Shown here in pieces: positions 1-64,000 of a stretch of 64,000 bases of DNA. Every line of letters begins with the position of its first letter. Within the stretch, counting starts at the first letter, position 1. Under the pieces are notes generated by a model. That model was given only the letters and a program-made list of their open reading frames with translations, was not told the origin of the DNA and made no database searches. The position numbers and the translations under genes were made by a program. Source of the stretch: Cedecea neteri (GTDB lineage Bacteria; Pseudomonadota; Gammaproteobacteria; Enterobacterales; Enterobacteriaceae); NCBI RefSeq assembly GCF_000758325.1, contig NZ_CP009459.1, forward strand, positions 2,604,001 through 2,668,000. The letters run 5' to 3'.

Positions 1-90
1 CTTCACGATTTGTGATTTCGAACGTTGTTTAAGCAATTAACGCCATAAAAACCACGGCAAGAAAGCGTCACTCAGGCGGACGACAGAAAC

Positions 91-123
91 AAAAAAGCAC
101 CCACTGCGAACAATGAGTGCTTT
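91..123 (-). terminator. fabA rho-independent terminator
   Basis: On the minus strand just after the fabA stop there is a 13-bp stem (94-106 pairing with 111-123, two G-T pairs) closed by a TTCG tetraloop and followed by a run of T. Bases 1-90 hold no gene I can support; in relatives this gap separates fabA from rmf. Confidence 0.9.
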
Positions 124-148
124 CGAGGTGAAGCCAGATACAGCGGTA

Positions 149-667
149 TTAGAAAGCAGAGGTGTCTTTGAAAAGACCTACTTTCAGGTCGGTTGCGGTG
201 TAGATCACACGGCCATCAACCAGCACTTCACCGTCAGCCAGGCCCATGATCAGGCGGCGATTCACGACGCGTTTGAAGTGAATGCGGTAGGTGACTTTCT
301 TCGCGGTAGGGAGAACCTGACCGGTAAATTTCACTTCGCCCACGCCCAGCGCGCGGCCTTTGCCTTCGCCACCGAGCCAGCCGAGGTAGAAACCAACCAG
401 TTGCCACATGGCATCAAGGCCCAGGCAACCAGGCATCACTGGGTCGCCAATGAAGTGGCAACCAAAGAACCACAGGTCAGGGTTAATATCCAGCTCGGCT
501 TCCACGTAACCTTTGTCAAAGTTACCGCCGTCCTCGGTCATCTTGACTACGCGGTCCATCATCAGCATGGAAGGTGCAGGTAACTGCGGGCCTTCAGCCC
601 CAAACAGTTCGCCACGCCCTGAGGCAAGAAGATCTTCTTTCGTATAGGATTCGCGTTTATCTACCAT
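149..667 (-). CDS. fabA: 3-hydroxydecanoyl-ACP dehydratase/isomerase FabA
   Basis: Cytoplasmic enzyme that dehydrates 3-hydroxydecanoyl-ACP and isomerises trans-2- to cis-3-decenoyl-ACP, the branch point for unsaturated fatty acids. The 172-residue product has the family's full length and a single hot-dog fold. The catalytic pair is visible as His71 (in [12 protein letters not shown]) and Asp85 (GLDAMWQ). It lies 68 bp downstream of lonH on the same strand. That gap carries a FadR operator and a FabR palindrome, so activation by FadR and repression by FabR are expected as in E. coli. Identification is effectively certain from sequence, length and neighbourhood. Confidence 0.98.
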
Positions 668-705
668 GTCTACAGTAAGCCTTTTTATAATGAAGCACGC
701 AGGTT

Positions 706-723
706 AGCTAACACGTGTACGCT
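706..723. promoter_or_regulatory. FabR operator of fabA
   Basis: AGCTAACACGTGTACGCT is an imperfect 18-bp palindrome matching the known FabR site type (AGCGTACA-N2-TGTNCGCT). It sits about 40 bp upstream of the fabA start codon. Assigned by similarity to the E. coli fabA control region. Confidence 0.8.
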
Positions 724-724
724 C

Positions 725-741
725 AACAAGTCCGATCAGTT
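725..741. promoter_or_regulatory. FadR operator of fabA
   Basis: The minus-strand sequence AACTGATCGGACTTGTT matches the FadR site of E. coli fabA (consensus core CTGGTCNGACC). It overlaps the stop codon of lonH (736-738), so the activator site is partly coding. Confidence 0.85.
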
Positions 742-2490
742 GTGGTTGAACCAGTTGAGCCAGCGTAGCGGCCACGGAAAGCGCTGGCGAACATCCGGCG
801 CCGACGCCTGAGCAATACGCTCCTGCACCGCACGCATCAGGGTGTTTTGCCCTTCGCCATCCCACGGGAGATTGGTTAATAACGGCAGGGCATCAGCCAC
901 GTCGTCAATTGCCCAAATCGAGAATTTATCTTGCTCGACGGCCTCCAGGACATCTTTATGCAGCGACAGGTGACGCACGTTCGCCAGAGGAATAATAACG
1001 CCCTGGGCGCCGCTAAACTCACGCTGCTGACAAATGCGGAAAAAACCTTCTATTTTTTCATTCAGCCCGCCAACGGGCTGTACGCGGCCGAACTGATCCA
1101 CAGAGCCGGTGATCGCGATGTGCTGATAAATCGGGACGTTGGCCAGGGCACTTATCAGGGCGCAAAGCTCAGCCATGGAGGCGCTGTCGCCGTCCACTTC
1201 GCTGTAGGATTGCTCGAAGGTAAGGGACGCTGAAAACGGGATTTGTTGGTCAAGCTGCAGCTCTGACATCAGAAATGCCTGCATGATCATCATCCCTTTG
1301 GCGTGAATGTTGCCGCCAAGTTCGGCCTTGCGCTCTACGTCCGTAAACTCCCCGTCACCGACGTGAACCACGCAGCTAATACGGGAAGGTTCACCAAAGG
1401 CCCGTGGATGACCAGGGAATTCAATGACCGACAGCGCGTTAATCTGGCCAATCATTTCGCCTTCGGTTTCAATCAGGATTTGCTCCATCAGGATTTCATC
1501 CTGCATGCGCTCGGCCAGGAAACCTTCGCGCCATTCACGCTGGTCGAGCATTTGTTGGAGCTGTTCGGCGTTAAAGCTGCCTTCTTCAGTAAACGGCGCG
1601 ACTTCACGCAGCTGGCGTGAAATCCAGGAAGGGCAGAGCGGCAGCATTTCCTGATCGCCCGTGTAGCGGACGGCCTCACGAATCAGCGGTTGCCAGGCAT
1701 CAGCGGCAGGTGCAGGCAATGACTTCTCAGCGGCAATGGCATAGATCCACTGACACCAAAGCGCCATTTCATCGGCAGAAGCAATTTGCAGATTATCTTC
1801 AAATTCACTGTAGATAGCGGCTGCAGCCAGATCCATCTCCATTTCCTGGAAATCAGCCAGCGAGTCACGCTCGCCAACCAGGACGAGTTTGAAGTCCAAC
1901 GCTAATGACGGGATTTTTACCGGCAGCGGGCGAGTTTCGTCAGGTGAAATCCAGTCGAAACGGCCCTGAGTCATGATTTGTTTCAGGCGCAGCCACAGCA
2001 GCGGCTGGGCAAGGACGCTACGCATCGACAACACCAGCACGCCGCCGTTCACGCGATGGATCAGGCCGGGTTCCAGCGACACCTCGCCAGCAAACTGCCG
2101 CACGCAGCCGAACAGTTGCTCCGGCTCAACCCAGTCAGCGGCAATGACTTCTCGGCTTGACGCAAAGTTATCGTCAGCGTTCTCGGCCGGGCGCAGGGTG
2201 ACCCGGCTACCTTCAATGAGATAATGTCCGCCGATGATTTCTTCGGCTTCATCATGGGATGCTTCAACGGCCGCGGCGATAAGATCCAGATACTCTTGTT
2301 CTTCCGGGGCTTTTATCAGCATCAGATCGACGGAAGAAACGGAAAGGTTGAGTTGCTCAATCCCGTAAACTAAACGAGGTTGAACCGCAGAGAGAGGGGC
2401 AGAGTCGGTATCATAAGGCTGTGCAAAAATTTCCTGATAGCTTTCGGTATCAGGCACCAGGGCACGCCAGTCAAGTCGATTAGTCGTCAA
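736..2490 (-). CDS. lonH: Lon-related putative protease LonH (YcbZ)
   Basis: Lon-family protein with the serine-lysine catalytic dyad of the C-terminal protease domain: Ser436 in EVDGDSAS and Lys479 in GGLNEKIEGFF (numbered from the TTG start). The N-terminal half is a degenerate AAA-like region without a clear Walker A. I place the start at a TTG codon at 2488-2490. This gives 584 residues, close to E. coli YcbZ (586), and aligns its MTITKLAWRDLVP with TTNRLDWRALVP here. The frame stays open upstream to an ATG at 2589, but that stretch contains a TATAAT box and does not resemble the family. Divergent from matP. Substrates are not established. Confidence 0.9.
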   Translation of the reverse strand: MTTNRLDWRALVPDTESYQEIFAQPYDTDSAPLSAVQPRLVYGIEQLNLSVSSVDLMLIKAPEEQEYLDLIAAAVEASHDEAEEIIGGHYLIEGSRVTLRPAENADDNFASSREVIAADWVEPEQLFGCVRQFAGEVSLEPGLIHRVNGGVLVLSMRSVLAQPLLWLRLKQIMTQGRFDWISPDETRPLPVKIPSLALDFKLVLVGERDSLADFQEMEMDLAAAAIYSEFEDNLQIASADEMALWCQWIYAIAAEKSLPAPAADAWQPLIREAVRYTGDQEMLPLCPSWISRQLREVAPFTEEGSFNAEQLQQMLDQREWREGFLAERMQDEILMEQILIETEGEMIGQINALSVIEFPGHPRAFGEPSRISCVVHVGDGEFTDVERKAELGGNIHAKGMMIMQAFLMSELQLDQQIPFSASLTFEQSYSEVDGDSASMAELCALISALANVPIYQHIAITGSVDQFGRVQPVGGLNEKIEGFFRICQQREFSGAQGVIIPLANVRHLSLHKDVLEAVEQDKFSIWAIDDVADALPLLTNLPWDGEGQNTLMRAVQERIAQASAPDVRQRFPWPLRWLNWFNHN

Positions 2491-2526
2491 AGTCGCTATA
2501 TTTTTTAATGAGATGTCAAAGGCGCG

Positions 2527-2532
2527 ATTATA
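2527..2532 (-). promoter_or_regulatory. lonH -10 element
   Basis: A perfect TATAAT on the minus strand about 37 bp upstream of the proposed TTG start. No good -35 is visible at 17 bp. Its position inside the longer open frame argues against translation from 2589. Confidence 0.5.
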
Positions 2533-2666
2533 CAAGAATCGCTCGGGTAGCACACGGATAAAGCAGTAACACAGTTTTATCCCTCTCACAGCTTTGATTT
2601 TCAGTTCAGCGAATGGCAGAAAAACTGTTATTCTGAACTAAGTTACACGGTCACACTGAGATCACA

Positions 2667-3119
2667 ATGAAATATCAACAGTTGGAAAATCTCGAGAGCG
2701 GCTGGAAGTGGAAGTATCTGGTTAAGAAGCATCGCGAAGGGGAATTAATCACGCGATACATTGAGGCCAGTGCAGCCCAAGAGGCGGTAGAGCAGCTCCT
2801 GACGCTGGAGAATGTGCCGGTTCTGGTTCAGAGCTGGATTGATCAGCACATGAACCCGGCGCTGCATAACCGCATGAAGCAAACGATTCGTGCCCGGCGT
2901 AAAAGGCATTTCAACGCTGAGCATCAGCATACCCGTAAAAAATCCATCGATCTGGAATATCTGGTCTGGCAGCGTCTGGCCGGGCTTGCACAGCGCCGCG
3001 GCAATACGCTTTCGGAAACGGTTGTTCAACTGATTGAAGATGCGGAGCGCAAAGAGAAGGTGGAAAACAAGATGTCGACGCTTAAGCAGGATCTGCAGGC
3101 CATGCTCGGTAAAAAATAA
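2667..3119 (+). CDS. matP: Macrodomain Ter protein MatP
   Basis: DNA-binding protein that organises the terminus macrodomain by binding matS sites and delays segregation of sister termini through the division apparatus. The 150-residue length equals E. coli MatP. The N-terminal half is a basic four-helix region ([25 protein letters not shown]), followed by a ribbon-helix-helix segment ([31 protein letters not shown]) and a C-terminal coiled coil. Divergent from lonH and convergent with ompA, the conserved enterobacterial arrangement. I found no convincing matS site in this window. Confidence 0.97.
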
Positions 3120-3166
3120 AGCACTGAAAGGGTGTACGACCTCACCATCGTAAAATATCAGACAAT

Positions 3167-3193
3167 AAAAAACCCCGCCATGGCGGGGTTTTT
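3167..3193. terminator. Bidirectional terminator between matP and ompA
   Basis: AACCCCGCCATGGCGGGGTT (3171-3190) is a perfect palindrome with an A run on the left and a T run on the right. It can therefore end both matP (+) and ompA (-) transcripts. Confidence 0.9.
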
Positions 3194-3210
3194 GTTCAAG
3201 GAAGGGTAAC

Positions 3211-4266
3211 TTATGCCGCAGGCTGAGTTACAACTTCTTTGATACCTTTAACTTCGATCTCAACACGACGATCTGGAGCCAGGCAGTCGATCAGTTTAGC
3301 TTTAGGCGCTACGTTGTCACAGGTGTTGCCAGTAACTGGGTTAGCTTTGCCCATGCCACGTGGAGAGATTTTGTTCGCTGGGATACCTTTAGAGATCAGG
3401 TAATCAACAACGCTCTGTGCACGTTTTTCAGACAGTTTCAGGTTGTACTGCTCGGAACCGATACGGTCGGTGTAGCCCAGAACAACAACGGAACCATCTT
3501 TAGGATCCAGGTTGCTCAGCTGGGTGTACAGCTGATCCAGTGCCTGCTGACCTTCTGGTTTCAGAGTTGCTTTGTTGAAGTTGAACAGAACGTCAGACTT
3601 CAGAGTGAAGTGCTTGGTCTGTACTTCTGGAGCTGGAGCCGGAGCCGGAGCTACAACTGGTGCAGCTTCTTCCTGCTGGCCAAAGCGGTAGGAAACACCT
3701 ACGCTCAGCATGCCGTTGTCAGGACGAACGCCAACGGTCTGTGCATCACCGATGTTGTTAACCCACTGGTATTCCAGACGGGTAGCGATGTCACGGGTAA
3801 CTGCCCACTCAACACCACCAGCGAATACTGGGGAAACACCGGTGTCGTGGTTTTTACCAGCGATGGTGTTTGTAGAGTCTGCACGCCATACCATGCCGCC
3901 CAGACGGGTGTAGATGTCCAGGTCGTCAGTGATTGGGTAACCCAGTTTGGTGGTCAGCTGTACGCCCTGAGCTTTGAAGGCACCGCTAGTTACGCTGCCT
4001 TTGTAAGGCATACGGCCAAGCCAGTCGTAACCCATTTCAAAACCAACGTACGGGTTAACCTGATAACCACCGAAGGCACCAGCGCCCAGCTGGCTTTCGT
4101 GGGTGTTACCGTTGTTTTGCAGGTCCTTGTTATACCAGCCGGTATCGTGGAACTGAGACCAGCCCAGTTTACCACCTGCATACCAGGTGTTATCTTTCGG
4201 TGCGGCCTGCGCTACGGTAGCGAAGCCAGCCAGTGCCACTGCAATCGCGATAGCTGTCTTTTTCAT
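3211..4266 (-). CDS. ompA: Outer membrane protein A
   Basis: Abundant outer-membrane protein: an eight-strand N-terminal beta barrel joined by a proline-alanine hinge ([13 protein letters not shown]) to a periplasmic OmpA-like domain that binds peptidoglycan. The start is at [15 protein letters not shown], preceded by GAGGCG. The frame extends eight codons upstream but those lie in the leader. The signal peptide is cut after AQA to expose [11 protein letters not shown]. The C-terminal domain shows the family pattern ([16 protein letters not shown], two cysteines, [10 protein letters not shown]). 351 residues against 346 in E. coli. Expression probably relies on the long 5' leader. Confidence 0.98.
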
Positions 4267-4435
4267 TTTTTGCGCCTCATTATCATCCAAAAGGCCATGA
4301 GCTCTAAACCAATTTAAAGCCCAGGGTTAAATCCTTCGCCCGGGTTTACGCTCAATTGTTACTCTACCGATATATCGGTGTTATGAAGAGCAACCCTGGC
4401 GAGGTAAAGTCTACAACGTAGTTGGAAAGTTACAA
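4267..4435 (-). promoter_or_regulatory. ompA promoter and long 5' leader
   Basis: The promoter reads TTGTAA (-35, 4430-4435), a 16-bp spacer and TAGACT (-10, 4408-4413), the same elements as in E. coli. This gives an untranslated leader of about 135 nt, which in E. coli stabilises the mRNA and is the target of sRNA control near the ribosome site. The rest of the ompA-sulA gap (4436-4623) holds only the palindrome listed separately. Confidence 0.85.
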
Positions 4436-4540
4436 GTGTGAAGTCCGTCAGGCATATGAAAAAAAACGACTTGCATACATATTTTTTTACAGAATGGACC
4501 GTTTTTTGAACGAAGAACGCATTCGTTGAACCCCATCAAA

Positions 4541-4560
4541 CCGCCATATGGCGGGCATTT
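4541..4560. terminator. Palindrome downstream of sulA, possible weak terminator
   Basis: CCGCCATATGGCGG is a perfect 14-bp palindrome between the sulA stop and the ompA promoter. It is followed by only a short T run in the sulA direction, so termination there would be weak. Confidence 0.4.
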
Positions 4561-4623
4561 TTGAGTCATGGCAGCGAATTATATGGCGTGATTAAAAAAT
4601 TCCAGGATTTCTCCTAAATTTAC

Positions 4624-5133
4624 TTAATGATACAAACTAGAATGAATTTTTAGGCCATTTCGTGGTCTTGAACCGGATATTCCCGTACTGGTTGGACGCA
4701 TAATAAAGCCCATTGCATTGCCAGCTTCGGCTGCTAGCGTGAGCCGTAAATGTTCTTCATCTGTTAATTCTTCTGGCAGCCAGCCGATCACAACGCTGTA
4801 ATTTCCCGTCTGTAGAGCTTTCACCATTACATCAACGGTGCAAAGAGGATCTAACTGATTTGCCTGCATCACTTTTGCCAGCGGCAGCCCGGCCGCCTGG
4901 AGCCATGTGCGGCTGAGTTTTTGCTGTGGTGTCAGCCATAGCTGCCAGCGAGATTGTTGTCCCAGCTGCTGCAATAAAGGTAGCAGAATAAACTGCGTAA
5001 CCCAGGGGCTCTCTTCACTGTAGACCACTTCACTGATTAACCCCTGTACGCTGTTATCAGAGAGGGACTGTGCAGGGGAGTGCGCAGTAACTGCAACATG
5101 ACGAAAGTGAGTTTGAACATTATGTGAGTGCAT
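4624..5133 (-). CDS. sulA: SOS cell-division inhibitor SulA
   Basis: Binds FtsZ and blocks Z-ring assembly during DNA damage, and is later removed by Lon. 169 residues, identical in length to E. coli SulA. The conserved middle ([26 protein letters not shown]) and the C-terminal tail [10 protein letters not shown], through which Lon recognises the protein, are intact; the N terminus diverges as usual. A canonical LexA box lies 24 bp upstream of the start codon. Divergent from sxy. Confidence 0.97.
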
Positions 5134-5156
5134 AGTGAGTCCCGCCTAATGGGTTA

Positions 5157-5172
5157 CTGTATGCATGTACAG
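5157..5172. promoter_or_regulatory. LexA box of sulA
   Basis: CTGTATGCATGTACAG fits CTGT-N8-ACAG exactly and extends to a 20-bp palindrome (5155-5174). It should repress sulA until RecA-stimulated LexA cleavage. Confidence 0.95.
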
Positions 5173-5350
5173 TAATGCCTGTGCGAACAAAGATCAACCG
5201 GAATTTCGGAAAGTGTCTCGCATTTTCCGTATGCAAAATCGATACGGGTGAAATTGTCATTGCCATTATCTTTAACCTTACTTATTTTCTGGTATTAGGA
5301 GGGCGAGTAACCCGAGCAGCTATTTACCAGTTGATATATAAGGACATATT

Positions 5351-5980
5351 ATGAAAAAAGTGACATTTTTTAGAATTCATAAATCACGGGAATATCTTTC
5401 GTCGCTGGGTAAAATCGGTTATCGACCGTTATTTGGTGGTTATAGTCTGATGGTCGAAGGTGTTGTCTTTGCTATGGTAGCGGAAGGGGAGCTTTACCTT
5501 CGGGCCAGTGAACAATGTGCCGATTATTTCATCAAAAAAGCGTCTCCACCGCTTATGTACAGTAAGCGTGGGCTTCCAGTCGCACTGAATTACTATCGTG
5601 TTGATGAAGAACTTTGGGAAAATCCCGATAAACTTGTCCAACTCTCTTTCCTGGCGTTAAGAAGCGCTCAACGTGAGAAATCGCAGAGTAAAGTGCGTTC
5701 TCGCCGCCTTAAGGATCTCCCCAATCTTTCCCTGAATATCGAAGTTATGCTGCGTGAAGTGGGTATTAATGATCCCCAAACGCTACGGCGCTTTGGTGCC
5801 AAGCGGTCGTGGTTGAAACTACGCAGTACAAGGAAAACGGTAGGTATTAAAGTGTTGCTTGCGCTTGCGGGGGCCATACGTGGTGTTCATGAGGCTGTAT
5901 TGCCTGCAGATGTTAGAAAAGAACTGACGGACTGGTGGCGCTGCTATGAGCAGCGCCACCAGCCTTACTCGGAGCACTGA
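5351..5980 (+). CDS. sxy: Competence regulator Sxy/TfoX
   Basis: Co-activator that works with CRP at CRP-S promoters of competence and DNA-uptake genes. The 209-residue protein contains a TfoX N-terminal domain (about 1-100, FGGYSLMVEGVVFAMVAEGELYLR) and a TfoX C-terminal helix-hairpin domain (about 120-190, LPNLSLNIEVMLREVGI). The AAGGACATATT ribosome site supports the ATG. A 170-bp leader between the LexA box and the start may fold to control translation, as in E. coli and Haemophilus. Its last 16 bases overlap the 3' end of the convergent yccS. Confidence 0.96.
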   Translation: MKKVTFFRIHKSREYLSSLGKIGYRPLFGGYSLMVEGVVFAMVAEGELYLRASEQCADYFIKKASPPLMYSKRGLPVALNYYRVDEELWENPDKLVQLSFLALRSAQREKSQSKVRSRRLKDLPNLSLNIEVMLREVGINDPQTLRRFGAKRSWLKLRSTRKTVGIKVLLALAGAIRGVHEAVLPADVRKELTDWWRCYEQRHQPYSEH

Positions 5981-8106
5981 GAGATTTGTTGCTGAAGACG
6001 TGAGATCTCAGGCAGAAGAGCAATTAATAACCCAATTTGTTGCAGAACCAGGGGTTCTTTGGTCTCTGCCCGAGTCTCAAGCTGTGAGATGCGGGTAGAG
6101 AGCCCTGTCAGAGCATCTTTAACGCGTCCTTCATCGACTGGCAGGTGGTGTAGGGCATCATCAACATAGCAAACGGCGTCATCAAGCAACATTAACGTAT
6201 CACCATGGTTGAGTTTTTCCCTGTGTGCGCCTAATGCAGAGATATAGCTGTTAAACGAGTGGTTCAGGCAAAGCAGACGGAACGCCGCTTCCCGCATATC
6301 AACGGAGACTCGAGGCTCGGAAGACATATTTGAAACCACGGAGGCCAGCTCTGCGTCTCTGTTATGGGCATCACGCCGGGCGATGCGATATTCCAGGCGG
6401 TTATCACGTCCCTGGTGGTACTGCTCAAGAATTGCATCCAGATAGCGACAATTGGCGTTGAACGCACGTTCAACGACTCGTGAAAGCCGGCGGAATCGCC
6501 AGTCAGGCCAGATGAAACTCACCGCCGCCCAGGCTATTGCGCAGCCTAAGAGTGTATCAATCACGCGCGGGAGAGCAACTTCAAAACCTTCTCCCAACAG
6601 GTTAAAGCATAGCAACACTAACAGCGTAATAAACATGGTCGCATGGGCGTATTGCACATTGCGAAAGGCGAAGAACAGTACGCCGGTAATGACGATCAGT
6701 ATCAGTTGGCCTTCGAGAGACGGGACAAGCCAAAGCAAGGGCAGGCCAACGGCTACCCCAACCAGCGTGCCGATGATACGCAGCGCTAAGCGTCGCCTGG
6801 TTGCACTGTAGTTGGGCTGGCAGACAAACAAGCTGGTCAGAAGTATCCAGTAACCATGCTGCAAACCCGTAAACTGAATAAATGCATAGCCCACACAGAG
6901 AACCAGGGACATCCGCACCGCGTGACGAAAGAGTGCGGATTCAGGTGTGAGGTTAAGCTTTAGCCGTTGCCAGATATCATCGAAGCCGGTCAGCTTGTCG
7001 TCGGATAAACGATTCTCGGGATCGTTCTGCGGCTCAGCAATCGCCTGTTCTGATTCAATGTTTGCCAGTTGTGCATCAATTGCCCTCAAATTCGTAATCA
7101 GAAAGCCTAACGCTTTTATCTCTGAGGTGGTTGCATTGCTGGCACGAATTCGGTCCAGAGCGGAGTCCAGATGAGTAAATGCGCGTTCAAATCGTGGGTC
7201 GTGCTGATAAGGGACTCGCAGCAGGATAGATCGAGAGAGCTGCTGACAGGCCTGTGATTGCATCGTGAGCAGACGCTGAAAGCGGAACATCACGTCGCTA
7301 TAGCGAAACTTATCGCGCAAAGCCTGGTACTGAATATGAGATGAACTCGCCCGTTCGTGAATATCCTGGGCTACGAAATAATAGTGAAGTGTTCGACGAG
7401 TGCCTCTCTGCCCTCGATCGCCGCGAAGGCGAGTTAGCAATGAGCTTTTCGTCTGGTTTAGCGTGGTGACTAATTGGCTGTTAGCCATAGCCAACTGGAG
7501 CATTGGAGCCTGGCTTTCTTCTTCGATATCAGGATCAAACAGCGCTGCTTTAATTTCCAGAAAGCTCGCGAGGCTTTCATAACAGCGTGCCAGGTTGTCT
7601 TGCAGCGGGCGAATAGGGAAAATCAAATGGCCTGCTAACGTCAGCAGGTTGTACCAGACTGCGCCGGCTAAAAGGAACAACGGTTGCTGATACCAGTGCT
7701 CGTAGAGGGAAATACCGAGCATCGTGTAGATAGCAATCAGCAATGCACCAAAGGCGATGGTGGCATAGCGTTGGCCCAGCCCTCCAAGAAGGATAAATCC
7801 GCTGGTGGAGACTGTTAAGCCCACGGCAAACAGCCACGGCCAGGGAAACAGGAGTTCAACAGACGCTGAAGCAATGAAAAAGCTGATTAAAGTGATCAGT
7901 AAATTTCGTAGCCTACCACTTACCCGGTCGTCGAGATCGGCCAGGGCGGCAGCCACAACGCCAAGCGTGAGGGGAATCGTCAGCTTGACTTCACCGAGCC
8001 ACCACGGCAGTGCCGCAGTGCCTGCAAGGGCAATAAAAATGCGCAAGTTGTAAAGCCAGACGCTGTTCCAGGTGTAACGACGTACCAGTGGGCTTAGGGT
8101 CAGCAC
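5965..8106 (-). CDS. yccS: YccS, FUSC-family inner-membrane protein
   Basis: Large membrane protein (713 residues) of the fusaric-acid-resistance (FUSC) type. It has two blocks of hydrophobic helices, roughly residues 20-160 and 395-530, each followed by a long cytoplasmic helical region. The transport substrate is unknown. The stop codon lies inside the convergent sxy gene (16-bp overlap). yccF lies nine bases upstream on the same strand, so the two are probably co-transcribed. Length and order match E. coli. Confidence 0.93.
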   Translation of the reverse strand: MLTLSPLVRRYTWNSVWLYNLRIFIALAGTAALPWWLGEVKLTIPLTLGVVAAALADLDDRVSGRLRNLLITLISFFIASASVELLFPWPWLFAVGLTVSTSGFILLGGLGQRYATIAFGALLIAIYTMLGISLYEHWYQQPLFLLAGAVWYNLLTLAGHLIFPIRPLQDNLARCYESLASFLEIKAALFDPDIEEESQAPMLQLAMANSQLVTTLNQTKSSLLTRLRGDRGQRGTRRTLHYYFVAQDIHERASSSHIQYQALRDKFRYSDVMFRFQRLLTMQSQACQQLSRSILLRVPYQHDPRFERAFTHLDSALDRIRASNATTSEIKALGFLITNLRAIDAQLANIESEQAIAEPQNDPENRLSDDKLTGFDDIWQRLKLNLTPESALFRHAVRMSLVLCVGYAFIQFTGLQHGYWILLTSLFVCQPNYSATRRRLALRIIGTLVGVAVGLPLLWLVPSLEGQLILIVITGVLFFAFRNVQYAHATMFITLLVLLCFNLLGEGFEVALPRVIDTLLGCAIAWAAVSFIWPDWRFRRLSRVVERAFNANCRYLDAILEQYHQGRDNRLEYRIARRDAHNRDAELASVVSNMSSEPRVSVDMREAAFRLLCLNHSFNSYISALGAHREKLNHGDTLMLLDDAVCYVDDALHHLPVDEGRVKDALTGLSTRISQLETRAETKEPLVLQQIGLLIALLPEISRLQQQISQCSE

Positions 8107-8115
8107 AACGGCTCC

Positions 8116-8562
8116 TTACTGGAAACGGCGACGTGCGTTGGATTCGCGTGCTGCTCTTGCCACTTCGACCGGAACAACCCGACGACCAACGGGCCATAAC
8201 GCAATGGCAGCAATCTTGAAGTTCGCAATCCCTACAGGGATCCCAATAACGGTAATACACTGCGCGATGCCCGCCATGATATGCATAATGCACAGCCACC
8301 AGCCGAAGAAGATCAGCCAGAGCACATTCAACAGGGTCCCTCCCGTATTGAGCAGCGTATTTTTACCCTCTGGATTAAGCTCATCCACATGAATGGCTTC
8401 ATTGCCGTAGGGCACAAAGGAAAGCTTGGTGATTTCCCAACAGGATCGCGTCAGTGGTAGGGTGAAAATCAGTACAATACTCACCAGCGTGGCAAATAGC
8501 CATGAGAGGGTGGTCAAAAAGCCACCCAGCACGAAGTTCAGAACATTAAGTACGGTACGCAT
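8116..8562 (-). CDS. yccF: YccF, small inner-membrane protein
   Basis: 148-residue membrane protein of unknown function, same length as E. coli YccF. Hydrophobic segments cover about residues 8-36 and 70-105 and the C terminus is basic (RAARESNARRRF). First gene of a likely yccF-yccS operon and divergent from helD. The family often carries two copies of a short conserved motif around IPVGIANFKIA. Confidence 0.93.
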   Translation of the reverse strand: MRTVLNVLNFVLGGFLTTLSWLFATLVSIVLIFTLPLTRSCWEITKLSFVPYGNEAIHVDELNPEGKNTLLNTGGTLLNVLWLIFFGWWLCIMHIMAGIAQCITVIGIPVGIANFKIAAIALWPVGRRVVPVEVARAARESNARRRFQ

Positions 8563-8692
8563 AGTGACGCTTCCCTGACAGAAAAAAAAAGTGTGATTAA
8601 CCGCAGAAATTATAACGCGTTTTTACTCTGGAGCGTCATTCCTTCGGCAGTTAAACTTGAGCCATAACTCTTACATTGGATCGGGCAACGTA

Positions 8693-10747
8693 ATGGAACT
8701 CAAAGCAACTTCTCTTGGCAAGCATTTAGCTCAGCACCCTTATAATCGGGTCAAACTGCTGCCTGCCGGCGTTGAGGTTAAAGGCGATCGCCACGAATAT
8801 CTTATTCCATTCAACCAGTTAATAGCGATTAACTGTAAACGTGGCCTTGTTTGGGGAGAGCTGGAATTCGTTCTTCCTGATGACAAAGTGGTTCGCCTGC
8901 ACGGTACCGAATGGGCGGAGACTCAGCGCTTTTTCCATCATCTGAGTTCGCTCTGGCTTAACTGGAGCACGGAGATGAGTGAAGTTGCCGCCGAAGTATT
9001 AACCGCTCAACGAGAAGAGATTGCTCAGCGCACTCGCAAAGAGGTGTGGTTCCGTCGAAGTGATATGCAGGCGTTACAAGATAACCTGCGTGCAGCTATC
9101 TCTGCCCTCCCGCTGCCGCATGCCCGGCTTGGTGAGTTTGAAAACTGCCGGGAAGCGTGGGCTATATGTAAAGCCTGGCTTGAACAAGGTGAAGAGCGCC
9201 GTCACCAGCGTAATAGCGCTTACACCGAACGGATGCTGGAAAAATATGCCGCTTTCTTTGAGCAGGTTGAAAGTTCGCCGTTGAATCCGTCTCAGGCTCG
9301 TGCCGTGGTGAATGGCGAAGATTCGCTCCTGGTGCTGGCTGGGGCGGGTAGCGGCAAAACCTCCGTTCTTGTGGCGCGTGCCGGATGGTTGTTACAGCGT
9401 GGTGAAGCAACAGAGGAGCAGATCCTGCTTTTAGCCTTTGGTCGTCAGGCCGCACAGGAAATGGATGAACGTATAGCCAGCCGCCTTAATACTGAAGCGA
9501 TTTCTGCCAGAACTTTCCATTCGCTGGCGCTGCACATTATTCAACAGGGGAGCAAAAAAGTCCCTCGAGTCAGTGAGCTTGAGAGCGACACAGCGGCTCG
9601 CCATCAGTTGCTGATCGACAGCTGGCAGCAGCAATGCCGTGAGAAAAAAGCAATGGCCAAAGGCTGGCGGCAGTGGCTTAGCGAAGAGCTTGAGTGGGAT
9701 GTTCCGGAGGGTGAATATTGGCAGGACAAACGTCTGGCGAAGCGGCTTGCCAGCCGGCTCGACCGCTGGCTCGGCCTGATGAGGATGCACGGAGGCTCAC
9801 AGGCTGAAATGATAGAGAGTGCGCCAGAAGAGGTCAGAGAACTCTTCACTAAGCGTATTAAGCTGATGGCGCCATTGTTAAAAAGCTGGAAAGCCGCCCT
9901 GAAAGCCGAAGAGGCGGTAGATTTCTCCGGGCTGATTCATCAGGCAATTAATGTGCTCGAGAAGGGGCGTTTTATCAGCCCGTGGAAGCATATCCTTGTT
10001 GACGAGTTTCAGGACATTTCCCCCCAGCGGGCCGCCTTACTGGCTGCTTTAAGACGGCAGAACTCCCATACTTCGCTTTATGCCGTCGGAGATGACTGGC
10101 AGGCAATCTATCGATTTAGCGGCGCGGAAATGACGCTCACAACGGCGTTCAGTCATCATTTTGGGGAAGGTGACAGCTGTGCGCTGGATACTACGTATCG
10201 TTTTAACGACCGAATCGGCGAGATTGCCAACGGTTTTGTGCAGCAAAATCCGTATCAACTGCGTAAGCCGCTCAATAGCCTCTCCAAAGGGGACAAAAAA
10301 GCGGTAACTCTGCTTGCTGATGACAGGCTCGACGATCTGCTGGACAAACTCAGTGGGTATGCCTTGCCCGAACAGCGAATTTTGGTGCTGGCGCGGTATC
10401 ACCATTTGCGCCCTGAAAGTCTGGAAAAAGCCTCGACACGATGGCCTAAGCTCAATATCGATTTTATGACTATCCATGCCAGCAAAGGGCAGCAGGCGGA
10501 CTATGTGATCATTCTTGGTTTGCTGGAAGGAAAGGAAGGTTTTCCGGCGCCCGCGCGGGAGTCAATCATGGAGCAGGCGCTCCTGCCACAGCCGGAGGAT
10601 TTCCCGGATGCAGAGGAGCGGCGTTTACTTTATGTCGCGCTGACGCGAGCACGGCATCGGGTCTGGCTTATGTTCAACAAGCAGGAACCTTCAGTCTTTG
10701 TTGAGGCACTGAAGCGGCTGGGTGTACCCGCATCTAATCGCCCGTGA
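8693..10747 (+). CDS. helD: DNA helicase IV
   Basis: Superfamily I 3'-5' DNA helicase of the UvrD type. The 684-residue protein carries an N-terminal extension, Walker A (AGAGSGKT at 216-223), the DEFQD motif II, GDDWQAIYRFSGA motif III and C-terminal motifs (IHASKGQQADYVI, YVALTRARH). I start at MELKATSLGKHLAQHP because it aligns with the E. coli N terminus. A longer frame from 8657 adds 12 residues with no counterpart. Its stop codon directly abuts that of the convergent mgsA with no base between. Confidence 0.96.
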   Translation: MELKATSLGKHLAQHPYNRVKLLPAGVEVKGDRHEYLIPFNQLIAINCKRGLVWGELEFVLPDDKVVRLHGTEWAETQRFFHHLSSLWLNWSTEMSEVAAEVLTAQREEIAQRTRKEVWFRRSDMQALQDNLRAAISALPLPHARLGEFENCREAWAICKAWLEQGEERRHQRNSAYTERMLEKYAAFFEQVESSPLNPSQARAVVNGEDSLLVLAGAGSGKTSVLVARAGWLLQRGEATEEQILLLAFGRQAAQEMDERIASRLNTEAISARTFHSLALHIIQQGSKKVPRVSELESDTAARHQLLIDSWQQQCREKKAMAKGWRQWLSEELEWDVPEGEYWQDKRLAKRLASRLDRWLGLMRMHGGSQAEMIESAPEEVRELFTKRIKLMAPLLKSWKAALKAEEAVDFSGLIHQAINVLEKGRFISPWKHILVDEFQDISPQRAALLAALRRQNSHTSLYAVGDDWQAIYRFSGAEMTLTTAFSHHFGEGDSCALDTTYRFNDRIGEIANGFVQQNPYQLRKPLNSLSKGDKKAVTLLADDRLDDLLDKLSGYALPEQRILVLARYHHLRPESLEKASTRWPKLNIDFMTIHASKGQQADYVIILGLLEGKEGFPAPARESIMEQALLPQPEDFPDAEERRLLYVALTRARHRVWLMFNKQEPSVFVEALKRLGVPASNRP

Positions 10748-11206
10748 TTATTTCAGGCGTTCATTCAGGTAGCGTTGGTAATCCGGGATAAGAATATCCA
10801 CGCTCTCATTGAAGCCCGGTGAGTGAATAATAAAGTCTGCGGTAGAGAGGTTGGTGGCGACCGGGATATTCCAGACGGTCGCCAGGCGCAGCAGGGCCTT
10901 AACGTCTGGGTCGTGAGGAACGGCATTGAGCGGGTCCCAGAAGAAAATCAGGACATCAATTTTGCCTTCGGAAATTAAGGCACCTACCTGTTGGTCGCCC
11001 CCCATTGGGCCACTGAGCATGGCGTTGACTTCAAGCCCTGTTGCTCTCTGAATTAAATTACCCGTTGTCCCGGTGGCATAGAGAGTGTGGTTGGCAAGCG
11101 TTGCTTTATGGCGTTGTACCCACTTCAAAAGCGCGTCCTTACAGTGATCGTGGGCAACCAGTGCGATATGTTTTTTTACCGCAAGGGTGCGGGTTGTTAG
11201 TTCCAT
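10748..11206 (-). CDS. mgsA: Methylglyoxal synthase
   Basis: Converts dihydroxyacetone phosphate to methylglyoxal and phosphate, a bypass used when sugar phosphates accumulate. 152 residues, the E. coli length. Active-site residues are present: His19, the phosphate-binding GTTGN loop (46-50), Asp71 in GPMGGDQQ, Asp91 in FFWDPL, His98 and Asp101 in VPHDPD. Single gene, convergent with helD. Confidence 0.97.
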
Positions 11207-11305
11207 TCTTTTTTCCTGGGTAGTTTTAGGCTGCTAACAGATTACTAAAAGCGCCAGGGGCTGCAAGAGCAGAACGTCAAAAAAGCGAGGTATCTCGAGG
11301 CATTG

Positions 11306-11953
11306 CTATGGGGTGGGCGTCTCATTTGCCCAGCGTAAAAAACGCGCCCGTGTCGGATTATCGGCCTGACTGAACCAGTATCTCAGCCGTTGCTCTGTCA
11401 GCACTTCAGACTGCGCCGGTGGAAGGTCTGGATTAGCCTGGGCAAATTGCAGAATGCCTTCGTTGGCCATGCGGTTTGCGAATCCGGGCATTGACGCTTT
11501 TTTTCCTGATTTGTTATAGCGCTGTGTCTCTTCTTCATAATCCGTTCCGGTTGGATCGGGTTTTATCTCCAATATATCGGTTCGGATGGGAATGGGGTGG
11601 GCCTGGCCGTCCAGCAGCTTAATTTGAAAGGTAGTTCCAGAATGATTAGGATCTTTTAGCGGTAGAACAATATTGACCTGATCTATCTCTTTGGTATCAA
11701 AACTGATCACTATCGGTGGGGATACCCCAGAAGACCGGCTGCGTGCGTTGTTTAATTTTTTTTCAATGCGCAGAACCAACTGATGTGGCCCATTATCTAT
11801 TTCAATGCTGTCTGCCCCTTTAAGGAGCGAGCTGGAAACTCTTTTACCATCCAGAACCAGTAGATCCACATCGGTGGAAAGGCGCAGCGTGGTTCCCCAT
11901 ACCAGGGTTGGTAGCATCAATATTAGCCCTGCAAGTGGCAGACCTGCTCTCAT
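11306..11953 (-). CDS. yccT: YccT/CsgI-like periplasmic protein (DUF2057)
   Basis: Secreted protein of the DUF2057 family; the Enterobacteriaceae member has been reported to inhibit curli assembly (CsgI). The ATG at 11953 has a GGGAGAG ribosome site and begins a clean signal peptide (MRAGLPLAGLILMLPTLVWG, then TTLRL). An ATG 13 codons upstream lacks one. Mature sequence STDVDLLVLDGKRVSSSLLKGADSIE closely matches the family. 215 residues against 220 in E. coli. Divergent from yccU. Confidence 0.9.
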   Translation of the reverse strand: MRAGLPLAGLILMLPTLVWGTTLRLSTDVDLLVLDGKRVSSSLLKGADSIEIDNGPHQLVLRIEKKLNNARSRSSGVSPPIVISFDTKEIDQVNIVLPLKDPNHSGTTFQIKLLDGQAHPIPIRTDILEIKPDPTGTDYEEETQRYNKSGKKASMPGFANRMANEGILQFAQANPDLPPAQSEVLTEQRLRYWFSQADNPTRARFLRWANETPTP

Positions 11954-12121
11954 TTCACTCTCCCTGGTGAACATGCTGAATGGATATTTCAAAGTTTTTC
12001 CTGAGACCCATTTATTAACATATAGACATATTTTCAGAAATTGCGCGCCTGAGTTTCCAGTAGAAAGATGGCTGGGTGACGGGCTTTGGCATACACTTCA
12101 GACAACATCTTAGGGGGCGCT

Positions 12122-12535
12122 ATGAAACAAAGTGATATCGAAAATATCCTGAAAACCACCCGTACCATTGCGCTGGTGGGGGCCAGCGACAAGCCCGATC
12201 GCCCGAGTTATCGGGTGATGGATTACCTGCTCAAACAAGGTTATGAGGTTATTCCCGTGTCGCCGAAGGTCGCGGGTAAAACGCTGTTAGGGCAGCAGGG
12301 CTATGCCACGCTTGCGGACGTACCAAAGAAAATTGATATGGTCGATGTGTTCCGTAATTCTGAGGCTGCCTGGGGTGTGGCGCAGGATGCCATCGCCGTG
12401 GGAGCGAAAACGCTATGGATGCAGCTTGGCGTGATTAATGAGCAGGCTGCGGTGCTGGCGCAGAATGCGGGATTAAGCGTTGTGATGGATAAATGCCCGG
12501 CGATCGAAATTCCTCGTCTTGGGCTGGCGAAATAA
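12122..12535 (+). CDS. yccU: YccU, CoA-binding domain protein
   Basis: Small Rossmann-fold protein with the CoA-binding domain also found in succinyl-CoA synthetase: [19 protein letters not shown] near the N terminus and [13 protein letters not shown] at the end. The physiological role is unknown. The start is the ATG after TTAGGGGGCGCT, giving 137 residues as in E. coli. Ends at a bidirectional terminator shared with hspQ. Confidence 0.93.
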
Positions 12536-12539
12536 GAAA

Positions 12540-12562
12540 AACCCCGCGTCGGCGGGGTTTTT
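12540..12562. terminator. Bidirectional terminator between yccU and hspQ
   Basis: ACCCCGC (12541-12547), a GTCG loop and GCGGGGT (12552-12558) with T run on the right and A run on the left. Confidence 0.9.
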
Positions 12563-12564
12563 TA

Positions 12565-12882
12565 TCAGTTACGCAGGCGTGGGGCCTGAAGCTGTTGGCG
12601 TATCGAGGCAGCCAGTTCGTCCATCGACGGCTGTTCAGGGTGCTCGTCGTCATCTTCAGAACTGAGCTGAGCTTCGGCGAGATAGGTATGAATCGCCTGG
12701 CCATCCTCATCTTCCATGACAACGTGGTACCACGGCGCCGCGCGGAGTGCGCTATTGTCGGCCAGATCGTCTTCCTGTGGCTCATCGAGCGAATACTCGG
12801 GGTCAATGTCGACCACTACGCCCAGATAGCCCAGTAAAGAATGGCGAACCTGCTGGCCAATACCGAATTTGCTGGCAATCAT
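12565..12882 (-). CDS. hspQ: Heat-shock protein HspQ
   Basis: Small hemimethylated-DNA-binding-fold protein that acts as a specificity-enhancing factor for Lon and was described as destabilising mutant DnaA. 105 residues starting at [21 protein letters not shown], directly behind GGGAGGTGACT. The core [10 protein letters not shown] and the C-terminal QLQAPRLRN are conserved. A start two codons upstream is possible but less well placed. Followed upstream on the same strand by rlmI. Confidence 0.95.
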
Positions 12883-12943
12883 AGTCACCTCCCGGGAACA
12901 TTACTCTGCATACGAATATGCGGGCAATTTCCGCCTTTTCAAG

Positions 12944-14134
12944 CTACATGACTCGACAGGCAAACCCTTTCAGATACAGCCCTTCCGGGTAGGTTGCGAT
13001 CACCGGGTGATCGGCCGCCTGACGGAACTGCTCTATAAATTGTACATCACGCCCGGCATCTACGGCGGCATCGGCGATGATTTTTTGGAATAAATCTGTG
13101 GTCATCAACCCGGAGCAAGAGAACGTCATCAGAATGCCGCCTGGGTTCAGTAACTGAATCGCTAACATGTTGATGTCTTTATAGCCCCGGCATGCGCCCG
13201 CCAGCTGGTTTTTGTTTTCAACAAATTTAGGTGGATCCATTACGATGACGTCGAATTTCTCGCCCTGGTCGCGATATTTGCGCAGTAGCTTGAACACGTC
13301 GTCACGAAGAAACTCGGCTTTGCTGAGATCAAGCTTGTTCAGCTCTACGTTTTTTCTGGCGATATCCAGCGCGTCCTGAGAGGTATCCACGCTTACTACC
13401 TGGCTGCAGTTACCCATCAACGCAGAAACCGCAAAACCACCGGTGTAGGAGAAGCAGTTCAGGACGCGTTTATTATCGACGTAGCGGCGAGTGGCGAAAC
13501 GGCTGTCTCGCTGATCGAGGTAGTAACCTGTTTTATGCCCGCCCTGAATGTCTACCAGCAGCTTCATGCCATGTTCTTCAATAGGCAGCAGGGCAGGAGG
13601 CAGTTCACCGCTGACCGGCCCCTGAGTCAAAGCCATGCCTTCTTTCTTACGCACGGTAACATCGGAACGATCGTAAACAGAGCATTCAGGGTAGAGAGAC
13701 TGCAGGGCGGCAACGAGGGCCGGGCGCTGATATTCTGCGCCGGCAGACAACAGCTGCAGCACCAGGAAGCTGCCAAAACGATCGATAGTGACGCCCGGTA
13801 AACCGTCAGATTCACCGGCGATCAGGCGGTAGCTGTCCAGCCCATCACGCTTAGCCAGCCAGTCTCTCCACTGCTGGGCTTGCTGCAGGCGGCGGGTAAA
13901 GAAGGCGATATCAATACTTTCAGCCTGATCAAAGGTCCAGACGCGGGCGCGGATTTGTGATTCAGGGGAATATGCCGCGCGGGCTAGCCACTTGCCCTGG
14001 CTGTCCACCACATCAACTGTTTCACCGAGACTGGCCTTACCTTCCAGGCGCGCAACAGCCCCAGAGAAAACCCATGGATGACGGCGCAATAACGACTTCT
14101 CACGCCCTTTGGCTAACACTAAACGTACGCTCAT
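12944..14134 (-). CDS. rlmI: 23S rRNA m5C1962 methyltransferase RlmI
   Basis: SAM-dependent methyltransferase that makes 5-methylcytosine at 23S rRNA position 1962. 396 residues, as in E. coli. An N-terminal PUA domain (about 1-80) precedes a Rossmann domain with [14 protein letters not shown] (SAM site), VIVMDPPKF (motif IV) and FSCSG, whose cysteine is the likely nucleophile. Divergent from acyP. Confidence 0.96.
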
Positions 14135-14298
14135 AATTTATTTGCTGCTTCGCTAAGAAATGGGCGCCATTTTCCGGTTTAGGGCCGCTAATTGCAATTT
14201 ATTCACGTGGGGGCCTCACAGAGTGGGTTACTGCCAAAGAAAAAAAGACCGGGTTTGTTAGACTTAGAGCTGTTTTGCGCGTTCAGGTGGAGGTAATG

Positions 14299-14586
14299 AT
14301 GAATACAGAAAAACAGTGCGTGAAGTGTTGGGTACACGGTATGGTTCAGGGCGTGGGCTTTCGTTACAGCACTCAGCGTGAGGGCGAAAAGCTTGGCTTA
14401 ACCGGCTATGCCCGTAACCTGGATGATGGCAGCGTGGAGGTGGTGGCCTGCGGAGAGGCGGAGCAGGTTGAAAAGCTGCTGGCGTGGCTAAAAGCCGGCG
14501 GGCCACGCAGCGCAAGGGTTGATAAAGTTCTGACTGAACCACATCAACCCGAACGCGAATGGGTCAACTTTGGTATCCGCTACTAG
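14299..14586 (+). CDS. acyP: Acylphosphatase
   Basis: Hydrolyses carboxyl-phosphate bonds of acyl phosphates. The substrate-binding arginine ([11 protein letters not shown]) and catalytic asparagine ([12 protein letters not shown]) are present. Two ATGs lie in tandem behind GGAGG; the second (14299) has the better spacing and gives 95 residues, against 92 in E. coli YccX. An upstream TTG at 14275 would add a tail with no counterpart. Its TAG stop shares the CTAG tetramer with the stop of the convergent tusE. Confidence 0.94.
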
Positions 14587-14912
14587 ATACACTTCACCGG
14601 TTTGGGCAGGCCAGCGATTTTTGTGGCCTGTTTGGCCGGGCCTTTCGGGAACAGGCGATAAAGGTAGCGGCTGTTGCCTTTCTCTTCACCGAACTTGTTT
14701 GCCATAGCCTTGACCAGCATGCGAATGGCCGGGGAGGTATTAAACTCCAGGTAAAATTCGCGCACAAAACGAACCACTTCCCAGTGCTCTACCGCCAGGG
14801 TAATGCCTTCTTTGGCGGCAATCTCTTCCGCCAGCGGCTCGCTCCATTCCTGGCTATTTTTCAGGTAGCCATCGGCATCTGTCTCTATTTCTCTGCCTTC
14901 AAAGGTCAACAT
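14583..14912 (-). CDS. tusE: Sulfurtransferase TusE
   Basis: Last sulfur carrier of the TusA-TusBCD-TusE relay that delivers sulfur to MnmA for 2-thiouridine at the tRNA wobble position. 109 residues with the essential penultimate cysteine (KPVKCI) and the DsrC-family core [19 protein letters not shown]. The stop overlaps that of acyP by three bases. Confidence 0.97.
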
Positions 14913-15002
14913 AGTTATCCGCTATTTACGTCAAATCGGGCGAAGTGTAGCAAATTTTCTCTGCGGGCTTAAGGGCGGAATGCGTCAGGGTTGAGGGCAA
15001 AA

Positions 15003-15034
15003 AAAAGAGAATGCACAAGGCATTCTCTTTTGGG
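15003..15034 (-). terminator. yccA terminator
   Basis: A 12-bp perfect stem (AAAAGAGAATGC with GCATTCTCTTTT, loop ACAAG), followed on the minus strand by a T run. Confidence 0.9.
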
Positions 15035-15048
15035 GATTACCGCATCAG

Positions 15049-15708
15049 TTAGTCGCGGCTGGCAAAACCAAGGATGCTCAGCAGGCTAACGAAGATGTTG
15101 TAAAGAGAAACATACAGGCTTACGGTCGCGCGAATGTAGTTTGTTTCGCCGCCGCGGATGATGTTGCTGGTCTCAAACAGGATGGCGCCAGAAGAGATCA
15201 GGATAAACACCGCACTGATCGCCAGATGCAGGGCCGGGAGCTGCAGGAAGATGTTAGCCACCATACCAATCAGCACAACCACTACGCCCGCCATCAGCAT
15301 GCCGCCGAGGAAGGACATGTCTTTACGAGTAGTCAGCACATAAGCGGAACAGCTAAAGAAGACCAGCGCGGTACCGCCCAGCGCCAGACCAATAACATCG
15401 CCCATGCCTGCGGACAGATAAGCATTCAGCATTGGCCCCAGGATATAGCCCAGGAAGCCGGTAAAGGCGAATGCAGACAAAATGCCCACCGGTTTATCCG
15501 CAGTTTTGTAGGTCAGGAACATCAGGCCGTACATACCCACCAGCGTCAGAATCAGCCCTGGAGAAGGCAACATCAGTACGGTGCTGGCGGTTGCCGTCAA
15601 CGCGGAAAATGCCAGCGTTAAACTCAGCAGGAAATAGGTATTACGTAGCACCTTGTGGGTGCTGAGCAGTGACGAACGGTCACGCGAGGAGGTAATAATG
15701 CGATCCAT
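15049..15708 (-). CDS. yccA: YccA, FtsH-interacting membrane protein
   Basis: Seven-helix inner-membrane protein of the Bax-inhibitor-1 family. In E. coli it is a substrate and modulator of the FtsH protease and protects SecY when the translocon jams. 219 residues, same length as in E. coli. The cytoplasmic N terminus ([23 protein letters not shown]) is the segment FtsH needs for degradation. Well-formed terminator downstream. Confidence 0.96.
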
Positions 15709-15934
15709 TCTAAACTCTCTCTTTTACAGGTGTTTTATGGTCATGAGCATAATGCCCGCCTTTATTAGACAAAAGCCTTTTTACCCATCTTTACCTCGTG
15801 CACTTTATCACATTGTACAAAATTAATGCCATAACACCCACTTATAGGTGGCTGAAAAATATTGCTTTATTACCTAAAGCCGACTAAGAGTGTTAGCCGT
15901 ACCGTCGTTAAATAACATTAATAAGGCGTAGGTC

Positions 15935-17560
15935 ATGAAAGCAAACAACAACACATTTTCAAAATCATTGGTTGCTCTGGGTCTGCTCAGCGCTATTTCC
16001 AGCGCATGGGCAGCAGACGTTCCGCCAGGAACCGAGCTTGCAGCCAAACAGGAGCTGGTGCGTAACAACGGCAGTGAACCCGCATCGCTGGATCCCCACA
16101 AAGTGGAGAGCGACGTTGAAAGTAATATTATCGGCGACTTTTTTGACGGCCTGATTCGCGTCAAAAACGATGGCTCTATCGAACCTCATCTGGCTGAGAA
16201 ATGGGATAACCAGGACAACAAAGTCTGGACGTTCCATCTGCGCCCAGGCATTAAATGGTCCAATGGTGAACCTATCACCGCGCAGGATGTGGTCTGGAGC
16301 TGGAAGCGTTTAGTCGATCCTAAAACGGGCTCCCCTTATGCAACTTATCCCGGCACAATGCACATCGAAAATGCCAATGACATTGCCGAAGGTAAAAAGC
16401 CGGTCGATAGTCTGGGCGTGAAGGCGCTGGATGCCAACACCGTTCAGGTGACGCTGGACCAGCCAACGTCGGCCTTCTTGCTGATGCTCGGCCATACGTC
16501 TATGGTACCGGTTAGCGAAGCTGCGGTAGAAAAATTTGGGGATAAATGGACCCAGCCGGCCAACTTCGTGAGCAGCGGCCCGTATAAACTGTCGCAGTGG
16601 GTGGTGAACGAAAAAGTCGTCGGCGAGCGTAATAAGCAGTACTGGGACGATGCTCATACGGTGATTAATAAGGTAACTTATCTGCCTGTGGCTTCTGGTA
16701 CTGCAGATATTAACCGCTATAAAGCGGGTGAGATTGATATCACCTATACCGTGCCGGAAACGCTCTTTGCCTCACTGAAAAAATCGATTCCGGATCAGGT
16801 CCATATCACGCCTTATCTGTCCACTTACTATTATGAATTCAATACCACCAAAGCGCCGTTTAACGACCCACGCGTTCGCCTGGCGCTGAATCTGGCCCTG
16901 GATAAAGACATCATCGCCGGTAAGGTATTAGGGCAGGGGCAAAAGCCTGCGTGGCTGGTTAGCCAGCCTAAAATTGGCGGGATAACGCTTAAGCCTGCGG
17001 AATACGGCAGCTGGAGCCACGATAAGCGTGTCGCTGAGGCGAAGAAATTGCTGGCAGAGGCGGGCTTTAACGAATCTCATCCGCTGCAGTTCAACCTGCT
17101 TTATAACACCTCGGAATCTCACCAGCGTATTGCCATTGCTGCCAGTTCGATGTGGAAGAAGAACATCGGCGTTGAGGCGAAGCTCCAAAACCAGGAATGG
17201 AAGACCATGCTGGATACTAAACGTACCGGCAATTACGACCTGGTGCGTTACGGCTGGATTGCCGATTACGATGATGCGGCTACCTATCTGAACAACTTCC
17301 GCACTGGGGACAGCCAGAACAGTTCCAAATACAGCAATCCTGCTTACGATGAGATTATCGCCAAAGCTTCACAGGCCACCACCCAGGAAGAACGCGCGAA
17401 GTATTATCAGCAGGCCGAAGATATTCTGGCGAAAGACGTTCCGACCATCCCTATCTACCACTATGTGAAAGTTCAACTGGTGAAACCTTACGTTGGGGGG
17501 TATGCCCCAAGCACGCTAGGCAAGTATCTGACCCAGGATCTTTACATCAAAAAGCACTAA
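15935..17560 (+). CDS. Orphan OppA/MppA-type oligopeptide-binding protein
   Basis: Periplasmic peptide-binding protein of the SBP_bac_5 family. The signal peptide ends SSAWA, and the mature protein begins ADVPPGTELAAKQELVRNNGSEPASLDPHK. 541 residues; it shares long blocks with both OppA (LVRNNGSE, WTQPANFVSSGPYKL) and MppA (SLDPHKVE, LLYNTSESHQRIAIAASSMWKKNIGVEAKLQNQEWKT). I cannot assign it to either. No oppBCDF genes are nearby, so it must borrow another permease or act as a signalling receptor like MppA. In E. coli nothing lies between yccA and serT, so this is an insertion. Confidence 0.85.
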   Translation: MKANNNTFSKSLVALGLLSAISSAWAADVPPGTELAAKQELVRNNGSEPASLDPHKVESDVESNIIGDFFDGLIRVKNDGSIEPHLAEKWDNQDNKVWTFHLRPGIKWSNGEPITAQDVVWSWKRLVDPKTGSPYATYPGTMHIENANDIAEGKKPVDSLGVKALDANTVQVTLDQPTSAFLLMLGHTSMVPVSEAAVEKFGDKWTQPANFVSSGPYKLSQWVVNEKVVGERNKQYWDDAHTVINKVTYLPVASGTADINRYKAGEIDITYTVPETLFASLKKSIPDQVHITPYLSTYYYEFNTTKAPFNDPRVRLALNLALDKDIIAGKVLGQGQKPAWLVSQPKIGGITLKPAEYGSWSHDKRVAEAKKLLAEAGFNESHPLQFNLLYNTSESHQRIAIAASSMWKKNIGVEAKLQNQEWKTMLDTKRTGNYDLVRYGWIADYDDAATYLNNFRTGDSQNSSKYSNPAYDEIIAKASQATTQEERAKYYQQAEDILAKDVPTIPIYHYVKVQLVKPYVGGYAPSTLGKYLTQDLYIKKH

Positions 17561-17717
17561 TGCCGACGCTGCCCTCTCTGGAGGGCAGAAAAAGCGGTTT
17601 GAAACTGAGCATGTTGCTGCTGTTTCAGGCAAATAACACAAATATGATGAAATTTCAGGCGATTGAACAAAATCGTGCTTTACATGAAGTATGGGTATGT
17701 TTATAGTTCGCCTCGTT

Positions 17718-17805
17718 GGAAGTGTGGCCGAGCGGTTGAAGGCACCGGTCTTGAAAACCGGCGACCCGAAAGGGTTCCAGAGTTCGAATCTCTGCGCTTC
17801 CGCCA
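17718..17805 (+). tRNA. serT: tRNA-Ser(UGA)
   Basis: 88-nt serine tRNA with encoded CCA. The acceptor stem GGAAGTG pairs with CGCTTCC, the anticodon loop CTTGAAA holds anticodon TGA (17752-17754), and a long variable arm and GTTCGAATC T-loop are present. Its position downstream of yccA matches E. coli serT. Confidence 0.97.
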
Positions 17806-17813
17806 ACATTTAC

Positions 17814-17841
17814 AAGGGGTTGCCGAAAGGCAGCCCCTTTT
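17814..17841 (+). terminator. serT terminator
   Basis: AAGGGGTTGCC, a GAAA tetraloop and GGCAGCCCCTT followed by TT, starting eight bases after the CCA end. Confidence 0.85.
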
Positions 17842-17885
17842 GCTTTGGTGCTGAAGCAGCGCGCCGCAAGTAAAGGCTTTGTACA

Positions 17886-18224
17886 TCATCCCCGTACACC
17901 TTTAACTTTCCTGTAAGTTCCTGGCGACATCTTAAAGCTGCGGGTAAACAGCCGGTTAAAGCTCTGCTGTGAGTCAAAGCCGTACTTTACCGAAATATCG
18001 ACGATTCGCTCCTGAGTGTTTTTGAGATCTTGTGCCGCCAGCTGTAATTTTCTGATTCTGATGTATCGGCCAATACTTTCGCCTTTATAATATAAAAAAA
18101 TTCTCTGGAAGTGCCATTTAGAGTAGCCAGAATAGCGAGCAACATCCTCTATTCGTAATCGACGATGAATATTATTGTCTATCCAGCCGGTGATGGTTTC
18201 TATGACTTTGGCGGAAATTTTCAT
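17886..18224 (-). CDS. RamA/MarA-like AraC-family activator
   Basis: Single-domain AraC/XylS regulator, 112 residues from the ATG at 18224 (GAGAG upstream), the size of RamA and SoxS. Two helix-turn-helix units are visible: LRIEDVARYSGYSKWHFQRIF and ERIVDISVKYGFDSQQSFNRLF. The sequence SKWHFQRIFLYYKGESIGRYIRIRKL is closest in my judgement to RamA. No RamR-type repressor is adjacent. Members of this group activate efflux and porin-control genes at marbox sites, so efflux control is an inference here. The open frame upstream of 18224 is AT-rich and unlike a protein. Confidence 0.8.
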   Translation of the reverse strand: MKISAKVIETITGWIDNNIHRRLRIEDVARYSGYSKWHFQRIFLYYKGESIGRYIRIRKLQLAAQDLKNTQERIVDISVKYGFDSQQSFNRLFTRSFKMSPGTYRKVKGVRG

Positions 18225-18583
18225 GCTGATATCTCTCAGTGTTAGTGAATGCTTTGTTACGCGTTTAACGCTGCAGTAGCGACTTAATGAAATTTCTAAG
18301 CTGGCAGGATAAAATATAGCGATCGAGGCTTTTTGTTTTATCTGAATGACAATGCTTGATGTTGTTATTATGTAAGGGTGATTTCGGATGGTGTTTTGAA
18401 TACATGATTTTAACGTATGTGTTATTGCAGATGTTAAAATCACCCTTTTCGTACAGGCACGCTCTAACATTATGGATTCCCGTTGAAGGGGGGAATGCCA
18501 TGAAGATGAATATCATAATAAGAGCGAACTTCATAACTGTGCTTCGGTCAGCTTTTTTAATGAACACGCGATGGCATAAGCGA
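18225..18583. other. AT-rich gap with only a doubtful small frame
   Basis: This gap upstream of the RamA-like gene is far richer in A and T than the flanking core genes. A minus-strand frame from an ATG at 18534 to 18265 starts with a signal-peptide-like MKFALIMIFIFMAFPPSTG but has no ribosome site, and its remainder looks unstructured. I do not call it a gene. Confidence 0.4.
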
Positions 18584-19372
18584 TCAGAAAGTATAATTGA
18601 TGGCAAGCAGACCGGTCGTACCGTCTTTTCTCATGACGATGGGGCTGTTAGAGGCCTTCTTATCAAGCCAGGCATAGCTCAGGCTAAACAAGCCTCCCCA
18701 GTGTTCGCTGAACTGATGGGTCAGCGTCAGGCTGGTGTCCGTGCCGTAAAACCCGCCGGCGCTGCTGTAGCGTGAGAAACCTGAACGGCTGTGTTGCTGT
18801 TCGTTGACCCCATACCAGGTATTTATGTAACGAGCATCACCGAATAACGCGCTGGCCTGAAATGTTAGCGAATTATCTTCGTTCATAACAGGAATGTAAT
18901 TAATTGCTGTGGAATAAGATACGCCCTGACCATCATTTAACGGCAGCGTTGTTTTACCTTCTAAAACCAGCCAGGGGGCGACTGCCCAGCCAAGCGCAAT
19001 GCCAGAATTGACCGTAGACGAGATATCCCCCATGCCTTTAAGTTTATTTGAACCTTTTCGCCAGCCTGAATTTTTATCCGTGCGGCCTGCATCGTAGCCT
19101 AATGTTGGCTCGAAATATAAGCCATTATCACTTTGAAGATGAATGCCAAGCCCATTCATGGAATCAAAAAATATATTGTTCTTCTGAATATGTATCAATG
19201 GAATAACACTTGCGCTTTGTTCATTAGCTCCGCTGTATCGCGGCGAGGATATAGCGCCAAGGCCAAAGGTTGTCATAGTTTCATCAGAGTTAAATTCACT
19301 TGCATACGATGATGAAATACTGGAGATTATCAGCGGTGCAATTATGTATTTTGTGCTTTTCTTCGTTAACAT
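18584..19372 (-). CDS. MipA/OmpV-family outer-membrane protein
   Basis: Beta-barrel outer-membrane protein of the MipA/OmpV family, members of which bind the MltA/PBP1B peptidoglycan machinery or act as porins. From the ATG at 19372 there are 262 residues; an in-frame ATG at 19384 is an alternative and neither has a strong ribosome site. A signal peptide (about residues 1-27, ending SSSYAS) precedes family motifs FGLGAISSPRYSGANEQSASVIPLIHI and SGIALGWAVAPWLVLEGKTTLPL. The terminal phenylalanine (LLAINYTF) is typical for insertion into the outer membrane. Divergent from the two-component genes, which suggests it is their target. Confidence 0.85.
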   Translation of the reverse strand: MLTKKSTKYIIAPLIISSISSSYASEFNSDETMTTFGLGAISSPRYSGANEQSASVIPLIHIQKNNIFFDSMNGLGIHLQSDNGLYFEPTLGYDAGRTDKNSGWRKGSNKLKGMGDISSTVNSGIALGWAVAPWLVLEGKTTLPLNDGQGVSYSTAINYIPVMNEDNSLTFQASALFGDARYINTWYGVNEQQHSRSGFSRYSSAGGFYGTDTSLTLTHQFSEHWGGLFSLSYAWLDKKASNSPIVMRKDGTTGLLAINYTF

Positions 19373-19497
19373 AATGATTCTCATCGTCAGGTGTTTATAT
19401 TTTTGTGCATACTTAACTCGGTCAGTAAAAGGATTATGCTGAGGGCTTATCAATGAACGACCAGGGATTTGTGAAGAAACTGTCAAGGTAACATTTA

Positions 19498-20196
19498 ATG
19501 AAAAATAAACGGGTCCTGGTGATTGAAGACGACGCCGATGCGGCAAATGTGTTAGAGGCCTATCTTAAACGCGAAGGCTATAGCGTTTCGGTGGTAGGGG
19601 ATGGCCTGGCAGGTATGAACACGGTGGTAACCTGGAAGCCCGATCTTATTTTGCTGGACGTCATGCTCCCCGGGATGAACGGTACGGAAATCCTTGCGGC
19701 CGTCAGGCGAAAGGGCAATACGCCGGTCATCATGATCACCGCCATGGGCGAACCCTATGACAAGATCGGCGCTTTACGTTATGGCGCCGATGATTATGTG
19801 GTCAAGCCCTACAATCCCGGCGAAGTCATGGCCAGGGTGCAGGCCGTGCTCAGGCGCAGCCAGGCCAACCAACTCCCTGCAGAGGATGTTTTACGCTGGG
19901 GTCCACTGGAGGTTGATGTCACCAATTTGGCGGCGCAGGTGTTGCATGAGGGCCTTTCTCCCCTTCGCCTGGACTTAACGCTCACCGAGTTTTCTATTTT
20001 GAAAACGCTAATGCGTGCCTCGACGAGGCCGCTCAGCCGCCAGTTTTTGCTCGAAGAGTGCCTCCCGGAAAGCGACGCTCTGGAGCGAGTGGTGGACACG
20101 CATGTCTATAACTTAAGGAAAAAGCTTGAGGCGGCGGGAGTTGATAATCTCATTCTGAACGTGCGCGGCATTGGCTACAGGTTCTGCAAACCATGA
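19498..20196 (+). CDS. AdeR-like OmpR-family response regulator
   Basis: 232-residue regulator: receiver domain with phospho-acceptor Asp54 (LILLDVMLPGMNG) and conserved Lys in VVKPYNPGEVMARVQAVLRR, then a winged-helix DNA-binding domain ending in RVVDTHVYNLRKKLEAAGVDNLILNVRGIGYRF. The phrases ADDYVVKPYNPGEVMARVQAVLRR and SDALERVVDTHV are notably close to AdeR of Acinetobacter, which controls the AdeABC pump. Its stop overlaps the start of the kinase gene by 4 bp (ATGA), indicating translational coupling. Confidence 0.9.
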   Translation: MKNKRVLVIEDDADAANVLEAYLKREGYSVSVVGDGLAGMNTVVTWKPDLILLDVMLPGMNGTEILAAVRRKGNTPVIMITAMGEPYDKIGALRYGADDYVVKPYNPGEVMARVQAVLRRSQANQLPAEDVLRWGPLEVDVTNLAAQVLHEGLSPLRLDLTLTEFSILKTLMRASTRPLSRQFLLEECLPESDALERVVDTHVYNLRKKLEAAGVDNLILNVRGIGYRFCKP

Positions 20197-21380
20197 AAAA
20201 CAAAAAGAGCAAATCACTCCTGCTGTGGATATCGATTCGTATCATCGTGGTGGCCGTCAGCGTACTGTTTTTCATCGTGCTGGCGATGTGGAGCATCTAC
20301 GCGGTTCAGTATTACTGGGTGGTACATCATATGTCGCCTGCCGCTTACCAGGAGTTTTTAACGCTGCGGGCGAATCCTGACTTAGACATTGTCCGTTTTC
20401 ATGAAATTGTGGACTCTCGCTGGGGAATTGAATACAGCACGCCTTCCATCAGCTCTCTCAACTGGGGATGGCTGTTTATCTTTATTTCTATGGCGACCCC
20501 GTTTGTGATCGTCAGCTGTTTACGAGCCACGCGTCCGCTTGCCGCACAGTTTCGCAGCCTGACGGACGTAGCGGAGATAGTGGCCCAGGGGGATTTCAAT
20601 CAACAGGCAAAACGGGTGGATGAATGTCCGGCGGAGGTGACTCGCTTTGCCAGCAACTTCAATAAAATGATTAGCCAACTGGCGCTGTACGAACGCGAAC
20701 TCAAGGCCGCGCACGTTGCGGCCGCACATGAACTGCGCTCACCGCTCACCGCCGCGATGGGGCGGCTGCAGGGCATGATCGACCATGTGTTTCCGGCAGA
20801 TGAAAAACAGCTGAATATGGTGATGACGCAGCTCAAAAACCTCAGCCACCTGACCGATGATTTGCATTTCCTTTCCCTGGCGAGCGCGGGGCAACTCTCG
20901 CTCCAGCACGGTGTATTCTCGCTTTCTGAAGTCCTGAACGAGAGGATCGCATGGCTTAAACCCCAGCTGGAAGCGGCCGGAATGTCCGTCTCAGTTGAAG
21001 TGAAAGATGAATTCTATTATTCGGGAGATGAAGCCCGCCTGGGGCAGGTCTTTACCATCATCATTGAGAACATGCTTCGCTATTGCAGCAGAGGCGATCG
21101 CATGTCCATTCGCTTTCGCCATCTTAAGCAGGGTATTGAAATCCAGTTTCTTGATACCGGGCCCGGTGTCGCCGGGGATTATTTGCCTCATATTTTTGAG
21201 CGTTTCACCCGCGGGGAACGTTCGCGGGCAAGGGATTCCGGCGGCAGCGGGCTGGGGCTTTCTATCGCCAGAGAAATATGTCACGCGCACCGGGGGGATA
21301 TCCGCGCCAGTTTGCCTGCCGAAGGCGGGTTGCTGATGACGATAAATTTGCCCGTGTTGCTCAGCGAAGATGAAACCTGA
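20193..21380 (+). CDS. AdeS-like sensor histidine kinase
   Basis: 395-residue inner-membrane sensor kinase. Transmembrane helices at about 12-38 and 91-110 flank a short periplasmic loop. A HAMP segment (about 112-165), the phospho-acceptor His179 (AAAHELRSPLTAAMGRLQGMID) and an ATPase domain with the N box (IIIENMLRYCSRG), DTGPGV and GGSGLGLSIAREI motifs follow. The HELRSPLTAAMGRLQGMIDHVF block resembles AdeS. The signal is unknown. Pairs with the upstream regulator; the divergent MipA-like gene is the obvious candidate target. Confidence 0.9.
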   Translation: MKNKKSKSLLLWISIRIIVVAVSVLFFIVLAMWSIYAVQYYWVVHHMSPAAYQEFLTLRANPDLDIVRFHEIVDSRWGIEYSTPSISSLNWGWLFIFISMATPFVIVSCLRATRPLAAQFRSLTDVAEIVAQGDFNQQAKRVDECPAEVTRFASNFNKMISQLALYERELKAAHVAAAHELRSPLTAAMGRLQGMIDHVFPADEKQLNMVMTQLKNLSHLTDDLHFLSLASAGQLSLQHGVFSLSEVLNERIAWLKPQLEAAGMSVSVEVKDEFYYSGDEARLGQVFTIIIENMLRYCSRGDRMSIRFRHLKQGIEIQFLDTGPGVAGDYLPHIFERFTRGERSRARDSGGSGLGLSIAREICHAHRGDIRASLPAEGGLLMTINLPVLLSEDET

Positions 21381-21381
21381 C

Positions 21382-22164
21382 TTACTCGTACCACGCCGGT
21401 GCCAGAGTAAACTGCGGCCAGGCGTCGGGGTCGTGGCCAGGAATTAACCTTGCCCCGTTGCACTCGGTCAGGTGTCTCAATTTTGCCACCGAACGCGCCG
21501 CTTCGCTGGCCGAGGTCATCAAGCCCGGAAGCGCACGGTCATAAAAATGATCCAACGTATAGGCCGCATCAATCGCCAGCGTGAAGGCCTGGCCGCTGGC
21601 GAGTGTGACCAGGAATGACTGGTGGCCTGGAGAGTGCCCCGGCGTTGAGATGCAGCGCAGCGTTCCGTCGCCGTGTAAATCAAAACCGTCCTCATCCAAT
21701 AACTGCCAGTTCAGATTCGGGCGGGCAAAATCCTTGCGGCAATAGGCGCCTGCGGTGAACCAGTCCGGCTGAAAGGCATAGTCGTATTCCTGTCGTTGCA
21801 CGATATGTAAGGCATTGGGGAAGCGGCCAATCGCGCCGGTGTGGTCAGAGTGCAGGTGAGAAAGTAATACATAGCGAATGTCTTCCGGCTCAATGCCCAG
21901 CGCACCCAGCTGCGCCACGCATCCCTGTTCTTCCGTCATGAATGGCTGATAATGTTCGACCGTCTCTCCCCAATAGGTCCGAGGATCGGCCAGGCCTTCC
22001 ACCGCCAGCCCACCGTCAATAATCGTGTGGCCTTGAGGATGAGTCAGAAGAAACCAGGGGACAGGGATTTCATAGTGTTTCCCTTCACCCTGATTCATCC
22101 TGATATCGTGATACTTACAGCGCTGAGTGCCGGACTGGAAAAGATAAAACCTGATCTCTGTCAT
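21382..22164 (-). CDS. Metallo-beta-lactamase-fold lactonase-like hydrolase
   Basis: 260-residue MBL-fold enzyme with the intact HxHxDH zinc motif (His103, His105, Asp107, His108 in LLSHLHSDHTG), a later metal histidine in STPGHSPGH and IDAAYT supplying the bridging aspartate. The overall pattern (FLLTHPQGHTIIDGG, LIPGHDPDAW) is that of N-acyl-homoserine-lactone lactonases of the AttM/AiiB type, but substrate cannot be read from sequence. The start at 22164 follows AGGAATATCATC; the frame runs further upstream without support. Divergent from a LysR gene. No signal peptide. Confidence 0.8.
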   Translation of the reverse strand: MTEIRFYLFQSGTQRCKYHDIRMNQGEGKHYEIPVPWFLLTHPQGHTIIDGGLAVEGLADPRTYWGETVEHYQPFMTEEQGCVAQLGALGIEPEDIRYVLLSHLHSDHTGAIGRFPNALHIVQRQEYDYAFQPDWFTAGAYCRKDFARPNLNWQLLDEDGFDLHGDGTLRCISTPGHSPGHQSFLVTLASGQAFTLAIDAAYTLDHFYDRALPGLMTSASEAARSVAKLRHLTECNGARLIPGHDPDAWPQFTLAPAWYE

Positions 22165-22263
22165 GATGATATTCCTGATTAATAAGAGCATTTGATAACG
22201 CCTTAAGCGGCCAGTTTTATGAAAATTGCACTGGCGCGGTAGGTCTCTGTTGCTGCTTTCATC

Positions 22264-22280
22264 TATCGGATAAACCGATA
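22264..22280. promoter_or_regulatory. Inverted repeat, likely LysR operator
   Basis: TATCGG-ATAAA-CCGATA is a perfect inverted repeat in the gap between the divergent lactonase-like and LysR genes, 11 bases before the LysR start. A site here could serve both directions. Confidence 0.55.
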
Positions 22281-22291
22281 TACTCAGAACC

Positions 22292-23197
22292 ATGGATCTT
22301 CTGGCGGCAATGCGAATTTATGTGCGGGTGGTGGAGCGGGGCAGTATGTCCGCCGCCGCGCGCGATATCGGCATCGGACAGCCGGCGGTGAGTGAGAGGA
22401 TAGAGCGGCTGGAAGCTCATCTTGGCACCCGTCTGCTGCGGCGAAACACGCGTCGAATGTCCCTGACCGACAGCGGGGCGCTATTCTATGAACGCAGTAA
22501 AGTGGCGATCTCTGCGGCAGACCTTGCGCTGGCAGTTGTGGATGAGCGAACGGGACTAAAAGGGCTGATTCGCATCGCTGCACCTTATGGTGCGGGTGAA
22601 GAAGTCCTGATGCCAGCCTTGTTAAGGCTGAGAGCAAACCATCCCGATCTGAATATTGAACTGGTACTGAACGATCGTGTTGTCGATCCAGTGACGGAAG
22701 GCGTTGATATTTCGTTCAGGCTTGGTGATCCGGGTGAGGGCGATTTTGTGGCGTATCCACTGGGTAATGTGCGGCGGGTGCTGGTGGCTTCACCAGATTA
22801 TCTGGCGCGAAACGGTACGCCAGCTTCCCCCGACGACCTGATTCACCATGCTTTTGCGCGGGTATCCGGCCTGTTTAACGACAACCGACTGCCGCTTATT
22901 TCGCAACATAACCAGATTGTTAGCACCCGGCTGAACGTGGTGTTCAGCGCCAATCACTGGCGGCCGCTCTACACGTTTCTGATGGCAGGTGAAGCGCTCG
23001 GCGTGTTGCAGTACCAAGTGTGTCAACCAGCGCTGAAAAACGACCAGCTTGTCGCGCTGCTGCCGGAATACACCGTACCGCCGTTTAGCGCATTTTTGCT
23101 GTATCCACCGATCAATAAAGCCTCCCGCGAAGTCAGCGCCTGCGTTGCTTTTTTGAAAGGGACACTCGCAGAAGCTTTACAAGAGATTGTGGTGTAA
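22292..23197 (+). CDS. LysR-family transcriptional regulator
   Basis: 301-residue regulator. The winged helix-turn-helix at the N terminus (MDLLAAMRIYVRVVERGSMSAAARDIGIGQPAVSERIERLE) is followed by a LysR substrate-binding domain from about residue 90 (LIRIAAPYGAGEEVLMPALLRLRANHPDLNIEL). Divergent from the lactonase-like gene with an inverted repeat between, so it probably controls that gene and itself. Effector unknown. Confidence 0.9.
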   Translation: MDLLAAMRIYVRVVERGSMSAAARDIGIGQPAVSERIERLEAHLGTRLLRRNTRRMSLTDSGALFYERSKVAISAADLALAVVDERTGLKGLIRIAAPYGAGEEVLMPALLRLRANHPDLNIELVLNDRVVDPVTEGVDISFRLGDPGEGDFVAYPLGNVRRVLVASPDYLARNGTPASPDDLIHHAFARVSGLFNDNRLPLISQHNQIVSTRLNVVFSANHWRPLYTFLMAGEALGVLQYQVCQPALKNDQLVALLPEYTVPPFSAFLLYPPINKASREVSACVAFLKGTLAEALQEIVV

Positions 23198-23280
23198 ATT
23201 CTCAGATAAACAGTATGAAGGTAGAATAGAACGCGTCACCCAAAAATATGAACGACGCTATTTTTATCTAAACTAAGGGA

Positions 23281-23958
23281 CTATTTTTTTAACAGGCGAG
23301 GGAGTTGGTTTTCCAGTTCAAGCACGCATGCATCCATCATTTTCTGTGTTTCTTCGGTGACTTTCTGATAATTATTTGCCTGCCAGTCGGCCAGAGGGGC
23401 TGTTTTAATTGATGGCGAACATTCAGCAGTGACAAATGAGCTAAACATACTTCCCCCTTCAGGACGTTTGTAGAACAACACGCGATACGTTAAGTCATAG
23501 TTGCTGTTGCTGGCGGACATGTCGGTATACACCAGCGACCAGCGCGAGGCCGCTATCACTAAAGGTTCTTTATAGCTGTAGTTTCCACTTTGCTTATCAA
23601 GCCACTCACGAATTTTGCCTTCTGCCTTCGGCGTCAAATATCGCGCTGTAGGCTCCGGCATCGCGTCTATCGAGTTTCCCTTATAGCTATCTTTGTCAAA
23701 GGAATTGGTGCTGACACCACCGCCTAATACCGCGCCTAAAACAGCGAGTCCCATACCAGCGCCAGAATGCGCCGGGGAAACTAAGCGCAGGGTAGTGTCC
23801 GGATAATGATTATTATTTATTTCCACCTGCGCAAAAGTAGAGGAAACATCGAGTGTGCTGCCATTATTAGCTTTTACTGTATCCGGTTTTTTTGGGGAAG
23901 CGCATCCGGCTAATAAAGTAATAGAAAGTACGCCGGTGGTTATTGTTTTAATACTCAA
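23281..23958 (-). CDS. Putative lipoprotein of unknown function
   Basis: I place the start at a TTG (23956-23958) behind AAGGAA. It yields a compact lipoprotein signal peptide ending in the lipobox LLAGC, so the mature protein begins CASPKK. 225 residues. The next ATG upstream would add 16 residues before the signal peptide. A glycine-rich hydrophobic stretch (GAGMGLAVLGAVLGGGVS) lies near mature residue 65. No family recognised. Downstream of mtnB on the same strand with a 79-bp gap. Confidence 0.75.
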   Translation of the reverse strand: MSIKTITTGVLSITLLAGCASPKKPDTVKANNGSTLDVSSTFAQVEINNNHYPDTTLRLVSPAHSGAGMGLAVLGAVLGGGVSTNSFDKDSYKGNSIDAMPEPTARYLTPKAEGKIREWLDKQSGNYSYKEPLVIAASRWSLVYTDMSASNSNYDLTYRVLFYKRPEGGSMFSSFVTAECSPSIKTAPLADWQANNYQKVTEETQKMMDACVLELENQLPRLLKK

Positions 23959-24085
23959 AGAGATTCCTTTTTCTATAGCTGGCTCCACTCCGTGGGACGA
24001 ATACAATGTTTTAAGCTTTGTTACACGGAGTGAAATGAGATTATTTGCCGTAAAGTTAACGGCCAGCTAAAAGGAAACTTTAGAA

Positions 24086-24697
24086 TTAATCGCGCTCGTA
24101 AAGGCGACGCTGCATTTCGCATTCAAACAGGAATTCGAGCCCTTCAAGCTGGCGGCGCGCTTCGGCGACGTCTTTGCCCCAGCAGGTCAGGCCGTGACCA
24201 CGCAGCAGGAAACCATAATTAAGCGGAGTCTGTTCGGCATGCTGTTCAATGCGTTTTGCCAGCGCATCGATGTCCTGATCGTTATCAAAAATGGCAATGG
24301 GCACCGTATCAAGGTGCGTCTGCTGGCCGGTCAGGGTTTTTTGCATTTCATAGCCGCTGATGTTTAGCGCCGGGCCTTTCTCAATTCGTGACAGCACGGT
24401 GGCGTTCACGGTGTGGACGTGAAGCACGACGTTAGCCTCAGGGAAGAGACGATAAACCAGCGTGTGCAGCCCGGTTTCGGCGGAGGATTTACGCCCCGAC
24501 GGGGCCTGATTAGTGGCAATGTCTACCTGCAGGAAATCCTCGCTGGTGAGGCTGCCTTTGTCGCGCCCGGATTCACTTAGCCAGCACCACTCAGCATCCT
24601 GGCGAATGGACATATTGCCGCCGGTAGCCGGAGCCCAGCCTTTAGCGCCAATCCAATGACAGGTGGTGACCAACTGCGCGAGCCTTTCTTGCCACAT
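24086..24697 (-). CDS. mtnB: Methylthioribulose-1-phosphate dehydratase
   Basis: Class II aldolase-fold enzyme of the methionine salvage pathway that dehydrates 5-methylthioribulose 1-phosphate. 203 residues. The zinc ligands appear as HVHTVNATVLSR and RGHGLTCWGKD, with TGGNMSIR and SGRDKG near the N terminus forming the phosphate pocket. Other salvage genes (mtnA, C, D, K) are not in the window, so it is an isolated copy or the rest lies elsewhere. A MetJ-like double box lies 28 bp upstream of the start. Divergent from the zinc operon. Confidence 0.88.
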   Translation of the reverse strand: MWQERLAQLVTTCHWIGAKGWAPATGGNMSIRQDAEWCWLSESGRDKGSLTSEDFLQVDIATNQAPSGRKSSAETGLHTLVYRLFPEANVVLHVHTVNATVLSRIEKGPALNISGYEMQKTLTGQQTHLDTVPIAIFDNDQDIDALAKRIEQHAEQTPLNYGFLLRGHGLTCWGKDVAEARRQLEGLEFLFECEMQRRLYERD

Positions 24698-24724
24698 ACG
24701 GTATTCCTCAATGCTTTTTAGTTT

Positions 24725-24740
24725 AACGGTCTAGCCGTCT
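24725..24740. promoter_or_regulatory. Possible MetJ operator of mtnB
   Basis: Two adjacent 8-mers, AACGGTCT and AGCCGTCT, resemble tandem met boxes (consensus AGACGTCT). The second has one mismatch, the first three. The site lies directly upstream of the methionine-salvage gene mtnB. Confidence 0.5.
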
Positions 24741-24897
24741 AAATGGCTGTTTACATGATGCTATCATTGTGTGAATACACGGGCAACACTTGCCGGGCTA
24801 TAAAATATATCGAGTCAATCCGCGGTTTTTCACCGAGTTTTCTCCTGTGACCAGGCTGTTTCGCTTTTGGGTGAAACGTCGCTTTGCATAAACTGAA

Positions 24898-24921
24898 TTT
24901 GTTATGTTATAACGTAACAAA
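24898..24921. promoter_or_regulatory. Zur box of the folE2 operon
   Basis: A 24-bp near-perfect palindrome centred on TTATAA with arms TTTGTTATG and CGTAACAAA, matching the enterobacterial Zur site type (TGTTATA-NN-TATAACA). It ends 14 bases before the folE2 start codon, where bound Zur would block transcription when zinc is plentiful. Confidence 0.88.
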
Positions 24922-24935
24922 TCCAAAGTTAGACG

Positions 24936-25874
24936 ATGCGCGATATGACAGTCACCCCAATGTTATGCCCCAAAAAGCTGCCTGATATTCAATCACTCAC
25001 AAGCTCCGAATTCGATACGGCCCTGTCCTGGGTCGGCATGGAGCAAATCGATCTTCCGGTGGAAGTGGCGGGTCGCCCTCTGACGGCGAAAGTCAGCGCC
25101 GGCATCAACCTTCTCAGTACGCCGGAAACGGAAAAGGGCATTCATATGTCCCGGCTGTATCTGCTGCTGGATGCGCTAACTCAGGGCGAAATTACGCCTG
25201 CGGTATTGCGCCATTTACTGGGAGAGTTTTTGGTTTCTCATCAACGCAGTAGCGACCGCGCCAGCGTGGAAATCACCGGCGAACTTCTACTGTCCCGCAA
25301 ATCTTTAACCTCAAACCACTTTGGCTGGAAGGCTTACCCCATCCGTATTCTGGCTGAGCTGGGGAAGGCTTTTGCCGTCACGGTCCGGGTGGGAATCCCA
25401 TATTCCTCTACCTGTCCGGCCTCGGCGGCACTTAGCCGTAACCTCGCACAGCAGCAGTTTCAGCGGGACTTTGGCTCGCGACATGGTGGCGTGTCCGTCG
25501 AAGAAATGCTGGCCTGGCTGGGCGAGAAGGGCATGCCGGGCACGCCCCACAGCCAGAGAAGCTGGGCGTGGGTTAGCTGCCAGCTGAAGCCGGATGTTGC
25601 CACGCTGCCGTTTCTGGCGGTTATCGATCGCTGTGAGGCCGCGCTTGGGACGGCGGTGCAGACGGTGGTCAAACGCAGCGACGAGCAGGCCTTTGCCCAT
25701 GCCAACGGCCAAAATTTGATGTTTTGCGAAGACGCTGCCCGCCGCCTGAACAAGGCGATGCTGGACGCGCCTTTTAGCGCCGCTTTTGCCCTCCGCGTTG
25801 AGCATCAGGAAAGCCTCCATGCGCACAACGCGGTGGCCCGTATTCACTGGACAGGAAATCACCATGTTGCGTAA
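24936..25874 (+). CDS. folE2: GTP cyclohydrolase IB (FolE2), zinc-independent
   Basis: Makes dihydroneopterin triphosphate for folate like FolE, but belongs to the unrelated COG1469 family that uses other divalent metals and takes over when zinc is scarce. 312 residues. Visible family features are KGIHMSRLY (His70), the metal-binding Cys160 in IPYSSTCPAS, and GTPHSQRSW. An ATG nine bases on (24945) is an alternative start. First gene behind a Zur box. Its last 11 bases overlap the next gene, so it heads an operon. Confidence 0.95.
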   Translation: MRDMTVTPMLCPKKLPDIQSLTSSEFDTALSWVGMEQIDLPVEVAGRPLTAKVSAGINLLSTPETEKGIHMSRLYLLLDALTQGEITPAVLRHLLGEFLVSHQRSSDRASVEITGELLLSRKSLTSNHFGWKAYPIRILAELGKAFAVTVRVGIPYSSTCPASAALSRNLAQQQFQRDFGSRHGGVSVEEMLAWLGEKGMPGTPHSQRSWAWVSCQLKPDVATLPFLAVIDRCEAALGTAVQTVVKRSDEQAFAHANGQNLMFCEDAARRLNKAMLDAPFSAAFALRVEHQESLHAHNAVARIHWTGNHHVA

Positions 25875-26424
25875 AAACCCTTCAGGCCATCTGCCGCAGG
25901 TCTCTCCCAAAGCGTACATCGACCCCACGGCGGTCATTTGTGGCCGGGTCATTATTCATGACTATGTTTATGTCGGGCCTTATGCGGTGATCCGCGCCGA
26001 TGAGCTGAACGCCGAAGGGGACATGGATCCTATCGTGATCCATTCCCATTCGAATATTCAGGACGGGGTGGTTATTCACTCCAAAAGCGGGGCGCCGGTG
26101 ACCATTGGCAGCGGCACGTCGATTGCGCACCGGGCTATCGTGCACGGCCCTTGCCGGGTCGACGAGCGGGTGTTTATCGGCTTTAACAGCGTGCTGTTTA
26201 ACTGCCACGTACAAACCGGCTGCGTCATTCGCTACAACGCGGTGGTGGATGGGGTGACACTGCCGAAGCAAACCTATATTCCGTCCACCGAGCGCGTGGG
26301 GCCAGACTCTGATTTAACCCAATATTCCCGGGTTGACCCCGCTTCGGTGCAGTTTTCTGAAGAGGTGGCCAACACCAACGTCAAGCTGGTGGAAGGCTAC
26401 CAGCTGCTGCGCAACGAGTTCTGA
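25864..26424 (+). CDS. Gamma-class carbonic anhydrase-like protein
   Basis: Left-handed beta-helix protein of the gamma carbonic anhydrase family. The three metal-binding histidines are present as His72, His89 and His94 (VVIHSKSG, IAHRAIVHGP), with Arg44/Asp46 (VIRADE) and Gln66 (NIQDG) at family positions. 186 residues. The start at 25864 has AGGAAATC upstream and overlaps folE2 by 11 bp. Gamma enzymes can use iron or cobalt, so here it may replace zinc-dependent carbonic anhydrase during zinc shortage. That role is inferred from its place in the operon. Confidence 0.88.
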   Translation: MLRKNPSGHLPQVSPKAYIDPTAVICGRVIIHDYVYVGPYAVIRADELNAEGDMDPIVIHSHSNIQDGVVIHSKSGAPVTIGSGTSIAHRAIVHGPCRVDERVFIGFNSVLFNCHVQTGCVIRYNAVVDGVTLPKQTYIPSTERVGPDSDLTQYSRVDPASVQFSEEVANTNVKLVEGYQLLRNEF

Positions 26425-26426
26425 GT

Positions 26427-27224
26427 ATGCTTTTTTCCTCCGCAGAGCCAGCACCCGAGCTTAGCGTTTCCCTGCGGGCGATTGTCCGTCCGCAGGGCAC
26501 ATCCTGGCCGGTGGCGATTAATTTTCAGCTGCGAAAAGGCGAGCGGCTCAGCGTGATTGGGCCAAACGGCAGCGGCAAAACGTCGCTGTTGCGGGCGCTG
26601 AGCCAGGAGCTAAGGGCCGAAGGGGAGATAACGCTTGCGGGCCGCCCTTTAAATAAGCTCAACCCACTGCTGCGGGCAAAGCTCGTGGCGGTCATGTCGC
26701 AAAACGATCTCCCAGATTTGCGTCTCTCCATTGAGGATTATGTCGCGTTAGGCAGGCTCCCGTTTGCCCGTGATATGCCCGAGCCAGAACACCGCTGCAT
26801 TGTTTGTGGGGCGATGAAAGAGGTAGGGGTGCTCGGGCTGCGGCATAAATCGCTGGCCTGTCTGTCCGGCGGGGAAAGGCAGCGGGCGATTCTGGCGCGA
26901 ACGCTGGCGCAGACTTCCCGGCTGCTGTTGCTGGATGAGCCGACTAACCATCTGGACCTGGCGGCACGGGAAGAGCTGCTGGCGCTGGTGAAAGCTCGTG
27001 GCACAACGGTTATCGCCGTCCTGCACGATCTCAACTTAATCGAAGGGTTTGCCAACAAAGTCCTTATTTTGTCGGCGGGGCAACAGCAGGCTTTTAACGT
27101 GCCCGATGCCGCGCTGAATACTGAAACCCTCCGCCCCGTTTTCGGCCTCGACAGCTTTACCGTTGACCATCCAGGTCAGCAAGGCAGGCGAGTCCGTTTC
27201 TTTGAACCTTCACGCCCACGGTAA
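26427..27224 (+). CDS. ABC transporter ATPase, FecE/BtuD type
   Basis: ATP-binding subunit of an uptake system: Walker A GPNGSGKT (45-52), signature LSGGERQR, Walker B RLLLLDEPTNHLD and switch histidine in VLHDLNL. 265 residues. Starts two bases after the preceding stop, with no strong ribosome site, and is followed 16 bp later by the binding-protein gene. Subfamily is that of siderophore, haem and cobalamin importers. Within a Zur-type operon, a zinc or zinc-metallophore substrate is the likely inference. Confidence 0.88.
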   Translation: MLFSSAEPAPELSVSLRAIVRPQGTSWPVAINFQLRKGERLSVIGPNGSGKTSLLRALSQELRAEGEITLAGRPLNKLNPLLRAKLVAVMSQNDLPDLRLSIEDYVALGRLPFARDMPEPEHRCIVCGAMKEVGVLGLRHKSLACLSGGERQRAILARTLAQTSRLLLLDEPTNHLDLAAREELLALVKARGTTVIAVLHDLNLIEGFANKVLILSAGQQQAFNVPDAALNTETLRPVFGLDSFTVDHPGQQGRRVRFFEPSRPR

Positions 27225-27240
27225 ATTTTCAGGGATCGCT

Positions 27241-28194
27241 ATGATGTTAAAAATCGCTACCGGCTTCTGGCTGGCCTTTGTTTCTTCTGCTGCGTTTGCC
27301 TCCGGCTTCCCGGTGACCATTGAGAGCTGCGGTAAACCCATTGTCTTTACCGAAGCACCAAAGCGGGCGGTAATCAACGACCTGAATATGTCGGAGATGG
27401 CTTTTGCTCTGGATTTGCAACCGCAGATTGTGGGCCTGACCGGCATCTCCGGCTGGTACAAAATGACGCCCGAATTTAAGCGGCAAATGGGGACGATCCC
27501 CGAACTTGCGCCCAAGTATCCCTCGCTTGAAACGCTGCTGGCCGCTGAGCCAGATTTCTTCTTTGCGGGCTGGAATTACGGCATGAAAGTGGGGGGCGAC
27601 GTCACCCCCCAAAGCCTTGCCAGATACGGCATCAAAACCTTTGTGCTCAGCGAAAGCTGCGCGATTTCCGGCGAAAGTAAAACTAAAGCGACCCTGGATC
27701 TGCTCTATAACGATGAGCTTACGCTTGGCAAAATTTTTGGTAAGGCAGAGGCTGCTCAGAAGCTGGTTGATGGCTGGAAAGCGCGGCTGGCGGCCCTCCC
27801 CAAAGCGCAGCCGGGCGCACGGCCGCTGAAAGTCTTTGTGTATGACTCCGGGGAAGACAAACCGTTTACCAGCGGAAAATACGCCATGCCGCAGGCCATT
27901 ATCGAGGCCGCTGGCGGTAAAAACGCCATGGAAGGGCTGGACACCAGCTGGGGTACCACCTCCTGGGAAAGCGTGGCGGCCACCGAGCCGGATGTCATCA
28001 TCCTGCTGGATTACCAGACCGGCGGGGGCGCGGATTCGTTGCGCCAGTTCCTTGAGCGTCACCCGTTGATGAAGCTTACTCCGGCGGTGAAACAGCATCG
28101 CTACCTCAAGTTGCAGTATGCCGAATTGACGCCGGGTCCGGCAAATATCGCCGCGGTTGAGAAGCTCGCTCACGTTCTGTTCGCGGCACAGTGA
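27241..28194 (+). CDS. Periplasmic substrate-binding protein, FecB/BtuF type
   Basis: Helical-backbone metal-receptor binding protein. From the ATG at 27241 (AGGGATCGCT upstream) it has 317 residues, with a signal peptide MMLKIATGFWLAFVSSAAFA and mature start SGFPVTIESCGKPIVF. The TEAPKRAVINDLNMSEMAFALDLQPQIVGLTG block is typical of the family. Two cysteines (IESCG, LSESCAI) may pair. Delivers substrate to the adjacent permease. It is not a ZnuA-type protein and lacks a histidine-rich loop, so it may bind a metal complex rather than the free ion. Confidence 0.87.
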   Translation: MMLKIATGFWLAFVSSAAFASGFPVTIESCGKPIVFTEAPKRAVINDLNMSEMAFALDLQPQIVGLTGISGWYKMTPEFKRQMGTIPELAPKYPSLETLLAAEPDFFFAGWNYGMKVGGDVTPQSLARYGIKTFVLSESCAISGESKTKATLDLLYNDELTLGKIFGKAEAAQKLVDGWKARLAALPKAQPGARPLKVFVYDSGEDKPFTSGKYAMPQAIIEAAGGKNAMEGLDTSWGTTSWESVAATEPDVIILLDYQTGGGADSLRQFLERHPLMKLTPAVKQHRYLKLQYAELTPGPANIAAVEKLAHVLFAAQ

Positions 28195-29192
28195 TGTTGA
28201 TTGCTTCCCGCTATGGCCGGGCCGCAAGCCTGACGGTGTTTCTGACCCTGCTTTTTGCGGCGCTTAGCTTAACGGAAGGCTCGGTCCGGCTCAGTCTGCA
28301 TCAGGTGGTCAGCGCGCTTCACCCCACGGTAACGGATATTTCGCCGATGATTCGTGGGATCGTGCTGGACATCCGGTTGCCCAGAACGCTGCTGGCCCTG
28401 ATGACCGGCGCGGGGCTGGCGGTTGTGGGCGCGCTGCTGCAAACGGCCACGCGCAACGAGCTGGCGGATCCTTTTCTGTTCGGACTTTCTTCGGGAGCGT
28501 CTGCCGGAGCGGTGCTGGTTTTTACCCGCTTCGGTGACTTCTTCGGCGGCTGGACGCTCCCGGCGGCGGCTTTTGGCGGCGGGCTACTTTCCTCGGTTGC
28601 GGTGCTGTCTTTATTCCAGCTCAAGCGCGAGCGGGGTGCCGAAACGCTGATTATTTGCGGGCTGGCTATCTCTTTCTTGTTCGGGGCGTTAACCAGCTAC
28701 CTGATATTCGCCGGTGACCAGCGCACAGCCAGCTCGGTTTTGTTCTGGTCGCTCGGCGGCCTGGGGCTGGCGCGGTGGGATAACCTGGAATTTGCGCTGG
28801 GTGGTGTGCTGCTGCTGGCCGCGTTTTGCCTGCTGAGATGGCGATCGCTGGACGGATTACTCGCGGGCGATCGCACCGCATTTTCACTGGGCATTAACGT
28901 CAACCGCCTGCGCACCGAAATTTTTCTGTGCTGCGCTTTTTCGACCGCCATTTTTGTATCGCTGACCGGCGTGATTGGCTTTGTCGGGCTGATGGTACCG
29001 CATCTTTGCCGCCATTTTTCCGCCATTAAGCACGCCAGGCTGCTGCCTTTGTGCGCTCTGGCTGGAGCCTGTTTATTGTGCGGCGGCGATCTCGTCAGCC
29101 GGGTACTGGTTGCGCCGCAGGAGCTGCCCATCGGCATTATTACCGCCGGAATTGGCGGGCTGTTTATTGTTGTGATGGTTGCCCGACGCTAG
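28194..29192 (+). CDS. ABC transporter permease, FecCD type
   Basis: Inner-membrane permease of the FecCD family with about ten hydrophobic segments over 332 residues. Family motifs are DIRLPRTLLALMTGAGLAVVGALLQTATRNELADPFLFG near the N terminus and GVIGFVGLMVPHLCRH towards the C terminus. Its ATG overlaps the preceding TGA by one base (TGATG); a GTG three bases earlier is possible. With the ATPase and binding protein it makes a complete importer, and no outer-membrane receptor is encoded in the cluster. Confidence 0.88.
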   Translation: MLIASRYGRAASLTVFLTLLFAALSLTEGSVRLSLHQVVSALHPTVTDISPMIRGIVLDIRLPRTLLALMTGAGLAVVGALLQTATRNELADPFLFGLSSGASAGAVLVFTRFGDFFGGWTLPAAAFGGGLLSSVAVLSLFQLKRERGAETLIICGLAISFLFGALTSYLIFAGDQRTASSVLFWSLGGLGLARWDNLEFALGGVLLLAAFCLLRWRSLDGLLAGDRTAFSLGINVNRLRTEIFLCCAFSTAIFVSLTGVIGFVGLMVPHLCRHFSAIKHARLLPLCALAGACLLCGGDLVSRVLVAPQELPIGIITAGIGGLFIVVMVARR

Positions 29193-29223
29193 CGCAGCCT
29201 TTTTAAGCCGGAGAAAACGACTG

Positions 29224-30573
29224 ATGAAACCGCTGTTACTGACCAACGCGCTGATGATGAATGAGGATCGGCGTTACCAGGGCGACCTGCTCATCGTGGA
29301 CGGGCGAATTGAAAAAATAGCCGCTGCGATCCCGGCTCGTGCAACGTGGAGCGTGCTCGATCTTGGCGGGAAATGGCTGCTGCCGGGCATGATTGACGAT
29401 CAGGTGCACTTTCGCGAACCGGGGTTGATGCACAAGGGCACGATAGCCAGCGAGTCGCGCGCGGCGGTGATGGGCGGCATCACCAGCTATATGGAAATGC
29501 CCAACGTTTCGCCACCAACCACAACCAGACAGGCGCTGGCAGGCAAATTTCAACGGGCCGCCGAATGTTCACTGGCGAATTACAGTTTCTATTTCGGTGC
29601 CACCAACGACAATCTGGAAGAACTTAAGGCGCTGCCAGCCGATGCGGCCTGCGGTGTAAAAGTGTTTATGGGGGCCTCCACCGGCAACATGCTGGTGGAT
29701 GATGAACGCACCCTGGAGGCGATTTTCCAGCATGCGCCGGGGCTGGTGGCCACGCATTGCGAAGACACGCCGACGATCAAACGTAATGAGGCGCTGTGGT
29801 TAGAGCGACATTGGGAGCAGATCCCGGCTGCAGAACACGCGGCCATTCGCTCGGTAGAGGCCTGCCTGCTTTCATCTTCCCAGGCGGTTGCGCTGGCGAA
29901 AAAACACGGCACGCGGCTGCATGTGCTGCATATCACCACGGCTGATGAGCTGGCGCTGTTTGAACCTGCGCCCACTCTTGAGGCCTTACGCAGAAAAACA
30001 ATTACGGCGGAAGCCTGTATTCATCACCTCTATTTCAATCAGGATGATTACGCTGCGCTGGGGCACAGGCTGAAGTGCAACCCGTCAGTGAAGGGCCCGG
30101 AACACCAGCGGGCGCTATGGCAGGCGGTTAAGACAGGCGTGATTGATATTATTGCGACCGACCATGCGCCGCATTTGCTGACAGAAAAGCAGAATGATTA
30201 TTTCTCGGCTCCGTCGGGATTGCCGCTGGTACAACACGCGCTGCCTGCGTTGCTGGATATGTGTGCCAGAGGGATTTTCACGCCTGAACTTATCGTCAGA
30301 AAAACCAGCCACGCGGTAGCCGAGCGTTTTCAGATTAAGGATCGCGGCTATATCCGGGAAGGTTACTGGGCCGATCTGGCGGTGATCAACCCCTGGAAAC
30401 GCGCCAGCATTGAGAGCCGCAATGTTGCCTACAAATGCGGCTGGTCACCCTTCGAAGGGCACACCTTACAGGGCGGCGTGGTTGAAAGCACGTTAGTGAA
30501 CGGGCGCCTCGTCTGGGACGGAGAGTCAGTTGCCGAGGGGATTTACGGCCAGGCGCTGGCGTTTAACCGCTAG
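29224..30573 (+). CDS. Second dihydroorotase (PyrC2/PyrQ type)
   Basis: Amidohydrolase of the class I dihydroorotase type, 449 residues, starting 31 bases after the permease behind GGAGAAAAC. Metal-site motifs are GVKVFMGAS (candidate carboxylated lysine), ATHCED, LHVLHITT and IATDHAPH. The usual HxH before FREPG is altered to Gln60-Val-His62 (DDQVHFREPG), a pattern known in one dihydroorotase subfamily. Zur-controlled dihydroorotase paralogues (PyrQ in Pseudomonas) are thought to sustain pyrimidine synthesis when zinc is limiting, which fits the operon. Catalytic activity is not proven. Confidence 0.85.
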   Translation: MKPLLLTNALMMNEDRRYQGDLLIVDGRIEKIAAAIPARATWSVLDLGGKWLLPGMIDDQVHFREPGLMHKGTIASESRAAVMGGITSYMEMPNVSPPTTTRQALAGKFQRAAECSLANYSFYFGATNDNLEELKALPADAACGVKVFMGASTGNMLVDDERTLEAIFQHAPGLVATHCEDTPTIKRNEALWLERHWEQIPAAEHAAIRSVEACLLSSSQAVALAKKHGTRLHVLHITTADELALFEPAPTLEALRRKTITAEACIHHLYFNQDDYAALGHRLKCNPSVKGPEHQRALWQAVKTGVIDIIATDHAPHLLTEKQNDYFSAPSGLPLVQHALPALLDMCARGIFTPELIVRKTSHAVAERFQIKDRGYIREGYWADLAVINPWKRASIESRNVAYKCGWSPFEGHTLQGGVVESTLVNGRLVWDGESVAEGIYGQALAFNR

Positions 30574-30719
30574 CGCTCGCGAGGTTGGAACAAATCTTCG
30601 ATGTAATGCATCAGCTCAGACATTTGTTGCAGGATATTGGCGCTGTCCACAATCAGCGCTCCCCAGAGCACAATCAGCGCGGCAACCATGCCGGCGGCTG
30701 AATAGTAAAACAGTTTCAT
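30570..30719 (-). CDS. 49-residue putative membrane protein
   Basis: A small gene with one hydrophobic segment near the N terminus (MKLFYYSAAGMVAALIVLWG, continuing to about residue 24) and an amphipathic, acidic helical tail (DSANILQQMSELMHYIEDLFQPRER). It has its own good promoter (-35 CTGACA, 16 bp, -10 TATAAT) 31-58 bp upstream of the ATG. The ribosome site is weak. Its stop codon overlaps that of the dihydroorotase through a shared CTAG. I do not recognise a family. The topology suggests an inner-membrane small protein with the C terminus outside the membrane. Confidence 0.6.
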   Translation of the reverse strand: MKLFYYSAAGMVAALIVLWGALIVDSANILQQMSELMHYIEDLFQPRER

Positions 30720-30749
30720 CACAGCATCATATTGGCAGAAATTTGCCTC

Positions 30750-30777
30750 ATTATAGCTAGAGATGACGGCCTGTCAG
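30750..30777 (-). promoter_or_regulatory. Promoter of the 49-residue membrane protein gene
   Basis: -35 CTGACA (30772-30777), 16-bp spacer, -10 TATAAT (30750-30755) on the minus strand, predicting a leader of about 24 nt. Confidence 0.65.
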
Positions 30778-30785
30778 TAAATGAT

Positions 30786-30810
30786 GGGCAGATGCCATGG
30801 ACATCTGCCC
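30786..30810 (-). terminator. Hairpin after the dehydrogenase gene
   Basis: GGGCAGATG pairs with CATCTGCCC across a 7-base loop, eight bases after the stop codon. No clear T run follows, so it may act as a 3'-end stabiliser rather than a strong terminator. Confidence 0.55.
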
Positions 30811-30817
30811 TGGTCAA

Positions 30818-31606
30818 TTAACGCCCGTAGCGTGGGGCAGGTTGGCCGACGCCCGCCGCATCAAACATCGCCTGCGCCGTACTGGCGTAGGTTTCCCACA
30901 GGCTTAGATCGTGCAATGGCGGGATGGTGACCGCTTCCCCGCTGTCCAGCCCGGTCAGAGCGGAATCGACTAAATCATCCACTTTCATGACCGCACCTTC
31001 CGGCAGCGAGTCCACCGACACGCCCGCGCGATCCCAAATCTCCGTCGCCGTAGCCGCGGGCAGCACCACCTGAATACGAATGCCGGTGCCAGCCGCTTCA
31101 GCCTGCAGAACTTTCGTCAGGTTCAATACATAGCCCTTTGTGCCGCTGTATACGGCGCTGCCCACCCAGCTTTCCACCGCCAGAATCGACGATATGTTGA
31201 TCAGCGTGCCGCTGTTCTTTTGCTGGAAATTAAGCAGGGCGGCATGGCTCAGGCGAGTTAACGCCGTAATGTTCAGCGTGATAAGCGCCTGATGCTGCTC
31301 CACTCTGGCGGCAGTAAACGCTGCGCTGTGGGCGGTGCCCGCGTTGTTAACCAGCACGCTGATGCGCGGATCTTTCAGGGCCTCCTCAACGACGGCAATG
31401 TCCTGGTCGTTAACCAGATCGGCTTTTAGCGTCGTCACGGTTATGCCGTGGCGTGCTTCCAGCTTCGCAGCGAGATCGCGCAGGCGATCTTCGCGCCGGG
31501 CAACCAGCAGCAGATCAAATCCTCGGGCCGCAAAACGATCGGCATAAACCGCACCAATACCGGAAGATGCGCCGGTAATGACTGCAATAGAACGAGAGCT
31601 AGCCAT
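30818..31606 (-). CDS. Short-chain dehydrogenase/reductase
   Basis: 262-residue classical SDR: nucleotide-binding TGASSGIG near the N terminus, NNAG, catalytic serine in NISSILAVES and YSGTK containing the Tyr-x3-Lys pair. ARRE after the second strand suggests NADP(H). The start at 31606 has GAGG upstream; the ATG four codons earlier does not. Substrate unknown. The HxlR regulator gene lies upstream on the same strand and both promoters carry the same palindrome type. Confidence 0.88.
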   Translation of the reverse strand: MASSRSIAVITGASSGIGAVYADRFAARGFDLLLVARREDRLRDLAAKLEARHGITVTTLKADLVNDQDIAVVEEALKDPRISVLVNNAGTAHSAAFTAARVEQHQALITLNITALTRLSHAALLNFQQKNSGTLINISSILAVESWVGSAVYSGTKGYVLNLTKVLQAEAAGTGIRIQVVLPAATATEIWDRAGVSVDSLPEGAVMKVDDLVDSALTGLDSGEAVTIPPLHDLSLWETYASTAQAMFDAAGVGQPAPRYGR

Positions 31607-31641
31607 AAAACACCTCACAAGAAGTAGATTAACGTTAATTT

Positions 31642-31658
31642 GGTTTCATAATGAAACC
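31642..31658. promoter_or_regulatory. Palindrome upstream of SDR gene, candidate HxlR operator 1
   Basis: GGTTTCATAATGAAACC: perfect 8-bp inverted repeat with one central base, 36 bp before the SDR start codon. Related copies lie at 31681 and 32253. Confidence 0.6.
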
Positions 31659-31680
31659 TTTAGGTGAATGTAGATTTATT

Positions 31681-31697
31681 GGTTTTATTATGCAACC
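31681..31697. promoter_or_regulatory. Candidate HxlR operator 2
   Basis: GGTTTTATTATGCAACC is an imperfect copy of the palindrome at 31642, spaced 39 bp centre to centre, close to four helical turns. Confidence 0.5.
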
Positions 31698-31779
31698 AGT
31701 GTGAAGGGTGTTTTTTCGTTATGCGCAGGAATTGCTAAAGGGGATATTAATAAGCACCTGAATAACAGATGCTTATTGG

Positions 31780-32229
31780 TCAGGAGGAAGGGCGTGCCTG
31801 GGTGATGATTTCTTCCGGTTTTAGCTCACGGCCATCTTCAGCCTGTAAGGTTAGCTTGCGGATAGGGCGATGCTGTTGGTTGTCGACGAGGACGCTGCGC
31901 GTCTCATCTTTAGCGTAGAGGTTTTCGCAGCCCCATTGTGAAAGAGCCGCTAAAACGGTCTGTAGCGCCCGGCCTTTTTCCGTCAACACGTACTCGTGCC
32001 AGGCGCTGCCGTCCGACGCTGGACGAAGCTCAAAAATGCCGTTATCGACGAGCTGTTTCAGGCGAACGGTCAGCATATTTTTGGCGATGCCGAGATTTTT
32101 TTGGAATTCACCGAAGCGAGACATGCCGTTTAGCGCATCGCGCACGATCAGCAACGACCACCAGTCGCCGATCACGTCCAGCGTGCGGGCAACCGAACAG
32201 ACGCTGTCTTCAAGGCTTTTACGTTTCAT
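31780..32229 (-). CDS. HxlR-family transcriptional regulator
   Basis: 149-residue winged-helix regulator of the HxlR family: CSVARTLDVIGDWWSLLIVRDALNGMSRFGEFQKNLGIAKNMLTVRLKQLVDNGI is the DNA-binding domain, with an N-terminal cysteine in the position that is redox-active in some relatives. Clear ribosome site (AGGAGGAATA). Probably represses itself and the SDR gene 170 bp downstream through the shared palindromes. Confidence 0.9.
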   Translation of the reverse strand: MKRKSLEDSVCSVARTLDVIGDWWSLLIVRDALNGMSRFGEFQKNLGIAKNMLTVRLKQLVDNGIFELRPASDGSAWHEYVLTEKGRALQTVLAALSQWGCENLYAKDETRSVLVDNQQHRPIRKLTLQAEDGRELKPEEIITQARPSS

Positions 32230-32252
32230 TATTCCTCCTGATGGGCTTGCCG

Positions 32253-32269
32253 GGTTCTATTATAAAACT
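32253..32269. promoter_or_regulatory. Candidate HxlR operator 3 (autoregulatory)
   Basis: GGTTCTATTATAAAACT, 24 bp upstream of the HxlR start, fits the same GGTT-N2-ATwAT-N2-AAC pattern as the two sites before the SDR gene. Confidence 0.5.
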
Positions 32270-32295
32270 TTTTGCTGGCAGACTGGGCGGTAATT

Positions 32296-33219
32296 TCAGT
32301 GATACCAGGCGGCCAGCGTGCGGCGCAGGCTGTCTATCAGGCGGTGCTTCCATTCCACGGTAGACGTCCGGTACTGAAAAAAAAGGTTGCCAATGGCCTG
32401 GTCGCCCGACAGCGGCAGCGTAAAAAGCTGGGCTTTATCATTCAGGGTATCAAACCACGGGGCCGGCACTATTGCCATCAGCGGGGCATTGCGCAGGGCG
32501 GGAGCAAGCTGGGCGTAGTCGCTACAGGTAAAGGCCAGGCGACGTCCTAATCCGGCACGTGCCTGTTGGCGATCGAGCTCGTTAATGTCCTGCGGCCAGG
32601 GGTGGCAGTAGAAATGATCAAACTGGGTCAGTTCGTCAAAGGCCAGAGCTTTACGCCCGCTCAGTCTGGTGGACAGCGGCTGGCCGAAAACCGCAATCAG
32701 GCGCGTGCTGCCTACGCGTTCATAATGCAGGGCGCTGACGCGTTTTTGATGATCGCCAATCGCAATCAGCAAATCTATTCTGCCCTCCAGCAGCTCGTCC
32801 CGCCACGCACGCCGTTCAAACGTCAGGCATTCAATGATCGCCCCGGCCTGATGCCCTTTGCGGGCGAGTTCCGGCGTGAGTAACACATTTAGCGCCGGGG
32901 GCAGAACCAGACGGAAGCGGCGCTCTTCGGCGTGCTCTTCACCAAATAATTCTTCATTCAGGGAGACAAAAAGCGGGATCAGGCGCTCTTTAATGCCGAG
33001 GGCGAAAGGTGTGGGCACCTGGGCATTGCCTTCCCGACGAAAAAGCGGATCGCCCAGCGCGTCACGCAGACGGGAGAGGGCATGGCTGACGGCAGACGCG
33101 CTGAGCGTCAGCTTCTGCGCCGTTCGGCTGGTTGAGCCGGTGATTAACATCACGTACAGCACCTTCAGCAGGTTCATGTCTAATTGCAGGATATTCACGA
33201 TATCATTTCTCAATTGCAT
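32296..33219 (-). CDS. LysR-family regulator, LeuO/NodD-like
   Basis: 307 residues from the ATG at 33219. A GTG at 33198 is an equally likely start because 33220-33235 (CGGGC-TAAATT-GCCCG) forms a small palindrome and no ribosome site precedes 33219. The DNA-binding region is LDMNLLKVLYVMLITGSTSRTAQKLTLSASAVSHALSRLRDALGDPLFRR, followed by a LysR effector domain. Divergent from the B3 lactamase-like gene with about 50 bp between, so it is the presumed regulator of that gene. Effector unknown. Confidence 0.85.
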   Translation of the reverse strand: MQLRNDIVNILQLDMNLLKVLYVMLITGSTSRTAQKLTLSASAVSHALSRLRDALGDPLFRREGNAQVPTPFALGIKERLIPLFVSLNEELFGEEHAEERRFRLVLPPALNVLLTPELARKGHQAGAIIECLTFERRAWRDELLEGRIDLLIAIGDHQKRVSALHYERVGSTRLIAVFGQPLSTRLSGRKALAFDELTQFDHFYCHPWPQDINELDRQQARAGLGRRLAFTCSDYAQLAPALRNAPLMAIVPAPWFDTLNDKAQLFTLPLSGDQAIGNLFFQYRTSTVEWKHRLIDSLRRTLAAWYH

Positions 33220-33272
33220 CGGGCTAAATTGCCCGGCAGTATACTGCGCCTCCTGACAAAAAGGAGCCACCT

Positions 33273-34154
33273 GTGAACCGTTATAGCCTGTTGTTTACCT
33301 GTATGATTTCACTCTTCTCTGCCAGCAGTTCTGCGGCATTAAATCCAGCCCAGCCTCTGTCTGCCGCGCCGCCTTATTCGCTTTTTGAAGGCTGGGCCAA
33401 ACCGGTTAAACCGTTCCGCATGGCAGACAATGTCTGGTATGTCGGCACCGAAAATCTCTCGTCCATTCTGATTATCACGCCCGAGGGACATATTCTCGTC
33501 GACGGCGCGCTGGACGCCAGCGCCGGGGGCATCAAAGAGAACATTGCTTCTCTGGGTTTTGACATACGCGACGTACGTTTCATCCTCAACAGCCATGCCC
33601 GGCTCGATCAGGCCGGAGGCATAGCCAAACTGAAAAAGTGGAGCGGGGCGAAGCTGGTTGCCAGCAGGGCGAATGCCGACCAAATGGCGCGGGGAGGCAA
33701 AGAGGATTTTGCGCTGGGAGACGCTCTGCCCTTCCCGGCGGTTACCACGGATAAAATCATTCATGACCGCGAGACGCTAAAACTGGGCGGCGTGACCGCG
33801 ACAGCGCTGCTGACGCCGGGCCACCTGCCGGGCAGTACGTCATGGCTGTTTGCGCTGCCCGGCGGGCACACGCTTATCTATGCCGACAGTCTCGCCACGC
33901 CGGACTATTATCTGGTGGCGAATAAAAACTATCCAACGCTGGTGAACGACATTCGCCAAAGCTTCGCTACGCTTGCCACGCACAAAGTGGACATTTTTGT
34001 GGCGAATAAAGGGGAGCGCTTTGATCTTGCGGAGAAACAGGCCCGGCTTGCCGCCGGAGATAGCAACGCCTTTATCGACAGAGACGGGTTACAACGCTAT
34101 GTGGAACTCTCGCGGCAGCGCTTTGAAGCGCAGCTGAAACAACAAACGGAATAA
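33273..34154 (+). CDS. Class B3 metallo-beta-lactamase-like protein with R/Q/K metal site
   Basis: Periplasmic MBL-fold protein, 293 residues, GTG start behind AAGGAG, signal peptide ending SSSAA. Overall pattern (LEFGWAKPVKPFRMADNVWYVG-like start, LVDGALDAS, TPGHLPGSTSW) is subclass B3. The zinc motif is changed: NSHARLDQAGG supplies His108, Arg110, Asp112 and Gln113 where B3 enzymes have HxHxDH. His184 is kept, and the last histidine is replaced by Lys246 (VANKGERF). This Arg/Gln/Lys set matches the B3-RQK subgroup described from Cronobacter and Salmonella. Beta-lactam hydrolysis may be weak or metal-dependent; other hydrolase roles are possible. Confidence 0.82.
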   Translation: MNRYSLLFTCMISLFSASSSAALNPAQPLSAAPPYSLFEGWAKPVKPFRMADNVWYVGTENLSSILIITPEGHILVDGALDASAGGIKENIASLGFDIRDVRFILNSHARLDQAGGIAKLKKWSGAKLVASRANADQMARGGKEDFALGDALPFPAVTTDKIIHDRETLKLGGVTATALLTPGHLPGSTSWLFALPGGHTLIYADSLATPDYYLVANKNYPTLVNDIRQSFATLATHKVDIFVANKGERFDLAEKQARLAAGDSNAFIDRDGLQRYVELSRQRFEAQLKQQTE

Positions 34155-34248
34155 TAGGGCTTTTGCGATCCGCCAGGCAGGTCGGCTGTCATTTTTCTGT
34201 CACAATATATTCTTCACATTTTATTAATCACTCCCTGAGGAATAAGTA

Positions 34249-35493
34249 ATGAAGAAGAAAATTGTTGCCTCATTGCTGGCCGCCGCCTGTCTTGCCCCAG
34301 GCCTGGCGAAAGCGGACACCGTGCCGGATGGCTACCAGCTGCAGCAGGTCTTGCTGATGAGCCGTCATAACCTGCGCGCGCCGCTGGCCAACAACGGCAG
34401 CGTGCTTGAGCAGTCTACCGCTCAGGCATGGCCGGAGTGGGATGTGCCCGGCGGGCAGCTCACCACCAAAGGCGGGGTGCTGGAAGTGTATATGGGGCAT
34501 TACATGCGTGAATGGCTGGCGAGCCAGAATCTGGTGACCAGCGGCGAATGCCCGGCGCCGGACAGCGTTTATGCCTACGCCAACAGCCTCCAGCGCACCG
34601 TCGCTACCGCGCAATTCTTCATTACCGGAGCTTTCCCTGGCTGTGATGTGCCGGTACATCACCAGGAAAAAATGGGCACCATGGACCCTGTGTTCAACCC
34701 GGTGATCACCAACGACTCGCCGGAGTTTAAAGCCAAAGCCGTTCAGGCGATGGAAAAACAGCGCACCGAATACAAGCTGGCAGACAGCTATAAACTGCTG
34801 GAGCAAATTGTCGGCTATAAAAACTCGCCAACCTGCAAAGAGAAGCAGCAGTGTGAACTGAACGGGCCCAAAGACGTCTTTAGCGCCAATGCGACTCAGG
34901 AGCCTGGCGTTAATGGTTCTCTGAAGGTGGGCAATGCCCTGGTCGATGCGTTCACGCTGCAATATTACGAAGGTTTCCCGATGGACCAGGTCGCGTGGGG
35001 AAAAATCAAAACGGCGGAACAGTGGCGCGTGCTTTCCCAGCTTAAAAACAGCTACCAGGACACGCTGTTTACTTCCCCGGAAGTGGCCCGCAACGTCGCG
35101 GCTCCGCTGGTGAAATACATTCAGAATGCGTTAACGTCAAAAGAAGCCGCTTCCGGGCCGAAAGTGACGCTGATGGTGGGGCATGATTCGAACATCGCGT
35201 CGCTGCTGACCGCGCTGCAGTTCAAGCCTTATCAGCTGCCGGGCCAGTACGAGCGCACCCCGATTGGTGGCAATATTCTGTTCCAGCGCTGGCACGATAA
35301 GACCCAAAATCGCGACCTGTTGAAAGTGGAATACGTTTACCAGAGCGCCGAGCAGCTGCGTAATGGCGATGTCTTAACCCTGAAGCACCCGCCAAAGCGT
35401 GTCACGCTGCAGCTGGAAGGATGCCCGACGGACGCCAACGGCTACTGCTCATGGGATAAATTTAGCGAAGTGCTGAATGACGCCGTGAAGTAA
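34249..35493 (+). CDS. agp: Periplasmic glucose-1-phosphatase
   Basis: Histidine acid phosphatase that releases glucose from glucose 1-phosphate, with some phytase activity. 414 residues with signal peptide ([22 protein letters not shown]). The catalytic histidine lies in RHNLRAP, the Agp variant of RHGxRxP, and the proton donor in VGHDSN. Several cysteines ([28 protein letters not shown]) form the usual disulfides. Clear CTGAGGAATAAG ribosome site. Convergent with yccJ-wrbA, as in E. coli. Confidence 0.97.
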
Positions 35494-35499
35494 GAAGAG

Positions 35500-35521
35500 G
35501 CTGCCCCCGAAAGGGGGCAGC
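35500..35521. terminator. Hairpin between agp and yccJ
   Basis: GCTGCCCCC, a GAAA loop and GGGGGCAGC form a 9-bp GC-rich stem in the convergent gap. Neither side has a T run, so it may work as a shared 3' end structure. Confidence 0.6.
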
Positions 35522-35528
35522 GGAGAGA

Positions 35529-35756
35529 TTAAACGTTTTTACGCTCGATGGTTTGTTCACCCCAGAAGAGCGAATCCTTATCGGTTTTAGCAAAGGCGAG
35601 CGCCAGCACTTCATCGCTCCCTTCTTCCCAAATTTTTTCGGCCAGCTTTTCGTCATACTTCGCTAGCTCAAAAATGGCTTCTGCAATTTCTGGTGAGGTC
35701 TGGCGTAGACTTGCCCACTCGCCAACGTGGTGGGCTTTTGCTTGTGATGTGGTCAT
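35529..35756 (-). CDS. yccJ: YccJ family protein
   Basis: 75-residue acidic protein of unknown function, nearly identical to E. coli YccJ ([30 protein letters not shown]). ATG behind GGAGG; a GTG immediately before it is possible. Seven bases downstream of wrbA, with which it forms an operon in E. coli under stationary-phase control. Confidence 0.95.
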
Positions 35757-35766
35757 CACTCCTCCG

Positions 35767-36363
35767 TTAACCTTTCAGTTTGACCGCCAGGCCTGCGACG
35801 TGCTCGCCCTGGTAGCGGGCAATCGCCAGCTCTTCCTGGCTTGGCTGGCGTGTGCCGTCGCCGCCGGCAATAGTTGTGGCACCGTAAGGCGTGCCGCCGC
35901 GAACCTGAGAAACATCAAACAGCTCCTGCGCCGCATAGCCGATAGGCACAATCACCATCCCGTGGTGGGCGAGCGTGGTCCAGGTGGAGGTGATGGTCTG
36001 CTCCTGGCCGCCGCCGGTGCCAGTGGAGCTGAATACGCTGCCCAGTTTGCCGTAAAGCGCGCCGGAAGCCCAAAGGCCGCCCGTTTGATCGAGGAAGGTT
36101 CGCATCTGCCCGGCCATATTGCCGAAGCGGGTAGGGGTACCGAAGATGATAGCGTCGTAGTCGGCCAGTTCCTGCGGCGTGGCCACCGGCGCGGTGTGGG
36201 TTTTGCCCCCGGCTTTAGCAAAGGCTTCCGGGGCCATGGTTTCGGGCACGCGCTTTATCGTCACTTCCGCCCCATCGACTTTCTGTGCACCTTCCGCCAC
36301 GGCTTTAGCCATGGTTTCGATGTGTCCATACATTGAATAATAAAGCACCAGTACTTTAGCCAT
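35767..36363 (-). CDS. wrbA: NAD(P)H:quinone oxidoreductase WrbA
   Basis: Flavodoxin-like FMN protein that reduces quinones by two electrons. 198 residues, as in E. coli. FMN-binding segments: [36 protein letters not shown] and the GTGGGQEQT loop. First gene of wrbA-yccJ. The 376-bp upstream gap to ymdF contains a RutR-like half site and no gene I can support. Confidence 0.97.
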
Positions 36364-36522
36364 CTTGCTTCACTCCTCAGTTGAACTGCAGTTTGACTGC
36401 GCTCCTTTAAAGATATGACCTGTGGCGCAGAGTGCAAACCTGAGTGACCTTTCCTTGATACATCACAAGCACAGATGAAATTTTGACCCTGTAGCATTAG
36501 CTAACATTTTATTGGCTGTTTT

Positions 36523-36538
36523 TTGACCATGTGGAAGA
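36523..36538. promoter_or_regulatory. Possible RutR-like site
   Basis: TTGACCATGTGGAAGA keeps one perfect RutR arm (TTGACCA) and TGG of the other (consensus TTGACCA-NN-TGGTCAA), with two mismatches in the outer right arm. It lies between wrbA and ymdF, where E. coli has the start of the rut region. Confidence 0.35.
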
Positions 36539-36739
36539 GGAGCTTATAGCGCCGCATTGGCAGGATAAAAAGATAAGCTCACCGGCATGTTTCTGGATAT
36601 GTCTGAACAGAAGCTCGACCGCGCCGGTGCACTAAGCTTAGACCCACGCGGTAACGTTGGCGGCAAGCCCGCCTGGCCGCGTGCAAAAGCGTTCTCTTTT
36701 ATTGAATGCAATATGATGTCCTAAATCCGGAGGTTAGAA

Positions 36740-36913
36740 ATGGCAAACCATCGTGGTGGTTCAGGTAATTTCGCTGAAGACCGTGAAAGAGCATCAGAAG
36801 CAGGTCGTAAAGGTGGCCAGCACAGCGGCGGTAACTTCAAAAACGATCCGCAGCGCGCCTCAGAAGCTGGTCAAAAAGGGGGTAAAAACAGCCACGGCAG
36901 CAAAAATAAATAG
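36740..36913 (+). CDS. ymdF: YmdF, KGG-repeat stress protein
   Basis: 57-residue hydrophilic protein with two repeats of the con-10/KGG type: GNFAEDRERASEAGRKGGQ and GNFKNDPQRASEAGQKGGK. Members are induced in stationary phase and desiccation and are related to Salmonella YciG. Strong ribosome site CCGGAGG. Closely matches E. coli YmdF and sits at the same chromosomal place next to wrbA. Confidence 0.93.
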   Translation: MANHRGGSGNFAEDRERASEAGRKGGQHSGGNFKNDPQRASEAGQKGGKNSHGSKNK

Positions 36914-36965
36914 CCGTGACTTTGTGAAGCGCACGGCGGATTGACGCTTGCGCCGAAATTACCCC

Positions 36966-36990
36966 AACCGCCGGTTAGCCGGCGGTTTTT
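36966..36990 (+). terminator. ymdF terminator
   Basis: AACCGCCGG, TTAG loop, CCGGCGGTT followed by a T run. Confidence 0.92.
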
Positions 36991-37068
36991 TATTTTCCCA
37001 TTGCAACAAAATGTGACTGGAAGCACTATAGACCCTCGACTTTCACCCTGATTTTTCCGGTCCGCCTC

Positions 37069-38004
37069 ATGTCTGCGTCATTAAGCCGTTATAAATTCTC
37101 CGTTAAGCCGCAGGAAGCGCTGCTTATCCTCATTACCATGTTCTGGGGCGGTACGTTCCTGGCCGTGCAGTACGCCATGACGATGAGCGACCCGTTTTTC
37201 TTTGTTGGTCTGCGCTTTGCCACCGCCGCCATTGCCGTGGGGCTGCTGTCGCTGAAATCGCTGCGCGGGTTAACCTGGCTTGAAATCAAAGCGGGGGTGA
37301 TGATCGGCGTGGCGATTGCCATCGGCTACAGCATGCAGACCTGGGGACTCCAGACGATTCCCAGCAGCAAATCCGCCTTTATTACCGCGATGTACGTGCC
37401 CGTTGTGCCGCTCCTGCAGTGGATCTGCCTTGGTCGTATGCCGGGCCTGATGTCATGGATTGGCGTCGCGCTGGCGTTTGTTGGCCTGATTTTTCTTGCC
37501 GGGCCGGAGGGCACCAGCCTTTCGCTTGGGGCAGGGGAAATCATTACGCTAATCGGTGCCGTGGCGATTGCCGCCGAGATAATCCTTATAAGCGCCTGGG
37601 CGGGGAAAGTGGATATCAAACGTGTGACCGTGGTGCAGCTGGCAACGGCTTCGCTGGTGTCGTTTGCAGCGATGGTCCCCGCCGGGGAAAGCGTGCCGCA
37701 TTTCAGCCCAGGGCTGGTGGTGATTGCCCTGGGGCTGGGGATTTTCAGCGCCATCATTCAGGTGACGATGAACTGGGCGCAGCGCAGCGTGTCGCCGACC
37801 CGCGCCACGGTAATTTATACCGGTGAGCCGGTTTGGGCGGGGATCTTTGGCCGCATGGCGGGTGAGCGCCTCCCGATGCTTGCGCTGGTGGGCGGGGCGT
37901 TGATCGTGCTCGGGGTGCTGGTGAGTGAGCTGAAGCTCAAGCGCAAGAAAGCGGCAAACGCGGAGCGCGACTGGCAGGAAGATACCGAAGGTGAGGGCGT
38001 CTGA
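37069..38004 (+). CDS. EamA/DMT-family exporter
   Basis: 311-residue drug/metabolite transporter family protein: ten hydrophobic helices in two EamA repeats (about 17-145 and 155-290), with FWGGTFLAVQYA and TRATVIYTGEPVWAG as family signatures and a basic tail (KLKRKKAANAERDW). Probable exporter of amino acids or metabolites; substrate unknown. It occupies the place of the missing rut operon and is 37 bp upstream of rutR on the same strand, so it may be co-transcribed with rutR and controlled by it. Confidence 0.85.
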   Translation: MSASLSRYKFSVKPQEALLILITMFWGGTFLAVQYAMTMSDPFFFVGLRFATAAIAVGLLSLKSLRGLTWLEIKAGVMIGVAIAIGYSMQTWGLQTIPSSKSAFITAMYVPVVPLLQWICLGRMPGLMSWIGVALAFVGLIFLAGPEGTSLSLGAGEIITLIGAVAIAAEIILISAWAGKVDIKRVTVVQLATASLVSFAAMVPAGESVPHFSPGLVVIALGLGIFSAIIQVTMNWAQRSVSPTRATVIYTGEPVWAGIFGRMAGERLPMLALVGGALIVLGVLVSELKLKRKKAANAERDWQEDTEGEGV

Positions 38005-38041
38005 GCTATACTTCAGGCCAGCGAAAAAAAGGAGAGCTCGC

Positions 38042-38683
38042 ATGGCCGCCGCCACTGATATCAAAACCCCTGGACGCCGCTCGAAAGCCGTCGCCGCCAA
38101 AAAACAGGCCATTCTTGACGCTGCACTGGCGTTTTTTTCGCAATACGGCATTCACGGCACCAGCCTTGAGCAGGTGGCCGAGCGGGCCGAAGTGTCAAAA
38201 ACCAACCTGCTTTATTACTACCCTTCCAAAGAAGCGCTCTACATCGCGGTGCTGAAGCAGATCCTGGATATCTGGCTGGCACCGCTGCGCGCCTTTAGGG
38301 AAGATTTGCAGCCGCTGGTGGCGATTGGGGAATACATTCGCCTCAAGCTTGAAGTTTCAAGGGATTACCCGCAGGCCTCTAAGCTGTTTTGCCTGGAGAT
38401 GCTGCAGGGCGCGCCTTTGCTGAAAGGCGAGCTGACGGGCGACCTGAAAGCGCTGGTGAACGAGAAGTCGGCGATCATTGCCGGCTGGGTCGCCAGCGGC
38501 AAACTGGCGGCGATCGATCCGCACCACCTGATTTTTATGCTCTGGGCGACCACTCAGCACTATGCGGATTTTGCCAGCCAGGTTGAGGCCGTCACTGGCA
38601 ATACGCTGCAGGATGAAGACTTTTTCCGCCGCACGGTGGAAAACGTGCAGCGGATGATTATTGAGGGGATTCGGGTGCGTTAA
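38042..38683 (+). CDS. rutR: Pyrimidine-responsive regulator RutR
   Basis: TetR-family regulator that in E. coli senses uracil and thymine and controls pyrimidine degradation, carAB and others. 213 residues from the ATG behind AAGGAGAG. The helix-turn-helix (GTSLEQVAERAEVSKTNLLYYYPSKEALY) and the ligand domain (QILDIWLAPLRAFREDLQPLVAIGEYIRLKLEVSRDYPQASKLFCLEML) align nearly end to end with E. coli RutR. The rutABCDEFG operon it represses in E. coli is absent here. Confidence 0.93.
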   Translation: MAAATDIKTPGRRSKAVAAKKQAILDAALAFFSQYGIHGTSLEQVAERAEVSKTNLLYYYPSKEALYIAVLKQILDIWLAPLRAFREDLQPLVAIGEYIRLKLEVSRDYPQASKLFCLEMLQGAPLLKGELTGDLKALVNEKSAIIAGWVASGKLAAIDPHHLIFMLWATTQHYADFASQVEAVTGNTLQDEDFFRRTVENVQRMIIEGIRVR

Positions 38684-38689
38684 TCGCAC

Positions 38690-39082
38690 TTACTTAGGGG
38701 GCAGGACGCAACTCACGTCGCCCTCTTCGCACTCCAGCGTGCCTTTCAGCAGTTCGGTACGTTCCAGCGTTTTATCCGCCAGGCAGTTGGCGCGCACCAT
38801 CGGGTAGACTGAACCTTGTTCCGCGCCTGAACTCATAAAATCACAGTCTGCATCGCGGAAGGCTATCCATGCGTTCTGCGCTTTCCTGAGCAGATCTTTT
38901 TGCTTGTCGGTTGCCCGGGACATCACTTCTTTATAGGTTTTATTCAGCCGCTCGTCCTGCTTTTTATACTCTGCGGCATAGCACTGGTTCATATCGGCCT
39001 GGGTGGCGGCGGAATCACAGCCATCGGCCATAGCGGCTCCGCTCAGCAGCAGCCCAACAGCAAGTAAACACACGCGTTTCAT
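38690..39082 (-). CDS. LprI-like secreted protein (DUF1311)
   Basis: 130-residue periplasmic protein with signal peptide MKRVCLLAVGLLLSGAAMA. The mature part has the DUF1311/LprI pattern: CDSAATQADMNQCYAAEYKKQDERLNKTYKEVM, AWIAFRDADCDF and CLADKTLERTELL, with six cysteines likely paired. Relatives include lysozyme inhibitors, but that role is not shown for this protein. Convergent with rutR (6-bp gap). Confidence 0.85.
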   Translation of the reverse strand: MKRVCLLAVGLLLSGAAMADGCDSAATQADMNQCYAAEYKKQDERLNKTYKEVMSRATDKQKDLLRKAQNAWIAFRDADCDFMSSGAEQGSVYPMVRANCLADKTLERTELLKGTLECEEGDVSCVLPPK

Positions 39083-39098
39083 TCTGGTGTCCTCAAAT

Positions 39099-39124
39099 AA
39101 AAAGGGCTCTCAAATGAGAGCCCT
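39099..39124 (-). terminator. putA terminator
   Basis: Minus strand: AGGGCTCTC, ATTT loop, GAGAGCCCT followed by TTTTATTT, 18 bases after the putA stop. Confidence 0.92.
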
Positions 39125-39141
39125 CGTAGGGTAGCGGAGTG

Positions 39142-42100
39142 TTAACCGATTGTCATCAGACTGGCGTTGCCGCCCGCGGCAGCGGTGTTCACGCTCAGCG
39201 AACGCTCCACGTAGAGACGCTCGAGCAGGATGTTACTTTCCCCGCGCGCGAAGCCCTGAACCGAAACAATTGCCCCGGAGCGAGCCGCGACGGCTTCGCA
39301 AAGTTTGCGTAGCTGGTCGGAGTCGCCGTGGTAAATCACCGCCTCAAACGGCTGCTTCAGCAGATCTTCCGGCTTGGCAAAATCAACCTGCTGCTGCACG
39401 GCTTTAGGCAACTGCTTCGCCAGGTCGCGATGCAGGCTGTCATCCGCCCACAGCGCACGGCTGCCCACGCTGGTGACCGCCGCCAGCTGCACTAGCGCAT
39501 CGCGCTCATCGTCGGCGACGCAAAGGATGCGTTCACGCGGCAGCAGGGCGTAGGTGTTGCGCTCCCCGGTTGGGCCAGGCAGCACACGCAGCGTCCCGCT
39601 TTGCGCCAGCTCGCCAAACTGCTGGCAAACGGCTTTCAGCTCTTCGCGGTTGGCCGCCCACTCGCTGAGTGCCTGATGGGCAATCTGCAGATCGCTCTTC
39701 AGGGAAGCATCCACCGGGGTTTCCGCATCGTGGCGGTTGAAGGTGGTTTGCAGCGCATTTTCCGGGCGGCTCGCCAGCAGGCGGTACAGGTACAGCGGAC
39801 CACCTGCTTTAGGACCGGTTCCGGACAGGCCTTCGCCGCCGAATGGCTGAACGCCAACCACGGCACCGACCATGTTGCGGTTAACATACATGTTGCCGAC
39901 GTGAGCGGAGCCGGTGACCTGGGCAATCGTCTCGTCGATACGGGTATGCACGCCGAGCGTCAGGCCATAGCCTGCGGCATTGATCTGCTTAATTAGCGAT
40001 TCAAGATTGTTGCGGCTGTAACGCACTACATGCAGCACCGGGCCGAACACTTCTTTCTTCATCTCGTCGAAGCTTTCCAGCTCGATAAGGGTTGGCGCGA
40101 CAAACGTGCCGGACTGCCATTCGCGCGCGTCCACGCTGTTTTCACGCACGGCCTGGAACACGGTGCGGCCTTTGGCGCGCATCGCCTGGATGTGCTTTTC
40201 AATATTCTGCTGCGCTTCAGCGTCAATCACCGGCCCGATGTCGGTGGTGAGACGGCCAGGGTTACCCATGCGGCATTCCGCCATGGCACCACGCAGCATT
40301 TGCAGCGTGTGGTCAGCCACGTCTTCCTGCAGGCAGAGTACGCGCAGGGCAGAGCAGCGCTGCCCGGCGCTGTCGAAGGCGGAAGAAACCACGTCCACCA
40401 CAACCTGCTCGGTTAGCGCGGAGGAGTCCACGATCATCGCGTTGAGGCCGCCGGTTTCCGCAATCAGCGGCGTTGGGCGGCCCTGAGGATCGAGGCGGTC
40501 TGCGATATTACGCTGCAGCAGAGACGCGACTTCGGTTGAGCCGGTGAACATCACGCCGCGCACGCTCGGGTCGCCCGTGAGCTGGGCCCCGACGGTTTCA
40601 CCGCGGCCAGGCAATAGCTGGAGTACGCCAGCAGGCACGCCAGCTTCAAGCAGGATAGCCACGCCCTGAGCGGCAATTAGCGGGGTTTGTTCCGCAGGTT
40701 TGGCCAGGACGCTGTTCCCGGCGGCAAGTGCGGCAGCAATCTGGCCGGTAAAGATAGCCAGCGGGAAGTTCCACGGGCTGATACAGACCACCGGGCCAAG
40801 AGGACGATGCGTTTCATTATCGAAGTCGTCACGCACCTGGCCGGCGTAATAGTGCAGGAAGTCCACCGCTTCACGCACTTCGGCAATCGCGTTGCTGAAG
40901 GTTTTACCCGCTTCGCGCACGAGGATGCCGATCAGCTGCTGCATTCGGCTATCCATCATCACGGCGGCGCGTTCGAGAATAGCGGCACGCTCCTGCGGCG
41001 GGGTGGCAAACCAGATTGGCGCGTGGTTGACGGCATTCTCAAGCGCGAGGGAAACCTCTTCGCTCGTGGCTTCGCGGGTGTAACCCACAACGTCGGTTGG
41101 CTCAGCCGGGTTTTTCACCGGCGTTAATTCGCCTTCAACAACCGGCTGCTCCAGCACAGGCGTGGCCTGCCATTTCTGCGCGGCGCTGTTCAGCAGGGCG
41201 GAAGAAAGAGACGCCAGGCGATGTTCGTTGGCTAAATCAAGGCCACTGGAGTTGGTGCGTTCCGCTCCGTAAAGCGCTTTTGGCAGGGCGATTTTAGGAT
41301 GCGGTAATCCTGGCTGGCCTTCTTTGGCGGCCATGGCTTCCACCGCGCTCACCGGGTCGGCAACCAGGTCGTCCAGCGGCAGGGTGGCGTCGGCAATCCG
41401 GTTGACGAAAGAGGTGTTGGCGCCGTTTTCCAGCAGGCGACGCACCAGGTAAGCCAGCAGCGTTTCGTGCGTACCCACCGGCGCATAGATACGGCAAGGA
41501 CGGTTCAGTTTGCCGTCGGCAATTTTCCCTACCACCTGCTCATACAGCGGTTCGCCCATGCCGTGCAGACACTGGAACTCGTACTGGCCCGGGTAATAGT
41601 TCTGCCCGGCCAGGTTATAAATCGCGGCCAGCGTGTGGGCGTTGTGGGTCGCAAACTGTGGGTAGATCAGGTTCGGCACGGCCAGCAGTTTTTTGGCGCA
41701 GGCGAGGTAGGAGATGTCGGTGTACACCTTGCGGGTGTAGACCGGGTAACCTTCCAGGCCGTCGACCTGGGCGCGTTTGATTTCGCTGTCCCAGTAGGCG
41801 CCTTTGACCAGGCGAATCATCAGGCGGCGACGGCTGCGGGTGGCCAGATCAACCAGGTAATCAATTACAAACGGGCAGCGTTTTTGATAGGCCTGAATAA
41901 CAAAGCCGATGCCGTTCCAGCCCGCCAGCTCAGGTTCAAAACAGAGTTTTTCCAGCAGATCGAGGGAGATCTCCAGGCGGTCGGCCTCTTCGGCGTCAAT
42001 GTTAATGCCAACGTCATACTGGCGAGCCAGTAACGTGAGGGACTTCAGGCGTGGGTACAGCTCTTCCATCACGCGGTCGTACTGCGCACGGCTGTAACGT

Positions 42101-43104
42101 GGGTGCAGGGCGGAAAGCTTGATGGAAATACCCGGGCCTTCATAAATACCGCGGCCGTTGGACGCTTTACCGATGGCGTGAATCGCCTGCTGGTAGGAAA
42201 CCATATAGGCCTGTGCGTCGGCGGCGGTCAGCGCAGCTTCACCCAGCATGTCGTAGGAATAACGGAAACCTTTTTCTTCCAGCTTGCGGGCGTTAGCCAG
42301 CGCTTCGGCGATGGTTTCCCCGGTCACGAACTGCTCGCCCATCAGGCGCATCGCCATGTCCACGCCTTTACGCACCAGCGGCTCACCGCTTTTGCTGATG
42401 ATGCGGTTCAGGGAGCGGGAAAGACTCGCTTCGTTATGGGTGGACACCAGGCGGCCGGTAAACAGCAGGCCCCAGGTTGCAGCGTTCACGAACAGCGACG
42501 GGCTGCGGCCAATGTGCGAGTGCCAGTTGCCGTTGCTGATTTTGTCGCGGATCAGCGCGTCGCGGGTGGCTTTATCCGGGATACGCAGCAGCGCTTCGGC
42601 GAGGCACATCAGCGCCACGCCCTCCAGGGAAGACAACGAGAACTCCTGCAGCAGGCTCTGAACCATGCCCGCGCGGCCTGAAGCCGTTTTCTGGTTACGC
42701 AACTTGTCGGCCAACTGATAAGCCAGCTTCTGCGTCTGCTCGGCGATTGCCGGGGCCAGGCGCGCCTGCTCAAGGATCATCGGGACTGCGTCGGTTTCAG
42801 GGCGACGCCACGCGGCGGTAATCGCGGCCCGGCTGACGGACTGCGGCAGGATTTGCTCGGCAAAGTCGAGGAACGGCTGCGCCACTTCTTCAGGCTGCAC
42901 CGGAGATTCTTCGCTCTCATTGGCCGCCCCGGCCAGCAGGGCTGGCAGCTCAGGCAACTCATCGCTGCTTTCCAGGCGCTCGAGATAATTAAAAATCGCC
43001 TGCTTAATCAGCCAGTGTGGGGTGCGGTCAATGCGCGAGGCGGCTTCTTTAATGCGGTCGCGCGTCGCTTCATCCAGTTTTACGCCCATCGTGGTGGTGC
43101 CCAT
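39142..43104 (-). CDS. putA: Trifunctional proline utilisation protein PutA
   Basis: 1320 residues, the E. coli length. An N-terminal ribbon-helix-helix DNA-binding domain (about 1-47, [32 protein letters not shown]) makes it the repressor of the put genes. The FAD proline dehydrogenase barrel follows ([29 protein letters not shown]) and then the P5C dehydrogenase with NAD-binding [23 protein letters not shown], catalytic-site [12 protein letters not shown] and nucleophile cysteine in [11 protein letters not shown]. Oxidises proline to glutamate with channelling. Divergent from putP; binding sites for its own DNA-binding domain lie between them. Confidence 0.98.
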
Positions 43105-43530
43105 ACGACAGTCTCCAGGTTAAGGATTATTTGGGGTTGTGCTTTGTTAGCCAGCAATATCTATGAAGTTGCAACTTTGTGCAACCTTGTTAAATAAAAG
43201 CCGATGACGGGCTCGCAAAAAAGGTGATTTGTTACCAGTAAGATAAGAAATTCGTCTGACGGGGTAGTCAGCGGAACGCTAGATTTATTGATGAAGTTAA
43301 CATTTTTAGAAGGTGCAACCGCCAAAAGTGTGAGTGAGTGCAACCTGGTGAAAAATGCTTACCTAACCCGGATGCAAACGATGTAAATGCCGTGTTAAAT
43401 CATTTGTGAAAAATAAAGGGTTCCGGCAGGATGCATTCCCCATTACATCACGATAACAACACAGCGCCTCGTTCCGGCGCGAAGCAGCCCGATCAGAGAG
43501 ATTGGGCGTAATAGCTATGGAGAAGTCTGA
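43105..43530. promoter_or_regulatory. putA-putP control region with PutA operators
   Basis: This 426-bp divergent gap holds five copies of the PutA recognition hexamer GTTGCA: overlapping opposite copies at 43168-43175 (GTTGCAAC), and TGCAAC at 43180-43185, 43314-43319 and 43339-43344. The grouping near both ends of the first half resembles the E. coli put regulatory region, so proline-responsive repression of both genes is expected. The remainder (43345-43530) holds the putP promoter and no gene. Confidence 0.85.
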
Positions 43531-45039
43531 ATGACAATTAGCACACCGATGCTGGTGACCTTCCTCGTTTATATCTTTGGCATGATTCTCATCGGCTTTA
43601 TCGCCTGGCGTTCAACCCGCAGCTTTGACGACTATATTCTTGGTGGCCGCAGCCTCGGGAGCGTGGTGACCGCGCTGTCGGCGGGCGCCTCGGATATGAG
43701 CGGCTGGCTGTTAATGGGGCTGCCGGGCGCGATCTTTATCTCCGGTATTTCAGAAAGCTGGATCGCCATCGGCCTGACCCTGGGGGCGTGGATCAACTGG
43801 AAATTAGTGGCGGGGCGCCTGCGCGTTCACACCGAAGTAAACAACAATGCGCTGACGCTGCCGGATTACTTTACCGGGCGTTTTGAAGACTCCAGCCGCC
43901 TGCTGCGTATTATCTCGGCGCTGGTGATCCTGCTGTTCTTCACCATCTATTGTGCTTCCGGCATTGTGGCCGGGGCGCGCCTGTTTGAAAGCACCTTTGG
44001 TATGAGCTACGAAACGGCGCTGTGGGCCGGAGCGGCCGCAACCATCCTCTACACCTTCGTCGGTGGATTCCTGGCGGTGAGCTGGACGGATACCGTGCAG
44101 GCCAGCCTGATGATCTTTGCCCTGATTCTGACGCCGGTGATGGTGATCATTGCCGTCGGCGGCCTCGATGATTCCCTGATGGTGATTAAGCAGAAGAGCA
44201 TCGAAAACGTCGATATGCTGAAAGGGCTGAATTTTGTGGCTATCGTTTCACTGATGGGCTGGGGCCTGGGCTACTTTGGCCAGCCGCATATTCTGGCGCG
44301 CTTTATGGCGGCGGATTCACACCACACCATAGTGAACGCACGCCGCATCAGTATGACCTGGATGATCCTCTGCCTGGCGGGTGCCTGTGCGGTGGGCTTC
44401 TTCGGGATTGCTTACTTTAACAACAACCCAGGGCAGGCCGGGGCGGTGACGCAAAACGGTGAGCGGGTGTTTATCGAGCTGGCGCAAATCCTGTTCAACC
44501 CGTGGATTGCCGGGATACTGCTCTCCGCGATTCTGGCGGCGGTGATGTCTACGCTGAGCTGCCAGCTGCTGGTGTGCTCCAGCGCGATTACCGAAGATCT
44601 GTACAAAGCGTTCCTGCGTAAAGGCGCGAGCCAGAAAGAGCTGGTGTGGGTAGGGCGTATGATGGTGCTGGTGGTGGCGCTGGTGGCGATTGCCCTTGCC
44701 GCCAACCCGGAAAACCGCGTACTGGGCCTGGTCAGCTACGCCTGGGCTGGTTTTGGCGCGGCGTTTGGCCCGGTGGTGCTGTTCTCGGTGATGTGGTCGC
44801 GCATGACCCGCAACGGGGCGCTGGTAGGGATGATTGTCGGGGCGGCAACCGTCCTGGTCTGGAAGCAGTTTGGCTGGCTGGGGCTGTACGAAATTATTCC
44901 TGGCTTCGCTTTCGCCAGCCTGGCGATTGTGGCGGTGAGCCTGCTGGGCAAAGCACCTTCAACGTCCATGCAGAAGCGTTTCGCCGACGCCGATGCGGTT
45001 TATCACACCGCGCCGCCGAGCAAGCTGCAGCCTGAGTAG
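43531..45039 (+). CDS. putP: Sodium/proline symporter PutP
   Basis: 502-residue sodium:solute symporter, E. coli length, with about 13 membrane helices. Conserved elements include GGRSLGSVVTALSAGASDMSGWLLMGLPGAIF (sodium and proline site) and GLGYFGQPHILARFMA. Imports proline for PutA. Its stop codon TAG lies within the first unit of a heptamer repeat. Confidence 0.97.
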   Translation: MTISTPMLVTFLVYIFGMILIGFIAWRSTRSFDDYILGGRSLGSVVTALSAGASDMSGWLLMGLPGAIFISGISESWIAIGLTLGAWINWKLVAGRLRVHTEVNNNALTLPDYFTGRFEDSSRLLRIISALVILLFFTIYCASGIVAGARLFESTFGMSYETALWAGAAATILYTFVGGFLAVSWTDTVQASLMIFALILTPVMVIIAVGGLDDSLMVIKQKSIENVDMLKGLNFVAIVSLMGWGLGYFGQPHILARFMAADSHHTIVNARRISMTWMILCLAGACAVGFFGIAYFNNNPGQAGAVTQNGERVFIELAQILFNPWIAGILLSAILAAVMSTLSCQLLVCSSAITEDLYKAFLRKGASQKELVWVGRMMVLVVALVAIALAANPENRVLGLVSYAWAGFGAAFGPVVLFSVMWSRMTRNGALVGMIVGAATVLVWKQFGWLGLYEIIPGFAFASLAIVAVSLLGKAPSTSMQKRFADADAVYHTAPPSKLQPE

Positions 45040-45097
45040 CAAGTAGCAAGTAGCAAGTAGCAAGTAACAAGTAACAAGTAACAAGTAACAAGTAACA
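45036..45097. repeat. Heptanucleotide tandem repeat at the putP stop
   Basis: Four copies of GTAGCAA followed directly by four copies of GTAACAA and a partial ninth unit (45092-45097). The putP stop TAG is bases 2-4 of the first unit, so copy-number change would not alter the protein. Typical of a slippage-prone VNTR. Confidence 0.95.
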
Positions 45098-45105
45098 TTT
45101 TACAG

Positions 45106-45129
45106 GGGCCGGTTAATCCGGCCCTTTTT
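45106..45129 (+). terminator. putP terminator
   Basis: GGGCCGG, TTAAT loop, CCGGCCC followed by TTTTT, eight bases beyond the heptamer array. Confidence 0.9.
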
Positions 45130-45178
45130 ACATCTGGTCATAAATATGTAATCCCCGTCTCTTGTTTTTCTTTTCAGC

Positions 45179-45197
45179 GCTAATGATAATCACAATC
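45179..45197. promoter_or_regulatory. Fur box of efeUOB
   Basis: GCTAATGATAATCACAATC matches the 19-bp Fur consensus at 16 positions and lies about 60 bp before efeU, predicting iron repression. Confidence 0.85.
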
Positions 45198-45255
45198 GTT
45201 ATGGTTTACTTTTCTTTACGTCAATTGACTTGTATTCACATCTGAGGTGTCAGGC

Positions 45256-46089
45256 ATGTTTGTTCCATTTCTCATCATGTTACGTGAAGGGCTGGAGGCA
45301 GCGCTTATCGTCAGCCTGATCGCCAGCTACCTGAAGCGTACCCAGCGCGGCCAGTGGATAGCCGTGATGTGGATTGGCGTTTTTGCCGCCGCCGCGCTTT
45401 GCCTGGGCCTGGGGATCTTCATCAATGAAACCACCGGCGAGTTCCCGCAGAAAGAGCAGGAGCTGTTTGAGGGGATCGTGGCGGTTATCGCCGTGTTTAT
45501 TCTGACCTGGATGGTGTTCTGGATGCGTAAAGTGTCCCGCAACGTCAAGGTGCAGCTGGAGCAGGCGGTGGATAACGCGCTGCATAGTAAAGGCAACCAC
45601 GGCTGGGCGCTGATCATGATGGTCTTTTTCGCCGTCGCGCGCGAAGGCCTGGAGTCTGTGTTCTTCCTGCTGGCGGCTTTCCAGCAGGACGTGGGCATTT
45701 GGCCGCCGCTAGGGGCTATGCTTGGCCTGGCCACCGCCATCGTTTTAGGCTTCCTTATTTACTGGGGCGGGATTCGCCTCAACCTGGGCGCATTCTTTAA
45801 ATGGACCAGTCTGTTTATTCTGCTGGTCGCTGCAGGTCTTGCCGCCGGTGCCGTGCGCGCATTCCACGAAGCCGGGCTGTGGAACCACTTCCAGGATATC
45901 GCGTTTGATATGAGCAACACGCTCTCCACCCATTCGCTTACCGGCACCTTGCTGGAGGGGATTTTTGGTTATCAGGAAACCCCAACCGTGAGCGAAGTGG
46001 CGATGTACTTCATCTATCTGATTCCGGCGCTGGTGCTGTTCTTTATGCCGCCGCGCGTGAACAACCAGGCGACCAATACGGCTCGTTAA
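45256..46089 (+). CDS. efeU: Ferrous iron permease EfeU
   Basis: Inner-membrane iron permease of the Ftr1p/EfeU (OFeT) family, 277 residues from the ATG aligned with E. coli. Both REGLE motifs that bind iron are present (MLREGLEAALIVS and VAREGLESVFFLL). Seven membrane helices. The gene is intact, unlike the frameshifted copy in E. coli K-12. Works with EfeO and EfeB to import Fe2+ at low pH. Confidence 0.96.
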   Translation: MFVPFLIMLREGLEAALIVSLIASYLKRTQRGQWIAVMWIGVFAAAALCLGLGIFINETTGEFPQKEQELFEGIVAVIAVFILTWMVFWMRKVSRNVKVQLEQAVDNALHSKGNHGWALIMMVFFAVAREGLESVFFLLAAFQQDVGIWPPLGAMLGLATAIVLGFLIYWGGIRLNLGAFFKWTSLFILLVAAGLAAGAVRAFHEAGLWNHFQDIAFDMSNTLSTHSLTGTLLEGIFGYQETPTVSEVAMYFIYLIPALVLFFMPPRVNNQATNTAR

Positions 46090-46153
46090 TTGATATCCGG
46101 CGGGGCGACCCGCCGTTCAGTGATAACTACTCATTGCTTAATAGGGATAGGTC

Positions 46154-47278
46154 ATGACCAAACATTTTCGTCTGAAGGCACTGCACGTTGCGCTGCTCGC
46201 GCTTGTCTCTTCCACGTTTGCCGCGCAGGCGGCGGATATTCCCCAGGTAAAAGTCACCGTCACGGATAAACAATGTGAGCCGATGAATGTGACCGTGAAC
46301 GCCGGGAAGACCCAGTTCATTATCCAGAATAACAGCCAGAAAGCGCTGGAGTGGGAGATCCTGAAAGGGGTGATGGTGGTGGAAGAGCGTGAGAACATCG
46401 CGCCGGGCTTCTCACAGAAGCTGACCGCCAACCTGCAGCCGGGTGAATACGACATGACCTGCGGCCTGCTGACCAACCCGAAAGGCAAGCTGGTGGTGAA
46501 AGCGACCGGCAAACAGGAAGCACCTAAATCAGATCTGCTGGCGCTGACCGGCCCAATCACCGAATACAAAGCCTATGTGACCGCCGAAGTTGCTGAGCTG
46601 GTGAAAGGCACCAAAGCCTTTACCGACGCGGTGAAAGCCGGCGATTTAGAGAAAGCCAAAGCCCTGTATGCACCAACTCGCCAGCATTACGAGCGTATTG
46701 AGCCGATCGCCGAGCTGTTCTCTGACCTCGACAGCAGCATTGATGCCCGTGAAGACGATTTCGAGAAAAAAGCGGATGACCCGAAATTCACCGGCTTCCA
46801 CCGTCTGGAGAAAATTCTCTTTGGCGACAACACCACCAAAGACGCCGCGCAGTTTGCCGACAAGCTGAACGCCGATGTGCTGGATCTGCAGACTCGCGTT
46901 TCCGAGCTGGCCTTCCCACCGAGCAAAGTGGTTGGCGGCGCAGCTGGCCTGATTGAAGAAGTGGCGGCGACCAAAATCAGCGGGGAAGAAGATCGTTACA
47001 GCCACACTGACCTGTGGGACTTCCAGGCGAACGTCGACGGCGCGCAGAAAATTGTTGACCTGCTGCGTCCTCAGCTGACCAAAGAGAACCCGGCGCTGCT
47101 GGCGAAAGTGGATGCCAACTTTAAGAAAGTTGACGCCATTCTGGCGAAGTACCGCACCAAAGACGGGTTTGAAACCTACGACAAGCTGACGGATAACGAT
47201 CGCAAGGCGCTGAAAGGGCCAATCACTACGCTTGCGGAAGACCTGTCTCAGCTGCGTGGCGTGATGGGCCTGGACTAA
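46154..47278 (+). CDS. efeO: Iron uptake periplasmic protein EfeO
   Basis: Periplasmic component of EfeUOB, 374 residues with signal peptide ending FAAQA. An N-terminal cupredoxin-like domain ([24 protein letters not shown]) is joined to a C-terminal imelysin/M75 domain containing the HxxE motif ([12 protein letters not shown]). Thought to bind ferric or ferrous iron and pass it to EfeU. Second gene of the operon. Confidence 0.96.
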
Positions 47279-47283
47279 GCATC

Positions 47284-48570
47284 ATGAGTGATAAGGACAA
47301 CACCGGCGCGCACCAACCGGCGCGCCGCCAACTGCTGAAAACACTGGGCGCCCTTGGGGGCGCTTTTGCCGTGGGCGGCGGGTGCCCGATGGCGGCCCAT
47401 GCGGCGAATCCGGCCTCTTCACCGGGTACGCTGCCGCCGGATGGTCGCCTCGAAAGCCAGCCGCTGTATGGCGAACACCAGGCCGGGATTCTGACTCCTC
47501 AGCAGGCCGCCATGATGCTGGTGGCGTTTGACGTGCTGGCCAGCGACAAAGCTGACCTCGAACGTCTGTTCCGCCTGCTGACCGCCCGCTTTGACTTTCT
47601 GACCAGCGGCGGTCCGGCACCGGAAACGCCAAATCCACGGCTACCGCCGATGGACTCCGGCATTCTTGGGGCGGAAATATACCCGGATAACCTGACAATC
47701 ACGGTTTCCGTTGGCAGCTCGCTGTTTGATGAGCGTTTTGGTCTGCAAAAGCAGATGCCGAAAAAGCTGCAGGCAATGACCAGCTTCCCGAATGATTCGC
47801 TGGATGCCAGCCTGTGTCACGGCGATTTGCTGCTGCAGATTTGCGCCAACACCAACGACACGGTGATCCACGCGCTGCGCGATATTATCAAGCACACGCC
47901 GGATCTCCTCAGCGTGCGCTGGAAGCGGGAGGGGTTTATCTCCAACCATGCGGCGCGCAGTCGGGGGAAAGAGACGCCGATCAACCTGCTGGGCTTCAAA
48001 GACGGTACGGCCAACCCGGACAGCCATGATAAGCCGCTGATGGATGACGTGGTGTGGGTGACGAAGCAACAGCCGGAGCCTGCCTGGGCTACCGGCGGCA
48101 GCTATCAGGCCGTGCGCATTATCCAGTTCCACGTCGAGTCCTGGGATCGCACGCCGCTGAAAGAGCAGCAGACTATCTTCGGGCGCGAGAAACACAGTGG
48201 CGCGCCGCTGGGCATGAAGAATGAGCACGATGTGCCGGACTATGCCGCCGATCCTGACGGCGATGTGATCGCACTGGATGCTCATATCCGTCTGGCCAAC
48301 CCGAGAACCAAAGATACGCAGTCGGGGCTGATGATGCGGCGGGGCTATAGCTATTCGCTGGGCGCCACCAAATCCGGCCAGCTCGACATGGGGCTGCTGT
48401 TTGTCTGCTACCAGCATGACCTTGAAAAGGGCTTCCTGACGGTGCAGGGCAGGCTGAACGGCGAGGCTCTGGAAGAGTATATCAAGCCGATCGGCGGTGG
48501 GTATTTCTTCGCGCTCCCTGGCGTGCCGGATAAGCAGCATTATCTGGGGCAGGGGATGATTGAGGCGTAA
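47284..48570 (+). CDS. efeB: Dyp-type haem peroxidase EfeB
   Basis: 428-residue periplasmic haem peroxidase. The N terminus carries a twin-arginine signal ([21 protein letters not shown]), so it is exported folded with its haem. Dyp motif [10 protein letters not shown] supplies the distal aspartate, and the proximal haem histidine region follows ([28 protein letters not shown]). Proposed to oxidise Fe2+ or recover iron from haem. Five bases after efeO. Confidence 0.96.
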
Positions 48571-48590
48571 TGCTGGAATCGTGCCTTTTA

Positions 48591-48690
48591 CCCTCACCCT
48601 AACCCTCTCCCTGGAAGGGAGAGGGGATAAATGAAGCAGCCTTAAGCTGTTTTCCCCCTATCCCCTTTGGGGAGAGGGCCGGGGTGAGGG
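48591..48690. repeat. 100-bp palindromic repeat downstream of efeB
   Basis: The 21-base left arm at 48591-48611 and the right arm at 48670-48690 are inverted copies with 19 of 21 matches. A nested perfect hairpin lies inside (CCCTCTCCC-TGGAA-GGGAGAGGG, 48603-48625). This is the CCCTCACCCTAACCCTCTCCC type of dispersed enterobacterial intergenic repeat and may end the efe transcript. The rest of the gap to phoH is AT-rich and holds no supported gene. Confidence 0.85.
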
Positions 48691-48988
48691 GACGATTTGC
48701 GGTATGACAGATATCTCATCGAATAGTAGACGAAAACTACCGGGCCCTGCCGCCCCTCAATTTTCATTTGCTAACAATTCACTGCCCTTATATTCATTAC
48801 AATTCCCTATGACTATCCCGCTGATATATTTCTGTAATATTGATGTGCGAAAACGGTACACAGCAGCGGATTGCGATTAAACGTTACTTAAAAGTGAAAT
48901 TTATGTTGCATTTTAGGTGATGTTTGTTGTACTTAAAGCATGAGCGGTAGTTCCCTGCTGTGACGTTTAATCACTACGGAGATCGCGA

Positions 48989-50056
48989 ATGGTTGGGTCC
49001 TGTACTGGACGGTTACTTAAACACTTTACCCGCACTACCCAGCGCGGAGGCCTCTCCTCCGGCTTCGCTATCTTCACCGCTAAATTTCCCCATTCAGAGT
49101 CAAATCAGCGTCCTAACGGTGCGTCAGGCAACGTTTCACGTTCGCTTTACGCACCCTCTCAACCGGCAGTTAATGGCTTACAAGGAAGCCAAACCTCATC
49201 CGTTAGTGGCCATAATCGCGCCTGTCCAGACGGCGCGGGAAATGAAACCAACTGTAAGGTGCCATCCATGGGAAGACAGAAAGCTGTGATCAAAGCTCGT
49301 CGCGAAGCAAAACGTGTGCTGAGACGGGATTCGCGTAGCCACCGGCAGCGTGAAGAGGAATCGGTCACCACGCTTGTGCAGATGAGCGGCGTAGAATCTA
49401 TAGGCATGGCGCGCGACAGCCGCGACCATTCACCTATCGAAGCGCGAAATGAAGCTCAGGCGCACTATCTTAATGCCATCGAGAAAAAGCAGCTGATATT
49501 TGCTACCGGCGAAGCCGGCTGTGGCAAGACGTTCATCAGCGCGGCAAAAGCCGCTGAGGCCCTGATACATAAGGATGTCGACAGGATTATTGTTACCCGT
49601 CCGGTGCTGCAGGCCGATGAAGATCTCGGCTTCCTTCCCGGTGATATCTCAGAGAAGTTCGCCCCGTATTTCCGCCCGGTGTATGACATCCTGGTGCGAC
49701 GTTTAGGGTCGTCTTTTATGCAGTATTGCCTACGGCCTGAAATTGGTAAGGTTGAGATTGCGCCGTTCGCCTATATGCGCGGACGCACTTTTGAAAATGC
49801 CGTGGTTATTCTGGATGAGGCGCAGAATGTCACCGCAGCGCAAATGAAGATGTTCCTCACCCGCCTCGGGGAAAACGTGACGGTTATCGTCAATGGCGAT
49901 ATTACGCAGTGCGATTTACCTGCGGGCGTACCGTCCGGTTTAAGCGATGCGCTGAACCGTTTTGAAGAGGATGACATGGTCGGCGTTGTTCGCTTTGGTA
50001 AGCAGGATTGTGTGCGTTCGGCCCTCTGCCAGCGCACGCTGAACGCCTACGACTGA
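48989..50056 (+). CDS. phoH: PhoH, phosphate-starvation ATPase
   Basis: Cytoplasmic P-loop ATPase of the phosphate regulon: Walker [10 protein letters not shown], Walker [10 protein letters not shown] and [10 protein letters not shown]. 355 residues from the ATG with GGAG upstream, comparable with the annotated E. coli length of 354. The well-conserved part begins at [25 protein letters not shown] (ATG at 49268, 262 residues), which has its own AAGG site. The 93 residues before it are serine/asparagine-rich and low in recognisable structure, so the true start is uncertain. Confidence 0.88.
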
Positions 50057-50078
50057 CGGTCTTCAACGATTTAGACAA

Positions 50079-50106
50079 AAGCCCAAACTTCGGTTTGGGC
50101 TTTTTT
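50079..50106 (+). terminator. phoH terminator
   Basis: AAGCCCAAAC, TTCG tetraloop, GTTTGGGCTT and a T run. Confidence 0.93.
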
Positions 50107-50131
50107 ATTTGCGCGAATTATTTGACCAAAC

Positions 50132-50147
50132 TGTGAAGGGGGTCATA
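50132..50147 (+). promoter_or_regulatory. CRP site of the chb operon
   Basis: TGTGA-AGGGGG-TCATA matches the CRP consensus TGTGA-N6-TCACA with one mismatch. A TATACT -10 lies at 50212-50217. AGAGACAAT occurs twice (about 50162 and 50227) flanking it and may be a ChbR direct repeat. The rest of the 50107-50321 gap is the chb leader. Confidence 0.6.
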
Positions 50148-50321
50148 ACGCCAGGTCAAGGAGAGACAATTTATGAGACCTGGGAATTATCTCTCTTCGG
50201 AATGCATGCCGTATACTTTCCTCAAGCAGAGACAATAGTCTCTCTCCACAAACCCGCTTTGGAACAGCAACAATACGCAACGGAAGTCCGTTACAGCGTA
50301 TTGAGACTTGAGGAAGAACTT

Positions 50322-50645
50322 ATGCAAAAGAAAAAAATTTACCTGTTCTGCTCCGCTGGGATGTCAACCTCGCTGTTAGTGACCAAAATGCGAGCGCAGG
50401 CCGAAAAGTATGAAGTTCCGGTAGAAATTGAAGCTTTCTCTGAGTCTTTGGCCAGCGAGAAAGGGAAGCACGCGGATCTGGTATTACTCGGGCCACAAAT
50501 TGCCTACATGCAGGCAGATATCAAGAAATTGTTGCCCACCAAGCCTGTAGAAGTTATCGATTCTGCTCTGTACGGTAAAGTCGATGGGCTGGGTGTGTTG
50601 AAAGCGGCTGTGGCAGCAATTAAGAAAGCAGCGGCCGAGAGTTAA
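50322..50645 (+). CDS. chbB: Chitobiose PTS enzyme IIB
   Basis: Phosphocarrier of the N,N'-diacetylchitobiose PTS. 107 residues starting at [19 protein letters not shown], with the phosphorylated cysteine at position 10. The frame is open upstream to 50109 but the family start and GAGGAAGAACTT ribosome site fix 50322. Receives phosphate from ChbA and passes it to sugar entering through ChbC. First gene of a complete chbBCARFG operon. Confidence 0.97.
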
Positions 50646-50672
50646 TTTTTTATTCTTGTTTTGTTTAATTTT

Positions 50673-50683
50673 CCGTCAAAGAG
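50673..50683 (+). promoter_or_regulatory. ChiX sRNA target in the chbB-chbC gap
   Basis: CCGTCAAAGAG is complementary to the seed of the sRNA ChiX (CTCTTTGACGG). In E. coli and Salmonella the same intercistronic spot pairs with and depletes ChiX, relieving chitoporin repression. It is followed by a hairpin AGCCGTAA-GTAA-TTACGGCT (50698-50717) just before the chbC ribosome site. Confidence 0.85.
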
Positions 50684-50735
50684 CGACTTACACCTACAGC
50701 CGTAAGTAATTACGGCTTTCAAGGATATTTATAAT

Positions 50736-52094
50736 ATGAGTAAAGTCATTGATTCACTTGAGAAGGTTCTCCTGCCTTTTGCTGTAAAAATAGGAAAGCA
50801 GCCTCACGTTAATGCCATCAAAAATGGTTTTATTAAATTAATGCCATTAACCCTCACAGGGGCAATGTTTGTTCTGATTAATAACGTATTCCTGAGCTTC
50901 GGCGCAGGGTCATTCTTCTACTCGTTAGGCATCCGTTTAGACCCCGAGACCATTGAAACCCTGAATGGGTTTAAAGCTATCGGCGGCAATGTGTACAACG
51001 GTACGTTGGGCATAATGTCGCTGATGGCGCCTTTTTTCATTGGCATGGCATTAGCTGAAGAAAGAAAGGTCGATCCTTTGGCAGCGGGCTTATTATCCGT
51101 AGCAGCCTTTATGACCGTTACGCCATACAGCGTGGGCGAAGCCTATGCCGTGGGTGCTAACTGGTTAGGCGGCCAGAACATTATTTCCGGTATGATTATC
51201 GGTCTGGTTGTCGCGGAGCTGTTTACCTTTGTGGTGCGTCGGAACTGGGTCATTACCCTGCCAGACAGTGTACCAGCCTCAGTATCCCGCTCGTTCTCGG
51301 CGTTAATTCCCGGCTTCCTGATTCTGTCTATCTTCGGGATCATCTCCTGGGCGCTGTCTCACTACGGCAGCAACTTCCACCAGATCATCATGGACTCCAT
51401 TTCGACTCCGCTGGCGTCAATGGGTAGCGTGGTTGGCTGGGCATACGTGATTTTCAACTCCCTGCTGTGGTTCTTCGGTGTTCACGGTTCTCTGGCGCTT
51501 ACCGCTCTGGATAACGGCATTATGACCCCATGGGCGCTGGAAAACGTGGCGCTGTACCAGCAGTACGGTTCTGTTGAAGCCGCTATCGAAGCGGGCAAAC
51601 AGTTCCACTTCTGGGCGAAACCAATGCTCGACTCCTACATCCTGTTGGGTGGTTCTGGTGCGACGCTGGGTCTGATTATCGCTATCTTCATCGCCTCTCG
51701 CCGTGCGGATCACCGTCAGGTGGCTAAGCTGGCGCTGCCGTCAGGCATCTTCCAGATTAACGAACCGATTCTGTTTGGTCTGCCGATCATCATGAACCCG
51801 GTCATGTTCATCCCGTTCGTGGCGGTACAGCCGATTCTGGCTGCAATCACGCTGATTGCGTACTCCATGGGCATTATCCCGCCGGTCACCAACCTGGCAC
51901 CGTGGACCATGCCTACCGGCCTGGGCGCCTTCTTCAACAGTAACGGCAGCGTCGCTGCACTGCTGGTGGCGCTGTTCAACCTGGGTGTTGCAACGCTGGT
52001 ATACATGCCGTTCGTTATCCTGTCCAACAAGGCACAGGCGGTTATTGAAGAAGAAGAAAGCGAAGAAGATATCGCTAACGCACTGAAATTCTAA
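50736..52094 (+). CDS. chbC: Chitobiose PTS enzyme IIC
   Basis: Membrane channel component of the chitobiose PTS, 452 residues with about ten membrane helices. Family motifs include [40 protein letters not shown] and the substrate-binding [17 protein letters not shown]. Imports chitobiose with phosphorylation by ChbB. The C terminus is acidic ([15 protein letters not shown]). Confidence 0.97.
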
Positions 52095-52101
52095 GTTCAG
52101 C

Positions 52102-52128
52102 CGGGGGAGGGAATGCCTCCCCCGTTTT
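52102..52128 (+). terminator. Intercistronic hairpin between chbC and chbA
   Basis: CGGGGGAGG, GAATG loop, CCTCCCCCG followed by TTTT in the chbC-chbA gap. It may cause partial termination or protect the upstream message and so lower expression of the distal genes. Confidence 0.65.
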
Positions 52129-52149
52129 CAGAATCCGGGGAGCACGCTT

Positions 52150-52500
52150 ATGTTTGATTTAGATAATGTTGTTGAAACTGAAGTAGAAGTGGACGATCTC
52201 GAAGAAGTGGTGATGGGCTTAATCATCAATTCAGGCCAGGCGCGCAGCCTTGCCTACGGCGCGCTCAAAAAGGCCAAGCAGGGCGACTTCGCCGGGGCCA
52301 AAGAGATGATGGACCAGTCCCGCACGGCCCTGAACGAAGCGCACCTGGTGCAGACTAAGCTGATTGAAGGCGACCAGGGCGAAGGTAAAACCAAGGTGAG
52401 CCTGGTGCTGGTACACGCGCAGGACCACCTGATGACCTCGATGCTGGCTCGTGAGCTGGTCACCGAGTTGATTGAATTGCACGAGAAAATGGACAAGTAG
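52150..52500 (+). CDS. chbA: Chitobiose PTS enzyme IIA
   Basis: Trimeric helical phosphocarrier of the lactose/chitobiose IIA type, 116 residues as in E. coli. The phosphorylated histidine lies in [34 protein letters not shown] and [15 protein letters not shown] are family landmarks. Passes phosphate from HPr to ChbB. Confidence 0.97.
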
Positions 52501-52511
52501 CAGGTCAGCAT

Positions 52512-53348
52512 ATGCAGCCAGAGATAGACAATATGGAAATCAACATTGTTCGTGAAAGCCAGCTGTTTAACGGCAAGTGTTTCCATGCGTTTATCTACAC
52601 CAAAGAAGAGAGCGTGAGCGGGCTGCACCAGCATGACTACTACGAATTCACTATCGTGTTGACCGGGCGCTACTACCAGGAAATTAACGGTAAGCGCGTA
52701 CTGATGGAACGAGGCGATTTTGTTTTTATACCGGTCGGTTCTCATCATCAGAGTTTCTACGAGTTTGGCGCGACTCGGTTGTTTAACGTGGGTATCAGCC
52801 AGCAGTTCTTTGAACAGCATTATATGCCGCTGCTGCCGTCCCATCTGGTGGCTTCACAGGTTTACCAGATCAAGGATGAGTTCCTGGCGTTTATGGAGTC
52901 GGTGATTGCCTCGTTTAATTTCCGCGAAGGGGAGTTTAACGAGTTCCTCGAAATGGTGAGCTTTTATGTCGTCAATCGACTGCGCCATTATCGGGAGTCG
53001 GAAAATCAGGATGATATTCCATTGTGGTTAAAATCCACCGTTGAAGGGATGCACGACAAAATGCGTTTTGGTGATAAAGCCTTATTAAACATGGTCGCGC
53101 TTTCGGGTAAGTCGCAGGAATATTTAACGCGCGCCACTCAGCGTTATTATGGCAAAACGCCGATGCAGATTATTAATGAAATCCGCATTAATTTTGCCAA
53201 GAAACAGCTGGAGATTACTAACTCATCGGTGACCGATATTGCCTTTGAGTCCGGCTATAGTAGCCCCAGCATGTTTATTAAGAACTTTAAGAAGGTCACC
53301 TCTTTTACGCCAAATAGTTATCGGAAGAAATTGTACAGCATTAATTAA
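52512..53348 (+). CDS. chbR: AraC-family chb operon regulator ChbR
   Basis: 278-residue dual regulator: N-terminal cupin ([25 protein letters not shown]) and C-terminal AraC helix-turn-helix pair ([69 protein letters not shown]). In E. coli it represses without, and activates with, phosphorylated chitobiose, together with NagC and CRP. Lies inside the operon it controls. Confidence 0.96.
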
Positions 53349-53438
53349 TTTGCTGGTTAACGACCACGGTCAATATTGCGTTTTTATTAACTTATTCAAT
53401 TTTCTAAATACGGCGCGTGGCGCTGTACGGGAGCCTAT

Positions 53439-54782
53439 ATGACTAAGAAATTAAAAGTTGTTACTATCGGTGGCGGCAGCAGCTATACCCCAGAATTACT
53501 TGAAGGTTTTATTAAACGCTACCATGAATTACCGATTACCGAACTTTGGCTGGTGGATGTCGAAGCCGGTAAAGAAAAGCAGGATATTATTTTCAATCTT
53601 TGCCAGCGCATGATTGAGCATGCCGGTGTGCCGATGACGGTACACAAGAGCCTCGACCGCCGTGAAGCGCTGAAAGACGCGGACTTCGTGACCACCCAGC
53701 TGCGCGTGGGCCAGCTGAAAGCGCGCGAGCTGGATGAACGTATTCCGCTTAGCCACGGCTATCTTGGCCAGGAAACCAACGGTGCCGGTGGCTTGTTTAA
53801 AGGGCTGCGCACCATTCCAGTGATTTTCGACATCATCAAAGACGTGCAGGAAATCTGCCCGGATGCGTGGGTTATCAACTTCACTAACCCGGCCGGGATG
53901 GTGACTGAGGCGGTATTCCGCCACACCAACTTCAAAAAATTCATCGGCGTGTGCAACATTCCTGTTGGCATGAAAATGTTTATTACCGACGTGCTGAAGC
54001 TGACCCCGGAAGATGATCTGGGCATCGATCTCTTCGGCCTGAACCACATGGTGTTCATCAAAGATGTGCTGGTGAACGGCGAATCCCGCTTTGCCGAACT
54101 GCTGGATGGCGTAGCCAGCGGTAAACTGAGCGCTAACTCGGTGAAAAACATCTTCGATATGCCATTTAGCGAAGGGCTGATTCGTTCCCTGAACCTGCTG
54201 CCGTGCTCTTACCTGCTGTACTACTTCAAGCAGAAAGAGATGCTGGCCATCGAAATGGGCGAGTTCTACAAAGGCGGCGCGCGAGCTTCTGTGGTGCAGA
54301 AGGTCGAAAAACAGCTGTTCGAACTGTATAAAGATCCTAACCTGGACGTGAAGCCGAAAGAGCTGGAGCTGCGCGGCGGGGCTTACTACTCTGACGCCGC
54401 ATGCGAAGTGATCAGCGCTATCTACAATGATAAGCAGACCGAGCACTACGTGAACATTCCGCACCATGGCCACGTGGACAACATCCCGGCTGACTGGGCT
54501 ATCGAAACAACCAGTATCATTGGCCGTGATGGCGCAAGGCCACACCCACGCGTGACTCACTTCGACGAGAAAGTGATGGGCCTGATTCATACCATCAAAG
54601 GTTTCGAAGTGGCGGCGAGCCAGGCCGCGCTGAGCGGTGAATTCAACGATGTGCTGCTGGCGCTGAACCTGAGCCCGCTTATCCACTCTGACAAGGATGC
54701 GGAAGTGATTGCCAAAGAGATGCTGCTTGCCCATAAAGCCCATCTGCCAAACTTTGCGAAAGCTATCGAAAAACTGGCTTAA
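53439..54782 (+). CDS. chbF: 6-phospho-chitobiose hydrolase ChbF (GH4)
   Basis: Glycoside hydrolase family 4 enzyme requiring NAD+ and Mn2+, acting by redox-assisted elimination on phosphorylated (deacetylated) chitobiose. 447 residues. NAD-binding VTIGGGSSYTPELLEGF at the N terminus, metal cysteine in GVCNIPVGM, and LGQETNGAGGLFKGLRTIP. Length and sequence follow E. coli ChbF (450). Confidence 0.96.
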   Translation: MTKKLKVVTIGGGSSYTPELLEGFIKRYHELPITELWLVDVEAGKEKQDIIFNLCQRMIEHAGVPMTVHKSLDRREALKDADFVTTQLRVGQLKARELDERIPLSHGYLGQETNGAGGLFKGLRTIPVIFDIIKDVQEICPDAWVINFTNPAGMVTEAVFRHTNFKKFIGVCNIPVGMKMFITDVLKLTPEDDLGIDLFGLNHMVFIKDVLVNGESRFAELLDGVASGKLSANSVKNIFDMPFSEGLIRSLNLLPCSYLLYYFKQKEMLAIEMGEFYKGGARASVVQKVEKQLFELYKDPNLDVKPKELELRGGAYYSDAACEVISAIYNDKQTEHYVNIPHHGHVDNIPADWAIETTSIIGRDGARPHPRVTHFDEKVMGLIHTIKGFEVAASQAALSGEFNDVLLALNLSPLIHSDKDAEVIAKEMLLAHKAHLPNFAKAIEKLA

Positions 54783-54827
54783 TGCCTTGCCCTCCCTGGA
54801 CGGGGAGGGCCACTCAAGAGGGATGCT

Positions 54828-55589
54828 ATGGACCGCTTACTGATTATCAACGCCGATGACTTTGGCCTGAGTAAGGCGCAAAACTACGGCATCATCGAAG
54901 CGTTTCACCACGGCGTGGTGACTTCAACCACCGCGATGGTTAACGCTGAAGCTATTAAACACGCCGCCGGGCTGTGCGCGCGCTATCCTGGGCTGGGAGT
55001 CGGCATGCACTTCGTGCTGACGCTGGGGCAGCCGCTGACCAACATGCCGGTGCTGACTCGCGAAACGGGCGTGCTGGGCAAGTGGATTTGGGAAATGGCG
55101 GAGCAGGGGCAACTGGACCTGGACGAGATCAAGCGCGAGCTTGAAAGCCAGTATCAGCGCTTTATCGAGATTTTTGGTATTGAGCCGACCCATCTCGATA
55201 GCCACCATCACGTACATATGATCCCGGAAATTTTCCCCGTCGTTGCGGCGTTTGCCAGCGAGAAAGGGATCCCGCTGCGTGTCGATCGTGATGCCGTAGC
55301 CCGGGACAACATCTCACTGGCCGGCGTGAGAAGTACGCAAGGATTTAGCAGCGAGTTTTACGGCGATTCGATTTCTGAAAGCCTGCTGCTGGAGTGCCTG
55401 GATACCTCGGCGCAGCGAGAGGAAGCCTCGTTGGAAGTGATGTGCCACCCTTCGTTTGTGGATAACACAATACTGAAAAGCAACTACTGCTACCCGCGCC
55501 TGGCGGAGCTGGAAGTGCTGACTTCCGCCGCGCTGAAGTATGCTATCGCCGAAAGAGGCTACCGGTTAGGCACTTTCCGCGACCTCTAA
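54828..55589 (+). CDS. chbG: Chitooligosaccharide deacetylase ChbG
   Basis: YdjC-family metal-dependent deacetylase that removes one acetyl group from chitobiose 6-phosphate, needed both for ChbF cleavage and for induction by ChbR. 253 residues. Metal-binding residues are seen in [12 protein letters not shown] and [11 protein letters not shown], and [11 protein letters not shown] is conserved. Last gene of the operon. Confidence 0.95.
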
Positions 55590-55619
55590 CCCTTATTCGT
55601 GCTTCGGTCCATTGTCGGT

Positions 55620-55642
55620 AAGGTGTATTATAATTGCATCTT
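55620..55642. promoter_or_regulatory. NsrR operator of ygbA
   Basis: A 23-bp inverted repeat with arms AAGGTGTATTA and TAATTGCATCTT, matching the NsrR site type (AAGATGCATTT with its complement), 48 bp upstream of ygbA. Predicts induction by nitric oxide. Confidence 0.85.
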
Positions 55643-55689
55643 ATCGACAATCATTGGCCGGATGTTTGACCGGTCGACCAGGTACTGTC

Positions 55690-56034
55690 ATGTCCGGAAA
55701 ACGTATCCAGCGCGAAAAGCAAACCATCGCTAAAATGCTCGCTTTGTACGAGCGCAAAAACCCTGCTGCCAATCCCGATCCAGACCACTACTCACGGCTA
55801 TATGACTACGCTGCCAAAAGGCTGGATCGCTGTGCTTTTGGCGAAGAAAAACCTGCCTGCAAGCAATGCCCCATCCACTGCTATCAGCCCGCAAAACGTG
55901 AAGAAATGAAGCAGGTGATGCGCTGGAGTGGTCCCCGAATGCTCTTTCATCATCCGATTCTGACTGTGCTTCATTTGATGGACGATCGCCGTCCGGTTCC
56001 GCCGCTGCCGGAGAAATATCAGCGTAAGAAATAG
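55690..56034 (+). CDS. ygbA: YgbA, nitric-oxide-induced protein
   Basis: 114-residue protein of the 'nitrous oxide-stimulated promoter' family, starting at MSGKRIQREKQTIAKMLALYERKNP. Four cysteines in RCAFGEEKPACKQCPIHCYQP suggest metal or Fe-S binding. KQVMRWSGPRMLFHHPILTVLHLMDDRRPVPPLPEKY is the conserved tail. The start is chosen by family similarity; the frame runs upstream across the NsrR operator. Biochemical function unknown, regulated by NsrR in relatives. Confidence 0.9.
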   Translation: MSGKRIQREKQTIAKMLALYERKNPAANPDPDHYSRLYDYAAKRLDRCAFGEEKPACKQCPIHCYQPAKREEMKQVMRWSGPRMLFHHPILTVLHLMDDRRPVPPLPEKYQRKK

Positions 56035-56116
56035 TGACGGAGTCAGTCATGCCGGTTTCATCTTAAACGTGTATAAACGCTGACAATAACGCGGCGTTAT
56101 GCCAGGAGGGTAGGCG

Positions 56117-56575
56117 ATGGGATACGTGGAAGAAATGAGGGCGCTGGTAGGCCACCGGCTTTTATTACTGGCCGGGGCGAATGTCATTATCACTGATGAT
56201 CAGCAGCGCATTCTGCTGCAACTGAGGCGCGATGGCGGCTGGGGATTGCCCGGCGGTTTGCTTGAGCCCGGTGAAAGTTTTGAAGAAACGGCGATTCGTG
56301 AAGTGAAAGAAGAGACGAATCTTGATGTTCACGACCTGACTTTACTCGGCACTTTTTCGGGCTCGGACTATACGTTTACGCTCGAGAATAAAGACAGGAT
56401 TAACGTCATTACTTCACTTTTCAAAGTGACAAGCTGGTCAGGCAGTATGATTAATGATCCTACAGAAGGTCTGGCGCTCACCTTCTTTGCTGAGAGCGAG
56501 ATCCCGGCAGAAACAAAGGATGAATACAGGGGCTATATAAACCATTACCTGGCGCAAAGAGTTGCTAAAAAGTAA
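56117..56575 (+). CDS. Nudix hydrolase
   Basis: 152-residue Nudix protein. The catalytic box GGLLEPGESFEETAIREVKEETNL fits GX5EX7REUXEEXGU, with Asn in place of the last Gly. Ribosome site AGGAGGGTAGGCG. Hydrolyses a nucleoside diphosphate linked to some group; substrate cannot be inferred. Ends 32 bp before the tRNA-derived repeat array. Confidence 0.88.
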   Translation: MGYVEEMRALVGHRLLLLAGANVIITDDQQRILLQLRRDGGWGLPGGLLEPGESFEETAIREVKEETNLDVHDLTLLGTFSGSDYTFTLENKDRINVITSLFKVTSWSGSMINDPTEGLALTFFAESEIPAETKDEYRGYINHYLAQRVAKK

Positions 56576-56606
56576 TCGCAGGCTGTATTCGAACCCGTCC
56601 CTCATG

Positions 56607-56970
56607 GTGCAACATGCGAAAAAAAAGCCCGCATTTGCATGCGAGCTCTTCTTCAAATATGGCGGTGAGGGAGGGATATCACTCGTGCCATCCGTGGCGT
56701 TCGCCCTGCGGGTTGCCGGAGGCAATGCAAAACGGCTGTCCTGCCGTTTTGGCGAACCCTGTCGAGGGTTCTCATCCACTCCCTCGCCGTGCAACATGCG
56801 AAAAAAAAGCCCGCATTTTCATGCGAGCTCTTCTTCAAATATGGCGGTGAGGGAGGGATATTACTCGCGCCGTCCGTGGCGCTCGCCCTGCGGGTTGCCG
56901 GAGGCAATGCAAAACGGCTGTCCTGCCGTTTTGGCGAACCCTATCGAGGGTTCTCATCCACTCCCTCGCC
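56607..56970 (-). repeat. Two 182-bp tandem repeats derived from the tRNA-Ser 3' region
   Basis: Units 56607-56788 and 56789-56970 are nearly identical, and a third partial unit (56971-57041) runs into the tRNA gene itself. Each unit contains, in minus-strand order, the last 18 nt of tRNA-Ser(GGA) (56660-56677, 56842-56859), then the tRNA terminator hairpin with its T run. The rest of the unit includes a hairpin-forming stretch (AAAACGGC...GCCGTTTT). The array resembles the 178-bp repeats after E. coli tyrT. The plus-strand reading frame across it is unlikely to be coding because 182 is not a multiple of three. Confidence 0.93.
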
Positions 56971-56982
56971 GTGCAACATGCG

Positions 56983-57011
56983 AAAAAAAAGCCCGCATTT
57001 GCATGCGAGCT
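56983..57011 (-). terminator. tRNA-Ser(GGA) terminator
   Basis: Minus strand: AGCTCGCAT, GCAA loop, ATGCGGGCT and an eight-base T run, 12 nt after the CCA end. The same hairpin recurs in each 182-bp unit. Confidence 0.9.
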
Positions 57012-57023
57012 CTTCTTCAAATA

Positions 57024-57111
57024 TGGCGGTGAGGGAGGGATTCGAACCCTCGATACGTTGCCGTATACACACTTTCCAGGCGTGCTCCTTCAGCCACTCG
57101 GACACCTCACC
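57024..57111 (-). tRNA. tRNA-Ser(GGA)
   Basis: 88-nt serine tRNA with encoded CCA: GGTGAGG acceptor strand pairing with CCTCACC, anticodon loop CTGGAAA with anticodon GGA, long variable arm and GGTTCGAATCCC T-arm. Almost identical to E. coli serW/serX. Confidence 0.97.
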
Positions 57112-57152
57112 ATATTGTTTTGCTGCACACCTTAGGTGGGCAACGGGGCGCT

Positions 57153-57181
57153 ACTATAGGGAGTCAGCCCTCTTCGGTCAA
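57153..57181 (-). promoter_or_regulatory. tRNA-Ser(GGA) promoter
   Basis: -35 TTGACC (57176-57181), 17-bp spacer, -10 TATAGT (57153-57158), then a GC-rich discriminator (AGCGCCCC) typical of stringently controlled stable-RNA promoters. Confidence 0.88.
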
Positions 57182-57252
57182 GCCTAATTTATGGATTATG
57201 CCGCGTTCGGTTAAGGTATGAGCGGTTGGGGTGGTTTTAAGGCAAATTAGTC

Positions 57253-57291
57253 GAAAAAATCTCCCGCCCGGTAAATCCCTGTGGGCGGGAG
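57253..57291 (-). terminator. Efflux operon terminator
   Basis: Minus strand CTCCCGCCC and GGGCGGGAG around a 13-base loop, followed by ATTTTTT, 16 bases after the OMF stop. Confidence 0.9.
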
Positions 57292-57307
57292 AGGGTTAAT
57301 CATCGCG

Positions 57308-58672
57308 CTAGCTGGCATTGCCTCCCAGCGATTGCCAGAGCGTAATGCGGTTCTCGAGCTCCGTTTGCTGCAGCGAAATAAGCGACTGGCGTGCGCTCCA
57401 CAGCGTGCGCTGCGCCGTTAAGGCCGTCAGATAATCGCCGATGCCTGCCTGGTAGCGTTTCATCGCCAGATCAAAGGTTTGCTGCTCGGCTGCCACATAC
57501 TGACGCTGGGCATCCAGCTCTTCGTTTAGCGTTGAGCGACGGGCTAAAGCATCCGAAACGTCTTTAAACGCGCTCTGAATGGTTTTTTCGTAACTCGCAA
57601 TCAATCTCTTCTTCTCTGCTTCGGCATAGCGCAGCTGCGACAGATTGCTGCCGCCGGTAAACAGCGGCAGTGAGATCGACGGTGAAAATGACCAGACCTG
57701 CATCCCGTGGTTAAACAGCGAGGAGAGTGAGTCGCTACCCACTCCTGCACTGGCGGTGAGTGAGATTGAGGGGAAGAAGCTGGCCCTGGCGGCACCGATG
57801 TTGGCGTAGGCGACCTTCAGATTGTGCTCGGCTTCCTGAATATCAGGCCGTGTAAGCAGCACGGAGGACGAAACTCCCGCGGGCACTAACGTGATGGTGT
57901 TGTCATTCAGGCTTTCCAGCGTCCCGGGCAGTAATGACTGTGGCACGCTGCTGCCCGCCAGCAGATTGATGGCGTTTTTGTCCTGCATGACCAGCGTTTG
58001 ATAATTGGCCACGCTGGCTCGCGCCTGTTGATAAACGCTGAGGGCCGATGACACGTCCGTTGCAGCCGCGGTACCAATCTGCTGCTGTTTTTGCACTATC
58101 TTCAGCGAGGCTTCCGCACTGGACATTGTTTGCTGTGCCAGCTCAAGACAGCTGTTATCGGCTGCTAATGTGATCCACGCTGTCGTTAGCTCGGCCACCA
58201 GCGTCAGGCGAGTATTTTGGGCGGTAAATTCGCTGGCAAGCCAGGTTTCTCTGGCCGCGCGGGAAAGGCTTTGGTTACGGCCAAACAAATCAAGCTCAAA
58301 GCTGGTCACCGCGCCGTCGGCCTGGGCGCTGGAGGTCAGCCCGCTTTCTGTGGTGCGGCTGCGAGTGGAGCTTAACTCCGCGTTGAGTGTTGGAAACAGT
58401 GAAGCACGCTGCACGCCGTACTGGGCTCTGGCGGCTTCAATATCGGCAATTGCTTTTTGTACATCACGATTGCTGCTCAGCCCAATGCTAACCACCTGTT
58501 GCAGGCGGGCATCTTTAACCACTTGCTGCCAGTGGCCTACGACCGCGCGAGACTCACCCTGCGTACCCGGCAGTGTAGCGGGAATAGGTGCCGCAGGGCG
58601 TTCATAATCAGGATCCAGCGAAACGCAGCCGGCGCTGAACAGCGTCAGCAGGATAACGGAGAGACGAATCAT
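57308..58672 (-). CDS. RND efflux outer-membrane lipoprotein (OprM/NodT family)
   Basis: TolC-like outer-membrane channel of a tripartite pump, 454 residues with lipoprotein signal ending LFSAGC. Two outer-membrane efflux repeats are visible (about 55-245 and 265-450) with FELDLFGRNQSLSRAARETWLASE and RASFFPSISLTASAGVGSDSLSSLF. Three bases after the pump gene, last in the operon. Because the operon encodes its own channel, this pump need not rely on TolC, unlike AcrAB. Confidence 0.93.
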   Translation of the reverse strand: MIRLSVILLTLFSAGCVSLDPDYERPAAPIPATLPGTQGESRAVVGHWQQVVKDARLQQVVSIGLSSNRDVQKAIADIEAARAQYGVQRASLFPTLNAELSSTRSRTTESGLTSSAQADGAVTSFELDLFGRNQSLSRAARETWLASEFTAQNTRLTLVAELTTAWITLAADNSCLELAQQTMSSAEASLKIVQKQQQIGTAAATDVSSALSVYQQARASVANYQTLVMQDKNAINLLAGSSVPQSLLPGTLESLNDNTITLVPAGVSSSVLLTRPDIQEAEHNLKVAYANIGAARASFFPSISLTASAGVGSDSLSSLFNHGMQVWSFSPSISLPLFTGGSNLSQLRYAEAEKKRLIASYEKTIQSAFKDVSDALARRSTLNEELDAQRQYVAAEQQTFDLAMKRYQAGIGDYLTALTAQRTLWSARQSLISLQQTELENRITLWQSLGGNAS

Positions 58673-58675
58673 GGT

Positions 58676-61600
58676 TTACCCCTTCGCACGACGTTGACCG
58701 GCGAACAGGCGTTTCACCAGGACAAAGAAGAGAGGAACAAAGAAAATTGCGAGCAGGGTAGCGGTCAGCGTGCCGCCCACAATCCCTGTCCCGATGGCGA
58801 TACGACTGTTTGCGCCCGCCCCGGTGGCAACGGCCAGCGGCGTGACCCCGGCGACAAACGCCAGAGACGTCATGATGATGGGGCGCAGGCGCGTTTGCGC
58901 CGCATGCAGGGCGGCATGACTTAGCGAATAACCTTTATTTACGGCCGCCTCGGCGTATTCCACAATCAAAATGGCGTTTTTAGACGACAAGCCAATGGTG
59001 GTCAGCAGCGCGACCTGGAAGTAAATATCGTTACTTAAGTCGCGCATCCACGCGGCAAGCGCGGCGCCAAGCAGCCCCAAAGGAATAACCAGAATCACCG
59101 ACAGCGGCACGGACCAGCTTTCATAGAGAGCGGCCGGGCACAAGAACACGACGAGAATAGAAACCGCATACAGGCTGAGCGCCTGGCCACTGGCCAGTTT
59201 TTCCTGCAGGGAAAGCCCGCTCCATGCCCAGCTGGTGCCTGCTGGCAGGCTATTTGCCAGCGTTTCCATTTTTTCCATTGCCGCACCGGAACTGTATCCG
59301 GCGGCATTTTCTCCCTGAATTTCGAAGGCAACCGAGCCGTTGTAGCGCACCAGGTTTTCCGGACCATATTGCCAGCGGGTGGTGGCGAATGCGGAGAAAG
59401 GCGTCATGCTTTGGTTTTCGCTGCGTACAAACCATTTTCCGAGGTCGGCGGGGGCTGCCCGGGAGTCGCTTTCTCCCTGGATGTAGACCTTTTTGACGCG
59501 CCCCCGGTCGATAAAGTCATTCACATAAGTCCCGCCCCAGGCGCTGGAAAGCGTGGCGGAAACCTCGCTCAGCGAAAGCCCTAACGAAACGGCTTTATTA
59601 CTGTCGATATCCACCTGGAGCTGCGGCATCTGCGGCAGATCGTTGGCGCGCACGGCCTGCAGGCCCGGGTCCTGATTCGCTTTGGCAATCAGCTGGTTAC
59701 GCAGGGAAAATAGCGTGTCACGGTCGGTTCCACCATTGGCAAGCAGCTCAAAGGTAAAACCGTTGCTTCTGCCGAGCCCGTCGACGGACGGCGGGATCAT
59801 CGCAAATACCGAGGCATCCCTAAGCGTGTTGAGTCCTTTCATGGCTCGCAGGGCGATAGCCTGGGCCGTATTCTCTTCGCCTTCACGCTCGGACCAGTTT
59901 TTTAGCGACACAAAAGCCATGCCGGTGTTTTGCCCGTTGCCGCTGAAGCTAAAGCCATCGACGGTAAAAATCACGTTGGTGTTGGCCTTTTCTTTGGTCA
60001 GGAACCAGTCGGTGACGGTGCGGTTGATTTCCGCCGTGCGTACGGCCGTCGCGCCCGGCGGCAAGGTCCACTGCACCATGATCTGACCCTGATCCTCGAC
60101 GGGCAGGAAGCTCCCCGGCAGTTTCCACATCACCAGACCCATCGCGCCGCAGATGGCAACGTAAGCCAGCATGACGGTGGCGTAATGACGCAGAGTGTCT
60201 ATTACGCGGCGCTTATAGCCACGCTCGGTGGTGCGGTACAGGCGGTTAAACCCGGCGAAAAATCCGCGTTTATGGGATGTGGTATGCTGCAGAACGCTGC
60301 CACAAAGCGCCGGCGTTAGCGTCAGGGCAACCACCACCGACAGGACCATGGCGGAAATAATGGTGACTGAGAACTGGCGGTAAATGACCCCCGTTGAGCC
60401 GCCAAAAAACGCCATCGGCAGAAAGACCGCGGACAACACTAAGGCGATGGCTATCAGGGCACCGGCGATTTCCCCCATGGATTTTTCTGTAGCCTCGCGC
60501 GCCGGAAGCCCTTCGTCGCGCATGATACGTTCCACGTTTTCCACCACGACAATGGCGTCGTCGACCAGCAGACCGATGGCCAGTACCATGGCAAACAGCG
60601 TCAGCGTGTTAATGGAATAGCCGAACAGGGCCAGCACGCCAAAAGTCCCTAGCAGCACGACTGGTACCGCCAGCGCGGGAATCAGCGTGGCGCGGACGTT
60701 CTGCAAGAAGAGATACATCACGAAGACCACCAGCAGAATGGCTTCAATCAGCGTCTGGACGACATCCTCTATAGAGATTTTGATGAATTCGGTGCTGTCT
60801 TTGGGGAAGGCGATTCTGTAGCCCTCCGGCATGCTGCGCTCGAACTCGGCGATTTTCTCTTTCACTCGCGTGGTGGTGTCCAGCGCGTTAGCACCCGGTG
60901 CAAGCATCACGGCAATCCCTGCTGCCGGATGACCATTCAGTTTGGCGATGGAGGTGTAATCCTCGCTGCCCATTTCAACCCTGGCTACATCGGCAATACG
61001 AATAGTTGCCCCGTTAGCCTGGCTCTTCACGATGATATTCTGGAACTGCTCCACGGTTTGTAGTCGCGACTGGGCGCGAACCGTCGCGGTCAGCTGCTGA
61101 GCATCTGAGGCGGGAAGGGCGCCAATTTTACCGGCGGAAACCTGAATGTTCTGCGCTTCTATCGCCGTTTGAATATCCGAAGGCATCAGCGCGTAAGAAG
61201 CCAGTTTGGCCGGATCCATCCAGATACGCATCGCATATTCTGCGCCGAACACCTGCAAGCTGCCGACGCCGGTCAGGCGGGCCATCGGATCCTGAACGTT
61301 GCTGACCAGCCAGTCGGCGATATCCGAACTGTTGGCTTTATCCTGCTCGTCGTAGACGCCCATGATCATCAGAAAGCTGCTTTGGGACTTCACCACAGTC
61401 ACGCCGGACTGCTGCACTTCGCTCGGCAGGCGGGACTCGGCCTGCTGAACTTTGTTTTGTACCTGAACCTGTGCAGTATCGGGATCTGTACCTTGCTCAA
61501 AGGTGACGGTAATGCTGACGGAGCCGTCTGAGCTGCTGGTGGAGCTGAAATAGAGCAGGTTATCCAGCCCGGTCAACTGCTGCTCAATGACCTGAGTCAC

Positions 61601-61783
61601 GCTATTTTCCAGCGTTTCGGCCGAAGCGCCGGTGTAGGTGGCTGAGATTTTTATGGCGGGAGGCGCCACATCGGGATACTGGGCGACGGGCAGGGTGCGA
61701 ATCGCGAGCACCCCGGCCAGCATAATAAGAATCGCAATGACCCAGGCAAAAACCGGGCGACGAACGAAGAAGGTGGAGAACAT
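58676..61783 (-). CDS. RND multidrug efflux pump (HAE1 family)
   Basis: 1035-residue inner-membrane proton/drug antiporter of the AcrB/MexB type. The N terminus MFSTFFVRRPVFAWVIAILIMLAGVLAIRTLPVAQYPDVAPP is typical. TM4 carries the proton-relay aspartates in GLLVDDAIVVVENVER. Two large periplasmic porter domains sit between TM1-2 and TM7-8. Exact subfamily and drug range are not readable; it is not AcrB itself. Start codon overlaps the MFP stop (TGATG). Confidence 0.94.
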   Translation of the reverse strand: MFSTFFVRRPVFAWVIAILIMLAGVLAIRTLPVAQYPDVAPPAIKISATYTGASAETLENSVTQVIEQQLTGLDNLLYFSSTSSSDGSVSITVTFEQGTDPDTAQVQVQNKVQQAESRLPSEVQQSGVTVVKSQSSFLMIMGVYDEQDKANSSDIADWLVSNVQDPMARLTGVGSLQVFGAEYAMRIWMDPAKLASYALMPSDIQTAIEAQNIQVSAGKIGALPASDAQQLTATVRAQSRLQTVEQFQNIIVKSQANGATIRIADVARVEMGSEDYTSIAKLNGHPAAGIAVMLAPGANALDTTTRVKEKIAEFERSMPEGYRIAFPKDSTEFIKISIEDVVQTLIEAILLVVFVMYLFLQNVRATLIPALAVPVVLLGTFGVLALFGYSINTLTLFAMVLAIGLLVDDAIVVVENVERIMRDEGLPAREATEKSMGEIAGALIAIALVLSAVFLPMAFFGGSTGVIYRQFSVTIISAMVLSVVVALTLTPALCGSVLQHTTSHKRGFFAGFNRLYRTTERGYKRRVIDTLRHYATVMLAYVAICGAMGLVMWKLPGSFLPVEDQGQIMVQWTLPPGATAVRTAEINRTVTDWFLTKEKANTNVIFTVDGFSFSGNGQNTGMAFVSLKNWSEREGEENTAQAIALRAMKGLNTLRDASVFAMIPPSVDGLGRSNGFTFELLANGGTDRDTLFSLRNQLIAKANQDPGLQAVRANDLPQMPQLQVDIDSNKAVSLGLSLSEVSATLSSAWGGTYVNDFIDRGRVKKVYIQGESDSRAAPADLGKWFVRSENQSMTPFSAFATTRWQYGPENLVRYNGSVAFEIQGENAAGYSSGAAMEKMETLANSLPAGTSWAWSGLSLQEKLASGQALSLYAVSILVVFLCPAALYESWSVPLSVILVIPLGLLGAALAAWMRDLSNDIYFQVALLTTIGLSSKNAILIVEYAEAAVNKGYSLSHAALHAAQTRLRPIIMTSLAFVAGVTPLAVATGAGANSRIAIGTGIVGGTLTATLLAIFFVPLFFVLVKRLFAGQRRAKG

Positions 61784-62904
61784 CAGGCTTTACCTCCGTC
61801 CTGGGTTATTTCCACGGGGGTAACCTGCTGCCCGGCGCTGATTTTCCCGGTGCCTTCAACGATCAGGCGGTCGCCGGTATTCAGGCCGCTGAGCACCAGC
61901 CATTTATCGCCATAGGTAGCGCCGGTTTCTAGCATCCGCTGCTCAACTTTGTTTTCAGCATTAACAATCAGCGCGGTGGCATTGCCTTTCGCATCGCGGG
62001 TAATGCCCTGCTGCGGGGCAAGAATGGCATCATTCATGATGCCTTCATCAACCCGGGCGCGAACAAACATGCCGGGCAGTAGCTGTTGCTGAGGGTTGGC
62101 GAAAACGGCCCGCAGGGTAACAGAACCGGTTGATTCGTCGACGGCCACCTCCGTTAGCGCGAGGCGTCCTTTTTGCGCATAGGTGCTGCCATCCTCCAGG
62201 AGCAAAGAGACGCTTAGCGTATCGGCGTTTGTCGCTAGTGTTTGCTTGCGCAGGCGCAGTAAATCTACGCTGGAGCGGGTGAGATCCACATAAATCGTGC
62301 CTAACCCGCGAACGGTGGCCAGGGCACTTTCCTGCTCAGCCGAAACCAGTGCCCCCGGCGTAACGGAAGATATCCCTATTCGCCCGGCGATAGGTGAAGT
62401 GACGGTTGTCCAGTTGAGGTTGATGCGCGCACTTTCCAGCGTGGCTTTTTTCGAGTCCACGCTGGCTTTGTCCTGATTGCAGGTGGACTGCGCATCGTCG
62501 GCATCCTGCCGGGAGACACCGTTTTCTTTCACTAATTGCCCATAGCGGAGGGCTTTCTGGCAATCGGCAACGACCAGCGCCTGCGCCTGTTTTAGTGACG
62601 CGGCGGCTTCGTTGTAAGTGGCCTGGAAGCTGGCAGGATCAATCTGGTAAAGCGGCTGGCCAGCTTTAACGTTATCCCCTTCATTAAACAGCCGCTTCTG
62701 GATAATACCGGTGACCTGAGGGCGAACTTCTGCACTCATTGCGGCCGCGGTTCGTCCGGTAAGCTCGCTAATAACAGAAACAGGCTGGCTGGCTAATGTC
62801 GTGATCCCCACTTCCGGGAAGGGAAGTGCCGGTGCCGATATATCTTCATTATTACATCCGCTCAGTAGAAATAATGTGACTACAGATGTTTGAATATATT
62901 TCAT
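61783..62904 (-). CDS. RND efflux membrane fusion protein
   Basis: 373-residue periplasmic adaptor with lipoprotein signal (FLLSGC). Barrel-sandwich and hairpin region: GRTAAAMSAEVRPQVTGIIQKRLFNEGDNVKAGQPLYQIDPASFQA, then ESARINLNWTTVTSPIAGRIGISSVTPGALVS and AVDESTGSVTLRAVFANPQQQLLPGMFVRARVDEG, all close to AcrA/AcrE. Two unusual cysteines in the hairpin (VADCQKAL, STCNQDK) might form a disulfide. First structural gene, 136 bp downstream of the TetR gene. Confidence 0.93.
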   Translation of the reverse strand: MKYIQTSVVTLFLLSGCNNEDISAPALPFPEVGITTLASQPVSVISELTGRTAAAMSAEVRPQVTGIIQKRLFNEGDNVKAGQPLYQIDPASFQATYNEAAASLKQAQALVVADCQKALRYGQLVKENGVSRQDADDAQSTCNQDKASVDSKKATLESARINLNWTTVTSPIAGRIGISSVTPGALVSAEQESALATVRGLGTIYVDLTRSSVDLLRLRKQTLATNADTLSVSLLLEDGSTYAQKGRLALTEVAVDESTGSVTLRAVFANPQQQLLPGMFVRARVDEGIMNDAILAPQQGITRDAKGNATALIVNAENKVEQRMLETGATYGDKWLVLSGLNTGDRLIVEGTGKISAGQQVTPVEITQDGGKA

Positions 62905-62975
62905 CTCTTTTCTCAGGGTGAAGGATGTCCGCCTCGCTATTGCGCAAGGAATAAAGTTTCAGGCACTCGTCTCTC

Positions 62976-62989
62976 TCCGAATATTCGGA
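62976..62989. promoter_or_regulatory. Palindrome before the efflux operon, candidate TetR operator
   Basis: TCCGAATATTCGGA is a perfect 14-bp palindrome, 72 bp upstream of the MFP start in the gap after the TetR gene. Confidence 0.55.
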
Positions 62990-63040
62990 AAGAATAAAAG
63001 TAGGGGAGGTGTTATTCCCCTGGTGTTGGTTTAAATAAAA

Positions 63041-63610
63041 CTAGTTAATGCCAATCAGCATATTAATGATTTCGCGATACACTTTTTCCATGGCCTGGGG
63101 TTCTACTTTCTGTGACGTCAGGCGGCGATAAATTGTGCCCTCCATCATCACAGCCGTGACTTCGACGGAGCAACGCACGCGCTCTTCGGTTAAATGAGGG
63201 TGATCTTTTTTAAGGTGTAAACAAGCGGTTTTGAAAATACGTTCATCAGCCTCGGCAAGCCAGGCGGCCACCTGCGGGTTACGCGTGGCTTCGGCTGAGA
63301 TTTCCAGCATTAACGTGTCATCTTCTTCGTTGAGGCTAATTCGGCTGGCGAGAAGATTAGGAATAATATCCGTCGGGCTTTTATCCGACATGTCGGCAAT
63401 ACGTTTATCTATGATGCGATGAATAATGGCTTCAATGATGGCATCTTTATTACTGAAGTAGCGATAAATTTGCCCGACGCTTAGCTGTGCCTCGGTGGCA
63501 ATTTGCGACATGCTTGCGGCATGAAAACCATTGCTGGTAAAGCAGCGTCTGGCCGCGGCAATAATGTCGTTTTGGCGGGCTTTGTGCCGGGCTTCTAGTT
63601 TGCTACTCAT
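63041..63610 (-). CDS. TetR-family regulator of the efflux operon
   Basis: 189-residue TetR/AcrR repressor. The helix-turn-helix is QNDIIAAARRCFTSNGFHAASMSQIATEAQLSVGQIYRYFSNKDAIIEAII; the rest is the helical ligand domain. Same strand as and upstream of the MFP-RND-OMF genes, so it is the likely local repressor of the pump. Ligand unknown. Confidence 0.9.
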   Translation of the reverse strand: MSSKLEARHKARQNDIIAAARRCFTSNGFHAASMSQIATEAQLSVGQIYRYFSNKDAIIEAIIHRIIDKRIADMSDKSPTDIIPNLLASRISLNEEDDTLMLEISAEATRNPQVAAWLAEADERIFKTACLHLKKDHPHLTEERVRCSVEVTAVMMEGTIYRRLTSQKVEPQAMEKVYREIINMLIGIN

Positions 63611-63634
63611 CGCTCACTCCGTATTTTTAGTTTT

Positions 63635-63652
63635 TGAGAATGATCATTCTCA
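63635..63652. promoter_or_regulatory. Perfect palindrome upstream of the TetR gene
   Basis: TGAGAATGATCATTCTCA, 18-bp perfect palindrome 25 bp before the TetR start. It fits an autoregulatory operator but also resembles a Fur box (13 of 19 positions). Confidence 0.6.
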
Positions 63653-63857
63653 TTTGTTGCTAATTATACGTCGCAATAGGATGTTGGAAAGATTTTTTTT
63701 GATTTGTTTATAACTGACTGTTTTTAATTGAGGTAATTTTTGTGCCGTGGTGAGAAGGACGGAATTAAAGACTTTTAACCTTTAACTTAATAAGGTTTAT
63801 TAACGAGGTTAAATGAAAATAGGCTTATTAATATTGTGTGAATTGTGAAGGGTAAAA
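63653..63857. other. AT-rich gap, nothing supported
   Basis: This stretch beyond the TetR promoter is rich in A and T, contains no open frame of note and no clear promoter or terminator. Confidence 0.5.
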
Positions 63858-63949
63858 TGGCGGTGAGGGAGGGATATTACTCGCGCCGTCCGTGGCGCTC
63901 GCCCTGCGGGTTGCCGGAGGCAATGCAAAACGGCTGTCCTGCCGTTTTG
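63858..63949 (-). repeat. Dispersed 92-bp copy of the tRNA-Ser repeat
   Basis: Identical over 92 bases to 56842-56933 in the tandem array, in the same orientation, beginning exactly with the 18-nt tRNA 3' end and ending after GCCGTTTTG. The terminator half of the unit is missing. It lies 6.8 kb from the tRNA on its 5' side, so tRNA and efflux operon are bracketed by direct repeats. The last 51 bases of the window hold no gene I can support. Confidence 0.92.
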
Positions 63950-64000
63950 TGATTCGCAAGCTCACCCCTTCGGGGCAGCGTTATCACAAGTGATGCCGCT

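Follow-up and report, generated by a model that had tools for sequence, protein, structure and literature searches.

The question raised by this locus of Cedecea neteri is why genes for putative substitutes of zinc enzymes share a predicted operon with an ABC importer, and which metal that importer may bring in. Within the 64,000-nucleotide stretch of DNA analysed (hereafter the window), a Zur-type palindrome is followed by six plus-strand genes, i.e. folE2, a gamma carbonic anhydrase gene, genes for an ATPase, a binding protein and a permease, and a pyrC-like gene (Table 1). As a first-pass annotation of the sequence had stated, neighbouring genes overlap or sit at most 31 bp apart: folE2 and the carbonic anhydrase gene overlap by 11 bp, the next two junctions are gaps of 2 and 16 bp, the binding protein and permease genes overlap by 4 or 1 bp, and the last gap measures 31 bp. 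An alternative start ATG of folE2 is possible at 24945. The same annotation had spoken of a FecBCD importer; in this case the term covers one ATPase, one binding protein and a single permease. It was right that the operon encodes no outer-membrane receptor, as no TonB receptor gene was found among the six.

Table 1. Features of the operon (positions in the window)
Feature	Position	Strand	Evidence
Zur-type operator, 24-bp palindrome	24898-24921		Identical in L005-L009
folE2, GTP cyclohydrolase IB	24936-25874	+	PF02649, 212.6 bits; NF010200, 287.7 bits (curated cut-off 215)
Gamma carbonic anhydrase (Cam/CcmM-like hexapeptide repeat)	25864-26424	+	Pfam Hexapep passed; three metal-ligand His kept
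FecE/HmuV-like ABC ATPase	26427-27224	+	PF00005; NF010068, 191.7 bits (under cut-off 261)
FecB-like (cluster A-II class) periplasmic binding protein	27241-28194	+	PF01497
FecCD-type permease	28191 (GTG) or 28194 (ATG) to 29192	+	PF01032, 276.2 bits
pyrC-like dihydroorotase (PRK09236 class)	29224-30573	+	NF006688, 676.4 bits (curated cut-off 535)

The near-perfect palindrome noticed earlier (TTTGTTATGTTA followed by TAACGTAACAAA) pairs at 11 of 12 positions by eye and ends 14 bases 5' of the folE2 ATG; by inverted-repeat computation, its arms measure 16 nt and are 88 % complementary. Read another way, it consists of a 13-bp core, GTTATGTTATAAC, and a second one, GTTATAACGTAAC, shifted by 5 bp so that the two overlap. 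Allowing at most three mismatches, the 20-mer TGTTAYGTTATAACRTAACA has a single match in the window where 0.01 would be expected. Scanning for promoters gave none of consensus type at the box. Elsewhere in the genome, similar boxes lie at zinT, a ZigA-type COG0523 gene (zigA), rpmE2, an AztC-like importer and an HflKC-like pair, and the Zur gene itself scores 328.2 bits (curated cut-off 167). The core pattern with one mismatch occurs at 18 places in this genome compared with 11 for a reversed control; eight regions were read, among which L086, L090 and L091 hold no site of 9 bits, while five places lie outside that set. Because of the like boxes at other zinc genes, the Zur gene above its cut-off and the identical box in all five Cedecea-clade loci, the predicted control of the operon by Zur, as first proposed, is supported.

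With respect to the enzymes, FolE2 and PyrC pass the curated NCBIfam cut-offs, and the genome also encodes a zinc-type FolE and a dimer-type (zinc-type) PyrC. The carbonic anhydrase passes no NCBIfam cut-off, including those for a carbonic anhydrase (NF040597, 110.5 against 380 bits; NF050158, 55.9 against 250 bits); it belongs to the hexapeptide-repeat family and carries the three ligand His, which are kept in 23 of 24 aligned rows. In the PyrC motif DDQVH, Gln replaces the first of the two His that the HxH metal motif usually has; the same holds for all 10 PyrC rows that span this segment (out of 11, some from the same strains). The Lys, two His and Asp regarded as metal ligands are kept in the window protein. 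The three enzymes, in the same order, are encoded by PA5539-PA5541 of Pseudomonas aeruginosa (folE2, gamma carbonic anhydrase and pyrC2/pyrQ), which are reported in Zur lists (PMC4542158, PMC13261364), whereas the window has the importer between the carbonic anhydrase and pyrC. Since zinc-type FolE and PyrC are found in the genome and Zur control of the same trio has been published for P. aeruginosa (PMC4542158), the replacement of zinc enzymes suggested by the first-pass annotation is supported. A further likeness is given by the Zur cluster reported on the Klebsiella virulence plasmid pLVPK (PMC2770081, also a source for the PyrC ligand roles) and by those of like plasmids, where folE2, carbonic anhydrase, pyrC-like and COG0523 genes carry boxes (L115), and a related importer is present on Klebsiella plasmids (L117). 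Unlike the window operon, the pLVPK-type cluster lies on a plasmid and has a zur and a dksA2 of its own; moreover, the L115 stretch lacks the importer and the L117 stretch lacks folE2.

The only Pfam family found in the binding protein is PF01497. It thus falls outside the ZnuA family PF01297 (cluster A-I), which bears out the earlier statement that it is not ZnuA-like, and separates the importer from ZnuABC, AztABC and ZniCBA, which share the zinc-starvation role but use PF01297 binding proteins (the zinc ligands of ZniA are reported to be three His and one Glu; PMC10797113). Its fold belongs to the class that binds siderophores, heme, B12 or Ni-His, with Helicobacter pylori CeuE bound to Ni-His among the fold matches; CeuE and the heme- and B12-binding proteins differ from it in regulation and share 15 to 26 % identity. 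An F420-0 importer was rejected, since the scores stay under the curated cut-offs of TIGR03868 and TIGR03869 (168.7 against 392.4 and 215.4 against 437.35 bits).

The closest studied relative is PA2911-PA2914 of P. aeruginosa, reported as zinc- and Zur-controlled and as importing pyochelin-cobalt under zinc starvation (PMC11481552); ATPase, binding protein and permease stand in the same order there. Compared with L171, a cluster of this type placed by published PA2911 primers, identity is 45.7 % for the binding protein (PA2913-like), 50.2 % for the permease (PA2914-like) and 38.6 % for the ATPase (PA2912-like). When the L171 binding protein was compared with five proteins of the C. neteri genome, the window protein matched best (271 bits, the next reaching 46.6), and the reverse direction gave one binding-protein match in G787 at 1e-12. 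The four other proteins of this class found in the own genome are distant (at most 60 bits). The importer belongs with the PA2912-PA2914 family by best matches both ways, with a binding-protein tree that leaves its deep forks open and does not settle strict orthology. Of 66 invariant binding-protein residues, 52 are conserved in 75 % or more of 12 PA2913-family proteins, and the motifs GISGW, FFFAGW and ESC are common to both; 14, including Y73 and P300, are not kept, which together with the 45.7 % identity means that the ligand may differ. Identification of PA2911-2914 with zrmABCD was rejected, as the latter is described as the pseudopaline system (PMC11481552).

Nevertheless, the window importer is a relative of PA2912-2914 and not the full PA2911-2914 system, because a TonB receptor is absent both from the operon, where the importer is instead joined to folE2, the carbonic anhydrase and pyrC, and from all related loci searched (BLAST with the 17 own receptors as queries gave 0 of 80 loci, these being the best of 393 confirmed places, over 8 kb or as much flank as was available). 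Ten large importer neighbours in nine loci (L023, L031, L037, L040, L053, L055, L061, L070 twice and L084) were rejected as receptors: they are a phage/T6SS hub protein, an ABC protein, PriA, MetE, a molybdopterin oxidoreductase, SerRS, DUF2126, an APS kinase and a nucleotidase, and no family was assigned to the one in L061. Among the 17 own receptors, none is close to PA2911 (best 130 bits, 23.8 % identity), and the short stretches read near them hold no strong box (best 13.4 bits). In the close tier of Pseudomonadaceae (45 genomes at 329 bits or more), the receptor is present in 9 of the 12 loci read.

These relationships bear on the cargo, for which the 'zinc complex or metallophore' of the first-pass annotation holds in kind, judging by the chelate-binding fold class and by analogy with the pyochelin-cobalt reported for PA2912-PA2914. 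One reading, which we regard as possible though doubtful, is that a cobalt chelate fills FolE2, the carbonic anhydrase and the Gln-variant PyrC in place of zinc. Loss of PA2914 was reported to lower cobalt with no relevant change in zinc (PMC11481552), and a mutant in the PA2911 receptor to be less fit in Galleria larvae (PMC13083405); the shared binding-protein motifs point the same way, as do CobN-like chelatase genes by the importer in four of these best 80 loci (one checked against NCBIfam) and on the same stretch in one Pseudomonadaceae locus, L177. Such neighbours are rare, however, and the missing receptor outside Pseudomonadaceae also speaks against a cobalt swap. Alternatively, the importer may take up a zinc chelate, i.e. 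a metallophore or amino-acid complex, in addition to ZnuABC and the AztC-like importer, a reading that we regard as equally possible and equally doubtful. Zur boxes and zinc genes surround the importer, COG0523 genes lie within 8 kb of it in 15 of the best 80 loci, and CeuE with Ni-His offers a precedent for an amino-acid complex. Yet the PA2911-type system is reported to let in pyochelin bound to cobalt, not to zinc (PMC13083405), and the genome already encodes ZnuA (over its cut-off) and the AztC-like protein (under its cut-off).

Outside Cedecea, in Enterobacterales, Vibrio and Aeromonas, the three importer genes mostly form a unit of their own with a Zur box (loci from the best 80 of 393). 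Two of the 75 non-Cedecea loci, L057 and L080, have too little upstream DNA; of the 73 usable ones, 51 show a box of at least 15 bits within 250 bp upstream of the importer, compared with 21 among the 694 remaining genes in these loci. The remaining 22 lack a 15-bit box close to the ATPase: in six (L019, L051, L052, L067, L069 and L078) a box precedes a COG0523 gene that lies upstream, two (L070 and L082) have weak boxes of 13.1 and 12.2 bits, and in 14 none was found with the motif used. In L019, L051 and L052, the upstream genes that carry a box encode COG0523 and WD40-repeat proteins, so that a role of these genes in metallophore synthesis was rejected. In an even class-level sample, the binding protein was found at E 1e-20 in 6 of 369 genomes; hence the unit occurs in many families but is not common.

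These boxes directly 5' of the unit also argue against an importer of iron-siderophore, heme or B12 that stands in a zinc operon by happenstance, which we consider very unlikely. Its fold class is common to such proteins, plasmid homologs are annotated as 'iron ABC transporter permease', and iron-type genes neighbour the importer in two loci: L018 has a second FecBCD-type set there, and L050 has EfeO/Dyp-peroxidase-like genes. On the other hand, the other members of the class in the own genome are distant, and no Rfam family reaches its gathering score between 22000 and 33000, so that there is no cobalamin riboswitch at that score; a B12 or other riboswitch was rejected on this basis.

Among the samples examined, fusion of the two modules is confined to the Cedecea clade. 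All five loci found there (L005-L009) share the folE2-carbonic anhydrase-importer order and the 24-mer box, which is identical although folE2 identity drops to 78 % in C. davisae. In three other Enterobacteriaceae genomes, the family across which a gene-order comparison had been proposed earlier, the modules lie 8-11 kb apart. At other folE2 loci of the Enterobacteriaceae sample, a box of at least 15 bits precedes folE2 or its dksA2 in 17 of 17 cases. It could be argued that the modules merely share a promoter, with no functional tie between importer and enzymes: PyrC is present in L005-L007 and absent from L008 and L009, so that gene order is fluid. We regard such a chance fusion as rather unlikely, considering the order and box kept in all five loci, the proximity of the modules in the three further genomes, and the binding protein being found in 12 of the 18 genomes with folE2 but in 39 of all 294, far above expectation (Fisher 6e-8, kinship ignored).

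Taken together, the locus is quite probably a Zur-repressed zinc-starvation operon that combines zinc-sparing isozymes with an importer of a chelated divalent metal, where repression, co-transcription, ligand and metal are all predictions from sequence. With sufficient zinc, Zn-Zur would sit on the operator, over the probable promoter, and block all six genes, as the box and its counterparts at other genes suggest. Once zinc becomes scarce, FolE2 and PyrC would be made and replace the zinc-type enzymes encoded elsewhere, along with the carbonic anhydrase and the importer. Rather than bare zinc, the latter would carry divalent cobalt or zinc in the form of a small chelate; a porin, or a receptor whose gene lies elsewhere, might admit this chelate to the periplasm, and the imported metal might be inserted into the substitute enzymes or into those zinc proteins that remain. 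This suggests that one operon may supply both substitute enzymes and substitute metal. It is tempting, if on balance unlikely to hold in full, to see here a self-contained metal-substitution kit, with one Zur switch, enzymes for another metal and a receptorless cobalt-chelate importer; the importer would then be an unnamed Zur-controlled route for cobalt or zinc chelates across Enterobacterales, Vibrio and Rhizobiales.

What is new here is the possible cobalt route, the spread of the importer as a unit of its own and the fusion seen in the Cedecea clade, in which two modules studied apart in P. aeruginosa are joined in one operon. Moreover, a so far unnamed putative chelate importer, whose relatives on Klebsiella plasmids carry an iron-importer label, is assigned to what is likely the zinc-starvation response in several Enterobacterales. 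This raises the testable question of which metal the Zur-controlled substitute enzymes use, and whether it is delivered together with them.

The palindrome lies where the first-pass annotation had placed it, and the six-gene order was likewise borne out on re-reading the sequence: 11 of its 12 positions pair, at a distance of 14 bases from the folE2 start, and a 20-mer consensus with at most three mismatches matches once in the window, against 0.01 matches expected from shuffles. Two 13-bp cores that overlap at an offset of 5 bp can be made out in the site, a layout that would fit the dimer-of-dimers binding of E. coli Zur described in the available text of PMC6103462. By eye, TTGCAT and TATAAC are spaced by 18 bases so that a candidate -10 element falls within the box; the consensus promoter scan did not report this pair there.

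Coordinates of features in the window and in the compared loci (L-numbers, DNA stretches fetched)
Stretch	Feature	Position	Strand	Remark
Window	Lipoprotein-like open frame, 241 aa	23281-24006	-	No Pfam or NCBIfam match
Window	Zur-type palindrome	24898-24921		
Window	folE2 to pyrC operon	24936-30573	+	
L018	Second FecBCD-type set	10082-12881		Directly downstream of importer
L051	WD40-repeat protein	5905-6942		Between COG0523 and importer, Zur-boxed unit
L052	WD40-repeat protein	4813-5850		Between COG0523 and importer, Zur-boxed unit
L092 (own genome, within C1:4341500-4347500)	HflK/HflC-like pair	2-2802		Below NCBIfam cut-offs; His-rich start in one protein; upstream Zur-type box of 30.6 bits

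The core pattern with one mismatch occurs at 18 places in the 4.66 Mb of the own genome, compared with 11 for the reversed control. Five of eight regions fetched carry boxes of 24 to 36 bits, i.e. ahead of an AztC-like importer, zinT, a ZigA-type COG0523 gene, rpmE2 and an HflK/HflC-like pair, and the core matches L086, L090 and L091 show no site of 9 bits. When each was removed from the matrix, these five boxes and the folE2 site still scored 18.8 to 34.7 bits. ZinT, ZigA, L31 and Zur score above curated thresholds, which neither the AztC-like nor the HflKC-like proteins reach. HflK/HflC-like genes (PA2437-2439) also appear in the P. aeruginosa Zur list, as far as the available text of PMC4542158 goes.

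FolE2 and the operon PyrC passed curated cut-offs as well, and since the genome, which also has ZnuA, encodes a zinc-type FolE and a dimer-type PyrC, they are second forms. Dihydroorotases usually carry an HxH metal pair; at this site the operon PyrC has DDQVH, as do all 10 rows holding the segment in an alignment of 11 (L051 is without it; L130 and L006 seem to come from one strain, as do L131 and L007), a motif in common with the dihydroorotase PDB 2gwn. Metal ligands of PyrC-type dihydroorotase are named in the accessible part of PMC2770081. In the gamma carbonic anhydrase three His are kept in 23 of 24 rows, L132 deviating where its own short frame ends.

The importer was compared across the best 80 of 393 confirmed places. 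The order ATPase, binding protein, permease is found in 79 of these 80 (L080 ends at a contig edge, and the L016 permease is in two frames), and the window binding protein is 97% identical to those of Enterobacter sp. Cy-643 and Ag1 and 95% to that of Cedecea neteri. Only the five Cedecea-clade loci join folE2 and the carbonic anhydrase to the importer, three of them with pyrC; L008 and L009 (C. davisae) lack pyrC, the L009 permease lying about 33 bp from the next gene. Boxes were scored with a matrix trained on the own genome alone, over 250 bp upstream and 60 bp into the frame. A box of at least 15 bits precedes the importer in 51 of the 73 usable non-Cedecea loci from this set, against 21 of 694 other genes there, some of them COG0523 or sharing the importer's box. 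Among the 22 loci without a near box, six have it before an upstream COG0523 gene (L019, L051, L052, L067, L069, L078) and two from Phyllobacterium carry weak ones (13.1 and 12.2 bits); with this matrix 14 of the 73 have none, i.e. eight of Burkholderiales type (L035, L055, L061, L062, L065, L071, L073, L083) and L021, L032, L041, L044, L060 and L064. CobN-like chelatase genes adjoin the importer in L071, L073, L080 and L083 (Burkholderiales-type, COG0523 also there), and one lies within the same stretch in L177.

Among 294 Enterobacteriaceae genomes, 39 have the binding protein (four, G394, G422, G475 and G563, as pieces alone), 18 folE2 and 12 both, six of these on one contig at most 12 kb apart. 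Three of these six have the two fused (the own genome, G439 and G560); in the other three (G630, G502, G477) they lie 8-11 kb apart, in islands that also carry dksA2, COG0523 and zur-like genes, the G502 ATPase there being a short piece without a box. All 17 folE2 loci examined besides the window have a box of at least 15 bits ahead of folE2 or its dksA2 (about 560 bp away in L143), and 16, all except L133, a gamma carbonic anhydrase frame nearby. The binding protein matches 1319 plasmid records, of which 589 reach at least 60% and 579 come from Klebsiella. Stretches from hypervirulence-type Klebsiella plasmids hold a zinc-starvation cluster (L115) and the importer (L117), the permease labelled 'iron ABC transporter' and some COG0523 and synthetase genes present as pieces only. 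A Klebsiella plasmid Zur cluster was noted in 2009 (PMC2770081, available text); among the titles and abstract openings listed by our literature searches, with subscription papers and RegPrecise outside their scope, none dealt with Zur in a Cedecea species or with this importer in any of the Enterobacterales.

An OprD search served solely to locate the Pseudomonas-like genome G162, whose family, taken for Pseudomonadaceae, was searched with the binding protein at 1e-12; 95 of 248 genomes matched, 45 in a close tier (at least 329 bits). In nine of 12 close-tier loci examined, the importer is immediately preceded by a TonB receptor gene in the same orientation; L166 and L179 have another frame there, and the L173 stretch is too short. 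No frame in L164 was labelled as a permease. Because published PA2911 primers (PMC13083405, available text) fit around the L171 receptor gene, flanking it on both sides, we regard L171 as coming from a P. aeruginosa-like genome and as its PA2911-2914 cluster: two primers are exact, two have two mismatches and two were not found in L171, and one also fits other loci with one or two mismatches. Against five own proteins, the L171 binding protein scored 271 bits with the window protein and 46.6 bits with the next. All close-tier rows but L173, which falls outside on a long branch, form one group of 11 in the tree (90/97, drawn open). The forks linking them to rows from Enterobacterales, Vibrio and Rhizobiales are likewise open, and distant-tier rows are mixed in. 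With these forks open, sequence comparison shows the window and close-tier proteins to be of the same family, and strict orthology goes beyond what the tree supports. For 52 of 66 invariant residues, at least 75% of the 12 close-tier proteins have the same amino acid.

The binding-protein model (pLDDT 89.7) has its structural matches in the class of proteins that bind siderophores, heme, B12 or Ni-His. H274, the only invariant His among 55 aligned proteins, is kept in six of the 12 Pseudomonadaceae proteins, which makes a ZnuA-like site for bare zinc unlikely. PA2911-2914 is reported as a pyochelin-cobalt importer, cobalt falling on PA2914 loss (PMC11481552, available text). With 17 own receptors as queries (1e-20; within 8 kb or the shorter available DNA), no receptor was found near the importer in any of the best 80 of 393 loci; against the L171 receptor these queries reached as much as 132 bits. 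Nor did short stretches around the 17 hold a strong box (best 13.4 bits, L101). The simplest route would be entry of a small complex via a porin or another receptor.

The second FecBCD-type set in L018 and the EfeO/Dyp-peroxidase-like neighbours in L050 speak for an iron-siderophore, heme or B12 importer lying in a zinc operon by chance. These, with the open tree, raised this explanation slightly, though it still appears improbable, and took marginally from the reading as a Zur-repressed zinc-starvation operon with a chelate-importer role, which is probably correct. The first-pass observation is confirmed, and its zinc-starvation reading is supported and extended by the boxed zinc genes, the second-form enzymes and the importer family. 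The operon is a new combination of known kinds of parts; its importer, judged by sequence, belongs to an importer family that has been studied recently, in a branch that, in contrast to the P. aeruginosa-type cluster, comes without a receptor gene.
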